Positions 1 through 64,000 of a stretch of DNA of 64,000 nt are shown piece by piece. Origin of the DNA: Jaapia argillacea MUCL 33604 (taxonomy: Eukaryota; Basidiomycota; Agaricomycetes; Jaapiales; Jaapiaceae). Within the stretch, counting starts at the first letter, position 1, and each line of letters opens with the position of its first letter. Position numbers and translations under genes: made by a program. The DNA lies in the NCBI GenBank assembly GCA_000697665.1, contig KL197746.1, positions 16,702 to 80,701 on the forward strand, given 5' to 3'. The notes under the pieces are model-generated. The model saw only the letters and a list, made by a program, of their open reading frames with translations, ran no database searches and was not told the origin of the DNA.

Positions 1-312
1 GTTCAATTTTTTCGGTAGAACTCTCAATTACATGCATGTAGTCCCATTTCTGCACTGTGGGCCCTTAGCTATAGAGTCCTGTTGCGCTACAGGCCAGGGA
101 GTATGGTGATTCCAGCACTGTGATGGTAAATCACATCCGTGACATTTGTGATATCTGTGACATGATCTGCTGGGGTCGAGGACATAGTGCTGCACAGCAA
201 CCACAAGACCCCTGAGGTTCATTTTTTTTCGGTAGATACACCAACATATGCCTATATATCCTATATCTCGCTTCCTAGAGCTTAGCTATAGAATTTAAAT
301 GAGCTACAGGCC
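1..312. repeat. Diverged direct duplication, period about 216 bp
   Basis: Two blocks recur in the same order with the same offset. A T-tract followed by TTCGGTAGA occurs near 5-18 and again near 221-235. CTTAGCTATAGA followed by GCTACAGGCC occurs at 65-96 and again at 281-312. Both pairs are offset by 216 bp while the sequence between them has drifted, so this looks like an old tandem duplication. The element may begin left of the window. No coding function is evident. Confidence 0.5.
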
Positions 313-894
313 CCAAGCCGGCCACCTACTGCCAAAGGTGGCGTGGGAACTTCGCCACTCATCCGCGCGAGCACACTACAAGGCGCAAATCTGCGGGCTC
401 GCAAGTCTGACCTCTGGGCGCGCGCTGCACGACGGTGTGCATTGCTGGCTTGTTTATTATTTCTTATTTTCTGCGGTCCTAAACCTCAAGGACCCGCGCG
501 CGCGCGGTTTCGATTTTTTTTCTGCGCGCACAATCATTCATATTACACTAAAACTGCGGCACACAAATAATAAAAGTGCATATGGAACGCCATACAACCT
601 TCCTGGCTTTCGCTCGTCTTGGTGCCGTCCACTCCGCCGCTCTCGTTCGTTTATGCAGATTGTATGCGAGAATGCAAGTTCCAAGGCCCTGATTACCTTC
701 GATGAGGGTCGGTGACGTGGATAAGACTACTGAGATGAAGATAATCGCTGATGCGCTGTTGAAATAATGATCTGAATTCGAGCACGGCGGCTGCCGGTCA
801 TACAGAGGACCGGCAAATAAAACTGTTTGGACGAAGGATGGGATTGCTGGAAGAAGGAACGAAGAACTGGTGGAATTCAAGATCCCCAACTACA
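313..894. other. Non-coding stretch without a recognised gene
   Basis: Short open frames here show no domain, no plausible intron structure and no family resemblance. The part near 480-530 has alternating GCGC runs and T tracts typical of spacer DNA. The stretch ends where the acetyl-CoA synthetase relic begins. Confidence 0.5.
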
Positions 895-2090
895 GCCCAC
901 CTGAGGCCACGTCTTCCACAGATCCATCGTTTATTCTCTACGCGAGTGGTCTTCGTAGATTCGCAAAATCTAATCACCCCATTTCTCGTAGACTTGGGGA
1001 TCTACTGGCTTGGAACCCATCGGTGCCTTCCACAACACTGGTGGATACTCGCTTTGCGTGACTATGATGGCCAAGTACGTTTTCGACGCTCACCTCGAGG
1101 ACACGTTTGCTCGAATGGCGGAGATAGGTGGATTACAGGCCACACGTTGGTCCTTCCATGATCCTCGTAACTTTACTGTTCCCTGACCGATCCAGTTATA
1201 TAGTCTCTGGATATCTTGCAACGGCGTTACCATCCCCGTCTTCGAGCCCACACCCATCTACCCCACTCTATTTCGTCACTGGGGAACAGCATATACTTAC
1301 CCTTTTCCCCTCTCTTACCCACTTCATTCGTATTGGTGAACATCGCCTTCGACAGCATGATCTCACACCGTTGTGTTGGGGAGTGTCGCTGAACCTATCA
1401 ACTTCGAGGCTTGGTATTGACATTACGATAACGTCGGAAGTAGGCAATGCACCATCGTCGATACCTTCTGGTACGTTGTCTTCCTTTTCTTTTCGAGTTG
1501 CAAGAGACTAATTCTATCTGGCAGACACAACAGAGACTGGATCCATAGTCATAACACAGTTACCGAGATCAAACCCGGCTCTGCCACCTTAGCCTTCTTT
1601 GGGGTCGAGCCGGTCATCCTCAACCACACAACTGGGAAGGTGCTGGAGGGCGACAATGTTGAAGGTGTGCTTGTGCTTGTGACCCCCTGGCCTTCATTTG
1701 CCAGGACCGCCTACAACGACCACAGCTGGCACCTCAATCCTTCCAGGAGGGTGAGTATACAACGTTATCGATCATTTATGTGGAGGAATCTGACCTCGGT
1801 CGATTATCTAGCCTTCCCCGGCGTATTTTACACTGCTGAGAGTACCGCTCGTGATGAGCATGTCTACATCCGGGTCAAGGGTCGCGTTAACGATGTCATT
1901 GACGTTACCACCCATCAATGCTCAGCTCTCGACTGCTGGGATCGATCATCATACACACGGGCGTCGCAGACTGCCGGTCAGTCTAATTCTGTTGTCTTGT
2001 CTTTATCGCCACCTGATCACCGAATTTTGACAGGTGTCACCACTCCGGATTATCTGGCTCGCCAAGACATGCCTTCGTTACGCTGAAGGC
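895..2090 (+). pseudogene. Decayed acetyl-CoA synthetase gene fragment (AMP-binding family)
   Basis: Translated pieces follow the acetyl-CoA synthetase order in several frames: DPSFILYASG then GSTG (AMP-binding P-loop, split by a probable intron near 950-1000), a block near 1020-1070 equivalent to the family's HTTGGY...KYVFD, NGVTIPVFEPTPIYP (1225-1270), RIGEHRLRQHDL (1330-1370), GSVAEPIN and IVDTFW (1380-1480), then KPGSATLAFFGVEPVIL (1572-1625), VLVLVTPWPSFARTAY (1665-1715) and GRVNDVIDV (1880-1910). The frame changes several times and at least one in-frame stop lies near 1184, so no intact protein is made. The N-terminal third and extreme C-terminus are missing. Introns appear retained (near 1751-1811 and 1976-2032), so this is a genomic duplicate, not a retrocopy. 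A functional copy is expected elsewhere in the genome. Confidence 0.75.
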
Positions 2091-2733
2091 GTACGCCATG
2101 TTCCGACGTTGTTTTACTGAGCTGTTACTGATTTTTGAATACAACTTTAACAGTGAGGAGTCGTGTCCCACCCTCTAAGTCGAAAAGTTAAATGTCCCTT
2201 CGTTTCGCCAAAGAAGGTCCACCCCATCAGCGATTTCCATCGACGTGGATCTAGGGCGGTGGTTGTACAAGATCTTCACTGTGTTATGGAAGACGAATGC
2301 TTGATCGGACACATCAGTCTGGGAAGAATCATGTTCGGATTGAAGTCTATGAAAGGGGTAGCTGAGTTTCGGCGACAGTACGACGCAATCACAACTCCCA
2401 CATACACGTATTGGGGGCGGGGGGGTCAACAAGTTCTGCGCCGGCTGGAGGGTCTCCAATAACAGCTCGCGGATCGATGATCTGTTCCATAGCTCTCGAG
2501 CGAGGACAGTTGGATGAATGCCCGAGGTCATGCAAACTTGGAGGTGGAGATACATAGTCCATCAATTTTTTATGCGCACTTATCCCGTTTCAGAGCCAGG
2601 CACATTCGAGCAGCGAAAGCGCTGGCAGCACAGCTTCAGTGGCTCATCGCCCAAGTCGGACTACACAGCTCATGTGCTGCACCATATCGCCCAAGCACTG
2701 GCAGACTTCTGCATCTCAACTCTCCCCACCACC
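2091..2733. other. Spacer between the ACS relic and family X copy 1
   Basis: A 99-codon frame (2163-2462) and a longer antisense frame (2175-2555) occur here, but neither shows a domain, a repeat or an intron pattern. The frame of family X exon 1 stays open upstream to about 2518. The start was placed at 2734 because the two paralogues begin with the same MPS/MAS-type N-terminus there. The stretch presumably holds the promoter of copy 1; no TATA box is obvious. Confidence 0.45.
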
Positions 2734-5262
2734 ATGCCGTCCCAAGAACCCCAGACTCTGTTGGCATTCGACAACGAGGACATTCCCGATATAATGCGCC
2801 GACTCGGCCCCACCTACACCGTTGACGCCGACAACAGCAGCTTTGTGTCTGACCAGTCTGGGCCGGGGCGCACCTTGGACAAGATGATATCGTTGATGGG
2901 GCACCGTTTAGAGGTTGCTATGAGCAGCGTCTTTGAGCGGCTGGGACTTGGACCCAACGCAGCCATGAATCGTTGTCTCGCGGTCGCTGCCCGTCACGGT
3001 CGTCGAGGTGTTTGGCTTTCACTGCATCATCCGGATGCTCACCGTCCAATTCACTCGAGCCAGTTCCTTCGACGTCCTCCACCTCTACGACAACTTCTGG
3101 ATAATGCATTGGGGCTCTATCTTCCGACGGAAGCAACTGAACTTGTTCACAATCGAACATTCGACAACACCTGTCGAAGTTTAATATCGCATCTCAAGTA
3201 TGTCCTTCTCCCATGAATCGCATGTTTAATTAGCAGTTAATAGCAACCAGGTCCGACATATTCGAGAACCAGTTGCTAGCCCTCTACTACGTTACTGCTT
3301 TAGCCTGTTGCCATCCAGATATCCTCAATCACTTGGTCCAGTTGGGTGCCCCAGAAGCTGTCCGTGCTACATATTCGCTACGCTCATTCGCTTTCAAAGG
3401 CCATCGGGATCAGCCACTGCTGCTTGCATCATCCAGGCGAGCATTGGTGATGTTCTCAGACTCGAGAGCCCTTACTCTAATGAAGGAGTTTGATGCCGCT
3501 TTTCGGGTGTTCGAACAAGATCCTCTTCGGGCTAGTTATAGCGGTGGGCTCATGTCAAACCTCGTGGCCTTCTCTATGTAAGTATCAAACATTGCTGTAT
3601 CCGGAAAGTTAGCTAAGTGTTCCTTAATGCTCCATCCAGCAACCCAGAAACCCAACTGTTCGTCGCTCGCCATTTGAAAGTACATGCAGATCGCGTGCTA
3701 ATGCTCAAGAACGGTGACTACCTCCAAGGCAAATTATCGTTTACCCTTCTAGCCCGCTGGACGACACTTGCTCTCTCACCGGATCCCTTGTGCTCTGCCA
3801 TTTTTCAGACCCTAATCACCTCATTGGTGGATTATTCCGATCGTGATTTTACCAATGACACCGTATTAGCTATCTTTGCATGTCTGTTACAATCCACAAC
3901 TCGAGACGGAAATTGTGAGCTTTATCCTGCATATCTGGATTCTTACTACCCTAAAATATGCCCCACAACCAGTCCCATTTGTTAATGATATACTCCGACG
4001 TGTTATGTCTATGCTAGTCCGTCGAGACAGTCGGTACCTAGCGAAGCGTCCGATAAGCAGGGCTACTCTCGCACCTCTAAAGCAGATACTGGCCAATTCA
4101 GCCCACTTCGATCCTACATCTATCGATGCCGAAGCAATTTCTATCTTGCGCGATATTGTCTCGCCGTCACAACAAATCTGGCGTGCATTTTGCTGTCACT
4201 GGTATTTCCCCGGTACTGAGCACCGGCTCTCCATGTCGATTTCTATTCGATCCATTTCATCTCCAACACGAACGCAACTGTGTCGCCGGCTCCTGGCCCT
4301 CGTCCGCTGGCAAGTCCCTCTTCCTAATCCGAACATGTAATATTGCAGCTTTTTGACAATCTCAATTAGTGGTGAATGTCCTCCCAGTGATGTTCTTCGA
4401 ATTGCAAGACATGATATCGAATGTCTCCAAACGATAACTCATCTTCTTGAAGTTTCCACGCCCACTTTCGTCAAAGAAGCAGATATCAGTGACGCTCTTC
4501 GTGAGATGTTGTCCTCACAGGCTGCTCCTCTTTCGCACTCCCTCTTCGAAGCCAGAAATCTCTACCCATGGTGTACTGGTATACTTCGGGCATCCAGAGC
4601 AGGTATCCAGAAAAAATCACCACACTTTTTGGTAAATCATAGTCGCATACTCATTTTAAATTCTATTAACGTAAACAAACCTAGGTTGCGGGGAGTCACT
4701 ACGGTTATTCACCTGAGTGGCGGTCAAATTTGGAGTCAAGAGGGCTGTATTTGTCTCCGGAGTTACTCCTCGGTCATACAAGTTCTCTACATTGGACTCC
4801 TGTCTCGGAATTTATTGCACAGGGGGGACACCAAAAGCCGGTGAAAGTCGCGTCAGAGGGTGGCTGTGGTGGAAATACATTCATTGCTGGTGCTTTGGAG
4901 TCATGCCTCCATATTCTCCCCATGATCTGCATATTCACAATAGCAGATGATCTTGTCGTCCCAAAGGAATATCAATTCCTCCAGAGGGAACGCCTGCATA
5001 TATTGACTGGTTGCAGCATCAACAGTCGGCAGCCAGAGGCATATTGGTATCATCCGTGAGCACTCATCTTTGGCAGGGAGATTCTGCATTGGAACTTATA
5101 CGGATTGGTTGTGGATGATTGCTTCCTAGTGGGCAACACAGGTTGACCAATGCTTTCACCATGGAGGAGTGTGAAGCTCCCGAATCGATACGGACACCAG
5201 AGATTTCCTGCACCGAAACTCAGAAGTGCAGGAGTTGGTGGAATCGGCCTGGGACCAAGTAG
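2734..5262 (+). CDS. Family X protein, copy 1 (unknown function, 722 aa)
   Basis: No known family is recognised. Exons are 2734-3197, 3251-3577, 3640-3914, 3973-4309, 4370-4631, 4685-5055 and 5130-5262; all phases fit and no stop interrupts the frame. The model is strongly supported by two further copies (53411-56090, 57571-60025) with the same six intron positions and phases. Intron 4 (4310-4369) appears to use a GC donor (GCAAGT) where both paralogues have GTGAGT. The first ~480 residues look helical and ARM-like, for example LLALYYVTALACCHPDILNH and ILNHLVQLGAPEA. The C-terminal part carries LLLGHTSSLHWTP and a final exon NAFTMEECEAPE. Its extreme tail differs from the paralogues: CPVWECG is replaced by CTETQKC, though WW is kept. 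No signal peptide or membrane span is seen. Role unknown. Confidence 0.8.
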
Positions 5263-5764
5263 ATGTTGTAACGTTTCTTTGATATGGTCCTGGAGTACAA
5301 CACTTGAACGTTGATGGAGTAATGCAAGTTGGATTTGACGGGGGAGTTGTGGTCATCGCAGTTCGGGTTCAGAACATCCAAGCTCGATCTCCCCAGCCTA
5401 GGTGAATACTGACCAATCACGATTCACAAGTCCTCGAAGAGTTTCGTTGCCTCTGTTTCAGACACCCTGAACGTGAACAGATCCGTGTCATTAGCCGCCC
5501 CAAGATGCTGTACGAATTGTCGAATACGACACATTCAGGTCTCTGATCAGTGGTGGGAGTGGTTCACGCCAGCGGTAGTAAGTTATCGTTCGGTCTTGTT
5601 TTCACTCTTACCTGGGAAACCCTTCCTAAAGTCTCGGTTTCACGCCTCTCAAAAGCTCGAAGGTCCCCATGAAACACTCTGATTCACTGTGACGGACTCG
5701 ACGAATGAGAGGTGGAAAAACGCAGAGATTTTTGTCCACTTGGGCACAGAGAAGACAAGCCCCA
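5263..5764. other. 3' flank of family X copy 1
   Basis: No gene is supported. Around 5300-5400 the sequence (TTGAACGTTGATGG, then TTCAGAACATCCAAGCTCGA) resembles the downstream flanks of copies 2 and 3 (near 56140-56215 and 60095-60185), so the duplication that made the family included 3' non-coding DNA. The BTB gene on the other strand ends at 5765. Confidence 0.5.
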
Positions 5765-7977
5765 CTATGCGGATAGGTTAAGGCGAAGACCGAACCGATC
5801 CCAAACTATTTTTTTCTCTCCATTCCAGCGCTTCACGAGCTCAAGAGTGCAGGCATCGCAATACCTATCCGTCTCCCTAGTCCAGGTGCCTTTCGCCGCA
5901 TCAATAAGTTCTTGAAATCCAGTGATGGGGTCGTAAAGATGGTCCGAGAATATCGGCGTCCCGTGAACCATGCGAGACCAATGTGTGTCTCGCTGGTTTT
6001 CATTTCCGGAGAGGCATCGATGGAGAGGGCCGGGAGAAGAGGAAGACGCAGTAACCGAAGAGGATGAAGGCACTGACGAGGACTGGAGGGGACAGATCAT
6101 GGTCGGTGCTCTGCTAGTGGTGGCTACCCAAAAGCGCGCCAGATCTTCCCTGGCTTCGATCAACCCCAACAGATCTGCTGGGCTCAGAGCCACTCTGTCG
6201 ATCGGTCCAACAAGCGCCGAAGTCCTCATCTTTCCCTTGCCTTTCCCAGAGCTTTTCTCCGTTGCCCGAGGAGAAATTGACAATGATTTGTCAATGAGGT
6301 CGCTCTGACCCATCCCACTGACCCGCACCAGTTCATAGAAGGCTCTCTTCATGCAGATTGATATCTTTTCTTCCTCGTCTTCAGTAAGAACGGCGCTCCC
6401 GAGAACCTCTCTTCCCAAGAGAATGATATGGGTCGAATCAGAGGGTCTGATCTCTGAAGCTCGTGTGACTTCAGGTACGAAGATGGAATTGATTTGTGTA
6501 AGGGCGAAGGTGCGGTATTTCGGGAAGGAAAGGTGGACTGCTGCGCGAAAAATCGCAATAACATCGGCACAACGGGGTGGGCTTTGGATGTACGTGCTAG
6601 AAGAGCAGCAATAGATAGACTAGATTAGATTAGGATAGTAGAAATGAGCTGAGCACGCACATAGCATCCCTCATAGCGATCAGCAACTTCTCAAAGTCGT
6701 CTGCACGAAGCGCCTTAGGAAGGACTTTGTGAACCCGACACCTTTCTAACATTTCGACACCCTCTGCCTCCCCGACGCCATCGTCTGCGCCTCCTTCGCC
6801 GTCTTCACCATCATCTGTCTCGCCATGATACTCCGTGGCTTTACGCTTCCCCTTTCCTTCGAATATCTCAGCAAAGTAAGCCGATTCAGATATGAGGACA
6901 GCGCAGTGAAGGCGGAATAATGTGTTTTCCACTTGGATGATGACGGACCCATCGAGATACCAGAATTCAGAGGAACGACGACGAGGGGGGGAGAGCGAAG
7001 AACGGCCAGCAGCTAGTTTGGCCCTCTTCGAATTAGGGACCTTCGGATCAAATGCGAGGGATGAACGCCTTCTTTTCCGGGCAGTTAGGGTGGGTGATAC
7101 ACGATTTGCTGTAGTTCGGGAACCACTGGGCTGCGATGAATCCAGATCGTCACACGATGTGGAGTCGTCCGAGATAGAAATGGGGCTCTGGGGCCTCCTA
7201 CCGGATTGCTTTCCAGGCGATACAGTTTGGTAAATGGAAATGGATTGAGATTCGTATTTGGGTTTGACACCCTTGGACGTGACGGACTTCTTCGATGGTG
7301 ATTGCAACAGTCGAGGTTTCGGTCGAGGCCGCGAAGAGGAAGATGTCCCCTCATATGGTGTTCTGAATTGAGACTGGGAGCTGGGGGGCTGGGTGGACAT
7401 TAACAGGTCACGAATATCAGCGAGTTCGGGGGATGACGATCGAGCATTGCCGGACGAAGAAGGTGCATCGAATGCATCTTCATCAGCCTCCGGGTTTCGG
7501 TTCAGTTTCCACCCCTGTTCCGAAGACCCTGCTTGTGACGGCGGCTCGGTCGGTAAGGCTAGAGGAGTGGCCAAAGGAGATAGCTGCGGGAAAGGTGCTG
7601 CCCGATGAGGGGCGGAACCACTTGTGGGCGATGTACTAGGGTGTCGCGGAGGTTCTGCGCTCGCTGGGGGATTTTCATGAGCCGCAGTAGGTATGCGTAA
7701 CTTGGGGGCTGGCGCTGTGCCACGGTCATGACCACATCAACTTCTCCCATAGACTGGAAGACATACCCTTCTGCGGAGAATGATTCGCATTTTCGATATC
7801 TCCAGCTGGGGATATTCTGGGTCCTCCAAGCGATCGATTTTGGTCGGAACCTGAGGCCGCACTCGGAGGAGACGATACCACGTCTGAAACATGTGCACGA
7901 TCTTGGGACGAGGATGTTCGACTGGCACTCACACCCATCTTTTTCAACGAGCTGGGTGACGATTCGGCGCCAGGCAT
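5765..7977 (-). CDS. BTB/POZ domain protein with disordered N-terminus (696 aa)
   Basis: Three exons on the minus strand: 7977-7767, 7708-6661 and 6596-5765; phases match. The first ~310 residues are low-complexity Ser/Pro-rich, with a basic patch (RKRRRSS). A BTB core follows from about residue 319: FWYLDGSVIIQVENTLFRLH, then SESAYFAEIFEG, an acidic insert, and DDFEKLLIAM. The helical part after the BTB has FRAAVHLSFPKYR and AFYELVRVSG. The C-terminal region has conserved Cys (MICPL, YCDAC) and ITGFQELIDAAKG. BTB proteins of this fungal type are thought to be protein-interaction adaptors; no substrate can be inferred. The downstream neighbour at 8519-11321 is a paralogue sharing the BTB-internal intron (same phase, same 64-nt length). 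The start ATG is provisional because the N-terminus is not conserved; an upstream exon is possible. Confidence 0.75.
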
Positions 7978-8518
7978 ACTAGCTAACAATGCATCTGAAC
8001 ATTCCACCGCCGTTCAATGTCGACTTGAAGGTTAAGTACTCACTTGATAGCTGACAATCTCCCAGTTGACGACTAATCCCAACAGATCCGCGTCAACACC
8101 TATAATCCCAATAATACCTGGCAATGAGCAAACCCACCTTCGTAACACTTCCGACAATGCAATATGCTTTTCCTCCAGATACGACGGGGACAGCCCAAGC
8201 AAGCGAAGTGTAGTCCGGAGTCTTGTTTTCCGACGCGATTTCCTGATCGCACTATGCATTCGCAGGAGCAGCGGTCAATCTGGCATGATGGGAGAACTGG
8301 TGGCCGGGATGGTTCAAATAGAGCTTGGTTGAGGGCGCAAAACGCGTCGGTGGCTGGAATTACTTTGACGCGTCGAGACTTCTCGGTGCCATTTGGAATG
8401 GGCACCGGGACACGAACTTCTGTCTGGCGAGACAAAGCAGTTGGGACTAAGATAAATGCATCTACCGTAAGGAAGAAATAGTAGCACTAGGAATAAAATC
8501 AAAGTAACTAGGTATTCA
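7978..8518. other. Spacer between the two BTB genes
   Basis: This holds the 5' flank of the shorter BTB gene and the 3' flank of the longer one. Several overlapping frames of 75-111 codons occur on both strands but none continues the Ser-rich N-terminus or resembles a domain. I see no supported gene. Confidence 0.5.
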
Positions 8519-11321
8519 TTATAATGGTCCCCACTGCAGTAACCAGAACTCAAGTTCATCCCACAACCTCTCCCTCCGATCTGTCCAAGTCTCAATCCTC
8601 GTCCGCACACACTCATAACAATACCCCTCCTTCTCCCACTCCCCCGCAGCATCAATCAAAGCCTGTAACCCACATATAGGATCATAGATATACTTTTGGA
8701 ATATCCCAGAAGTATGAACCGAACCAATCCAATGCATCATCTTCTCATTGGCAGGTAAACACCTTTTCGGGGTCGGCAAGGTTGAAGCTGATGCTTCCGG
8801 GTTGGGAGGGTTGGGAGCAGGCGGAGCGGCATCCAAAGGACAAGTGAAGTTGGGAGACGTAGAAGCAACAAGCAACCACACTTGCGTCAACTTTGCGCGG
8901 ATCGTCGTCTGCAGTTTGAAATCTTCCGGCGCTAAAGAAACCTCATGGAACTCTCCACTCCCCATTCCCTCCATCTCAAACGACTCATTAATATCCCTCT
9001 CCCTCTCTTTCCCCTTCCCATTCTTGACGAGCCCAGTATCCGGATCAACATCCACCAGTCCATCACAAACGCCAAGCTCCGAAACCCTCGCCAATTCATA
9101 AAATGCTCGTTTCAAAATCCCTTTAACAACCTTATCATCCTGGCATGGATCACAGAACACGCGCGCAGACCGGTATAATCGACAGCATATAACTGCTTGT
9201 CGTGCCCACGTCGGGTGAATGCCCATGCGTAGCTCAGTCATAGCATGTAACTCCGACGGGAGGAAACTGGAGAGACGAAATATCGCATAAGAGGTGTATT
9301 TCTCAAAATCGAGGTGCGTCGCGGCTCGGAGGATCGACAAGAGGACGAAAAATTTTGGGGGTCTCGTCACGTACGTACTGAGATTCCAAACAACAAAGAC
9401 ATCAACGAGGAGGCCACGATCGAAAAGCGAAAAAAGCTTACATAGCCTCATCCATAGCAGAAAGTAACACCTCAAAATCATTCACGCTCAACCCCTCCAC
9501 ATCAACTTCATAAACAGCACACCCATCAATCTTTGTCAGATCGTCCATCTCATCCTCACCACCACTGCCGACTCTGCTCTCCCCACGCCCTTCAAATAAC
9601 TTCTTAAAATACTCAGATTCATAAACCAACCTCGACCGATGAACCTTGAACAAAGTATCCTGAACCCGCACGACGACCGACCCGTCCAAATGCCAAAACT
9701 TCTCCGACCGACGAGGAGTCATTCTCGAACTTGAATTCGATAGGCGTGACTTTTTGTTCGGAGGAAGACCAAAGGAGTTTGTAGAAGCAGGTGGTATCGA
9801 TCGTTTGCGTTTCGGTTTCGGCTGAGATGTAGTAGATGGAGGTCGGCGTGAATCGGTGGAAACAGGTGGAGGGGGCCTGCCCCTCGTCTGTGCTCGTTCT
9901 CTACCATTCTGACTGCTTATCGGGGGTATCGCTGTGGGAGTCGTCGAGACTTTTTTCTTCGGAGGAGACTTTAGTATTACCAATCTAGATAAACAAATGG
10001 GTTTCGTCAGCTGATGTTCATCTCTCGCAACTCCGAAGGAAAAGACGAACCGTGCAGATGCAAGCGGTATATCGGCCTCTGATTCCGACTCTCTCGCGGG
10101 ATTAGGGACAATCGGTATTTGGGACGGGGCTTTGTCCAAAGACGGACGAGGTTGAGATGAAGTGGGAGGAGCAGGGGTCCCTCTCAATAAATCTCCCAAC
10201 TCTGGTAGCACTGGTGAAGGCGAACGAGACATATATATGTCTGAAAGGGAGGAACGTCGGTATATGCCCTGTTGAGAATCGGGTATCGAAGGCTGATCAT
10301 CATTTTGAGACGGTACCGATGACGCTGGCACCGCAGGTGCAGCTCCGGTCGCTGAATCTGTGGGAGGTACTGCAGGAGTATTTGCCGAAGACTCCGTGTT
10401 TGGAGAATCTGACGCTGCAGGTACAGGAGGGGCACTCGATGGCGAAGAAGTGTTAGCCATAGTCGACGAAGAGGCTCCTGACGGTCCAGCATCGGGACTA
10501 TTGTTCGAAAGTGCCAAAGATTCTCGTATCGCTCGTTGTAACTCCTGATCTTCAAAAAACGACTCATGTAACGCTCTCTGCAACTCTGGATCCTCCTCCT
10601 CCAACCCATCACGCCGTGCAGTCGACCACGCAGATGAGGCAGGGTTCGTAGCCGAGATTCCGGAAGGACCTGCAGCAGATGGATCTGAGGTCGTCTCGTT
10701 CCCGGGCGCGATAAGCGCGAGGACCTGATCGGTAGGCATTTTGGCTATATCAGCTGCAGTGAGTATCGATTCGGAGGTCGACGACGTTGTGACTGGTTGT
10801 GCTGGAGCTACACTAGTTGCTGGAGGTGCATTGCGAGGAGCTCTGGATTGCGAAGCTTGTGGTGGAGGTGGCGGCGCATTTTGGGAGGTAGTGGACGCAG
10901 GTTTTGGTTGGGAAGATCCAGATGCGACAGATGACTGAGGCTTCTTCGGCACGGTCGCCTTCTCCCGCTTCACCACGACTGTAGATGGTGTCGCGAGTTG
11001 CGCGTCAGAGGTTCGGGCGTTCGTCGTAGTGGCTTGTGCCGCTGTAGAAGATGCTGAGGCTGGTGGTCGCGTCGCAGCAGCGGACGGCGTAGCCGGACGG
11101 TTGCTGAGAGGAGAGGCTGCAGTAGACTGCGAAGCCACAACTGAGGCTCTAGCCTTCCGCTTTCCTGTAGAAGGAGGACCGCGTAAAGCGATGGCTCTGA
11201 AGAAGTCACTGTGCGCACCTGAGTCAGCAGGCTGAGACTGGCTTGTAGACCGTCCGTTTGTATTACGCGACGAGGTTGAAGGGGCGGATGATGGCGTCGA
11301 AGAGGCTGCGTTCTGCGACAT
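8519..11321 (-). CDS. BTB/POZ domain protein with two ubiquitin-interacting motifs (890 aa)
   Basis: Exons 11321-10051, 9984-9442 and 9377-8519 on the minus strand. The first intron (9985-10050, 66 nt) keeps the frame, so it was accepted on its splice sites and a CTGAC branch site rather than on need; retention would add 22 residues. Residues 1-510 are disordered and Ser/Pro/Ala-rich. Within them, residues ~241-272 hold two adjacent UIM-like helices, EEEDPELQRALHESF and DQELQRAIRESLA, with the acidic lead-in and the Ala-x3-Ser core of the motif. The BTB domain starts near 520 (FWHLDGSVVVRVQDTLFKVH, SEYFKKLFEG, DFEVLLSAMDEA), followed by helices (ILRAATHLDFEKYTSYAIFR) and the same Cys-bearing C-terminal region as its neighbour (FTCPL, YCYEC, ICGLQALIDAAG). 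It is a paralogue of the gene at 5765-7977, which lacks the UIMs. A role linking ubiquitin recognition to BTB adaptors is inferred. Confidence 0.78.
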
Positions 11322-12054
11322 CGCACCACCTCTTGGAGTACTACTACTAGTGGCAGGGATATTTTCTGGGATGCAAGGTCAAGATCATCTGTGGTGGACG
11401 GCATTTCGTAGTCGACCCACCGGGAGTTCTGCCCAGGTCACTCTGAGACGCAGACCTCAGCAGACTCGACCTCGTTTTCCTAGCGTCCATCACCTACTCT
11501 TCGAGTCACGATAGGTGCTGTAGGACAAAGGGGACGGAAACGACCAGACGAGGAAAGATAGCGACGGTGACAGCAAGTTACAAATTGATAGTCAGGTTGC
11601 AAAACCTACTCAGACGCACGGAATTGACATTCCATTGTTAGCCGCGAGCAAAACGATCCGAATGCAGCAGTTCTCATCAATTCTGAGGTCGCTTCACCTG
11701 GAGAGGACTCCGACGACACCGCTAACGGTCGGGTATCAATACCTGCCGTGTGTATATTTTTTATCGACCTGACTATCGATCTGTAACTTGCTGGAAGAGA
11801 AAGAAGCTTCGCGGCAATCATTCACGTTTATTAGAGTTTGAGCAATTACCCCACGTGGTCGAGGATCTTCAAGCGCTTCTCCCGCAACGTATCTCGCCCT
11901 GCCAGTGGAACTCCAGTGGACCGTAGTTTCTGGCGACCAAGAACCCGCTCCGTCCCCTCATACCAAACCAACCCATTTCTCTACCATTACCCCCTTCTCC
12001 TCCCCCCTCCGATTCCTCCATCATTGACTCGACCTGACAATGCCGTAACCCCAT
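11322..12054. other. Upstream region of the UIM-BTB gene
   Basis: No protein gene is supported. Open frames shorter than 145 codons are low-complexity shadows or random. The region should contain the promoter of the minus-strand BTB gene and, at its right end, upstream sequence of the tRNA. Confidence 0.5.
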
Positions 12055-12134
12055 GGCCCTGTAGTCTAGAGGTACGATTCCTGCTTTGGGTTCCTCGAGT
12101 GCAGGCGGCCGGGGTTCGAATCCCCGCAGAGCCC
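12055..12134 (+). tRNA. tRNA-Pro (UGG anticodon) with a short intron
   Basis: A cloverleaf can be drawn: acceptor strand GGCCCTG pairing with CAGAGCC (one C-A mismatch at 4:69), D-arm GTCTAGAGGTACGAT, anticodon stem CCTGC/GCAGG, T-arm CGGGG-TTCGAAT-CCCCG and discriminator C. The anticodon loop reads TTTGGG and then carries about 9 extra bases (TTCCTCGAG) before closing, which fits a canonical intron after position 37 and gives anticodon TGG (proline). The A box (TAGTCTAGAGGT) and B box (GGTTCGAATCC) are intact. T-rich sequence downstream (near 12140 and 12209) can end Pol III transcription. The acceptor mismatch leaves slight doubt about whether it is functional. Confidence 0.85.
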
Positions 12135-12812
12135 GTAATTTTGTTTTTGGGATGGGCGGATGGGGTGTCCTAATGCTGGGTGAATGGGAAGCGTTGGGAA
12201 GTTCTGGTAAAGTTTTTTTTTTCGCCCATAGGAAGGTTTTCTCCTCGAACCGTTCACTCCCAGGAAACTGAACACTTCTTGAGTTGATGTGGGTGAGGGT
12301 CGGGCGAGGAGTATGGCTCTGTTCAGGCTCAGTCCTGAGCCCTGAGCCCCCTTCTGGTCTAGTAGATAAATTTCTGGACCCGTTTACATCCAGAACGTAG
12401 TTGTGCCATTCCGAGCGTGATGTTGCTTCGCTGAGATACTTCACCCCTCGCCCTACGTGGATGGCGCTCACGCGAAAAGCATTCGACCAAGTGTAACATG
12501 AGATTCAATCGAGACACCACTCGACTCCACCGAAGGCATTTACTACACAAGCTCACTGACCAAAATAACTTTTTGAGTTCTCCTTCGATTCGACGTTGAT
12601 CTAGATTCGTGAGGTTAAGGTCTGTCAAGGCTCAGGAACTCAGAGTCATAAAGGTACCGGTCGGCGACTGGATTTGAAGACTCAGAGAAGATGATACATA
12701 CTATGTCTCTACTCAGAGCGAACTACGAGTTCATCGACTCAGTCCAATCTGATGCAAAAGATGGCGGTGTCACTAAACCCTCGTCCGAAAATTGATCAAA
12801 AAATGAGCCGAT
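12135..12812. other. Spacer between the tRNA and the DUF4470 gene
   Basis: No gene is supported. A T-run near 12209 may assist Pol III termination of the tRNA. The short frames (89 codons or fewer outside the antisense of the tRNA) have no recognisable content. The DUF4470 gene ends at 12813 on the minus strand. Confidence 0.5.
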
Positions 12813-15800
12813 CTAAGGGAGGAAAAACATACCGGGATGCACAACATCCGCCCGGTAAACAACCATCGACCAGCTCTCGCGTCTCATCCCAGCCATTCGT
12901 TCCCTGCTCATCCTCCATCGCACCATTCGGTTAGGAACATCGATGAATTCTGGGGCTGTCAAGATATAAACGCTTTCAGAGTGCTGAGGCCTCTGACCCT
13001 CGAGGATCAGAGGGATTTCGCTGATCATATCAGCAGGATCCAACCCAGATTTAACGAAAAGAAGACAGTGGACAGAGTCGTAAGGTGACCCATCAGACTG
13101 CATGAGTAGAGGAACGAAAGCCACAGTCGCCCGGTATTGTCCAATGTCATCAGGCGACTTCGGGAGTGAAGTGGGGGAGGAAACTGCAAAAGGAAGCGCC
13201 TTCCGAGTGATTGCCAATACCGATTCGAAATCAGGTAGCCACGGATTCAGGACAACTCTGCGAGAATTAACCCGACGATGTCTGTCGGAGGAGGGGATGG
13301 GAAATTTTCCGCGATAGGGCGAAAGATCGGTCACGAGAGTGTCCGACAGCACAGTTTGAAGAAAGTCTGACAGCCAATGGCCTGGGAACCCGACTGCACG
13401 GAGGTGGACGAGGAGCTTAAGAAAGGCAACCAAATTATTGGGAAGGAGGATCTTGCAAGGGCGACGCAGGGAAGTGCCTGGGACGATAGTATGGAGGAGA
13501 GTCCGCGTCAGCCAAGTTTTGAGTTCAGCTCGTGATGCCAGTTCTGACAATGGGCGAGGGAAGTCTCTTTTTGCAAGCTGCGTAAGGCCAAATTGAATCT
13601 CCTTCTCGACGACATCACAACCAAGGTATCGCGGGACCTCCGCGGGCAAGAGCAACGTATACCTGAAAGTAAATCATCAAGATTGGCCGAGGAAATACAG
13701 ACCATCTCAACTCACGTGTAGATGAAATCATCACCACTTTCCCATACTCCACTATTCAGCATACAATTGGAGGCAGCAGTGGCCTTCAACTTCGGGTTTG
13801 ATTGTAATACAGGGACGCAATGCTGAGCGACGGTAAGAGGGCCGTGTATGTAGTCACTAAAGGAAATTGGGTTGAGTTTCGGAACCAGCTGCAGAGTCAT
13901 GCAGTGATTTACGGTACGTTGCTCAACCATATCCTGGAAAACGATCTTGGGAACTCTGGCGGGCGAGTGCTGTCGGCCTGCAGCTGCATCATCTCCGTTT
14001 CACGATCAAGATCTCCCAAGAGCACCTCCAATTGAATACGACCTGATAACCCTTTCAGAGCCTGTGTGACAGAGTCGAAGAAGGCCGTCGAGTGATAGAA
14101 AGGATAGCCGTCCTCCTGAGATCTCCGAAGCGTAGGTGCGAGTTGAAATCGGTTGTTGAACACTCGCATGCCCTCGATGAGCTCAAATGGATCCAGGTTC
14201 ACATCAGGGTATCCTGTTGGGTCATGATACTCGCAAGAAGACTCATCCTGTCGAAAGGTAGGTCAGAATCGACGATGAGAACAAGGACTCGGAAACTCCC
14301 TACAAAGAGAGTCACGTTAGGAACCCAAGATTGATTGACGCTTGTTCGTGCCTACTCGAATCGATTGAGCTCGAAACAACGGAAGAGCAGAGAAATAGGG
14401 GTTTCGGACCTTCTGGGCAACCGATTTGACAAAGCTGAGCCACTGATCCCTCGATTCCTTTCTCTTCTGACGGAAGCCATCCAGTCCAGGATGGCGAGAC
14501 CAAAGCTCAGGTGGTGGCAAGAACGTCTTTGTTGCCGAGTACCAGATCTTGTCAAACCATAGTTCGTCCTCCTTACTCGAAGACCCACCCATAGCCTGTT
14601 CCACAGCCTTTTCCACCATATCCTCTCGAATCTTGGCGATGGCTATTCTTGCAACTGAAGGAGCCACGGTTGGAGGTATCTTGAAAAGTTCTCGTAATTT
14701 CGCCTCTGTCATGGCGTCGAAGTATCGATCATACTCCTGCCGCTTTGCGTCCTTGGCGGCTATAATATCCGCGGGAGAATTTGTCCCTGTCATCGAGCTG
14801 TCGACCAAATCGTTGAAAGGATGATGCCGAAGCATCTCCACACAATTCTTCTTCCCTTCCAGCGTATTCCAGTACTGAAAGACCTTGAGAACGGGGCTAA
14901 CGCAGCGAGAATCGACGTGAAGCCAGTGTGGAAGTAGCGTAGGAGTTGCAGAGAGACGAGAGCAGAGGTCATCCATAGTTTCTTTCAACCTACATATGTC
15001 GATCACAACCCGTTAGAACGTTTCGAAAATGATTGGGTGAGGAACTAATGACCTTCGGTTGCAGTAAGGTGGTATCACCATTCCTGCAAAGACATAGAAG
15101 ATAGTTGCGCTAATCTCTGATAGAGCGACTGCATCTTTTGTCTCGTCTGTCATCTCATGAAGCAACATCAGAAGACAAAGGTCTCTCGCGAGAGCGGTAG
15201 GGTGAATATCAAGTAAGGTTATGTGAGCTTGAAAGCTTTCCCGCTTTGCTTTGCTTAACCTATCAAAGGCTTTGTGTAGGCCGATCAAGGAGCCAAAAAC
15301 GTGGCGGGCTGAGGATTGGTGGATATCAACACGTTGATGCAAATAAAACCGGTGGGGTACTTACCGTCACCCACACCACCAAAGAGAAACGCAATATTTG
15401 ACAGAGTTCGATGATCAAGCCCTTCAAGTTTCAAAGGGTTCGGATGATCCCTTCCCCAATCGTCAATGATAGACATTATATGATCTTGCCCTGACGTTGA
15501 GGGCTGGTAAGCGAAGAACGGGGACAGGTCATAAAGTAGATCAACCTAGTAAGAAATACTCCATGAAGGCGTCTCTGGAAAAAAGTCTCAATGCAAGCGT
15601 CGGGGATACAGGCACACACGTATGCTTGACTTTTAAACTTTGGGAAATCCGCCAGCCTCATGCGAGCCTTCTTGGCGCCCGCCATGGGGTCGATCCGATC
15701 ATCTTGTGTCGTTGTCCAGTCATTCCAAGCACAGATCTGTTCCTGCAGAGGAGGTACTTGGGCAAGAGCAATAGCTCGTAGCGCAGTAATGACGTGGTCT

Positions 15801-16257
15801 TTGTCGTCGGTGACGGGATAGGTTATAGAGCCATCACAGACGCCGTGGCATAGAGATTTGGCCAGACGTAGGGAGAGTCGAAGAAGAAGAGACTGGTTAG
15901 AACGATCAGTCATCTTGTTCCAGCAGCGAAAAATCGCGTCTGAACATCCAACATAATCGCCAACCTCAAACAGAGCTGCGCTGAGATTGGAGGGATAGAT
16001 GGGATCGCTTGGAGCCAATTCTTCCGCCTATCGGTTGCAAAAGGGATCAGATTCGCTTGTAGTGACCGAAATAGAACTCACCTTCGAATACATGCTGGCA
16101 GCCCTGCGCAATAACGATGTTTCAATAGGGACGAGTTTGCTACCTCAAGAGGTGTCAAGCGACATTGAACATCAACTCACTTTGCCATAGAGCCGTTCTT
16201 GAAGAGTCCATTGCCCTTCTCCTTAAACTCGGACGCGCTACGGGGGTCCTTCACCAT
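12813..16257 (-). CDS. TPR-DUF4470 protein (959 aa)
   Basis: Ten exons on the minus strand: 16257-16181, 16103-16082, 16027-15618, 15574-15546, 15490-15365, 15308-15053, 14989-14356, 14247-13913, 13856-13716 and 13662-12813. Every junction keeps phase. The N-terminus is TPR-like (EFKEKGNGLFKNGSMAKAAS, then LAPSDPIYPSNLSAALFEVG). The DUF4470 signature follows at about 205-235: LSNIAFLFGGVGDARHVFGS, preceded by a family-type segment ending FLLGQDHIMSIIDDWG. The rest is family-like with RIWLSNVPDYIHGPLT (~630) and LNSGVWESGDDFIYT. DUF4470 proteins are common in basidiomycetes and have no established function; the TPR suggests a scaffold or chaperone-linked role, by inference. The 108-nt intron 14248-14355 is the least certain: another frame across it reads LFVGSFRVLVLIVDSDLPFD and could be a missed exon. 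A 43-nt intron (15575-15617) is unusually short. Confidence 0.82.
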
Positions 16258-16634
16258 CTCAGGATGTGGCAATTGTTGGTAGAGCAGACGAACGATATTT
16301 CAAGTTAGATGGCCGCGTTGTTTCGAAGTCTGCAGTGGACGCGGCAATCACACACATAAGTATGTTGTTCAACAAATGTTATTCGTTCATGTGTGTACTA
16401 CTATGCAAATGAGTGTTCTAACTAAGTGGTGCTACGATACAGTGGAGTTGCCGTTGTTGATATCAATACAATGAATGTCGTGAGGTGGTGAGCGTAAACG
16501 AACGCTCAAAAAAGCATCCAGTCATCGTCGCAGAGTACATAGAAAATAACCAAAGATAACCAAAAAAGTGGGGCGTCGAACGAAGATGCTGATAAACCGC
16601 AACAAGGCGCAAAAAAAACAGAAAGAGAAAAAAA
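16258..16634. other. Spacer between the DUF4470 and ABC genes
   Basis: It holds the 5' flank of the DUF4470 gene and the 3' end of the ABC transporter gene, both on the minus strand. It is AT-richer than the genes and has A-runs (16585-16635) just downstream of the transporter stop codon, as expected for a 3' UTR. No gene is seen. Confidence 0.5.
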
Positions 16635-19600
16635 TCACTCCCCAGACCACTCCCCAGCACTAGCAAGACTAGCAAACACCCCATTCTTCTCCATCAACGC
16701 ATAATACGAACCATCCTCCACAACCGCACCGTCATGAACAACCAAAATCCTATCACACATCTGCATCACAGGCAACTTATGCGTGACCATCAAGGTCGTC
16801 CTCCCAACCTTGGCATCGCGAATAGTATCCAACACCGCGATCTGGTTATGCGAATCCAGCGCCGAAGTACATTCATCAAGAATGAGGATCTTGCAAGGTC
16901 GAGCTAAAGCGCGTGCGATCTGGATACGTTGAGCTTGTCCACCAGAGATGAGAGAAGCGTTCTCTCCAAGCATAGTATCGTAGCCTTTGGGCAAAAAGTG
17001 AATGAATTCGTGGACGTGAGCGGCCTGCGCAGCAAATTCGATATCTGCTTTTGATAGTCCACTGGTGCCATACGCGATATTGTCCGAAATGGAAGCGTCG
17101 AAGAGGTTGGGGTTCTGGCTGACGACGGCGACGTGATCACGAAGGTAATCGACGTTCATAGCGCGAACGTCGGTCTCGCCGATGGTGATAGCGCCAGATT
17201 GAGGTTCGTAGAGACGCTGAAGGAGGGCGGCGATGGTCGATTTGCCTGAGCCGGAACCTCCAACGATGGCGACACACTCGCCAGGCCTGAGTTCGAGCGA
17301 AACGTTCTTGAGGATCTGGACGTCGGGTCGTTCGGGATAAGAAAACGAAACATTCTTGAACGCAACGTTCCCTTCAACGACGGGCTTCAACTGCCCTCTC
17401 GACTCATCGGTGTTATACGAAAGTTGCATAAGTCGGTTAAAATCCCGAGTAGCCTGAGTAGACTTGGCGATCCGTTGAGCTACAAAACCATCATCAGGTA
17501 CACCTCCTCCAACTCAAAGAACAAAAAACACGTACTGAAGGACATCAACTGAGACCCAAGAGAAACCGAAAAGATCATCAAATTGAGAGTTTCGACCATC
17601 TGGAGGTAGGTATACGTTCCCCTCGCGATGAGGACGGCTCCAACGTAGAAAAGGAGTGCTTCAGAGAGGTAAATGAGGGCACTAGCAACACCATAAGTGC
17701 ACCCCTCAACAAACGCTCCCCTCACACCAGTCGAAAGGGCCTCCTCAACAGTCTCTTCAAACTGCCTCTGGAAAATGCCCTCAAAACCCATCGACCGAAT
17801 ACCCTTAATATTCGAAATAACCTAAAACCCAACACCCAATCAACACCAAACCCCACAAAAAAGACGCAAAAAAAAACACTCACATCGTAGTAAGTCTTGG
17901 CAACCCCCTCCCTAGCCCTCTTATTCCTAAACTCAAACCTCGCAACAAGGTTCGTCTGCACAGCCATAGTAACCACAAAAACAGGCGCAATCGCAAACCC
18001 CACAAGCGTAAACTGCCATCCCCTAACCAGCGCCCAAATCAACCCAACACCAAGCATCGCACAAACCACCAAACACTGTGCTACAACAGTAGCGATCAAC
18101 GTCCGGGCATCGTCGCCGTCTTTAATCAGGATGTTCATCAGAGCCACTGAGGAGTTCTCGGGTTTATCGAAATATTTCTTGTCTTGAGCTAGGACGAGCT
18201 CAGCGCATGATTTCCGAACGCGAGTGACCCAATTCATAGCGAGCGTCTCCATCACAATGAATTTCGTCCCCATGAACAACCCATCGAGGGCTGCGACGCC
18301 CAAGACGATACCGCCGTAGGCATTGATGGTAGAAACGTTTGTAGCGCCAATGGATACTTCAAACATGAGTTTGGAGAGGAGGAACGAGAAGATAGGTGTC
18401 ATAGCTCCGCTGATGACGCAGATCGTCAAGCCGAAGAAGAGCATGGGTTTGTTGGGGATGGTGGGGTAGACGGCTCGTAGGAGTGCCCAGAACGTCAACG
18501 GCGCTTCTGCCTGTACGGGCGCTTGCTCCCCCTCGGGCTTGTGTTCATCAACTTTAACACTAACCATCTCAACCTCCCTCGGCCCATCCCACCTAGCCCT
18601 AACCTTCTTCTCCGCCCCGCCCACCCTACTCTCAGCAGCCCTAATGCCACTCTTCTCCAAAGCAACCTTCTCAACTTCAAACTCCCTATCCACAATAACC
18701 GACGACCCCCTCCTCCCAAACTTCGGCGAAGTAGGCGAGAACTGTAAACTGAGCCGGCGGGAAACGGTAGTGCGTGAAGGAAGCGGTGGTGCGATGTCTG
18801 GGATGTAGAGGCTTGAAGGTCGGCGTGAACGCGATTCGGAGGTAGGTTCGGGAGCGAACGCTTCAGCTGGTACGAACCTACTAACCCTCCTCTCTCCACC
18901 CAAAGCGCCACCCTTGACAGCAGTCAAATCAGCAACAGCATCAAACATCCAATTCCCCAGAGTCAAAGGTCTCCCCATAGTCAGTCTCCTCTCCCCCTTC
19001 CCAACCTCAGCCTCCTCCAATATCCTCTCCACCTCCTCTCTTTCCCCTCCGTCCCCGTCCACCTCTGCCTCATCGGATTTCGGAGGCAAACCACCCACCC
19101 CACTCTGCGCTTCCATCAAACTCTTAAACTCCCCATCTTGGTTCGTCTCGAGATCATATCGGAACCCTTGTTCGACGACTGATCCATCTTTGAGGACATA
19201 AACGAAATCTTGTTTTTCAATTTGTGAGAGGTCGTGTGTGATGACGATAGTAGTCTTGTCTCCTCTCCATTTCTTGATAGCTTCAAACACTAATAAACGG
19301 GATGTAGCGTCCAGCGCCGACGTAGCCTCATCTGTACCCACATCAATTCCCATCAGTTCCCACCCAACCAAACTAAACGGGGAGAGAGAGAAACGCACCA
19401 AGAACCAAAACACTCGGATTCCTCAACTTAGCTCTAGCAATAGCCAGCCTCTGCTTCTGCCCCCCACTCAACCCCGCTCCTCCACTCCCAAGCATCGTAT
19501 CATACCCATCCGGTAAATCCCTCACAAACTCATACATCAACGCTACCCTACAAGCTTCCACAACCTCTTCCCTAGTCACATCCTCCGGTCGTCTCCCTCC

Positions 19601-21319
19601 ACCAAGGGAAGAAGAAGCGACACCCATGGCGACGTTATCATGCACCGTCATGTCGAATAGGATACACCCCTGCGAAACACAAGCTACATGTTCCCTCATG
19701 AACCCCTCATCCAAAAACCCAATATCCTGATCATCCAATTGGACACAACCTTGTTGAGGGTCGTATAACCTCAACAACAGCGCCGCAATGGTTGATTTGC
19801 CAGACCCAGAACCACCGACGATAAAAGTGGTTTCGTTAGCTGGGAGGTAGAGTGATACGTCGTTTAAGACTGGGATGGTAGGTCGGGAAGGGTAGGCGAA
19901 AGTGACGTTTTGGAGGGAGAACTCTCCTGTGCATCGGGTTGGTACGATCCTGCGGAATTGGGTTGGTCGACGTTTCAAACCCATGGAAGGTTTACGTTTC
20001 GCGATGGGGAGGGTATTGAGTAAAGTCGTACTAGAGCGAACGGTAGGTTTGACTTCGGTAGGTTCCTCGACGAGCCGAACGAGCGAGGCCATGGCTGATT
20101 GACCTTTGGTGATGACGACGAGTTGAGGCAAGCACATCTGGAGGTTGCTAGTAGCAATCAAGCAAGCCCAAAACACCGCCATCACATCGCCCGCACTAGC
20201 CTTTCCCTCTCTAACCAACCTAGACCCAAACCAAAAACCCTGCACAAACATCCCCATCATCACAAACTGTCCCGCCCCCGAACTAATCCCAAAAACCAAA
20301 TTACATTTCTTCGCCGCCTTCCTAACTTTCTCCACCGCCTCACTAATAGCATCAAGTTCGAAATGGGAGGCGTTGAAGGCTTTGACGGTGGAGATGGCTG
20401 AGATGGCTCGGTCGACGAGGGTGGCTGCGATAGAGGTTTGTTGGCGTTCGAGTGTGAGACGGGGGATGACGAAGGATTGGGAGAGGGCTTGGAGGAGGAT
20501 TAGGGCTGGGACTGCTGAGAGGATTACGAGGGTTAGGGAATAGGAACGGGTGAATGCGAGGAGGAGGGATGCGAGGGATGTTGTGAAGTATTGGATGAAG
20601 AATCCGGAGGCGAGGGATGAGGCCATACGGACCTCGTCTGTTTCCCTGCGAACGCGTCAGATGAGGGAAGAAGAAAAAAGGGAGAAAGAAGGAACGTACT
20701 TTGCGAATTGGGCCATGAGGCCACCAGCGCCTACAGGTCCTTCAGCAACAGACTGAACCGAACCTTCAGAGCCCAACTTGGTATCAAACCAAATCATCTC
20801 CTTCTGCGTAACACTCTCATAAACCCTAGTCCTCAACCTCATCACATTCCTCTCTCCAACCCAAATCCAAAGACACGAAGTGATACTGCTCAAGACTAAC
20901 GCGCCAACGGCGAGTGCTACGAGTTCGATCGCAGCCAAGCCGACACCGTTGAGGAGGGCACGTTTGGCTGATTCGGGTGGATTGGGTGTGAGAGGGAAAG
21001 CGGCGAATGCGTCGAAGGATTGACCGATGACGTAGGTCATGAAAGGTGCGATACCGCCAGAGATGAGCGAAGAGAAAAGGGCGGGTAAGAGGAGACAGTA
21101 AACATCTCGCCTGGAGACGAGTGAAAAAAGGAGGCCGACGGAAGGTTTGGGTGGGGTGTAAGTGTGTGGAGGGTCGGCAGAGGGTAGGGCATCGAGAGTG
21201 ATGGTGGATTGGATATCGAGTTTGGACTCTGGTGAATAAATGTTAAAATCGTTTGGAGTCATTTCTTCTTGGATATCAGAAACTGTCGTGTCGACAGCGA
21301 GGCCCGATGGGCGACGCAT
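16635..21319 (-). CDS. Full-length ABC-B transporter, STE6-like pheromone exporter (1481 aa)
   Basis: Five exons on the minus strand: 21319-20700, 20645-19399, 19331-17884, 17821-17536 and 17479-16635, all in phase. The layout is TMD-NBD-TMD-NBD. NBD1 has Walker A GGSGSGKST, signature LSGGQKQR and Walker B VLVLDEATSALD, the last split by intron 2, with switch His in VITHDL. NBD2 has GGSGSGKST, a variant signature ISGGQAQR, Walker B ILILDECTSALD and VTHKL. Both TMDs have typical hydrophobic segments (e.g. FFGLTICVISGAMTPIFSFL) and QDKKYFDKPENS in the second half. The ISGGQAQR plus DECTSALD combination resembles the fungal Ste6 farnesylated a-factor exporters, which act at the plasma membrane, but a general MDR-type pump cannot be excluded. 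A ~200-residue charged linker joins the halves. No pheromone gene or homeodomain mating gene is visible nearby. Confidence 0.85.
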
Positions 21320-24187
21320 CGTATGTCGTGGAAGGGGTGGGGGAAAGAAAGCAAGTGAGCACACAGAGGGACCATGGCTTTTGTTGTTGGTCCGCTGCCA
21401 AAGCTCATTGTCTTGCGCGTGCCGGCAAAGAACACAATGGACAAAAGACTTGCCACGTGCTACAAACAATAAGATCGCTTGTTTACCTTTGTTTGTACAC
21501 CCGATCAGCCTCCATTGCATCGGTCATTTCACAGACTCACGCTTTCTATTGTTCAACCTACATCAGGCAATCATCAACCTCGTCTGCATCGATACACGCC
21601 CTTGGAGTCATCAGAATGGAATCTAACCGGTGTTGCAGAGCAAAGAGTTGGCAAAGAGACCCAGTTGTTTGGCCACGCTCTTTGCACAGCCACATCAATT
21701 CCCCCGACGCGTCATTATGTAATCAGATTCAGGTCCCGATCCTATTGTCCCTTCCACTTTGTCCGTCGCACATCGACGCGACTCGAAGTACTCATCTCAG
21801 AGACGAATCTCGTGGTACCCGCTATTCTAGACACTTCACAGTGCCATATGCATGTTATGTACTTCTCGCCCTCTGGCTTTCACACCAGCTCGAAAGTCTT
21901 ACTGTTCCTGCACAACCTGCGAACGATCCTTGACCTCGAAGCCCCACGACGCTTATTGTCAAGATAACACCCAGAATATCTCCTGCGGTCGTACCTCGGT
22001 TCTCAGTCTCGGGGGTTCCAAAATCGCGTCCCTTATTCTTATACTAGACCTTCCGACCTTTTCTATCAGCCTCTACAACGGCATTCTCGAACAATCGGCC
22101 ATTCCATTGATCCCCAAAACGATACCTACCATTCCACCCGACTCTTACACCTCCAAGCTCACTGGTAATACTTGCGCACCATTGGTCGCGTTCCACATCT
22201 CCACCCTTCATCCATCGTCTAGCTGGCTCGCGTTACCTACATCTCCTCCCCTATGCTTATTGTCAAGATAACTCCCAGAATATCTCCTGCGCTCATATCT
22301 CACTTCGTAAGATCGGAACTACGTCCGTTTACTCATCCTTACTCGAACACCTTTTCCTGAGATACTGAACAACGGGGTCCTCCTTCCGACATGAACAATA
22401 ACCCCCCACTCAAAAGACCAAGTTCGTACGACGACCATCGCAGACGAATCTTAATATCGAAGGACGATTGATATTCCCCGACCTCGCGCGACTTGCCATC
22501 CCAGACGGCTCCTACACCTCCGAGTTCACCGTTCATGCTCTAGCACAACCATCCTAGACAGACCAGTCTCTCAAAAGTCGCTGTACATCGACTAGTCTCT
22601 TCGTCTCTGTATAACGCCGTTGATCATCCAGAACTATCGAAGTCTCTCATATTTCAATTTAAATCCTTCAATGCCCTTCCCACTTCGGCTCCGCAGCAGC
22701 CTATCGTTCTTCGTTCATCATAACGAAGCCGCCTTCTGCGCCTCAGCAGCACTTGCAATGTTCGCTCCCTACCATCGAAGACCAAGTCATCACTGGAATA
22801 CTCCTCACACCCTCGTTGCAGTACCCTCCAGACACCGAGACCTGTATCAGAACCTCCCCTTTTCGTGTCTGGCCATCCCCCCACTCGAGACGAGTCTTAC
22901 CCCAGAGTTGACCGTTGATCCTCGACACCACCAACCCTGGATACCCACGTCTCTCAGATGCCAAACTACTCATACATCAAATCGATGATCTTCGCTCGCC
23001 ATCAGCATAGCTCTCATTGCAGCAACTCATATCACCTTGTCTAATTCTCAAATCGTCCAGTTGACTTACCGATCTTCGTCCCAGACCATCATATGTACCC
23101 TGCAGACTCTAGTGCAGGTCCGAGAAACCTATTCATCGAAACCCAACCGACCACACCCCAGTCGGAAGCCCTTCGTTCAAGATCCAGTACTTACTCGAAC
23201 TTCCGATGTAGGCATCCTCTACGACTCTACAGCGCGATAACCAACCCGAAAACCTTTCCATTTCCAGTGAACGCTCGAAGAAGAAACGTAAACATCAACA
23301 CCTCCACCAAAATCGCACAACTTACCATTCTCGAATCCTACACATCCAAGTTGAAAGTTGATGATACCCTGGTACCAACACCCTGCTTATAGAGCTGCCT
23401 CTCAAATGTCAAGCTACATCGCTCCATCTTTTTTTTCGTTCGTGCATCATACTGTGCCATTGACACTCTAGCACCACTAGCGACTCTCAAATATCGATTT
23501 GCGCCCCCCCATTTTTGTATTCTCGGCTTTTGGAACCGTCTCTTTTCGCTCGTTCATCGATAACACCACCTTCTCCGTCTTCGGTATGTGGCTACATCAC
23601 TTATCCCCCTGTATCAACGTGCGAAGCAGGAGGACAGGTGGTCACCGTCTTCCTCACCAGAGAGACTTGTTACGCCCGATCCGGTGAACATTCTCTGATA
23701 TCGAAACCCGAGTTACCAACGGAATACTCGCTGCGGTCGAACCTCACATCCGAGTCCGAGTCGCGGTGCACCCTCCATACCCATAGCCCATGCTAGAACT
23801 TCCCACCTTTCCCTTGTACGTGCCCCCCTCCTCTTAAGCCTCGCCAAGTACTTAACATGGTTTGAGATATCGCTTTGACCAATATGTTTACCGTGTGGGC
23901 TTGTCTTCTGGAGGAAATTCTGACGTTTTCTGGTTCTCATTTGTCGAGTCCATCGCATTGAATGTCAACGAGCCTTGTACCTTTTGAGAGACGTGAAAAG
24001 GAGCATCAGAAATAATATGGGACTGGGCAACTATGATTTCAAAGATCGGAAAGTCCAAGAAGACGATACATTTCACAAGTCAATACGAAGAAATTTCATG
24101 GACGAGTCGTAAATCAAACAACCATCAACATATCGTACAAAAGACAGGACAGGAAACCGAAGCCAGTGGTCATGTAACATACATGAA
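21320..24187. other. Gene-poor spacer with diverged repeats
   Basis: Despite many plus-strand open frames up to 226 codons, none shows a domain or plausible splicing, and they consist of imperfectly repeated, pyrimidine-rich sequence (see the repeat entry). The right end (23900-24187) is the 3' flank of the minus-strand deamidase-like gene. The left end is the promoter side of the ABC transporter. Confidence 0.55.
21840..23800. repeat. Degenerate dispersed/tandem repeats, unit about 300 bp
   Basis: Recurring blocks are visible. CTTATTGTCAAGATAAC followed by CCCAGAATATCTCCTGCG occurs at about 21951 and about 22257, a 306-bp spacing with few mismatches. A TCCTACACCTCCAAGCT-like block occurs near 22142, 22506 and 23335. 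A TCGTTC.TCATC..AC block followed by CACC/CGCCTTCT occurs near 22703 and 23545. GAATACTCGCTGCGGTCG near 23720 echoes the CTCCTGCGGTCG block at 21973. Units are diverged and interrupted, so exact borders and copy number are uncertain. No terminal repeats or target duplications were found. Confidence 0.5.
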
Positions 24188-25453
24188 TTACAAGGTATCA
24201 TAATTCCATGGGAGGTAAGGGGCCTTATTATTAGCGGTATTGAGCCAGGTAAGGAGGCCCGCTTGCTGTACCTCAGGCTTGCTAATCAATAGCCCCTTGA
24301 CCACAGTGACGACACTGCCATTCCTCGCAGCGGCAGAGCTAAGATGAGCCTTGAGGCTAAACTCCAAAGCATTCGCGTTCCTCATCGCGATCAACATAAT
24401 ATAAAGGCCGTTCGTCGTAGGATCGGATCTATCACGGGCATCTGTCTCCCAAATCGCCTGCTGAACTATGGTTTTGCAAATCAACCGATTGACTCGAGCT
24501 CTCCAGTCCGCCTGAAAGGCCTGCCGACCGTCCCACTGGAGACGAAGATCTCTGAGCTGTGCGATCTGAGCCGCATTGAAGCGAGGTTGAGTACCGGGGG
24601 GAGGAGCTAGGCTGGCCGCGATGGCCGCCCCCATGTCAGCCATGACATTGGTAGCGGGCCCGACATGGTACGTGTTATCGGGCCAGACCCTGACTTCGCT
24701 GTCCAACGGGAAGGCAGGGACGTCGTTAGGGTATGCGAAAGCGGTGAACATGTTTCGGGTGGTAGGGTTGAAGGAAAAGAAATCGGTGTGGGGGATGGTT
24801 TGGAAGTCAAGGGAAACGATTCGGAAATTGGCCACATTTCGGTTGGTGTACACGTTCTGGAGGATACGTATGAGGGTGCTTCTTGACTCTGCGCCCGACG
24901 CATTGGCAGGGTTACCAAATCCGCCATATAAATAGATATTGGTATCGGGATAGGTGAAAATATCGAGCATAGTCGTGAGGGAGCCGTCTCCGTTGTCCTT
25001 ATCGACGTGGGCCAATGCAGCCACACCGGCGGCTTGGCTGTAAACGAGGACGGCGACGCAAACGGAGATACTTTGCGTGTAAAGGATTCGACGTGTGGCG
25101 TTGGTATCGACGATACCGAAGGAATGTTGCTCGACAAACACGGAGGTCTGACCAAAAGAACCAGGATCAGATGTCTTGTCCTGTTGAGCCTGCAATTCTT
25201 GCAAGTACGGCACCTTGACGGTGGTCACACCTCCGAATGTCTGGATCTGGGAGATGGGGACACACCATCCAGGGTATGCAGCAGTGTTGAGTTTACGGAA
25301 AGTGGGGGTGATGACGCCGTCGGGATTTTGTGCGGCATCCTTATGGTTGACTTGGGCCCAGAGGTAGTCATACAAGTCTTGGCCGACAGTGGCTGGATTG
25401 GGTGCGAGCCAGGTTTGTGCTCCGTTACCGACTTTCAGGTGAGGGGCGGCCAT
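24188..25453 (-). CDS. NTAN1/CheD-like cysteine deamidase, paralogue A (421 aa)
   Basis: A single-exon gene starting at MAAPHLKVGN. Residues ~103-180 resemble protein N-terminal asparagine amidohydrolase (NTAN1): VFVEQHSFGIVDTNATRRIL, SVCVAVLVYSQAAGVAALAH, then IYLYGGF (LHLVGGF-like in NTAN1). Thr126, Cys132 and His149 keep the T-x5-C-x16-H spacing of the CheD catalytic triad; NTAN1 keeps the same Cys-to-His distance. NTAN1 deamidates N-terminal Asn of proteins for the Arg/N-degron pathway, while CheD deamidates receptor Gln. Which substrate applies here is unknown. The protein is about 110 residues longer than animal NTAN1, with a C-terminal helical extension (FNAAQIAQLRDLRLQWDGR). No signal peptide or membrane span. 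It is head-to-head with a close paralogue at 27262; most of the N-terminal 330 residues match. Confidence 0.72.
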   Translation of the reverse strand: MAAPHLKVGNGAQTWLAPNPATVGQDLYDYLWAQVNHKDAAQNPDGVITPTFRKLNTAAYPGWCVPISQIQTFGGVTTVKVPYLQELQAQQDKTSDPGSFGQTSVFVEQHSFGIVDTNATRRILYTQSISVCVAVLVYSQAAGVAALAHVDKDNGDGSLTTMLDIFTYPDTNIYLYGGFGNPANASGAESRSTLIRILQNVYTNRNVANFRIVSLDFQTIPHTDFFSFNPTTRNMFTAFAYPNDVPAFPLDSEVRVWPDNTYHVGPATNVMADMGAAIAASLAPPPGTQPRFNAAQIAQLRDLRLQWDGRQAFQADWRARVNRLICKTIVQQAIWETDARDRSDPTTNGLYIMLIAMRNANALEFSLKAHLSSAAARNGSVVTVVKGLLISKPEVQQAGLLTWLNTANNKAPYLPWNYDTL

Positions 25454-27261
25454 GGTGAACAGTCTGGGAGGGTGTGAGTATAGACGGTATGTCGGTCAGG
25501 AAGTAAGCTTACAAATGATATCAAAAGTGTGGACTGCGAAGGGGTGAGTAGTGAAGGGCAAATGTCTTCGTGTCGCTGTGGAGGATATAGGAGGACACCA
25601 TGTTAAAAGGGCATGAGGGAGTAGCATCCGAGGACTTACCACTATCGGTACGATGAGAGGAGAATTTGTTGGATCTCCAGTAACATTGTCGTCGTTTAAA
25701 TACCAAAGCCCTTCTTGACCCAGCGACCGCGTGTGCGATATGACAGGTACAGATATTTTTCTGATAGTAATCTCCGAGTCAAAGGGAAGAAAGAAAATGC
25801 ACTAGGACGAAGCCAAATGTCATGGGGAGTGAAACACTACCGACCTACAAGCGATATACACGGTCATTTCGTACCGAAACAGACGGTAAAACTCCTAGTG
25901 ACATCGCATTCGTAGCCGCCGCCTGGAGCTCTGGAGCTAACAAAGGTATGGGGAAAGGTACATTCCGACCTTCTCGCATTGTTAGAGACAGTCAGAAAAG
26001 GCTGGAGGGGGAAGACTAGAGGGATGCGGGACTTGGACGGACAAGACTGTGGCATCCAAATTGAAGACCGTGTACCTGGAGGCTAGAGGTCTGGGACATC
26101 CAACTGTGCTATCCATATATCGGAGCGTTGAATTAACTTGGAGGAATAGTGCAATGGTAACATGATTGCATGAGAGACACCGTAACAAGTCTGATAGTCA
26201 GCGTCGCGGAGGTAATTATAAGTTCCCACGAGCCAACACTGTCTACACTACCGACATCGAGCAGTTCGATCTTCGACATGCAACGCTTATACGGACGGCT
26301 TCCTAATCAGTCGGTTTGACTTACCAGTCAAAAAAACCTTCCTTGTGGCAGAAGCAATCTAAGCTTTGGGTCGGGCATGCTATTGGCTGGCCGACGTGTG
26401 TCCCTGGTGGGCTGTGGTACCTGTACAGCCAACCGCAAACTAGCGCCTACCTGGACCTGAACTGCATCTTCCTCCTGCGACAATCACGATAACCTGAGCT
26501 GACTCTGTCTAGGCCAATCGCTCTAGGATTCTGACTGCGTTTTCAATGGTTTGGCTACCAAATCAATATGGGAAATCGGCATACCACGTCTCTTAACAGC
26601 GACCTCCCACCTACCATTACCGCTTTCCCTTTGGGTTTCAGAAAATCCCATGTCTAAACCTCTTCATTGTACCAGTGTGCCGTTTCGCCGACTAGTCCCG
26701 TTTTCTTCGCCCGCTCCTTCACTAGTTTCGTTTCGCTGCTACTCAGCAATTGCGACCAACTCGGAATGGTGCCTGTAGGTCTGGAACTTGAGACTTGGGC
26801 TTGCCGATGCAAGGTATCAGCTGACATGGTCGGCATGAAATGACCTTGTGCGTCGGAGTGTCGCACTCTCATGTCGCAATAGTTTCTACCGCTCGTGTTT
26901 CATTTGCTTGCTATCCTCATCGCCTACGGTCTTTCCTTTCCACCACCGCCCATTCGAAACTGCGACGAGATCGGAATGGTACCTATCCAAATCAAATAGC
27001 ATCGACGCAACGGCCCAGGACTGCGTATTTATCGCAAAGGATATTGACCTGAGGGAATCAACAAATCCCCCTCTCAGCTCTCGGTAAGTCCTCGCAGTGT
27101 ATTGCCAGCCATTCTCTCACCAAGTTTCCCCCTCAGTTCTCGCGTCCGCTCGAAGAACATCTCATACACACAGTCTCCTTCGCACCTTTTTGATCAACTT
27201 GTACGATGTTTGCTTCGACTGGCTGCACATCATACTCATTCTTTCTCCCAGCCTTTTCACA
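25454..27261. other. Shared divergent intergenic region of the twin deamidase-like genes
   Basis: 1.8 kb between two divergent start codons with no supported gene. It should contain both promoters. A diverged duplicated block lies in its right half: 26686-26780 and 26900-26995 both run from a TTTCxTTxCxCC tract through GCGACxAxxTCGGAATGGT to ACC/GCC. The frames seen here are short and unrelated to either gene. No TATA box close to either ATG is obvious. Confidence 0.5.
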
Positions 27262-28509
27262 ATGGCAGCTCACTTGAAAGTCGGTAACGGAGCCGATACC
27301 TGGGTCGCACCCAACCCAGCCACCGCTGGCCAAGACTTATACACATATCTCTGGGGCCAAGTCAACCAGAAGGATGCCGCACAAAATCCCAACGGCGTCA
27401 TCACCCCCACTTTCCGTAAACTCAACACTGTTGCATACCCTGGATGGTGTGTCCCCATCTCCCAGATCCAGACAGTCGGAGGTCTGACCACCATCAACGC
27501 GCCATACTTGCAAGAATTGCAGGCTCAACAGGACAAGACATCCAATCCTGGTAGTTTTGGACAGGCGTCCGTATTTGTCGAGCAACATTCCTTCGCTGTC
27601 GTTGATACCCGGGCCACTCGGAGAATTCTCTATACGCAGAGCCTCTCGGTTTGCGTTGCCGTCCTTGGGTGGAGCCAAAGTGCTGGTGTAGCTGCATTGG
27701 CCCACGTAGATAAGGACAATGGAGATGGCTCGCTCACAACCATGCTCGACCTTTTCACGTATCCCGACACTCGGATCTATTTGTATGGCGGGTTTATCGG
27801 CAGCACAGATTCGGTCGACACATTGAAGCGTATCCTCCAGAACGTGTACACCAGCGGAAATGTGGCCAACTTCCGAATCGTTTCCCTTGACTTCCAAACC
27901 ATCCCTCACACCGACTTCTTTAGCTTCAATCCTATCACACAAAACATTTTCACCACTGTCGCGTACCCTAACGATGTCGCTGCCTTCCCATTGGACAGCG
28001 AAGTCAGGGTCTGGCCCGACAACACTTACCATGTCGGCCCCGCTACCAATGTCATGGCTGAAATGGAGGCGGCCATCGATGCCAGCCCAGCTCCTCCCCC
28101 TGGGACGCAACCTCGTTTCAACGCGGCTCAGATTACCGAGTTGCGCCGTCTCCGAATGCAATGGGATGGCAGAGCGCTGACGACGGCGGCCTGGAGGGAC
28201 GGAGTCAATGCATTGATTTGCAGGCTTATCGTCCAGCAGGCGTTCGCGGAGAATGTCCCACCCATCACTACCAACCCCACGGTGCATCCCGTCTACGCCA
28301 AATTAGTCGCGCTCAGGAATCCAGTCGCGCTTGAGTGCAGCCTCAAGCAGCACTTTGATAAACTCGCCAGCCACGGGGATACTAGCGAGACCATTGTGAC
28401 AGTGGTGCGCCTCCATCTCGCAGACTCGGACCAATTGCAGCAGATTGCATTGAACTCGTGGTTGAATACGGGCACCAACAGGGTTCCCTATGGCGCATGG
28501 CTCTATTAG
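27262..28509 (+). CDS. NTAN1/CheD-like cysteine deamidase, paralogue B (415 aa)
   Basis: A single-exon gene. The frame is open upstream to 27097, but the ATG at 27262 matches the N-terminus of paralogue A (MAAHLKVGNGADTW). The triad Thr125, Cys131 and His148 (TQSLSVCVAVL...ALAHVD) and YLYGGF are conserved, so the protein is probably active. Differences from paralogue A concentrate in a small deletion after YLYGGF and in the last ~110 residues, where sequence and length diverge (ends NRVPYGAWLY). The absence of introns in both copies is notable in this intron-dense region and could mean that an intronless ancestor was duplicated. Function is inferred from family resemblance only: a cysteine-dependent amidohydrolase, probably cytosolic. 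Confidence 0.72.
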   Translation: MAAHLKVGNGADTWVAPNPATAGQDLYTYLWGQVNQKDAAQNPNGVITPTFRKLNTVAYPGWCVPISQIQTVGGLTTINAPYLQELQAQQDKTSNPGSFGQASVFVEQHSFAVVDTRATRRILYTQSLSVCVAVLGWSQSAGVAALAHVDKDNGDGSLTTMLDLFTYPDTRIYLYGGFIGSTDSVDTLKRILQNVYTSGNVANFRIVSLDFQTIPHTDFFSFNPITQNIFTTVAYPNDVAAFPLDSEVRVWPDNTYHVGPATNVMAEMEAAIDASPAPPPGTQPRFNAAQITELRRLRMQWDGRALTTAAWRDGVNALICRLIVQQAFAENVPPITTNPTVHPVYAKLVALRNPVALECSLKQHFDKLASHGDTSETIVTVVRLHLADSDQLQQIALNSWLNTGTNRVPYGAWLY

Positions 28510-28863
28510 ACGAGACGATTTTGTGGATGGGTTGTAGCGGCCGGTGGTTTTTGTGGATTCAACTCCACTATGATTTCGGGAAGATGGCCCTAACTCCATC
28601 CCCTTCTTTTACAATGTTTCCCAGTATACTTTCCACCTCGTTTCTGGAGATTGGACCCTGGTTGTGATTTCGTGTAAAGTGGTTTTGCAGTGAAATAAAG
28701 TTTGATTGAGCACGGAGAAGACACGTGGTTGCACTGCCACAAGGAAGAAGCAGGGACCGACCTTCCTCTTTGGGAACAGCAACTTGGCTCCAACCTTGCA
28801 CACAGCCGTTGCAGTTGCAGAGCATACGACTGCACCGTTTCACCCCTCCTACCGTCCTCGGAC
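28510..28863. other. Spacer between the deamidase-like and F-box genes
   Basis: 354 bp containing the 3' end of the deamidase-like gene and the 5' flank of the F-box gene. The F-box frame is open upstream to 28702, but that extension is poor in family-like sequence, so the ATG at 28864 was preferred. Nothing else is seen. Confidence 0.5.
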
Positions 28864-30410
28864 ATGCAAAAGTCCATTCGACGTCTCTCCATCCTTTTCG
28901 GACTTGGGAATAAAGGCGATTCTCAATGCCCATGGTCCTGCATCCCCTCCGAGATTCTTGCCTTGATTTTCCAATACCTCGTCGTTGATTGCGAGAGCTC
29001 CATCGATCAGAGTCTTTGGGACGAGTTTGAAAACCACGAATTCACAGGCGAAGACTTGAATCTGAGAGCCTTTGTTTCCGGTCAAGCGAGGCTGAGCGCT
29101 ACCTTACTCGTTTGCCGGTCATGGTACGTTTGTGGGGCAAAGGCCTTGTACTCGAAACCGGCTGTACGATCCGCCGAGAATTTACACCTTCTCGAGCGGA
29201 CGCTCCGACGAAGACCCGTCCTCGCCCAATTGGTGCGATGTGTCGAGGTATTTAACCTGTCACGGAATTGGCCTCGGACGACCTTATGGGAAGGGTTGAT
29301 GGAGTTGGTTGTGAGGAAAGAGAAGAGGAAGAGGAAGCGTTACCGCAAGGATCTACGGTCCGTTATTGATAAGTGTGTCCAAATACACTCTTTGGGCATC
29401 CGTACCGCCGTTTTCGAAAAACCCATATCGTTCGACCTTCACCTCATCACACCCTCACGATCACACAACCTCCGACGTCTTTCTCTCCATGGAAAGTGGT
29501 TGTTCTCGCACTCAATGCTATCACCTGATATCGAACTCCCTTTGTTGGAAGACTTGTCGCTCGAGTCGTTCAGTCTTCACGAAGACAGTCGGTGGCCAAA
29601 CTTCCCCTCCCTCCGACGCATCCGCATATCAGATTGTGGATATTTCTCTACACCGGGACGTATGCCGATCTTACCAGTTGGATTACCGTTCCTCGCCGAG
29701 GTCGAACTATCCAAGATATGGTCGAACGATTCTTATCGTGACATCGTCGATGTCCTCTACACCTACTCAGAGACTCTCCAGTCTCTACAGATGGGCGGAG
29801 TTTGGATGGCCACAGCGTCACTCGAACTCGAATACTCCCGCTTCACCTCTCTCAAGCGGCTCATCCTCGAACCGGACGAACTATGGCCCGGGTTTTTCCT
29901 ACCCCAGACCGTGGCCCAAGCACCCGCGCTCGAAGTTCTCTTCATCTTGATGTGTGTGCCCATTCAATATGGTGTTACTCAGGTCACGGAGACGACGTTG
30001 TTGGAGAGGATGTCGATCCATTTGGGCGTGGGAGAAAGTCATGCAAAGTCATTCCCAAAGCTGAAAACATTGTTTATTGAGGGGGATTTGGTAGCTTGGG
30101 GATGTAATGGGCCGGATTCGGTAAAACTTAAGAACCTTTGCGACTCGAGGGGAATTGACTTGACGTTGAATTTATACGGTGAGAATCATTTCCGGTTCTT
30201 CACTCCCTCGCTCTACGTTCGATCTTATCCAATCTGACCGGGCGTTCACAGATTTTGCACAAGATGGTTTCCAGCCGCTTTTCACCAAGGGAGTCGCAAG
30301 AGGGTGGAGGTGGCAATCTCCCTTAGGATTGTTGGGCATGTTACTCAGTACGTTCATCGCCTTGAATTGTGATTCCGAGGCTAATTAACATATGGGTAGA
30401 TGACATTTGA
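28864..30410 (+). CDS. F-box protein with leucine-rich C-terminal part (473 aa)
   Basis: Exons 28864-30178, 30252-30347 and 30400-30410. The two 3' introns were placed because donors, acceptors and phases fit; without them the protein would end 20 residues after the first donor. An F-box-like segment lies at ~20-80: CIPSEILALIFQYLVVDC, then LVCRSWYVCGAKALY. Downstream are irregular leucine-rich repeats of the basidiomycete F-box type (HNLRRLSLHGKWLF, LPLLEDLSLESFSLH, FPSLRRIRISDCGYF). Proteins of this type are expected to join Skp1-Cullin ubiquitin ligases as substrate receptors; this is one of a usually large family, so the substrate cannot be guessed. The terminal coding exon is only 11 nt (ending NDI). 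Confidence 0.75.
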
Positions 30411-30638
30411 CGCAATCATGCCCATCTTGAGATGTTGAAGTTAATACGGGTTGAAGGCGACCCGACGGGATTGTGGACCTCGGTTTGAGTGTACGAGAGT
30501 GTTACGAACACACGGCACCGAATATCTAGCTTGTTTGACTTGTCTCAATGCTCATGTATCCATTACTTAACTTATCACTTCTAAATCCTTCATCCCGAAG
30601 TTTGAAGTGTTGCCATATGCACGAACGATAATCTATAA

Positions 30639-33600
30639 GGCCCTGTTTGGCAACTCCAATAATCTGGATTCTTGAAGAATCCACTGCGAGAAAGCAAGAA
30701 TCCAGATTCTGATTGGTGGAGCTTGCGACACCGGATTATCCAGGCAGCCGCGAAAAGTTTAGCTTAGTCAGCTGAGCGAGTTTGCTTGTATTTGGTCGTG
30801 CGCACCCCGTGAGAGAAACATAGCCCATGAGAACCCCGTGTGAATAACATACCCCAAGCATGTCGTGAGAAAACACAACCTATGCGGCATCTGTGGGTCC
30901 GTTGTATTTGGCCGTGCGTGTCTCCAAGAGTTGCCTTTTCGGGTTACTTGGTCTGTTTCCTCCGAAATTCAAAGCCTCTGCTGTACATCTCTCATCTCAG
31001 TCACTATCCTGGCTTGCTATATACCAAAATTCATCAAAAATTTCGCTTTTCAAGTCTATTCTGCTATATTCACTATGTATCTTGCCTCACAACAACTCAA
31101 GAGGGCAAAACTGGATTGAAGAAATGCAAAAGCTAGGGCTAAGCATGCTAGCCAATCTGGAGCTCAAATCCCTGATTCTCTTCACTCTGTTGGAGCTTCT
31201 CAGAGTCTCATGGATCGTACTCCAAGGCTACAAAGTACTACAGAAGCTGGGAAGGTTGATCAGCCTTCTAGAGGCAGAGCTGTCTCATCAGTTAGTAAGT
31301 GATTACTTGACTACATATCCTACCCTATCATAATAACCTGGGATTAGGGTTCTCTCCCCAGCAAATACAGAGTGATAAAGGTGAGTAGAAACCCATTTTT
31401 TAAAGCTAAATCTTATTTGATTCAATTTAGCCATGAACATATCACCTGATCAAAGGCAAGTGAGCAGTGATATGCCACAGAGAGTATAAGAGAATATGGA
31501 AATTGGTTTGTATTGTTGTATTGAGTTCAACCATTGCTTCACCCTATGCCAATCAAGGAACAAATAGAGGCTGTAAAGTGGCTAGAAGTTCAAAAACGAG
31601 GACTCACTGGAGATGAGGAATTTGACTTACTAGAAGCAGATTGGAGGGATCTAAAAGGGGGATAACAACAGGTGTTTCTACAAGTCATTGCTTATATTAA
31701 AGCTTTGCTGGATCCAGGCACTCCTGATCCTTAGCCTCTCAGAATAAATGTTGATGGAACAGCAGGAACAGGAAAATCTTTTCTAATTGCTGCAATATCA
31801 ACAGAAATCAAGAGACTTATGTTTGAAGCAGGGAAGGCTGATGCAACAATCAGAGTTGCCCCAACAGGCATTGCAGCTTATGGGATTAATGGATTTACAA
31901 TTAATCTTGGTTTTTCAATTCCAGTCAAGCATTGGGGTGACCTTAACACTGGACATCTTGTAAGACTGCAGACAAAGTGGAGAACTTATAAGATTGTTAT
32001 TGTTGATGAGAAATCAATGATGGGCCAAATTATCTTTGGCAAAATGGATCACCATCTTCGGCAAATCTTTCCTCAATATACTGAAGAGACTCTGGGAAAT
32101 ATGAGCTTTGTCTTGTTTGGTGATTTTGCTCAACTTCCACCTGTGGAAGATAAGTCACTGTATTCACAAAAGGCTACCTGTGTGAAAAGTGGCTTAGCTG
32201 AAGATGGAAAGTGAGCATATGAATCCTTCAATCAATATATTAAACTGCAGCATGTCTTTAGACAAGCAGGAGTAGATGCAGCTGCAGAGGCATTTCATCG
32301 GATTTTATTAAGACAAAGAACTTACTCAATTGAAGAAGAAGACTACACATTACTTTCTACTCGTTTTAGAGAAAATGTCAGCCCAGAGGAAAGGGCTGAA
32401 TTCAATTCAGCAATTAGGCTATATCCAACTGGTGTAACAGTTAATAATCATAATCTAACACAATTGGCTTTCTCAAACAAACCTGCTGTACGTTGTAAAG
32501 GTAGACATACTGGAGGGAAGAAGGCCAATACTGCTGTTGCTGAGGATGCAGATGGCCTTGAAAGAGAAGTGTTGCTGGCTGAAGAGGCTCAAGTGATGAT
32601 CACACGAAATTTATGGGCAGTAATTGGTGGGTTCTTCAAATCAGATTGAGATTATATACTAATACTTACCTACAGGTCTTGTCAATGGAACACATGGGGT
32701 AGTGAAGACAATTGTTTATGACCCCAATTCCAATCCAAAGATAGACCTACCTGCTGTTGTGTTTATTGAAGTTAATGGCTACTCAGGTCCTTCAAATGAT
32801 GCATGGAAATCTGCAGATGGCAAGCCCTGGATTCCTATTACACCAATTACTGTGCAATGGGATTCTAGTACTGGTGACAAACTATCAAGAACACAGTTGC
32901 CACTTAGGCTTTCCTAGGCAATGACAATTCACAAGAGCCAGGGATTGACTTTGAACAAAGTGGTGATTGAACTTGGAAGTACAGAGTTTGCATCAGGGCT
33001 ATCATTTGTAGCTATGTCAAGGGCCAAACAGCTGAGTGGAATTCTCTTTCAGTCAAGCTTTCCAATTAGTTGCCTTCAAAGAACAGCAAAAAAAGATGGG
33101 AAATTCATTTAGAGGAAGATGTGGAAAGAAGGAAGCAGCTAGGTCTCAATTCAAATTTGTTTGGAGTAGATACAACCATGTACAACTTTTCCAGTTAAAT
33201 AGTATTTACATTGTGTAGATCGCATGCTCCACCAAAATGAGGGGCACCCTCATAAAATACATAGTTTATTCTCAGATTCTTGCTGTGGAATCTGTGAGAA
33301 CTGTCATACAACGGACCCCTTGTGGACTGCCGGTGGACCACTTCGATGTGACTGGACCTGTACCACTGTGACTGGAAAATATCACTTCCGGCACTTTCTG
33401 TCCCCAACTGGGCCGCTCACTATTGGAGACGACGACAAAGACAGACCGACGTTGCTGGGGATGTATTTCTTATGTATATAAGACTTTTGTTTAGAAACTT
33501 CCATCCACGTTCACGAGAGGCGCCACAGAAAAAATTTGTTGAGCTTGCTGTCGCCAACAGCGACAAACATGGTCTTGGCATTGAGGAAGCACGGCATCAC

Positions 33601-33735
33601 CTGATTTGGTAGCCTTACAGCCTTGGTCTCTATGATGTGCCAGACCAGGTGCTGGACCACAAGAGCCCAAGTACTCGTGGGATGGTAAATAATCTGACTC
33701 AATAATCTGGCGAGATTCTGCATGCCAAACAGGCC
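30639..33735. mobile_element. TIR-bounded DNA transposon carrying a PIF1-like helicase relic
   Basis: The left end GGCCCTGTTTGGCA at 30639 and the right end, read on the minus strand as GGCCTGTTTGGCATGC from 33735, form terminal inverted repeats differing by one base indel. Each is flanked outside by TAA (30636-30638 and 33736-33738). A GGCC..TGTTTGG terminus with a 3-bp TWA target duplication is the pattern of PIF/Harbinger elements and their MITEs. Inside, AATAATCTGG recurs near both ends, and an inverted repeat AATCTGGATTCTTG/CAAGAATCCAGATT lies at 30661-30708. The interior is clearly AT-richer than the flanks. The cargo is not a Harbinger transposase but a PIF1-like helicase of the kind found in Helitrons, so either a Helitron piece was captured or the terminal match is fortuitous. 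Confidence 0.55.
31559..33112 (+). pseudogene. PIF1/Helitron-type helicase relic
   Basis: One plus-strand frame carries helicase motifs in order: Walker A VDGTAGTGKSFLIAAIS (31750-31800), RVAPTGIAAYGING, Walker B-like KIVIVDEKSMMG (31990-32025), VLFGDFAQLPPV (32113-32148), LQHVFRQ (32247-32267), VMITRNLWA (32594-32620), GLVNGTHGVVKTIVYD (32674-32722) and the C-terminal MTIHKSQGLTL with FVAMSRA (32921-33030). A probable 49-nt intron joins the two parts near 32630-32675. Four in-frame stops interrupt it (near 31663, 31732, 32212 and 32917); at least two stand where Trp is expected (GK-W-AYE, LS-W-AMTIH), consistent with G-to-A decay. No Rep/HUH domain is seen upstream. In Helitrons this helicase unwinds DNA during rolling-circle transposition; this copy is inactive. 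Confidence 0.75.
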
Positions 33736-33738
33736 TAA

Positions 33739-34341
33739 TACAATCCAAAATGATGACTAATAAAGTCACATCACAAATGTGTCACTGACAAACCACTTGC
33801 CTCCTGGGGCCTCCCTCAGACCTCCGTTCAGCCATGTCTTGATCACGGATGTCTCAGGAGATCTATCCCTCTGAGCAACTCCCACGATTAGAAGTGGATG
33901 TAGAGTGTCGCAGGTCGCGGAACAAGGACAAAAAGACAAACCATGTGGCCAATGTGGTGTGTAACGCTTCCACGTGATTTGCCTGTGGCTCCATGGCCAA
34001 CAGTTTGTCAATGTCAAACAGTTTGGATTTCCAAGTCAGACTGGAATTATGCAACTCCCTCAATGAAATTTTGACAAGCCCTCACTCTCTGAATTGTTCT
34101 TGAAAAGGGCAACCATTTCCAATAACTCTCTCTGGCAGTGCACAGGCAACCTGCTGTCAGCCAGGTACTCAGCTTGCGAGGTGTGAATACATATGGCACT
34201 CTCAATCTTGGACAACTGAGCAGCTGAAGGGAACATTAGAGCTGGAGATGTCACTCCCCAGTATATCAAACTTCAAATTCATCCTGAAAATCAGTTGACC
34301 ATCCAGTGCAACATACAGGTGGGCTGCTGGGGCAACCAACA
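33739..34341. other. Spacer between transposable elements
   Basis: 600 bp between the TIR-bounded element and the outer hAT-like element. A minus-strand frame (34269-34060) reads SQAEYLADSRLPVHCQRELL and a shifted one continues near 34063-33863, which might be a relic of a gene, but no family is recognised and no splice pattern joins them. Nothing firmer can be said. Confidence 0.4.
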
Positions 34342-34349
34342 GTTTACAG

Positions 34350-36309
34350 TAGAGTTAGGGGAATAACCCTCAAGTTATTAACTACCTAGTTATTGACATG
34401 GTTTTAAACATGTATATAACCTGTTATTTACTCGAGGTCTGGGGATGGGTGTAGTGATGTTGAGGGCCTGGCTCGGCTCAATGCCTGGGGCTTGGGCTTG
34501 GCTTGGGTAGGCTTGGGCTCTCTGAGTGCTGAGCCCAAGCCTCAGGCCCTACAGAGGGCTTGGCCTGGCCTGGCTCGGGCTCGAGCCCGGGCTTGTTTGT
34601 AGAAAATGCGAAAATTATCGATAAATTCGCAAGAAGTACTTAGTGTACCTAACAAGGTGTATCGGGGGGGAAGGGGATGGAGAATAGAGGAGAGTGTTAA
34701 GTCAAGGATGGTGGACATTGGATGTCACAGATGGCAAACGTGATTCGGCTTGCAGAGATCGAAGGTTCAGAGCCTGGGAGATGTACGAAAGATGTATTAG
34801 ATACAGGATCAGTATGTGAAGTAGACTCGGATACCGTAACACCTCTCACTGCTCTCGATTGTGGTTCTTCGCGTTGACTAAGGTTGACATCGACATCGTA
34901 CCTTTGAGCGAATTCTCTGTCGTAGCTGAGGAGCACTGAGTTGTAACAGCTGGAACTGTTTTCACGAAACCATAACCTATCAAAACAATGATACTCGATG
35001 CCATAGACGAGTGTCCTTGACAATGGCCAGAGTTTCTCGATGGTGGTGCAGTCACGGTGTGGGCTGGGTGATTTCGTGGCGAGGAAAATAAACTGTGGAG
35101 GACCTCTCTGGATGATTTGTGGCAGATAGGGAACACACTGGTGGGCCCGATGTGACAACATGGCGACGGAAGCTGCCAACGATGTGCCAATGAGACCCAA
35201 GTTGGCACTCAACACAAATCAAAGAACGAACACTCGTGCCTTGTTACACGTATGTCACGTCGTGTCTTCACCCACTCCCCACACTCCTTCACAAGGAGAG
35301 ACGCAAAAGTCTCTGTTGGAGCTGCGAATCTCTATGTTTTTTGAATGCTAAACTCCGTTCAGCAAAATCAGAAGATTGAAATATCTGACTATGAAGCCTG
35401 GGCTGAAGCCTCAGGCTTGGGCTTTCCCAATGACGAGCCTGAGCCCAAGCCCCCTGCAAGCCCCTCCATAGGGTCAGGCTTGGCTCAGCTTCTCAGGGCT
35501 CGGCTGGGCCAGGCTTAGGACTGCGAGCTGGGCCCTCAACATCACTAGATGGGTGGTTAATAACTCCAATAGGATTGACTTGTCTGGGAGGTGAGGCCTG
35601 TGAGGGCCGGACCATTGTTTGTTGTACGCCACACGTTGACCGACCTCACGCAATTTGAAACCCTTTGTGGTCTTCTATCCTCAACACTTTCAGAAAATAC
35701 GTAGCTCAACAGTCCCTTGTGACCACGTCAACTTGTGAGCACCATCACATCAATGGTGTAAGTTCGGTCCTTCTATTTGAGGGAACGTAAGGTACGGGTT
35801 ACCTGCTCAAAGAAGTATCCAACCATCAAGTTTCATGATATCTCGACAACCGTCTTGGGCAATCGCAAGTCTGTGTTGTCCTCCAGAGGAGATGAGACTC
35901 CAGCCTTGGAGAGTGCAAGCAACATGAATCCAGCAGGTGAACGAGAGCGAGAGTGGGAAGGTGAGAACGATGATCAGCATCACGAGGATTTGCCTCATCT
36001 ACGAGATTTGGTCTCGCTGGAGTCATCTTCGAGCATCCAATCGTTAACTATTCTTGATCTTTTGCCTCTTTGGTCTCTTGACCTCTTGGGTAGTCAATAA
36101 TGTTTCTGCTCCCAAACGTGCTCTCACTGAAGCTGATTGGACCATGTAGAGTACATGTAGAGTTGATTTGCTTGTCCATACAAAAGATTTTCGCCATCAC
36201 AATATTTGGTTAATAACTAGTTAAATACCTGGTTATAACCAGGTCCTCGATACCACCTCCGGTTAATAACATGTGACTAACCCAGGGGAGAGTTATTCCC
36301 CTAACTCTA
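34350..36309. mobile_element. hAT-like non-autonomous transposon (outer), with an 8-bp target duplication
   Basis: The element begins TAGAGTTAGGGGAATAAC and its other end is the exact inverted copy of those 18 bases. The 8-bp direct duplication GTTTACAG flanks it perfectly (34342-34349 and 36310-36317). Eight-bp duplications and TAG-type ends fit the hAT superfamily. Without the younger insertion inside it (34452-35547 plus its target duplication) the element is about 850 bp and has no transposase. Subterminal sequence at both ends is rich in TTAATAAC/GTTATTAA-type motifs. The perfect target duplication suggests a fairly recent insertion. A 107-codon frame (35777-36100) in the interior has no recognisable domain. 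Confidence 0.85.
34452..35547. mobile_element. hAT-like non-autonomous transposon (inner), nested insertion
   Basis: The ends are inverted copies of TAGTGATGTTGAGGGCC (17 of 17 identical). The 8-bp direct duplication GATGGGTG flanks the element exactly (34444-34451 and 35548-35555), showing insertion into the outer element. Both ~150-bp subterminal regions are packed with AGGCTTGGGC/GCCCAAGCCT-type words in both orientations, as expected for transposase-binding sites of hAT elements. The ~800-bp core has no transposase; a 172-codon minus-strand frame (35215-34697) is not recognised and could be captured host sequence. The element must be moved by a transposase encoded elsewhere. Confidence 0.88.
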
Positions 36310-36317
36310 GTTTACAG

Positions 36318-37367
36318 CAACGAATATATAACTGATAGTTGAAGCCTCGAAGGTGGCGGCGGCGCCGTAGGTGTCGCCGCTAAGACTCAGTATTCATCAC
36401 AGGCTTTTTCTTAAGCCATTGTCTTCAGCTAGATACCCTTCCGGGACGGAGTCACGGGTGGCGGCTAGTCAGTAACATAAGGCATTCGGCGTTTTCTGTG
36501 TGGCTGCCCGGGAGATCGAGGTTGAAGGTTCCGAAATCGAACTTCAGCAACGCCTCTAATTTTGTCTCTTCAGTCCAATCTAACCAGATATATAGATACA
36601 TACATAGACCCAACGCTTGTCTTGACAGAACATCCGAGTGATCACCGAGTACTGATGGTTCATCACTGGGACCAAAACCATATCACTATCGATGTCCTCA
36701 TCTTCAAATGCAAACTGAGTTCGGCATTCTTGCGACAGATGGCGCTGGCGAGAACTGAGAGGTGCTTTCGCGGTACAAAGCGTAACCCTAATGAAGCTTG
36801 AAGGTCCGTGCGTAGTCCGGGTGGGACGGTCCGTGGAATGCTGCGATGCTCAGTTGTTCAAATGTCTCTGTTTCTTCCGTCCCACCGCGTGCCGTCGGTC
36901 AGTTGACTCCCTTCGCGAGCGTCTATGATCTTGCTATCCCCTTTGGAGGTCCCTCGTCTCCACAAAATACCCTCTGAAGATTGGACGACCCGGTCCCCAG
37001 CAACCCATCCATTGGCGTAGACGGCTAATCATGCTCCCTGTCTTTGTCGTGGGGCTCACTTGCGTCGAAGCATAATCGAGAATTCGGGATGATTCCTCTC
37101 TTGGGTGAATACCCCACACCATCGACGTCAAACCACAGAACCCACTCCCTACCCCACAAGGTCCTGTCATTTTTCAGCCTGGGTGGGAGTTCCGTGCGGA
37201 CGAACCATGATGGCACGTCTATACAACCCCCGATTATCATGAAAGCCGTACGTGAGGGTGTATATAAAGCACATCCCCACACGGCACTCCGAACCGGGAA
37301 CGCTCCTTTGCTTCTTCGTCTATAAGCTGTCCCTTGCTGGACGTGGCCTTCTTCACGACTGATTATT
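36318..37367. other. Upstream region of the MFS permease gene
   Basis: No gene is supported. A short GC-rich patch with GGCGGCGGCGCCG lies near 36356. The right end contains a TATA box (separate entry) for the permease. Frames on either strand (up to 145 codons, 37025-37462 minus) are shadows or random. Confidence 0.5.
37261..37268 (+). promoter_or_regulatory. TATA box upstream of the MFS permease
   Basis: TATATAAA lies 100 bp upstream of the permease ATG at 37368. The spacing suits a short 5' leader of about 70 bases. A TATA box is consistent with a regulated rather than housekeeping promoter, which fits a nutrient permease; this is inference. Confidence 0.5.
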
Positions 37368-39990
37368 ATGTCCACAACGAACGAACACGATCCCAAGGGC
37401 ACCTCAGGAAGCATCGATGAGAAGGGGGCTGTCGAGACTGTCGAGAGGCCCTCCGTCGACAACCCTAGATATAGTGGTGTAGATGCCCCACCCCCTCTAT
37501 CCGCGGAACAAGAGAAGACGCTATGGAGAAAGGTCGACCTTCGTCTAATGCCGATTTTGAGTGTGATGTACCTCTTATCCTTCCTTGATAGAGGTGGGCT
37601 ATTTCCCTCGTTGCCGTTCTCATGTTGCTGTGAATAGAAGGGTATTGATGGAGTGGCTATTCAGGGAATATCGGGAATGCCAAGTTACAAGGTTTAACCA
37701 CTCAACTTCATTTGGAGGGGAATATGTACAACATCGCTTTGGTGAGTGCTCCGTGGTTGTAGTTGTTTCTCCGTCGGCCTTATTGTTGATTTTTCTTATT
37801 TAGACTATGTTCTTCATCGTAAGTGATCCGGTTACCAATTCGATGCAAACTGTTGCCTATTTGAGCTTTTAGCCATATTGCTTGTTTGAATGTCCCGCAA
37901 AGTGTGTCTCGTTGATCCCCTTTGGAAAATCACGAAGACTTACAGCCATTGTCGTCCCTATAGTCTGGTCTTGAAGAAATTTCGGCCGTCAAGATGGTTG
38001 CCAGGCATAGCGGTACGTACCCCTGTTCTCATCTCGAGACTTACCTTTGACTCATCCCCTTCCCTAAGATTATTTGGGGAACAATAATGTATGCCTCCTT
38101 CCCAAAGCTATCTACCGCTCACTCACATTTGCTCACCCTAGGACACTCATGGGTCTCGTCAAAACGTACTCCCACTCCTTTGCCTCCATCTATTCTCACT
38201 CATTCTACCAATAGGTATCCCCAGCTTGTAGGTGTCCGTGTCGCCTTGGGCGTCGCAGAAGCGGGTCTATTCCCTGGCGTTGTATACTAGTACGATGCCA
38301 TCAGTTACTGTTGCGGATCGTCTCGACGCTAACGATTGGTTTCGCTATGCTTCCAGTTTAACTCTTTGGTACCCTCGCCATATGTTACAATACCGCGTTG
38401 GTCTGTTCTTCGGTGCTGCTACTATGGCTGGTACGTCTATTTGATTCACTTTTCGTCTGTGTAAACGAGCCAGTAATGTGCGTTTGGGATGTTTGTTAGG
38501 CGCGTTCTCTGGACTACTAGCTTATGGAATTTCTTTCATGGCTGGCACGAGGGGTCTGCTTGGATGGTCGTGGATCTTCATCATTGAAGGAATGGCCACT
38601 GTCGTGGTTGGGATAATTGCCTTGTTCGGTGCGTCTTCGAAGGACTGGTTGGCGTCATAGATATTCTGATTTGTCGGGACTCTTCGTTCTGCGATAGTCC
38701 TTGTTGACTTTCCCACCACCGCAAAATTCTTGACTCCCGAAGAAAAGGCGTACATCATTTGGAGGAAGAGTGAGTCCAAGCTACTTCTCCGCCGACCCCG
38801 TCACATCGACCTCTAATCCCGGCCGAACTTTAATCTATAAAAGAGTACGACAACTCTTCCGTAGGGGAGGAAGAACATTTCGCTTTCAGGCACGTTCGCG
38901 CTGCGTTCTCCGATTGGCAGGTTCGCTGCTTCCCCTACTTTGTCAGCCTCAGTGACTAACACACTTGAAAGGTGTGGTTGCATATCTTGATTTATTTCTC
39001 CATCATTGGGCCTCGTAAGTCGCCTTCTCCGGTAGTTATCGCGTCTAAGTGCCCATTTCTATTTCAGTTTATGGTATCTCGTTGTTTCTGCCGTACGTCC
39101 TGTGTCCTCTATGATACGCGGAGACCACGATATTGATCCTTCCCCCCTCCCACAGTTCTATTATCCACGAGTAGGTTTGATTCACTCGTTCCTCCGACGA
39201 GAAGCCAACCGTTTTCCCCTAGCTTCGGATACGGTACTGCAGTCAGCCAGCTACTCACCGTACCTCCATACATCTTCGCAAGTACGTCCTATCTTTCAAA
39301 AAACCTCGTCGCTCATCACTGACTGGATCAAATTTCTCTTGCTTCCTGCTCGTTATAGCAATCGTACTGCTGATATTCGCACTATGGTCCGACCGCATCG
39401 GGAAACGTTCCCCTTTCATCCTGGCGGGGTTGGTGATGTGCCTCATTGGTTTCTCAATCCAAATTTCCGGAGCGTCTAGCGGAGCCAAGTATTTCGGGAC
39501 CTTCTTTTGCGTTGCCGGGAGTTATGCCGCCTTCCCCGGTATCGTATCTTGGTATGTTACGAGAGGTTTCCGTAATATCATGCAGGGTTGACGACTTTGA
39601 CGATAGGCTTGGGAATAACCTTTCTGGGCAGTACAAACGGGGCGTTGGAATGGCTTTACAGATTGGTATCGGAAATTTCTCGGGCGCCATCTCTTCGAAC
39701 GTGTATAGGACGCAAGACGAACCACGGTATATCATTGGTCGTAAGCTTCTCTCCCGCGTCTTATCTACGAATGTTTTACGCAGACTGTGTTCTTCTTAGA
39801 TGCAATCGAGTTGATGTTTATCGGAATCGGCTTCATTTGCCTGCCTATCGCGGTCCTGTTGTACAAACGTATCAATGCTCAGAGGGACAGGGCAGAAAGG
39901 GAGGCTGGGGAGAGTGGGAAGTCGAGGTATACTGATCAGGAGCTAAGAGAAATGGGGGATCGGGCGCCTGATTTCCGTTATACGCTGTAA
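37368..39990 (+). CDS. MFS permease of the Dal5/allantoate (anion:cation symporter) family (508 aa)
   Basis: Nineteen exons, all in phase: 37368-37593, 37665-37741, 37804-37818, 37873-37901, 37964-38012, 38069-38088, 38142-38165, 38215-38289, 38357-38430, 38500-38628, 38698-38769, 38844-38920, 38972-39014, 39068-39092, 39156-39170, 39223-39281, 39359-39551, 39607-39740, 39800-39990. The product matches Dal5-type permeases throughout: LMPILSVMYLLSFLDR, GNIGNAKLQGLT, RPSRWLPGI, GVAEAGLFPGVVYYLTLWYP, FSGLLAYGISFMAG, GLLGWSWIFIIEGMATVVVG, FLTPEEKAYIIWRK, GKRSPFILAGLVM and NNLSGQYKRGVGMALQIGIG. Twelve membrane spans are expected. The family imports small organic anions such as allantoate, nicotinate, biotin or dipeptides in symport with protons; the substrate here is unknown. 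Two exons are only 15 nt. It converges on the oxidase gene at 40408. Confidence 0.88.
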
Positions 39991-40407
39991 GTGGTGACGG
40001 TGGAAGACATATCATAGTAGAAAGAAGTGGATTTACACCTCTGCATATTCCTCCGCTCGCACCGCCGCCTGTACCTCTGTTCACATTATCAAACATGTAT
40101 CATCAAAATTTCAACCTCTCACTGCACGGTCTCGAGAACAGAAACAATAATCGTGCATTTGAGTTTTAGATAAACCATGGGAGCCGAACATGGACAAGCA
40201 GGATCCCTACAGTCACATCGCGGCACATACAAACTCAACGCTACACAGGTTTCGAGAACGGAAAGGATAGGTGAGATGGAGGTTTACGTGGGCAACAAGA
40301 AGAATCTTGAGTGACGATACAAACGTTACGATAGCGAAACGGTAGTGATACAACTTCCGGAGGTTAGGGGTTGACAACATTGCTGAACGAGGACCCACAG
40401 AAGGGAT

Positions 40408-42051
40408 CTAAACATCCGTTTCAGATTTCCCATCGTGACGCCACCCATGCATACTCTTGATATCGACACGTTCGAGCGGTGGAAAATCCCTCACTCGATC
40501 TGGACGCCATCTCCAGGCTTCGCGTAAATCAGAAGGTAAATTGCCTTCAACGCAATCCGCGACGTATTTGCCAACGACTTCGGTAAAGTAAGAGTCACGA
40601 CTAGAGCCGGTTGAACAGTGATGACGAACCTGGGAGGTTTTTGAATGTATGCCCCGAGCCCGCTGTTGCGATGAAAAGCCGGGTGGATGAGGGACTAGAA
40701 GACGGGAAGGTCAACAACGGTGGAAATGGCCAAATAATTCAAGGCGAGAGCTCACTGGGGAGAGATGATCCAATTGAAGTCAAACGACTCGGTGTCCCAA
40801 CACATCGCGGAATAGCAGAGGTCTCGATCTCCAAGCTCAGGGAGACAAGCTTGGGCGATCTTTCGACATTCCGCTATGCTTTCCTCCGAGAGTGTATCCG
40901 TAGGGTTGAACGCACGGTCTCGGGGTACAGAAACGCGGAATTGAGGATGAGCCGGCAGGTCGACGTAGTTGGTGTTGGTATATCCAAGACTAGCTATCTT
41001 GAAGATACCATCTTTCGTTGGGGGGAAGCAGTAGCCCCGTGTTGGGGCGTTGAGCTGTCGAAAGCGTGAATATGGAGTCCGAGTGAGTGTTTAGGACAAC
41101 GGTTGGGTGGAATTTGGATTTATGACGTACTACAGGCAGCGATGCGTACTTCTCGGCCTCTTCTGGGGTCAGTTGAATGTGACATAGGTTATAAGCTCCG
41201 GAAAATAGTTGCCCCTCGAAGTTCAGGAGGCTTTCACTCCAAGCACCGGTCGCCAAGATGACCAGATCGGCGAGATGCTCGGTACCGTCCTGAGCTACAA
41301 CCCCCAACACTTCATTGTCGTGTTCACCACGCAGCAGGGATTTCATTGTACCGGCCGGTCCAGATATGAATCGGACACCTAGACGCGAGCATTCTTCTAC
41401 AAGAACTTCCATTGAGCGTTTAGCTTCTACCCATCCAGCATTACCTTCACGTATGATGATGATCTATGATAAGCACGAGGTACAACTGAGCACACGAAGG
41501 AAACAATATACCATTAAATATCCCACTCCATCCGTTCAAGTCCCCGGAGATGAGCGGACACTTTATCTTGATAGCGTTCTCATCTGGGAGGTACTCGACT
41601 TGGCTGATATCGCCCACGAGTTTCGTTTGCTGGAGCGCGGTTTCGAAACGCGAGGCTACAGCAGGTGGGACGTCGTGAGGCTTCATGTACAGCCATCCCG
41701 TTTGATGGAACAACTTTGCAGATGCAAATGGTTCGAGGTCCCGCCATGCGTCGAGGGACTCGTGAGCAATCCGGGTGTAGATGGGATTAGCATACTCGGT
41801 TCGAGCGATCTAGCATGACATGATGGACGCCACATGTATCAGGTGAACTTTTGCGAATGAAGAGCAGTATTAGTAGTGGGTCTGACCTTTGAGATGTCCC
41901 AGCCTGCTGAAGATCTGCTGGGTACGTTCCAGGGATCGAGGCAGGTCACATTTTTGTACCCTCGCTTGGCTAGGTGAAACGATGTCGATAGTCCAAACGT
42001 CCCTGCACCCACGATGAGGACTGACGCATCATTACTCGCGGGGGATGCCAT
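40408..42051 (-). CDS. Amadoriase-type FAD oxidase (fructosyl amino acid/sarcosine oxidase family, 436 aa)
   Basis: Six exons on the minus strand: 42051-41887, 41809-41512, 41444-41131, 41054-40756, 40694-40630 and 40577-40408; phases all match. The length is typical of fungal fructosyl amino acid oxidases (~437 aa). The N-terminal Rossmann motif is VLIVGAGTFGLSTSFHLAKR. Then come SAGWDISKIARTEYANPIY, NGNAGWVEAKRSMEVLVEEC, DLVILATGAWS, RGYCFPPTKDGIFKI, YSAMCWDTES (Cys344 is the expected covalent FAD attachment site of the family) and FIATAGSGHTFKNLPVVGKY near the C-terminus. The reaction expected is oxidation of N-substituted amino acids, releasing the amino acid, an aldehyde or osone, and hydrogen peroxide. 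No SKL-type peroxisomal signal is present (ends SETDV), unlike some relatives. Neighbours are a permease and a Zn2Cys6 regulator. Confidence 0.86.
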
Positions 42052-42619
42052 AGCAATATCTCATGGACTGTGGCAGAATGAAACTTTGGGAACTTGATCG
42101 ATAGGAACGAACCCCTTGTATATTTTTGAACGAGATCACAGCGAGGTCGACGAACAGCGGTTCCTTTATGCAGAATTGAGGGATGGCAGATAAGCTCAAA
42201 ACAAAGTGTACCACTAGATCGGGTCCTCGGAAGCAAAAGGTCAAGAGAGAGTTGGAGAGCAAAGTCTGAGAAACCAGAAAGTCTTGCTCGACATGGAGTC
42301 AATAATCCCTCTAACTACGACGGCTTCACATCGTCAGAAATAGGATGGCCCAAAGGCTCCCAGATGTGATGAATGAGACAGTCAGGTAACGTTATACGGC
42401 TAGAATGCGAACCATCTCCATGCCATCCCCACGTGGAACTCATAATTCTTCAATTTTACGCATTGCTCGAAGCTAAACCGATCTGAGGGCGATTGAGGCC
42501 GCGAAAAGAGATAAAGGTCAGCTCACTGCCTCTGCCTTGTTGTCCTCGACCGGCCACTGATTATTCTAAACCTCCGCCTCTGCCCAGTTCTTTCGCGCAA
42601 CTTCACATCCGACTTGATC
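42052..42619. other. Divergent promoter region of the oxidase and the Zn2Cys6 gene
   Basis: 568 bp between two divergent start codons. A plus-strand frame entering from 42493 is out of frame with the regulator and is not supported. Shared control of both genes is possible. No operator could be defined by eye. Confidence 0.5.
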
Positions 42620-44280
42620 ATGAACTCAACTCCTGGGGCCACGGATGGCGCAGCGCAACCCACCCTTTTCCAACAGCCTTGGGTTCGAAATACCAGCGGC
42701 GATTACTACATCTCGCCGACGCCGACGCCTCATTCTTCCGCAGCGGCTGCTTCCCCTGCTTCTCCAGGCGCTTACATGGCCGACGGGTCCAAAATTGGCA
42801 ACTCTCATTATTGGCCTTCGGGGGTTGCTCCCGCTGTCACTGCGTACTCGACGTCGACTTGGAACGCGCAACAACCACACTACACTGGCGTTGACGCCGT
42901 ACACATTCCCGACCCTTACAGTTCCCCTTACCACGAATTAGGGATAGCTCCGCCTAATGACTCCCTCCATCATCAGGTGAGTTTTATTACGTCGTTTATC
43001 TTGTTAGTGTGAATCGATGCCTAACGATCACCCAGAACTCAAAGCTTGGTCGTGTGGGTGACATCGATTATTCGAACGCTTCGTTGCCAGCACATCCCAG
43101 TGCCATCCAGCCTCGCCTAGATGTTGGACATGACTACCACCACAATACTGCTGCCCTCGGGCTGTCAAATCCCACCCCAATTGGCATCCATCATTACTCG
43201 AATCAGCAGCAGCTTCCAAAGACGACATTCACGTCTTCATCGCTCGCCGGAGCAAACGAACTTCCGAATCCAAATGCAGACAAACACCCACATCCGATCG
43301 CTCGCCAATCCCAGGATTCGTCGATCCTAGGCGATTACGAGCACTACCGCCGTCATAGCAGCGAAAGCGAGGAACTCCTTCGCCGTTATCAGTCATCCTC
43401 CCTCGATGCGAAGTCCGCGGCGAGCGCGTCGATCCCCTCCCCGAACAACAGGTTGTCCCAGCAGCCTAACGTGAGTATTCAGTCTCATAGATCTGGAAGT
43501 ATTTGAATCTGATCAGTGCAATGTGTTGCTGTTCCAGTTCTCGCGCACCCAACCTCGAAAGTCTTCGCCACCAAGTCTGGTCAATCAGCTATCCTCCCCT
43601 CCGGAGCCCGAACTTGTCCAACCCCCATTCCTCGTCCCATCGCAGAATAATTTTGATGATTATATCGAGCAGAGCTGGCGCCAATGGCAACTAGCTGGGA
43701 AACGAGACGGGGATCAATCACGATCATCACGCTACGGACGACAAAACGGACGTGTAAACGGATCGCCACCGATGAACTCTCATGCGCGCCACCACCCGTA
43801 CAACCTTACCGCCACCGAATCAGGTTCCTCGGGACCTGCAGGCGAGCTTCGCTGGGAATATATTAATATTCCTCATCGTGGTTCTTCCTCCGACCCTCTT
43901 CGCCATGTCTCCCCTACGTCCGCTTGCACATCGTTACCTCATTTGCACGGCTCGCCCTCTCACTCTTCCGATAAACACCTAGCTTTGATTACGCCTGATT
44001 ACGGATCGAAGCCGACAGAACAGAAGAAGGTCGTGATGGCCTGTTTATTTTGTAGAGAGAGAAAGATTGCGTGTGGGCCGCCGCCTGAGGGAAGTGTTGA
44101 CAAAACATGCAAGTGCGTGCTTTCCATTCTTCTCTCGTGTATTACCTTGAGTTGTCTGACACTGTTTCTCCCATCAGTCAATGTGCCCGTCGTCATCTCA
44201 CGTGTGAATATCCCACAGAGTCCTTCCGTGGTCAACGAGGCGGTCGCAAGAAGAAGGTCAAGGTCGAACCTACGGCTTGA
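42620..44280 (+). CDS. Zn2Cys6 transcription factor with C-terminal zinc cluster (489 aa)
   Basis: Four exons: 42620-42976, 43036-43470, 43538-44112 and 44178-44280. The first ~425 residues are disordered, rich in Ser, Pro, His and Gln. The DNA-binding cluster is at the extreme C-terminus: Cys433, 436, 443, 455, 458 and 465 (CLFCRERKIAC, then TCNQCARRHLTC), spacing C-x2-C-x6-C-x11-C-x2-C-x6-C, followed by the basic tail GGRKKKVKVEP. The last intron splits the cluster exactly; the splice junction turns the expected Lys codon into Asn and restores the C-x2-C spacing. C-terminal placement is a known layout in basidiomycetes. A nuclear regulator; targets unknown, but the divergently placed oxidase gene is a natural candidate. 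Confidence 0.85.
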
Positions 44281-46869
44281 GTGTTTCGTCGGATTATTTC
44301 TCATTTCACGTGTGGCTATGAATTTCTATTGCTTTCTATCACGATGTTGCTCATCTTGTTACGCCCTTTCTGAACCCATGTTATGTTCAAGTTCGCATGC
44401 CGCAGTTCTTACATATTGTATTTCTGTAGATATGTTCTCCTAATTGCTACAATTTGTATTTAGTATTTGTAGGTATACGACCCATGATCTGCCGTCCTGC
44501 TTGCGTAACCAACGACCCTGTGGGCGCTTGTGGCGAAAAGTCTTACGGTGCTCCGACGTCATTGGAAAACTCTGAATTGACAGTGGAAATGAGGGGCATC
44601 ATGGATCAGGGTCGAATCGAAATCGAAAGGCAAGGGTCAATCTGCGCGGTGTATGAACAGTGTCATAATGCTGGACCGGGGAAAAGGCACCTTCTCACGT
44701 CCTCGCAGTCAACCATAGTCACCCCATGCTGGTGATGTGATGCTCTTGGTCGATATTCCCCCCCAGTTCCCTTGTCTGAAAAGGTGGCCAGTACATCGCA
44801 GGGGATCGGTGACTGGTAGATGGTTGGTTTCGTAAGCAGAAAACCTTGAAGTGCGCTAGGTGAGGTGGTGCCGTGAGTGACAACCGCAAAGCGACGAGCG
44901 AGTAACCCCAGAATTCCCCAAGGTGTCCTTTACCAATTGGCGTAACGGCCGTTTCTAAAATCTCGGCGAAAGTATTGTCGAAGTGTTAGACGTGTAAAGT
45001 TGGGCACTTCCTCCACGCAGGAAGACTTCGGCTCACTATGGAACTCAAACGCTGCATCTCAACCGCCCGATAGTACCAAAAATGTGGAATTGCACAAAAA
45101 CTCGTTTGATTTCAAGATATGGCATTCGGCGAAAGCATCTCGCGATTTCTTTGTCTCCATGCGACGAGGTCCGCAAAAACGAAGTGCCATCCAAGGCCGA
45201 GGGCTTGAGGTTGATGACGGACGAGTCGCCGGGTGAAACGGGTGAAGGGTCGCCGGTCAAGAAACGTGAAGTTGAAGACCTAGAGATTTCTCTGGCCAGA
45301 CATTATTCGTGTTTGGCCTGCGATAAAAGTTACGAACATCATCTGATGTAGGTATTATATTCGACATACCATGGCTTGGACAGTTTGAAAAGTCGACCGT
45401 GCGGTCTTCGGCAATCGTAAAAAGCGGGGCCATAGATCCCAAAGCCAATCGAGGGTGTCAATCAAGTTTCAAGGTCCGAGCGGAATTACACAGTCTATGG
45501 ATATTTCCCTGACGAAATAAAGTTGATATTCGGAACCTTAAGGCTATTACACCGTGAAGCACGTACTCATCAGTTTCAGATGTGGTTGGCTGAAGATACG
45601 CTAGTCTTTGAACGCTAGCCTGTGAAGCTGTCAGTATTGGGCTGGATCGTCGATGATGGCTGAAGAGCGCCATTCGTGATCGTGACCCGATCGTTGATGG
45701 ATTCAGTTGAGTCAAGGGGAATTTTCGATGGGAGGTCTTCAACTTCGTCGACACGGTGTACCCAGTTGTGGGGATCGCACATGAACTGTAGAAGAGTAAG
45801 TCTTTGCCGCGATACAATACAGGAAGAACTAACCATCGTAACCTCCGAGGTTTTGCCGACCGATTGATGGACGTAGGGTGTGATGGCGAGGAAGTGGGGT
45901 CATCGCATAGCGGAGACCGCGCCAACTCCGGCATCGAAGTTTCATTGCAGACCAAGAGGGCGCCATAAAGTTCACCGGCAACGGTAAAAGTTCTCCCTGA
46001 GTCGCCAATTCACCAGTCATGCGAACTCACGGTCCAGGGCTATATGCGAAACTTGGCAGAGTATGGAGTGCATGCCAGCCACTTGAAACGAGCGCGAGTG
46101 CGGGGCGTGAGCTTTATGAGCCGAAGCGATGGGCACGAAAATCGGCAGATTTGAGGTCAGAATCAAACAAAGCATTGTCATTTGGGGACCACCTTCTAAA
46201 GCTGAAACACCGGGGCGTCCTAGACGGTGAGCAGAGGTGAGAATGGTTCGAAATCGCCATACCCTAGAGTTGTGATGCTCGCACGTGATCGTGACATGCG
46301 CGTACTGTCACTCCCGTATCCCAACGCGCGAAGTACCCACTTGTAAGGTCATGGCATATAGAGAGGGGCGAGTCGCTCGGAACATGGTCTGTCGGTGGAG
46401 TTTCGATAGCCCGCAAGTCCATTCTACAAGACACACAATAGACTGGGACCAAGTTAGACGTTGCTATTGTTACCGCGCGAAACAGTCTGACTTTAGTTGT
46501 CTAAAATGGACGAAAAGAACGGTCAATAGAAGCTAATATAACGGAAAGAGGGACAATTATACGAACGACAAAAGCAGACGGGTTATCGGTTCTGCAACTA
46601 CAACCAGCCCTCACGACAACACTCATGTCCTCGCAGGTTTTCATATGCTTAGCAAGGCGTATTTGCCTTCCCTGTAGACCAGAATCCAAACGAGAACGTT
46701 GATCCAAGCTTCATTCCTCCAGAGGACTACAGCGATACGCGTCGCGTCACACCTGTGATCGTGAAGTGGCACGAGCGACCTACGGTGCATTGACGCGTCA
46801 AAGTGGCCCGCGCAAACACAACACTTCCTCTCTCCAACTTCACTCCCCCTCATTAACCCTTCTCGAACA
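44281..46869. other. 2.6-kb spacer with one possible gene relic
   Basis: No intact gene is supported. Short frames on both strands lack domains. A minus-strand stretch at about 45610-46010 looks like decayed coding sequence (separate entry). The left part (44281-44800) is the 3' flank of the Zn2Cys6 gene. Confidence 0.5.
45613..46010 (-). pseudogene. Possible decayed protein gene, family unknown
   Basis: Read on the minus strand, TFTVAGELYGALLVCNE (about 45985-45935) can be followed in another frame by FDAGVGAVSAM and PHFLAITPYVHQSVGKTSEV (about 45935-45845), and then, across a good intron (GTTAGT...CTACAG, about 45788-45835), by FMCDPHNWVHRVDEVEDLPS ending at a stop near 45615. One frame change and one stop break the string. 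The pieces look more protein-like than the surrounding frames, but no family is recognised and chance cannot be excluded. Confidence 0.3.
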
Positions 46870-47959
46870 ATGGCTCTCTCTCTCCAGAACACATCGAATA
46901 TGGTGGGTAAAAAGGCGTCGATGGGTGGGTTTCGATACCCATCGCCACCTTACCCGCCAACACCGAGGTTCGGAACACCTGCGCATGAGTTCAAGCAATC
47001 GAGGTTACGGAGATGGATCGATGACTTACATCTGGCCGAAGACATCACACTTGAGGGAGTAGAGTCACTGGAGAGGTCGAATGATGTAAGTGCTCACCAA
47101 TCCTGACGTGGCTCCCTCGAGTGCTAACACTGTCGATCCAGAACGAGACCACAGCAAGCCGAGAATCGGGAGGTTGGATGCAACTTCTGGAGGTGCCGCC
47201 TCCATCGACAAGCGTGCCGATTGCTACAACAGGCAATGGTCCCACATCAGTCGATCCCTTCATTAGGCATCCGAAACCACAGAAAGCGCACGCTCCGCAG
47301 TGGGTGAATCAGTGTGAATTCCTGGAGGTGTACTGCGACGAGGTTAGGAGACCCCCGACGTTGGGTCTTGAGTCACCGATGCCGTACTCCTGGCCAAGAT
47401 CGGAAATCACTCTTGTCGGTCGTACGAGATCTCGTAACGCGAAGTTGAACGGGAGGAAGGGGATAGAGAGTGACCAGGACAACGTAGACTGGATGGTCTG
47501 GCCGTACATGAGTGCGGCCAGTGGGTGCGACACTTATGAGAGCTACGTGTCTCTGGCACTCGGTCCAGTGTCCAAGATCACTCCAGTACGATCTGGGGAC
47601 GAACTGCGAGGGCGTTCGCAGAGGACTGTCCCCGCAACGCGCTCCCCTCCTAATCATCCCGACGACCCTCGATTTACCGATCCGATTCTTCACGAAGATG
47701 GGATGAACATGGTCGCCGCAGAGCGAAACACACAGGCGAGCGACCTACACAATGGATGGGGGTGGAAGGATGAAGGATCTCCACGCCGAGTGGCTGGGAT
47801 GCGGATTCGCCAACAACTGGCCTTATTGGAGCTACTTGTGACGGAGATACCGAGCTGGGGATTCGATACTTCGATGTTTGGTGAGTCAGATACAACTCCA
47901 GTGCCATATCATCGAGCTAACGAATAACGGCAGCTCAGCAACAGAGTGGCCTGTGGTAA
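46870..47959 (+). CDS. Unrecognised protein (326 aa)
   Basis: Three exons: 46870-47085, 47142-47880 and 47934-47959, with CTAAC-type branch sites and matching phases. The N-terminus is Pro/Tyr-rich (RYPSPPYPPTPRFGTP), followed by a short helical motif (RLRRWIDDLHLAEDI), a disordered middle, and WVNQCEFLEVYCDEV, VDWMVWPYMSAASGCDTYES and a C-terminal helix (IRQQLALLELLVTEIPSW). No known domain, signal peptide or membrane span is seen. The gene converges on the minus-strand gene at 48446. The length of open frame, good splice sites and non-random composition support it as real; function unknown. Confidence 0.6.
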
Positions 47960-48445
47960 TACGATGGACGTACTTTGGGGGATGAGTTGCATTACCGTGG
48001 ACGATCTTGAGTGTACTTGCATAAGTATCCTGAGATACAAAGGAAATGAAATGGCGAGGTACTTGACTATGGCGGATTGGTCGTACGGTTTCGTCGATAC
48101 GCCCAGTGAGATGCATATGTAGTTGATATGTAGCCTACAAATGCGCTAGACAACGAGACACAAGTTCACAACATAAGTACGCGATGGATGGCTGCTCCAA
48201 GATTGGGCGGCGTAAATACGGCCAAACTACAGCTCTTTGTCTTCCGTCAATTTTCAATCGTAGCACCCGAGTCCCACCGTCATCTAAACCGCACTCGATC
48301 TTGAAGACATACCATGGAAGCGCCAAAACTCCCAGGGGCGGCAAGAGGCTACAAAGTACAGCTCACAAACTGGAACCTATCGTACATACACGAAGCGATC
48401 TCCTCCGATGTTCTCCTCACGCCCACCAGCCCTTGCAATCCAAAT
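47960..48445. other. Convergent 3' spacer
   Basis: 486 bp between two converging genes, consistent with overlapping or adjacent 3' UTRs. Frames here are short and unsupported. Confidence 0.5.
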
Positions 48446-49491
48446 TTAACCTCCTCGACATATAATAAGGGCCATATCGCCTGGCATCTTGGATGGCCAG
48501 CCATCCCTCAAGGGTAGTCCCAATATCCTTGGAATCAATGTCAGTACAACGCCTCCTGACTTCGATTCAAAAAGCCAACCAAAACTCACCCTCATAGCCT
48601 CCAATGAAATTTCACACCTTCCCCACACCCACTCCCCCATCTTATCCTTCGCGAACAACATCCCAATGAACGTCCTCGTCACCGGTTCATCCACGCATAA
48701 AGTATCGTTCGCATACGCCAGGAGGAGTTGCATTGCACGAAGACGGGTGATATGCGCGGGGCCGTTGACGAGCGTGGATAGGCACATGTTGACATCGGTT
48801 GCGGTCATCATGTTGAATTGGAAGAGGGCGCTGATCAACGGTAGGATGTTCGACGCCCATGTGTCCGATGCAGGGGGAATTGCCTTCATAATCCAGGTCA
48901 GTAGCTGTAACACAAACTGAAAGAGAAGGTACTTACATCATGCCAAAAACTCATGAAGATCTCCGTCAAACCCTCCCGCAACCTCGACCTGTAGTCCTCG
49001 GCATCCGAAGGGCGGAGTGGGGCCATCGTGGCATACATCACCTGCGCGACCATCGCCACTTCGAAGGCGATGGTAGAGTCCTCGAAGCCACACCATACGA
49101 TGTAGCTGAGTAACGCGTTAACCCCCCCGGCCTTGAACTCTGCGATAGCCGTTTGTGTCATTTCGATGCTCCTGAATGCCGGTGACTTGATCTCTGTGTT
49201 AGTGACATCCACGATGCTGGATGCCACTGATACTGTGACCATGTCATTGCGTCTGTCCGTTGTCGGAGATGGTGCCAATCCGTAGTCGTGAATGACAGCA
49301 CCCCGAGTTTGTGTTATTGAAGGTATCGCAGCCGCACTCTTGTCGTCGATGGCTGAGTGAGGTCCCATCCCACTAGGCACTTCCTTCCCCGGGGGTGTGA
49401 TAGGGAGCTTCCTCCCCTCTCCTATCACACCCCAACGTGCTACAGCTTGGTTCGCTAGACGGACTGAAGATTCGCGGCGGTAAGGGATCAT
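48446..49491 (-). CDS. Unrecognised helical protein, possibly MIF4G-like (337 aa)
   Basis: Two exons on the minus strand: 49491-48937 and 48904-48446, joined across a very short 32-nt intron (GTAAGTACC...TGTTACAG). The join is required because the first frame meets a stop soon after the donor, while the second continues the helical pattern. The N-terminal ~95 residues are disordered. The rest is a chain of predicted amphipathic helices: IAFEVAMVAQVMYATMAPL, LREGLTEIFMSFWHD, ISALFQFNMMTATDVNMCLS and LRAMQLLLAYANDTLC, then WGRCEISLEAMRVSFGWLFE. The DVNxCLxxL...LRAxQxLLxxxND pattern is reminiscent of MIF4G-like helical repeats found in basidiomycete orphan families; this is a weak resemblance. 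Function unknown. Confidence 0.6.
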
Positions 49492-50521
49492 CTTTGCTCT
49501 GGGGTTGGTGCGGTAGATGTGGGGGTATAGAGATGTCGTATCGGAAGGAGGTGAGTGTTGGTATCTCTGAACGCGTAGATGGTTGAAGTTAGGTTGTGTT
49601 GTGACAGGAGCGCGTTTATATCTTGGTCAAGGACGGTGTGTGGACTGAATGCCACGCGAAGGTGGCACATTGTTCTTTGGCCCTCTCTTGTGGATTGATT
49701 GCACACTTACGATTCTTCCGCGCTGTTCTGTGTCGTTTGTGAGATCCTGGTTGAATGTCCTCATCATTGGTTCATTTGTTCAGATCTTTTTCTTGGTCTT
49801 CAAACGGAGAGTCTGTCAAGATCCTTACGTTCTTTTGCTCCTTGGTTGTCCTCCTCTACTCAAGTGTCACAAACGCGATCACGTGAGAATCGTCACACCA
49901 ACAACAATTCCTCCCATAATCAGACTCGGAAGGTGGATAGCAATAGAGGGGATGGACGCTGATTTGGGGTACGATTCGAGCGTTTGGGTCTGAGGTGTCG
50001 AGACTGGATTTTGTGCGAGGGCTATCGTAAGTTGAACGTGCTGATTCTATCGCATTAACTGTCCAACTAATGCAGCGGGCTGCCTGCCGTTCAGTCGCCT
50101 TTGGAGAACCTTTGCTAGATCTCACCTCGGTGTTCTAAATACATTCCTCTCGGCCTTAATCGTCACTTCCGACGATCTGCGTTCCTAAGTACCTTCTAGA
50201 ACGCTTCATTAGGTAGGGTACGTCCTCCAGTACCGTCTTGCACCACCTTCTCATCCCAGGATCTCCATCAATGAACGCGCTCATCAGCTCCCTAATTAGT
50301 GGTGCGTTCAACGATGTGATGGGATCTCAGGAACGTGAAGAACGAGACCTTGTTTCAGGTTGGCGAAGGGGAAATAGTACAGCGTGCTTTGTATTACTTT
50401 ACAGCTTGATACAGAGACTTATACATCCAGATACGCGACGATTCTAGTTTACCTTGCAATGCCACCTATTCGTACAGATACTCAAACACTCTTACGGTAC
50501 CGTCCACGATTGTGAGGAACC
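49492..50521. other. Spacer without a recognised gene
   Basis: 1 kb between the start of the helical-protein gene and the 3' end of the aldo-keto reductase gene, both minus strand. Plus-strand frames near 49649-49993 are hydrophobic in part (VLIIGSFVQIFFLVF) but have no partner exons or family resemblance. Nothing else is seen. Confidence 0.5.
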
Positions 50522-51714
50522 TTAGGAGAAGATATGACACCCTTCAAAACCCTAAAGCCAAGCAATTAGCACGACGATCATAACCAATCCAATAAACCAA
50601 CTCACATCAGCCGGATCATTAAACCTCAACCCCATATCCAACATCCCAATCGCCGCCATCTCCTCCTCACTCAACTTAATCCCACTACTCTTCATATTCT
50701 GTTCCATCTGCTCCACCGTATCACTCTTCGGAATGATAGCCAAGCCTCGCTGAGTTGCCCACCTCAATACAACTTGAGGTGGGGTAGAGCCGGGGTGTTT
50801 GGCGGCTATGGCGGTTATGACGGGGTGGGTGAAGAGAGGTTGGGTGTGGGCGGATTTTGAGGTGCCGAATACGAGCCAGCCGAGGGGACCGAAGGAGGAG
50901 TAGGCTGTTACTGCCACTCCTTGGGATTGGGCATATGCTACTGCGCGAGTTTGGACGTTGTATGGGTGGATCTCTGAGATAGGGGATTAGCTTCTGATGG
51001 TGAGGGAATTTGTGCTGGGAGGAGCGCTTACCGATTTGAAGGACGGAAGGCTTGACTCGAGCGTATTTGAGGAGGTCCATGAGAAGGGCGGAGTTCGTGT
51101 TGGAAACGCCGAGATGACGAATGAGGCCTTCATCCACTAATTCTTCGAGAGCTTCCCATGTCTCCTGGATTGGGACGTTATCGTGCTTGACTTGGCTCTT
51201 TCCGTCAAAGAACCAGCCTGGGGGATAACGAGTTTCGAAAGGTACGAATTCTAGAGAGATGGCTGTTGCAAAAAGGTAAGGATGGGAGGATGGAGGACGA
51301 AGGGGAGGTGCTCACGGAAGTGCATATAATAGATATCAAAATAGTCAACTCCCCAATCGGCGAGGGATTTCTTGACTGCAGCTCGAACGTGCTCTTTGCG
51401 ATGGAAGGTGTTCCACAATTTCGACACGACCCAGACGTCGTGGCGTTTGACGATGCCTTCATCGATGGCGTGTTTCAAACCGAGACCGCACTCCTTTTCG
51501 TTTCCGTAGTCTGATGGTCCCCGTAAGCTGAATAGTTCGGGTTTAATGAGGGAAGAAATTCACCTGCGGCGCAATCCAAGAGTCGATAACCGACTTTCAA
51601 GGCAGCTTCGACAGCTTCTGTGGCCTTGTCGCCGGTATGCTTCCAAGTTCCGAAGCCGACTTGGGGCATGGGGGCGCCAGTGCGCTGAAGCTTGATGACT
51701 GGAGATGTGAGCAT
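50522..51714 (-). CDS. Aldo-keto reductase (xylose reductase-like, 324 aa)
   Basis: Five exons on the minus strand: 51714-51564, 51510-51316, 51262-51032, 50973-50606 and 50551-50522; phases fit, and the length is normal for the family. The catalytic tetrad is present: Asp47 and Tyr52 (LLDCAADYGNE), Lys81 (VVSKLWN) and His114 (YYMHFP). Other family marks are MPQVGFGTWK near the N-terminus, LIRHLGVSNTNSALLMDLL, a HPYNVQ-type substrate segment and the NADPH-binding IIPKSDTVEQMEQN, ending LRFNDPADGFEGCHIFS. It should reduce an aldehyde or aldose to an alcohol with NADPH in the cytosol. Substrate unknown; D-xylose reductases are close relatives, but there is no sugar-catabolic neighbour. The last coding exon is only 30 nt. 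The start is placed at the ATG before LTSPVIKLQRTG. Confidence 0.86.
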
Positions 51715-53410
51715 CGTTTTTGGAATGCAGAGGCCTTGTATGCGAAAGCGATGGGCTTGTTGGTAAAATCTGGGAGGAGTTGAGTGAGCTTTCCTGGAGA
51801 GAAAAGCGAGTTCATATACCCCACAGGCAGGACGATCGAGACTCCAGACGAAAGAGAGTATGACGATGCGAGGACCGTCTTGTGGCATGCTACCAGCCCA
51901 GATCGCTCAGTGTGTCGTTCGGGTGATCCTTGGCTGTTTCATGACCGGAGCAAATGAAGGTAGCTCGACCAGATAGTCGGGAGGAGTTGTGAAGAGTGCC
52001 CGACAATGGACCGAATAGCTCGAGAGCCGTTTCGATCTTGGTCTGCATGGCTGGGCTGGGGTGCGAAGGTGCCCAATGCTGCTCATGTGTAGAGCGGAGT
52101 TGGGTCTAGAAGGCCGACCGGGATCCGGTCCGTGACCTTAACCTATATGCCAGTCGCAAACCCTGAGCTGCCTCAGGACGAAAATATCGTCAACCCTGTC
52201 CGAGTCTCGTACTCGCAAGAACAACAGAGAATATAAAATGGATCATCCACCTCGCCATGACGCGCCAGGCCTGGTGCATGAGTCGGGAGGATCCAGAATC
52301 ACATACTTGGTGCAGCAAGGATAACGAGTAGTTACCCTTTGGCACTTTTGGAATAGTTTTGCTTCCAAAGAACGCATTGCCTCAGGAAAGACCGAAGTTG
52401 AAGATGAACTGCTTGGACAAATGAAAATGGTTGGAAAATGGACGCAATGAATTGATGTGACAGTGACAAGTGACACATTTCCTCTCCACCAAAATAACTT
52501 GGTAGAGGGATCGCAGGAGGTGTAAACCATAGTGTGGAGGGCGCATCCTTCCCAGCAGCAACCCTTCAAACGCCTCTCGATGGAGCTATATTAGTGAGTT
52601 TTCTTACGCTATCGGTTGTTGCAAGGGCCTCCACTCGCCACCCGTGTGCTCATCATTTGATCAGACTGGTAAGTACCCTGTTTTACCCTCCTCGCAACCT
52701 CCGTTTGCCTATCGATTGATGGCGTTGTCCTCGAGCGCTGAGATCCTGTAACCTTTGCACTGCTCAGGTGATTGATTTCTCTTCGTGGCATAATGCATTG
52801 CCGTAGTGCCGACTTAGTACCTCTCTAATCATATCCTCGAAATCAAGCGCCCTCCCACGGCATGGGTGCCTCCTCTCCATTTTTACGATAGCCTATCATG
52901 ATGGATGCCGCCTCACCCTCAGTCTTCGACGATGGGCGACTTTGCACGCTTCAACTTTGGATGATAATGCGCTGGCTAGCTTGGCACAAGACAGGTGAGG
53001 CTCCAGAACCCAGATACAGTCTCTTTTCGATAGAAGCCCTGATATCGAGCCCTCAGCGTCTAATCCTTGTCGATAGGAACGAGATGCACGGGAACCCTAA
53101 CTGACGGCGTAGATCGACCACATATTGCCTCCACTAACTGGAGAGCTGCACCGTGCCGCCTTATTGGAGACGGGTTATTGATAATGTTCACCAAGACACC
53201 CAAGTCCAATACGATATTGAGTGAGTTGGGCATAAATAGACTTCCCGTTTCGTCACAAGAGACTGATCTGATCATGGTTTCGAGGGAGGAAGTCAAGTGG
53301 TTCGCGGGCGCAACTGCTCCCATGAGCTTATGGGATCTCCATGCTCTGCACCATGGCCAGCCCTATAAATCCCCACACTTTCGAATCTCACACCTTAACT
53401 CTTCACCACC
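51715..53410. other. Spacer upstream of family X copy 2
   Basis: 1.7 kb with no supported gene. Frames up to 135 codons occur on both strands (e.g. 53067-53474 plus) but lack domains and splice structure. The right end contains the TATA box of family X copy 2. Confidence 0.5.
53364..53370 (+). promoter_or_regulatory. TATA box of family X copy 2
   Basis: TATAAAT lies 41 bp before the ATG at 53411, and the intervening leader ends CACCACCATGCC, a good start context also found at copy 1. This implies a very short 5' UTR. Copies 1 and 3 have no equally clear TATA box at that distance. Confidence 0.5.
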
Positions 53411-56090
53411 ATGCCATCGCGAAAAGACCGACTCTTCTTCCAATTCGAGGGCGTGGATGTCCGCGATGTGGTAGACCAATACGACTCCGCCGACTTTGCC
53501 GACCCCGACAACAGCAGCGTCATCTCTAACCAGCCTGGAGTAGGACGTACTCTTGACAAAGCCATATCGTCCGCCGGGCGTCAGGTCGAGAGAGCTCTGG
53601 GTCACATCTCCGAAAGTTGGGTGAGAAAGCGTTATTTCGCTCCGAGTAGTGTCGAATTTGGAGACGAGGTTGATATCGAGGACCTGACTCGCCGACTTGG
53701 ACCCACCCACTTCTTTGAAGTCGACGACGGCTTCACCTCCAACCAGCCTGGTGTAGGAAGTACCTTGGACGACGCTATATCGACCTCAGGGCGTCATTTA
53801 GAGGCCGCTTTTGGTAGCATCTCCGAGCGGTTGGGACAGGGACCTCATGCCGCCATGAGTCGTTGCCTTGTAGCTGCAGAAAGCGTATGGTTACGGTCGC
53901 GGAATCCAAGATTCTCTCGCCGAATTGGTTCAACCAAGTTCATGCAACGCCCTCCACACTTATCGCAACTCCTCGGACAAGTCAGCGCCCTCGACAGCTT
54001 GTTTCTATGGCCAACAAAAGAACTTGTTTCGGACCCAACAGTCACCAGAGCTTGCCAAACCCTGATATCCTATCTCAAGTATGTCCTTCTTCCACTAGCG
54101 CATACCCAGTTACCGATTATAGCCAATAGGTCCGACAAATCGGAGACCCAATTGCTGGCCCTCTACTACATCACTGCTATTTCTTGTGTCAATCCAGACA
54201 TCTCCTCTCATTTGGTCAAACTGGGTGCTCGTAAAGCTATCGACGCCATTACCTCACCGCACTCTTGGCTCTTCAAACCCGAGCGACATCAACCGTTACT
54301 ACTTGCGTCATCAAGGCGAGCATTGGTGACGCTGTCAGATTCGGCCTTTCCTACAATCAAGGAGTTCATCGAGATCTTTCGGACGGGATCGGCAGATGAA
54401 TCCCCTAAAGTTCACCGTAGCGATGAGCTCGTGTCTAACCTTTTGGACCTATCTTTGTGAGTATCCAGCCTGTCCTGAACGATTCCTCGACACTTATGAT
54501 TCTGGCTCCATCCAGAAATCCAGAAACGCAAATTGTGGTTGCTCGTCATATGAGCGTAAACGCGACTGAAATATTTCTTGTTGACAATTATGACGTTGAC
54601 CGACCCAAATTATCGTTGAGGGTTATACGTAAATGGGTGGCTCTTGCCTTCTCGGCGGATCCCTTGTGTTCTACCACTTTCCGTCGTTTGATTGACAGAC
54701 TCGTGGAATCATCAGAGCTTTCTTCCACCACCGATACCACAATGTACCTTTTTGCTTGTCTGTTAGGGTGGAAACTTGCACACGAAAATCGTGAGTTTCA
54801 TTCTCGTATTTCTCGCTTCCTCGCCCCTAACAGAAATACCAGAACCAGTCCCATATATTGATGACATGCTCAAACGTGTCATGGAAACGGATCCATTAGA
54901 ACATCTGAATTCATGGAATCGTCCTACGCATGACGCTGCTCTTCAGTCTCTACGGGACATACCTTCCCCATCAGCGGACTCGGCCTCTTCTTCGACCGTC
55001 ACGAAAGCATTTTCCATCTTGCGAGATGTTCTCTCGCCGTTCCGGGGAATATGGGGTGACTTTTGCAGTCGTTGGATATTCACTGGTATCGGAAACCACT
55101 CCCTCTCCGCGGATTCCATCCCCCTTCGATTCATTTCATCTCGGACGAGGGAGAGATTGTGTGGCAGTCTCCTGTGTACCTTCCTCATGTGAGTCTCTCC
55201 CCCTCTACCAGATGGAGTCTTGCAGCTTACTGAGCTTCTCGATTAGAGGTAAATGCAATGTTTCTGAGGTTCTTCAAATCGCAAGCCACGATATTGAATG
55301 TCTCCAAATGATATTCCGTCTTCTCCACACGGTTACAACCACTTCGGATGACGTGGCAAATCGTGTGGTTAAACTTCGTTCGAGACTTCCGACGACCGCC
55401 CCCTCGTACTCCCTGTCCTGCCTTGAAGATCTCAACCAATGGTGCACCGGTATATATCGGACGCCCAGCCGAGACAAATCCGCAGGTTTTCAGGTATTGC
55501 GCTGCCTGCCTCGTTCTGAACTATGCCAGCTAACGCAGACGAACCTAGGTCAGGGGTGGCCACAATCATTACATGCCCTGCATGTCGAAATTCGACTCAA
55601 AGGTGGTCCACTCACCGGAGATCCTCCTCGGTCACCAAAGCTTTCTACGTTGGACTCCAATCTCCGCCATCGGATCGGGAATACCACGCGAAAATATAGT
55701 GAGAGTGGCTCGCGATCGCGACCGTAGAGTTACTTTCATCAGTGGAACCCCTGACCAGGCATCCTCGACAATCACCGTATCTGCAGTTGCAGGTGATCCG
55801 GAGACATGGGCACCCTCTCAGACGACACCCTCGCACGTCTTGACTTGTTGCAGCTTCAACGGACGGCGACCAGATGTATATTGGTACAATTGGTGGGCGC
55901 TTTCTTTTTCTGCTGAGATCTTCCTTTGGAACTGATGCGGATTGGTTTTGGTTAATTGCTGCTCAGTGGCACACGCAGATTGGTTGATGCTTTCACTCTG
56001 GAGGAGCTTGAAACCCCCAGCTGGATGTGGTCAGAAAATGTTTCCTGTCCTGTTTGGGAGTGCGGCTTCTGGTGGAAACAGATCCCGTAG
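53411..56090 (+). CDS. Family X protein, copy 2, with internal duplication (779 aa)
   Basis: Seven exons: 53411-54078, 54130-54456, 54516-54790, 54834-55188, 55247-55493, 55549-55892 and 55967-56090. Positions and phases of all six introns equal those in copies 1 and 3. Exon 1 is 68 codons longer than in copy 1 because a block is present twice: SNQPGVGRTLDKAISSAGRQ near residue 40 and SNQPGVGSTLDDAISTSGRH near residue 112, each preceded by an acidic Asp-rich segment and followed by a SISER/HISES helix. The C-terminal exon ends CPVWECGFWWKQIP, a Cys/Trp-rich tail shared with copy 3. No recognised domain, signal peptide or membrane span. The gene is intact, so it is probably expressed; function unknown. 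Confidence 0.82.
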
Positions 56091-57570
56091 ATGTCGGTGA
56101 TGTCTTGGGAAGTGGCATGAACGAAGTCTAGGTTTCGCTTGAATGTTGATAGAGTCATGTTTAGATACAAATTGACGTTGTCGTTCTTCTGATTCAGATT
56201 GTTCAAGCTCGACCTCCGCAGCGGAGTACAAATCACCATAGAGCTTGTGGATCGAGAAATATATCTCAAGTGATTGATCACAACGCACTCCAGCTTAGGA
56301 TCAGAAGGCCGCTGGGGGATCTTGCCTTTCCATGAATGGTGCGCTGAACCAAGGTCCATGGAATCTCCTTACTCCTCTTGTAATCGCGGCGGACCGTGGC
56401 TCTTGTCTGCGCTAGCCGTCGACACGGCTCGTATCCTCATCTGACCGTCCCTTTATTCGACCTAGTTGAGTCATAATAAAAAGTATGATGGAGTGCGTTG
56501 GGAGATTGGCAAAACGGCTCCTGGCATAGGAAACGAACATCGATATGCATTTAAGAACAAACACGTGGATATACACACCGATGCAAGATTCTGACGAGTA
56601 GTGAGGACCCAAGGCGATACGGGGTTATAAATCCAACTTGCTTCTGCTTCAAGGCTTGGCGGGTTCTGGGTCGCACCGTCACCGGCGCTCTTCTCTTTGC
56701 CCCAACAGCTCCTCACAGATCTGAAAGTCGGAAAGCTCGAGTGGGATCCAAATCGCGCGAGCAACGCCAATGGTGGATAATATGGATGGACACAGATGGA
56801 CACAATTTGGAAAGGCTACTCACTGATGACGCATGGGCTGAGGGAGTGGGAGCGGGATGAGCTTCCACGATATGGATTCTGGACCCATCGCAAGCCATCC
56901 TTCCTGCCTTCACCCTTCCCTCTCCACATCCGTAGTCAATTTGACTGGCAAACATTTGCAAGGTTCGTGTGCTGCGTGACTTCAGTCCGACGTCGCTCGT
57001 CCTCCTATGAACGGCTTCAAGTTCTCCCAGACCCAAAACCTGCGATCGGCCGATCCTCTCCGTCGAACACCCTCACGTATCCATCAATACGGCGCAACCC
57101 ACCTCCTTGGCAATCCTCCACGAGGCCCGAATGGCAGATGGAAAGTACAAGGCGGGTGAGATGCGTCGTTTGTAAGACGATGCGCGGTTCATTGGCCGAT
57201 GTCTTGGAGTTGGCGATACCGTGGACGTGTTATAAGACAAATCCCAAGGCGTTTTATTTTGCTTTGCGAACTCCGAGAATAGCTGCGAGCAAGAAGTTGA
57301 ATTTCGAAAGTCGGAAAGGCACATCAGATGACATGACAGTCGCGGTCGGAGGAGTGGCTGAGATTTCGCAACAGTTTAGACTCTTCCGTGTTCTTCGTGC
57401 GCGTCATGAGGCCCCAGGTGTGTCACTGCACAGACGGTCGTGTCTGTGCAACGTACACCTCGTGCTCTGCCTCTGCCAGCACCGCAGCCAATCCTCAGGC
57501 TACACCGACTCAGCCGTTAGGCTAGTTCAAGTTGCTCCCTCCTTCGCGTCTCGCATCTCGACTCTGAACC
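56091..57570. other. Spacer between family X copies 2 and 3
   Basis: The first ~150 bp resemble the 3' flanks of copies 1 and 3. A plus-strand frame (about 56796-57680) spans much of the rest but is out of frame with copy 3 and has no domain or splice pattern; its antisense is equally unconvincing. A 9-bp inverted repeat TGCACAGAC/GTCTGTGCA with a 6-bp spacer lies at 57427-57450, 120 bp before the copy 3 start. Confidence 0.5.
57427..57450. promoter_or_regulatory. Inverted repeat upstream of family X copy 3
   Basis: TGCACAGAC and its exact inverted copy GTCTGTGCA are separated by GGTCGT, 120 bp before the start codon. Such a dyad could bind a dimeric regulator or form a hairpin; there is no direct evidence, and it is not present at the same place in the other two copies. 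Confidence 0.25.
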
Positions 57571-60025
57571 ATGGCATCGAAAGAATCTCGACTTTCCTTC
57601 GAATCCGAAGACAAAGATGTGGTGGACCAATTCAGATCTACCCAATCCCTCGACGCCGACAGCATCAACAGCGTCTCTGACCAGCATGGGTTGGGATGTA
57701 CCTTGGGCAACGTTATAACACCAATCGGGCGCCTCTTAGAGAACACTCTGGGGGAAATATCTGAACGGTTGGGATGGGGGCCCGATGCCGCTATGCATCG
57801 CTCCCTTGTGGTCGCCGAACGAGCATGGCTACGGTCACACCACCCAAGTTTTCCACGCCTGGTCGATTCCAAGAAGTTCCTTCGACGTCCTCCACGATTA
57901 CCACAACTCCTCGCAGATGTCAGCGCCCTCGACAAGAGATTTCGATGGCCAACACCTGAACTGGTTCAAGATCCAAAATTTATCGGTTCCTGCCGACGTT
58001 TGATATCCTACCTCAGGTGTGTACTTGTTCTACGGGCATACACCCAGTAACCAACTGTAGCGACTAGATCCGATAAATCAGACAACCAATTGCTTGCCAT
58101 CTACTACATTACCGCTCTCGCTTGTATCGATCCAAATATCCTCTCCCACTTGGTCCATCTGGGCGCACCTGAGGCTCTCTGCGCCATATGCTCGCCACAC
58201 TCGTTGCTCTCCAAAGGCCGCCGAGATCGATCATTACTACTTGCATCATCAAGACGTGCATTGGTGACGTTCTCACACTCGGCAACCCTTCATACGATCA
58301 AGGAGTTCAACTCCATCTTTCGGGCGGGGTTGGGAGATGAAATTTTTATGGCTGTCCATAGCGGCAGGCTCTTGTCGGACCTTCTAGCCCTCTCTTTGTA
58401 AGTACTCGAATGCCCCGGCCATTACCCAGCACTCATTATCCTACCTACCATTTAGAAAACCAGAAACGCAAGGATTGGTTGCCCGTCATTTAAACGTCAA
58501 TACACTTGAAATATTCCTTGTCAACAATTACAACATTCTACAACCCAGATTGTCGTTTAGGATTATAGCCAACTGGGTAACTCTTTCTCTATCGGCCGAT
58601 CCTCTGTGCTCTACGACTTTCCGTCGATTAATTAACAGCCTACTGGACTATTCCGACGTTTCTTCCACCAATGACGCCATGATGTACCTCTTTGCTTGTT
58701 TGTTACAATTTAAGATTCAAGGTGGACATTGTGAGTTTCGTCTCATATACGCGGTGTTCACGTCCCTAACGACCAGAGCTAGCTGCATACGTTGATGATA
58801 TGCTCCAGCGTGTCATGAACACGGATCCACTGGGAAAGGGGAACCTATCGAAACATCCCACAAGTGAAACTGCTCTCCATCCTCTACGGCAGATACTTTC
58901 TCAGGTAGCCGACTCAAACTTCTCGTCGATCGACGCGGAAGCATATTCTATCTTGCGCGATATCCTGTCGCCCTTCCAAGAAATATGGCGAGATTTTTGT
59001 AGTTGTTGGTATTTCCCTGGTGTCGGAAATCACTCTCTTTCCGCCGATTCCATCCCTCTTCGATCTATTTCATCTCGACCACGAACGGAACTATGTCGCC
59101 GTCTCCTAGCCCTCATCCTCGAGTGAGTATTTCTTCCCAACCAATTTGTAACGTACTGACAATCTGTATCAGTGGCGAATGTCCAACCACCGACGTTCTT
59201 CGAATTGCAAACCACGATATGGAGTGTCACCAAACAATCATCCATCTTCTTAACAATTTCACCGCCACCTCCGACACCGATATAGATCGGATAGCTGCTC
59301 TCCGTGAAATAGTGTCCTCTCGATCCGCTCCTCCCTCGCACTCCCTCTTCGATGACCGAGATCTCGACCAATGGTGTACCGGCATATATCGCGTACCGAG
59401 CCTAAGCAAACAACGCCAATCCACAAGTTTTGAGGTAGCTCATAGCCTCTCCCTTCTGAATTTTATTAATGCAGACGAACCTAGGTTAGGGGTGGTCACA
59501 ATCATTACATGCCCTGCATGTCGAAGTTCGATTCGGCGGTGATACCATCACCCGAGTTCCTCCTGGGTCATCAAAGTCTGCTACGCTGGACCCCAGTCCC
59601 CGAATTTCTCGCACAAATACAGAATCACAATCCAGTGCGACTGTCTGGAAGTGGTCATAATGTAGACACATTCATCGCTGGGATTCCAGACCTAATAGCC
59701 TCAACGATCTCCGTCTTCGCGATCGCAGATGATCCAGAGGAATGGACATCCCCTCGGGTGGAACCCTTCCATATCTTGACTTGTTGTAGCTTCAGCGGAC
59801 TGCTGCCAGAGGTATATTGGTACCATCGGTGAGATCTTTCTTTCCCTCCGCCGAGCTGGTTTGGATCTGATAGGGATGGACTTTGACTCACTATCTCCTA
59901 GAGCGGAACGCAAATTGATCAACGCATTCACTATGGAAGAGTGTGAGGCTCCCGAATGGATGCGATCATCAGAGATTTACTGTCCTGTTTGGGAGTGCGG
60001 GCACTGGTGGGAGCAGAACCTTTAG
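57571..60025 (+). CDS. Family X protein, copy 3 (unknown function, 706 aa)
   Basis: Seven exons: 57571-58016, 58068-58397, 58456-58730, 58783-59122, 59173-59434, 59485-59828 and 59902-60025; no stop interrupts the frame and intron phases equal those of copies 1 and 2. The start MASKESRLSFES aligns with MPSRKDRLFFQF of copy 2. Conserved blocks include CTLGNVITPIGRLLENTLGE, LLAIYYITALACIDPNILSH, SADPLCSTTFRRLINSLLDY, AYSILRDILSPFQEIWRDFC, LDQWCTGIYRVPS, FLLGHQSLLRWTPVPEFL and the tail CPVWECGHWWEQNL. The N-terminal two thirds look helical; the C-terminal third is predicted beta-rich from alternating patterns, by eye only. It lies 1.5 kb downstream of copy 2 on the same strand, a tandem duplicate. 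Confidence 0.82.
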
Positions 60026-60485
60026 ATAACCCAGAGGATGTCAGTGATACGTCTTTGGACCCTAAGTTGGCGGGGAAGGAAGCTAGTATATCACTCCAAT
60101 GTCAATGAACATGTGCTGATTGTAATTCGCTAGAGAAGAGAACTAAAGCCATCGCTCTTCGGATTCTGAATGTTCAAGCCCGATGAGTCTCAGCCACGCA
60201 CACCTCGCAACTGAGAATTGAGTGAACGTTTACACAACATAATCCGTCATGTTTACCTATGCCCGAGACTTCGAGTGTCGCGAAAACGGAGCGAAGGGCT
60301 TGGAGTACGGCGAAAGGCAGCAGGTGGCCATAACTTAGGATAAATTGGGACAGAATAAACTAGCATATAGACATGGGGGCATGAATCATCCGGGTATATC
60401 TCCTGCAACTCACACAAGCTTTGCCTCAAGCATCCAGTCCGATCCTCCGATGAGTACAAAACCGATGACCATCAACCGACCGGTT
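60026..60485. other. 3' spacer of family X copy 3
   Basis: 460 bp between copy 3 and the converging minus-strand gene. It includes sequence similar to the downstream flanks of the other family X copies (60095-60185: TCAATGAACATG, TTCTGAATGTTCAAGC). No gene is seen. Confidence 0.5.
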
Positions 60486-61569
60486 CTAAGTCGCTTCACA
60501 TCCCACTCCTCGCGGCCAGACCTCAGCTTCCCATGGGTTTTCTAAGTATCGGAGAGCGTGCTTAGGATCATGGAGTAAGGAGAGAAGAGTTGGCGGGAGA
60601 AACTCACAATATGGTTGCCAAAGAAATCGAGTAACATAGCCCCGGCGTTCTCCAACAAGTTCAGACGCGTGACTCTACTTCGGTTACACATCCTCACGAG
60701 CCGAGAATATGGGGCATGACGATAACCAGGACACTACGACGGGGCAAGGAATGTGAGAAAGGGTTTCCAGTATACAGACCAGGGAAGGAAGATCTTACTT
60801 CATAATGCGCCGTCATCGAGCTATGTCGTTTATCATATACAGTATCCTCCGCTCGGTCCAGACAAAAAGTCTTGGTCTCGATATCTTGAAGCGACACGCC
60901 CTCTTGGTGGGTGAGCAAGTTCCAAAAGGTGATTCTCCCCTCTTCGATGAGAGGTGTGGACGATATTTGGACTTCTGCGCGGATAGGCTGCGGCAAGTTG
61001 TGTTGGATAATATACGGATGTGTCCTAGAGCGACTGAACTGCGGCGTTGCCTTCTTCTTTGCTTCGCGAGAGCTCGACACCTTCATAACGAACCAAAGGC
61101 CGTTATTCAAGCAGGGTGACACCAATACAGAAGGGGACGAACTCACATATTCTCGAACCGGATCCAAATGCAGAGCCTCAGAAATGGAGGAACGTGTCGA
61201 TTTGGATGTACGACTCGGCTTGCATGAGAAATCCTTCACCGATTTCGCCTTCTTCAATGTGGAGCTTGAAGGAACCGGAGGCTGGAGAGCACCATACAAA
61301 GCCGAGTAATTCGAGACAGGCGGCGCTCGAGAATCAACATGAAGATCGCCTTGAATCCAACTTGAACTTCCACGGGAATATTGACCAGCAACATCTCCAA
61401 CTGAACCTGGGAGCTGGTAGGCTTGTACTTGTAACGGATGTAACGGCGCCGAGGCTAGTGGATGATCCTGAACGGCGTTGGAAAGAGATGAGTAAGAGGA
61501 GATGGGTGGATTCACGACGTGGCTCGCCGGATAACCAAGGGGAGGGTAACTTTGATAAGTCCAAGACAT
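60486..61569 (-). CDS. Unrecognised protein (about 319 aa)
   Basis: Two exons on the minus strand: 61569-60799 and 60674-60486. The first ends at a strong GTAAGA donor after HYE. The second begins after CCGAAGTAG and reads SHASELVGERRG, YVTRFLWQPYCEF and ENPWEAEVWPRG to a stop, more protein-like than reading through the donor (which would end at 60694). The N-terminal 90 residues are Pro/Ser/Tyr-rich and disordered; a basic segment (TLKKAKSVKDFSCKPSRTSK) follows. The region IIQHNLPQPIRAEVQISS, then ITFWNLLTHQEGVSLQDIE, may be a folded domain, but no family is recognised. A possible in-frame 66-nt intron (GTGAGTTCG..., about 61148-61083) would remove residues ~141-162. Start chosen at MSWTYQSYPP. 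Confidence 0.55.
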
Positions 61570-62188
61570 CTTCGGTCGCGGGGGAGCACATTTTTCTTGT
61601 GGTGACGTGCAGGTTTTAAAGTCGGGGAGGCCACAAAATCAAAGCGGGTGGCATACAGGCCACAAGCCCACCGAATAACAAAGCAGGGCGCGACGTTCCC
61701 GGAAGCATACAGTCCCACTGATGGTCCATTGTTTCTGGAGGATCGAGAGATTTGGTGAACCAAAGCAAGGGGACAGCGTCCAAAGCGCCCATTTCGAAAA
61801 GCAATACCGGCAAGGGATGCTGGACCAAATGCGACACAGATTAGGGAGCTCTTACAGATTTGATGCTGAGTAGTGAAGAGCAAAGGACAACGCCGATTGT
61901 TGCTGGTGTCAAGCGAGACGACTCCACAAACAAGTTGTGACTGACTGCATTGACGTAGGAACGTAGGATAGCGAAACACACTCGACACAAAGCCAAACGA
62001 TGGAAACTAGAAAGATACAAGGTCAAAAGAACCAAAAACACGATACACTGGTTGGATAAAATAAGGTCAACTAGAAGGAAAAAAGTCAAGTACGGTAATG
62101 CCCAAATTAGAAAACCGACGGGTGGGGGAAGGTAACATAGAACGTTCAAACCAAGAGTCCTCAACACCATCACCGACCCACTCCAAGA
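61570..62188. other. Spacer without a recognised gene
   Basis: It holds the promoter side of the unrecognised minus-strand gene and the 3' flank of the NT-C2 gene. Minus-strand frames of 73-158 codons occur but have no domain content or splice partners. Confidence 0.5.
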
Positions 62189-64000
62189 TCAAGCCTTCAA
62201 CTCAGCATTACTCTGCCCATGAACCTCTCCAGACCCCCCACCGAACCCAAAGCGCCTCCACCACTTCTTCCCCACTCCCTCCGCCCCCTCCCCTCCTCCA
62301 GTTCCATCATCCCCGCCACCACCAACAGACGAAGAAACACTTCTCCCCGACTTCATGCTCTTCATACTCAACAATCGAACCCTCTTTTTCACCTGTGTCC
62401 CAGCATCCCCACCTCCAACCGCCCCACAGCCCGCCGACCCAGTTCCAGTGGTGCTCGTAAACACACTATGCCCATCACTACTATCAACCTCTCTCTCTGC
62501 TCGATTCCTACCACTTTCACCATCTCCTTCCCTCCCACTACTCTCACTTGTCCCCCAACTCCCACTCGAACTTCCACTCCCTCCAGAACTGGACTCATCT
62601 CCATCACCCTCTCCAACGTAGTAAGTGAACGGGTTGTGCGTCGGACTGAGACTCGGCACGGGGTTGAATAGAGCTTCGATGAGAGCTTCCGTCGTCCTCG
62701 GTCCTCGAGCTTCCGATATCCTCGAAAACTCAAATGGAGGGAACGGAATGGACGACGCGGGGGTAGTTCGTCCAGATGGCGTATTCGCCCCACTTCTCCC
62801 TACCCCTCCTGCCAAGCCTAAACCCAATCCAGATTGCGAGATACCCCTCCTCCTAACGGGTCTGGCACCCCTGCCCAAAGCAAGCTCAGCATCGGCGTCG
62901 GCGTCCTCGCCATACGCCTCGACTAGACCCCGCAACCAAGGTGGACTCCGATAGGCGTCTCCCTCTCCTTTCAAAAGACCCTTGACGCCAGCCATGATCT
63001 CGCCTTTCTTCAATGGTGGAGCGATGTATAGTGTGTAACCGGATAGGTAGGTGACGTGAGTGGTTAGCTGGAAAGCGAAGGTCAGTAAACGACGAAATGA
63101 CGAAACAAAAGACGATGGGGAAGCAAAGTATGAAGGGGACAACAACGACCGAAACGGAACAAAGAACAAAGCAAGCGCGTTGCCCACTGCCAGCCGTTTA
63201 TCACTGGCTGACGAAGCTGACCACGATGGCTAACGGTACGGCACTGATAACGCAAAAGTCAAAGAAAAACGACGAATAACAGACGCCTCGCACAACACAA
63301 CAGAACCCTCCCCTCAAATCCCAAACTCACCTTCAAAACAGCGTTGACCTTACTCTCCCTTAACAAATAATTCCTAGTCACCGGCCCTTTATCCACATAC
63401 TCTGCCAGATTGAGTACGATATGTCCAAGTCGCGGGTTTGAAGGATTGTTATTGGGGTCGTTTGCGATGACGCGCTGAGAAGGAGGAGGTGTTAGTTTCA
63501 GGACGATGGGGCGGATCAGGTGAAGAAAGCGAAGAGGCGGAATGAAGTGATAAAGACTGGATTGAGGATCAAGATCGGAGATGGGGTAGCCACCAAACAC
63601 CGAAAGCGCATATAGTCAGCCAACTCCCAAGGCGCATATGATCAGCCGAAAGCGCATATAGCCAACCAAAATCCAGACACGCATAGAGCCAACTAAAATC
63701 CGAAACCGGGCAAAGGCAAATGAATGGGATCGAAGATGAGCGCGAAGGCACGTCCAAATCAAAAATGTTCAAATCCAACGAAACGAACAGGCGAGGAAAC
63801 GCCCGTAGAACGAATGCGTTCAAAAAGGGACCAAGTTCACTTATCAAATCGACGATAAGAGACAAGAAAAAACAAACCAAACTAAACTCACCTGTCTCAC
63901 ACCAAACCTGACCTCACACCCCTCCAACTCATTCTCCTTCCCAACACCCATCTCAACAACTACATTCAACGGAAATTCCCATTTTGAACTATGCGACTCG
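62189..64000 (-). CDS. NT-C2 (EEIG1/EHBP1 N-terminal) domain protein, 5' end outside the window
   Basis: The gene enters from the right edge on the minus strand. Visible exons are 64000-63892 (partial), 63474-63331 and 63067-62189, with phases matching at both introns (417 and 263 nt, much longer than elsewhere in the window). The encoded NT-C2 core reads KWEFPLNVVVEMGVGKENEL, RVIANDPNNNPSNPRLGHIV, LNLAEYVDKGPVTRNYLLRE and TYLSGYTLYIAPPLKKGEIM. NT-C2 is a lipid- or membrane-linked C2-like module, known from EEIG1, EHBP1 and many fungal proteins of trafficking or unknown role. The C-terminal ~270 residues are disordered Gly/Ser-rich sequence ending in a basic stretch (KKWWRRFGFGGG). The N-terminal strands of the domain lie beyond 64000. 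Function: probably peripheral membrane, by family inference. Confidence 0.82.
63600..63700. repeat. Short CGCATA-based repeats inside an intron of the NT-C2 gene
   Basis: The long intron (63475-63891) contains four spaced copies of a short unit: GCGCATATAGTCAGCCAAC, GCGCATATGATCAGCCGAA, GCGCATATAGCCAACCAAA and a weaker CGCATAGAGCCAACTAAA, each about 20-30 bp apart between 63608 and 63700. They help explain the intron's unusual length. No function is evident. Confidence 0.5.

What the first reader, a model, noticed from the sequence alone, without database searches (positions are those of the whole stretch)
24188..28509. Head-to-head intronless twins with a CheD/NTAN1-type catalytic triad
Both proteins carry Thr-x5-Cys-x16-His (T126/C132/H149 and T125/C131/H148). 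This is the spacing of the CheD glutamine deamidase triad, and the Cys-to-His distance also equals that in NTAN1. VEQ/VGQ, ALAHVD/THCDG and YLYGGF/HLVGGF resemblances point to the N-terminal asparagine amidohydrolase family. The extra ~110 C-terminal residues, the lack of introns in an intron-dense region and the divergent duplication are unusual. A fungal N-degron or receptor-type deamidase would be new if confirmed.
Basis: partly seen in the sequence, partly recalled or inferred. Interest (0 to 1): 0.8.

Follow-up and report, generated by a model that had tools for sequence, protein, structure and literature searches.

The report
Fungal twin NTAN1/CheD-like amidase genes
A fungus carries two neighbouring, mirror-image genes for a protein-editing enzyme related to the one that animals use to convert asparagine at protein ends into aspartate; the cutting residues are kept but several residues that choose the target are not, so it may well edit something else.

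Summary
Two divergent, uninterrupted coding regions (24188-25453 minus, 421 aa; 27262-28509 plus, 415 aa; 72-73% identical) each contain one [ST]-x5-Cys-x16-His motif at the stated residues. Pfam N_Asn_amidohyd (NTAN1) matches both (28.8 and 23.3 bits, cut-off 24); a search of the 43.7 Mb genome found no third place. Thr, Cys and His align with NTAN1 Ser69/Cys75/His92 and with CheD's active site. A core model built with CheD relatives but without NTAN1 finds human NTAN1 first in the PDB (E 4e-8), then CheD (5e-7), then YfiH types. So these are NTAN1/CheD-branch cysteine hydrolases, probably catalytic. An N-degron role is not supported: NTAN1 Thr74 is Val, Asp71 is Ser, Glu260 is not recovered in any of four alignments, and the genome also encodes NTAQ1, an Nta1-like nitrilase, ATE1 and UBR boxes. 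The '110 extra C-terminal residues' are about 57 before and 54 after the cysteine. The 5' leaders are homologous and share intron-like signals, which favours inverted DNA duplication over retroposition. Substrate unknown; distribution among fungi could not be tested.

The parts
24188..25453 (-). Twin 1 coding region, 421 aa (P0001), NTAN1/CheD-type cysteine hydrolase
   Evidence: Pfam PF14736 28.8 bits, residues 103-210 on profile 10-124 of 270
27262..28509 (+). Twin 2 coding region, 415 aa (P0002), paralogue of twin 1
   Evidence: Pfam PF14736 23.3 bits (just under the cut-off of 24; residues 102-167), 24.9 bits in the six-frame search
25007..25078 (-). Twin 1 catalytic segment T126 to H149 (T126, C132, H149)
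   Evidence: aligned to NTAN1 S69/C75/H92 in 4 of 4 MAFFT settings and to the CheD active site by hhalign
27634..27705 (+). Twin 2 catalytic segment T125 to H148 (T125, C131, H148)
24731..25159 (-). Twin 1 core used for the structure model (residues 99-241)
   Evidence: AlphaFold2 pLDDT 73.5, pTM 0.73; Foldseek top hits NTAN1 and CheD
25454..27261 (.). Intergenic region (1,808 bp) between the two start codons; holds both 5' leaders
25454..25703 (-). Twin 1 homologous 5' leader (250 nt) with candidate 5'-UTR intron (donor GTAAG at -186, acceptor at -122)
27012..27261 (+). Twin 2 homologous 5' leader (250 nt) with candidate 5'-UTR intron (donor GTAAG at -178, acceptor at -125)

Best explanation
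[quoted passage not shown] Most likely the cysteine (C132/C131), activated by the histidine (H149/H148) that the threonine (T126/T125) orients, attacks a side-chain amide of a protein or peptide, releases ammonia, and water then frees the acid (Gln to Glu or Asn to Asp). Shown here: homology, triad in register, a core model of this fold, purifying selection. Inferred: that the enzyme is active and that it is an amidase. The substrate is probably not simply N-terminal Asn, because NTAN1's Asn-holding shell is not kept.
For: Pfam PF14736 matches both twins, E 8.9e-7 and 4.1e-5, with no third place found in the genome. BLASTP of twin 1 with human NTAN1, E 0.002 over 88 aa, no gap between C75 and H92. 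Profile comparison with 12 CheD proteins aligns the active sites, score 28.7 against a maximum of 20.4 in 200 shuffles. The core model finds NTAN1 (4.3e-8), CheD (5.1e-7), YfiH types and, weakly (E 0.06-0.17), CNF; NTAN1 was not in the model's alignment. Cys, His, Gln51 and GGF kept, Ser69 replaced by Thr, in 4 of 4 alignments. dN/dS 0.26 overall. NTAN1 C75A and H92A are inactive and S69A about 5-fold slower (PMC7022378).
Against: Twin 2 is below the Pfam cut-off, and the match covers positions 10-124 of 270 at most. The hhalign score of the twins with single NTAN1 (23.3) is reached by 2 of 200 shuffles. phmmer and a two-row profile against PDB sequences did not find NTAN1 or CheD. The full-length model is useless (pLDDT 36); the core model leaned on CheD sequences, so its fold is not an independent prediction, and its match to NTAN1 is moderate (TM 0.66 by query, rmsd 4.7 A). 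Triad geometry not measured. Of 14 CheD loci, Cys-x16-His is in 14, but Ser/Thr six residues before the Cys in only 7 (3 have Ile or Ala, 4 pieces do not reach it), so the Thr is the least certain part of the triad. No activity data.
Confidence: 0.72

Rival explanations
1. The twins are true N-terminal asparagine amidases feeding the fungal Arg/N-degron pathway, with a divergent binding shell.
For: Best Pfam family is NTAN1 and best PDB fold is NTAN1; Gln51 kept and Thr73 only changed to Ser; the genome has ATE1, UBR boxes and NTAQ1, so a matching Asn-only enzyme would complete the animal/plant-type set.
Against: Thr74 is Val and Asp71 is Ser in both twins; T74A, T255A and E260A abolish human activity (PMC7022378), and Glu260 maps to Gln in 3 of 4 alignments and to Ile/Ala in the fourth. 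An Nta1-like nitrilase exon is present (best PDB match Nta1p, E 1.1e-5).
Confidence: 0.22
2. The twins bind but do not catalyse (pseudo-enzymes), or have become a different hydrolase on the YfiH-like fold.
For: YfiH-type structures, which are not protein deamidases, follow in the fold search. The specificity shell is changed, and the rest of the protein (N-terminal ~95, C-terminal ~135 residues) matches no Pfam family.
Against: All three catalytic residues are kept in both copies while about 27% of the aligned residues differ; dN/dS is 0.107 for residues 96-180 against 0.40 and 0.46 for the segments on either side (the last segment is saturated). That low ratio comes largely from a high Ks; protein identity there (87%) is close to that of residues 1-95 (85%).
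Confidence: 0.15
3. Chance motif in unrelated proteins.
For: The motif alone occurs in 0.7% of shuffles; single-sequence searches of the PDB miss NTAN1 and CheD.
Against: Pfam E 8.9e-7; CheD profile score not reached by any of 200 shuffles; fold search.
Confidence: 0.02

Closest known systems
NTAN1, protein N-terminal asparagine amidohydrolase (PF14736; human PDB 6A0E)
   Same: Profile match over the gathering score for twin 1; Ser/Thr-x5-Cys-x16-His in register; Gln51; GGF; nearest solved fold to the core model.
   Different: Thr for Ser69, Val for Thr74, Ser for Asp71; [quoted passage not shown] twin 1 is 111 residues longer; two adjacent copies.
CheD receptor glutamine deamidase (PF03975; T. 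maritima PDB 2F9Z)
   Same: Thr/Cys/His as in T. maritima CheD, same spacing; the CheD profile aligns over the active site; CheD is the next fold after NTAN1 in the PDB search.
   Different: CheD Pfam profile does not match the twins or the genome; the GSC before the cysteine in 14 of 14 CheD loci is SVC in the twins; CheD is about 157 aa and acts on bacterial chemoreceptors (PMC7022378).
Yeast Nta1 (nitrilase-type N-terminal amidase)
   Same: The known fungal route to deamidated N-terminal Asn/Gln (PMC7022378).
   Different: Unrelated fold and Cys/Glu/Lys triad (PMC7022378); an Nta1-like exon exists elsewhere in this genome.
Giant-virus CheD-like proteins (Moumouvirus, Mimiviridae sp. ChoanoV1, Tupanvirus, Fadolivirus)
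   Same: Five best matches among viral predicted structures, E 3e-8 to 2e-4.
   Different: 13-18% identity; four of five carry no functional name; no sequence relative found in viral contigs.

Membership tests
NTAN1 (PF14736) | Profile match over curated cut-off | tested here: met
   Twin 1 28.8 bits (over), twin 2 23.3 (just under 24); 30.3 and 24.9 bits, both over,
NTAN1 (PF14736) | Cys/His/Ser triad at S-x5-C-x16-H | tested here: met
   Same register, Ser replaced by Thr as reported for CheD and BLF1 (PMC7022378)
NTAN1 (PF14736) | Asn-holding shell D71, T73, T74 and Q51 | tested here: not met
   Q51 kept, T73 to Ser, T74 to Val, D71 to Ser in 4 of 4 alignments
NTAN1 (PF14736) | Appended region with S254, T255, E260 reading the N-terminal amine | tested here: inconclusive
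   Glu260 not recovered in any of 4 alignments, but the region aligns differently in 1 of 4; the Pfam match ends before it
NTAN1 (PF14736) | Alpha-beta-beta sandwich fold | tested here: met
   Core model best match 6A0E, E 4.3e-8, TM 0.66 by query, rmsd 4.7 A; the model was helped by CheD sequences, the full-length model failed
NTAN1 (PF14736) | Deamidates N-terminal Asn | not testable with these tools
   Needs an assay
CheD (PF03975) | Profile match over cut-off | tested here: not met
   None at E <= 1 for either twin; 0 places in the genome
CheD (PF03975) | Thr/Cys/His triad in register | tested here: met
   hhalign with 12 CheD proteins, score 28.7, 0 of 200 shuffles reach it; the Ser/Thr itself is in 7 of 14 CheD loci, other in 3, not covered in 4
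CheD (PF03975) | Acts on chemoreceptor glutamines | not testable with these tools
   Needs an assay; no chemoreceptor search was made in this genome
Nta1 nitrilase (PF00795) | Carbon-nitrogen hydrolase domain | tested here: not met
   No PF00795 match in either twin at E <= 1
NTAQ1 (PF09764) | Nt_Gln_amidase domain | tested here: not met
   No match in either twin at E <= 1; a separate gene elsewhere has it

The most novel reading that the evidence does not exclude
A fungal lineage has made, by inverted duplication, a new protein deamidase from the NTAN1/CheD fold: it keeps the CheD-like Thr/Cys/His machine, has lost the lid that limits NTAN1 to N-terminal Asn, has gained its own N- and C-terminal parts, and edits internal Gln or Asn of a protein still to be found.
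Probability: 0.4. Interest if true: 0.75.

Novelty: new variant of a known kind. Interest (0 to 1): 0.52.

Why it matters
PMC7022378 describes N-terminal deamidation in yeast by Nta1 alone, and NTAN1 and NTAQ1 from multicellular eukaryotes. A fungus that carries NTAN1-branch genes beside NTAQ1 and an Nta1-like gene makes the evolution of this pathway testable. If the twins act on internal residues, they would be an internal protein deamidase of this fold in a eukaryote, where the examples in that paper (CheD, CNF1, BLF1) are bacterial. The twins also bridge two families: they align at the active site with NTAN1 and with CheD, while my CheD profile and single NTAN1 do not align there with each other.

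Tried and rejected
Full-length AlphaFold2 model from the two twins alone: pLDDT 36, discarded. phmmer of P0002, of P0001 and of the two-row profile against PDB sequences: no NTAN1 or CheD, only weak unrelated matches. Searches for relatives in viral contigs, genome contigs and plasmids: none. PHROGs and NCBIfam: none. In one search twin 2 also gave two weak matches below cut-off, PUB (E 0.21) and SET7_N (E 0.22), taken as chance. PF14736 in prokaryotes: 0 of 5 genomes and 0 of 395 of one phylum; no control genome has the family, so absence is not shown. Default MAFFT alignment A4 put the last strands out of register with CheD and was not folded; in A5, which was folded, the helix before them is still out of register. 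Considered and rejected: retroposed copies (shared leader with intron-like signals); chance motif.

Literature: seven searches. The papers listed (20 of 766, 15 of 15, 15 of 12,519, 20 of 20, 5 of 5, 12 of 14, 15 of 65) show, by title and start of abstract, none on an NTAN1-type enzyme in a fungus; the unlisted ones were not seen. Read: PMC7022378, parts 1-4 of 6; passages only of PMC9427837 and of PMC3119188, where a Cryptococcus gene listed as 'Protein N-terminal asparagine amidohydrolase' is named NTA1. All others: listings only. The library holds open-access papers only, and fungal protein databases were not searchable.
Full report
What is there. Two coding regions face away from each other, 5' ends inward: 24188-25453 on the minus strand (421 aa, twin 1) and 27262-28509 on the plus strand (415 aa, twin 2). 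They are 72% identical by BLASTP. A whole-genome six-frame search with twin 2 finds only these two places in 43.7 Mb. Each holds exactly one [ST]-x5-C-x16-H motif, T126/C132/H149 and T125/C131/H148; shuffled twin 1 has such a motif in 139 of 20,000 cases.

How the pair arose. The inverted match runs through the coding regions (527- and 341-nt arms, each 86% complementary, and a weaker third of 68 nt) and continues about 250 nt upstream of both starts (score 104; 0 of 1,000 simple shuffles); the 3' flanks show nothing (234 of 500 shuffles reach the score). Both leaders share GGTAAGTCCTCG, followed by YAG sites 64 and 53 nt on, and a second GT/CCCAG pair next to the start. This looks like a 5'-UTR intron kept in both copies, hence DNA-level inverted duplication (inference; no RNA data). 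Divergence is uneven: protein identity 85, 87, 80 and 51% over residues 1-95, 96-180, 181-285 and 286-421, with Ks 0.20, 0.93, 0.30 and saturated. Patchy Ks fits gene conversion between inverted copies (inference). dN/dS is 0.26 overall, and 0.40, 0.107 and 0.46 for the first three segments; the low value of the second, which holds the triad, comes largely from its high Ks.

Family. Pfam PF14736 matches twin 1 at 28.8 bits (E 8.9e-7) and twin 2 at 23.3 bits (E 4.1e-5; cut-off 24). In the genome search the same two places score 30.3 and 24.9 bits and no third place was found (2 candidates scored). Human NTAN1 matches that profile over residues 37-304. BLASTP of twin 1 with NTAN1 gives E 0.002 over 88 residues. 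In four of four MAFFT settings Q51, S69, C75, H92 and G127-G128-F129 fall on Q109, T126, C132, H149 and G177-G178-F179 of twin 1. PMC7022378 gives Ser69/Cys75/His92 as the triad of NTAN1 and reports that CheD has Thr in place of Ser; the twins have Thr. Its mutants C75A and H92A are inactive, S69A about five-fold slower. Against this, sequence searches of the PDB with either twin or both did not find NTAN1.

CheD. The CheD Pfam profile does not match the twins or the genome. A profile of 12 CheD proteins from 14 loci does align with the twins over residues 122-153 in the right register: score 28.7 against mean 13.1, SD 2.1, maximum 20.4 in 200 column shuffles. For single human NTAN1 the score was 23.3, reached by 2 of 200 shuffles. 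Cys-x16-His is in 14 of 14 CheD loci; Ser/Thr at the -6 position is in 7, Ile or Ala in 3, and 4 pieces do not reach it. The reverse check, CheD profile against NTAN1, finds only the GG strand. A joint alignment of the cores brings the Cys, the His and the GG strand of all three families together, with a following helix and last strand in rough register.

Fold. The twins alone fold badly (pLDDT 36). Residues 99-241 with twin 2 and eight CheD sequences give pLDDT 73.5 and pTM 0.73. Foldseek then ranks human NTAN1 first (4.3e-8; TM 0.66 by query, rmsd 4.7 A), six NTAN1 chains ahead of CheD (5.1e-7), then YfiH-type proteins, and CNF weakly (E 0.06-0.17). NTAN1 was not in the alignment, so its lead over CheD is informative; that the fold is of this superfamily at all is partly built in. 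Among viral models the five best are giant-virus proteins, one annotated as CheD.

Function. The catalytic residues are intact. The NTAN1 specificity shell is not: Asp71 is Ser, Thr73 is Ser, Thr74 is Val in both twins; Glu260 maps to Gln in three of four alignments and to Ile/Ala in the other; Ser254/Thr255 map to Ala/Pro in three of four and, in E-INS-i, to Thr/Thr in twin 1 and Thr/Val in twin 2. T73A, T74A, T255A and E260A each abolish human activity. The C-terminal mapping is uncertain, since the Pfam match stops before it. The genome has its own NTAQ1 (46.4 bits for the best exon), ATE1, two UBR boxes, and a nitrilase exon whose best PDB match is yeast Nta1p (E 1.1e-5 against 0.016 for the next). 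So an N-terminal Asn route may exist without the twins. I judge an active amidase likely, N-terminal Asn as substrate possible, another substrate more likely.

Size. Twin 1 is 111 residues longer than human NTAN1: 57 more before the cysteine and 54 more after it. Neither the first ~95 nor the last ~135 residues match any Pfam family; the last part is the least conserved between the twins (51%).

Novelty. Known superfamily, unusual member. Seven literature searches (capped lists) showed no fungal NTAN1-type enzyme, but protein databases of fungi could not be searched, so it may already be an unnamed entry in them. I score it as a new variant of a known kind.

Noticed in passing
24188-25453 and 27262-28509: Synonymous divergence between the twins is patchy (0.20, 0.93, 0.30, saturated along four segments), which fits gene conversion between inverted copies.
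   Followed up: partly
2518-3216, 53399-54460, 57568-58050 (plus): Three copies of an uncharacterised gene family; matching pieces of these frames are 43-56% identical to each other. The one copy that was scanned (53399-54457) matches no Pfam family at E <= 0.01.
   Followed up: partly
5765-11378 (minus): Two neighbouring genes in tandem that look duplicated (37% and 31% identical pieces); one has a BTB/POZ match, the other was not scanned.
   Followed up: partly
31735-32211 (plus): PIF1-like helicase frame in a stretch of low GC (43% over 30001-34000); possible remnant of a Helitron-like element (inference).
   Followed up: no
16638-20656 (minus): ABC exporter frames with two ATP-binding cassettes and a membrane domain (the frame between them was not scanned).
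   Followed up: no
L008 and L009 (contigs C1 and C41): Two places match the ATE C-terminal domain (79.5 and 52.8 bits), perhaps two arginyltransferase genes.
   Followed up: no
Moumouvirus australiensis A0A2P1EL59 and four other giant-virus proteins: CheD/NTAN1-like folds in giant viruses, four of the five without a functional name.
   Followed up: no
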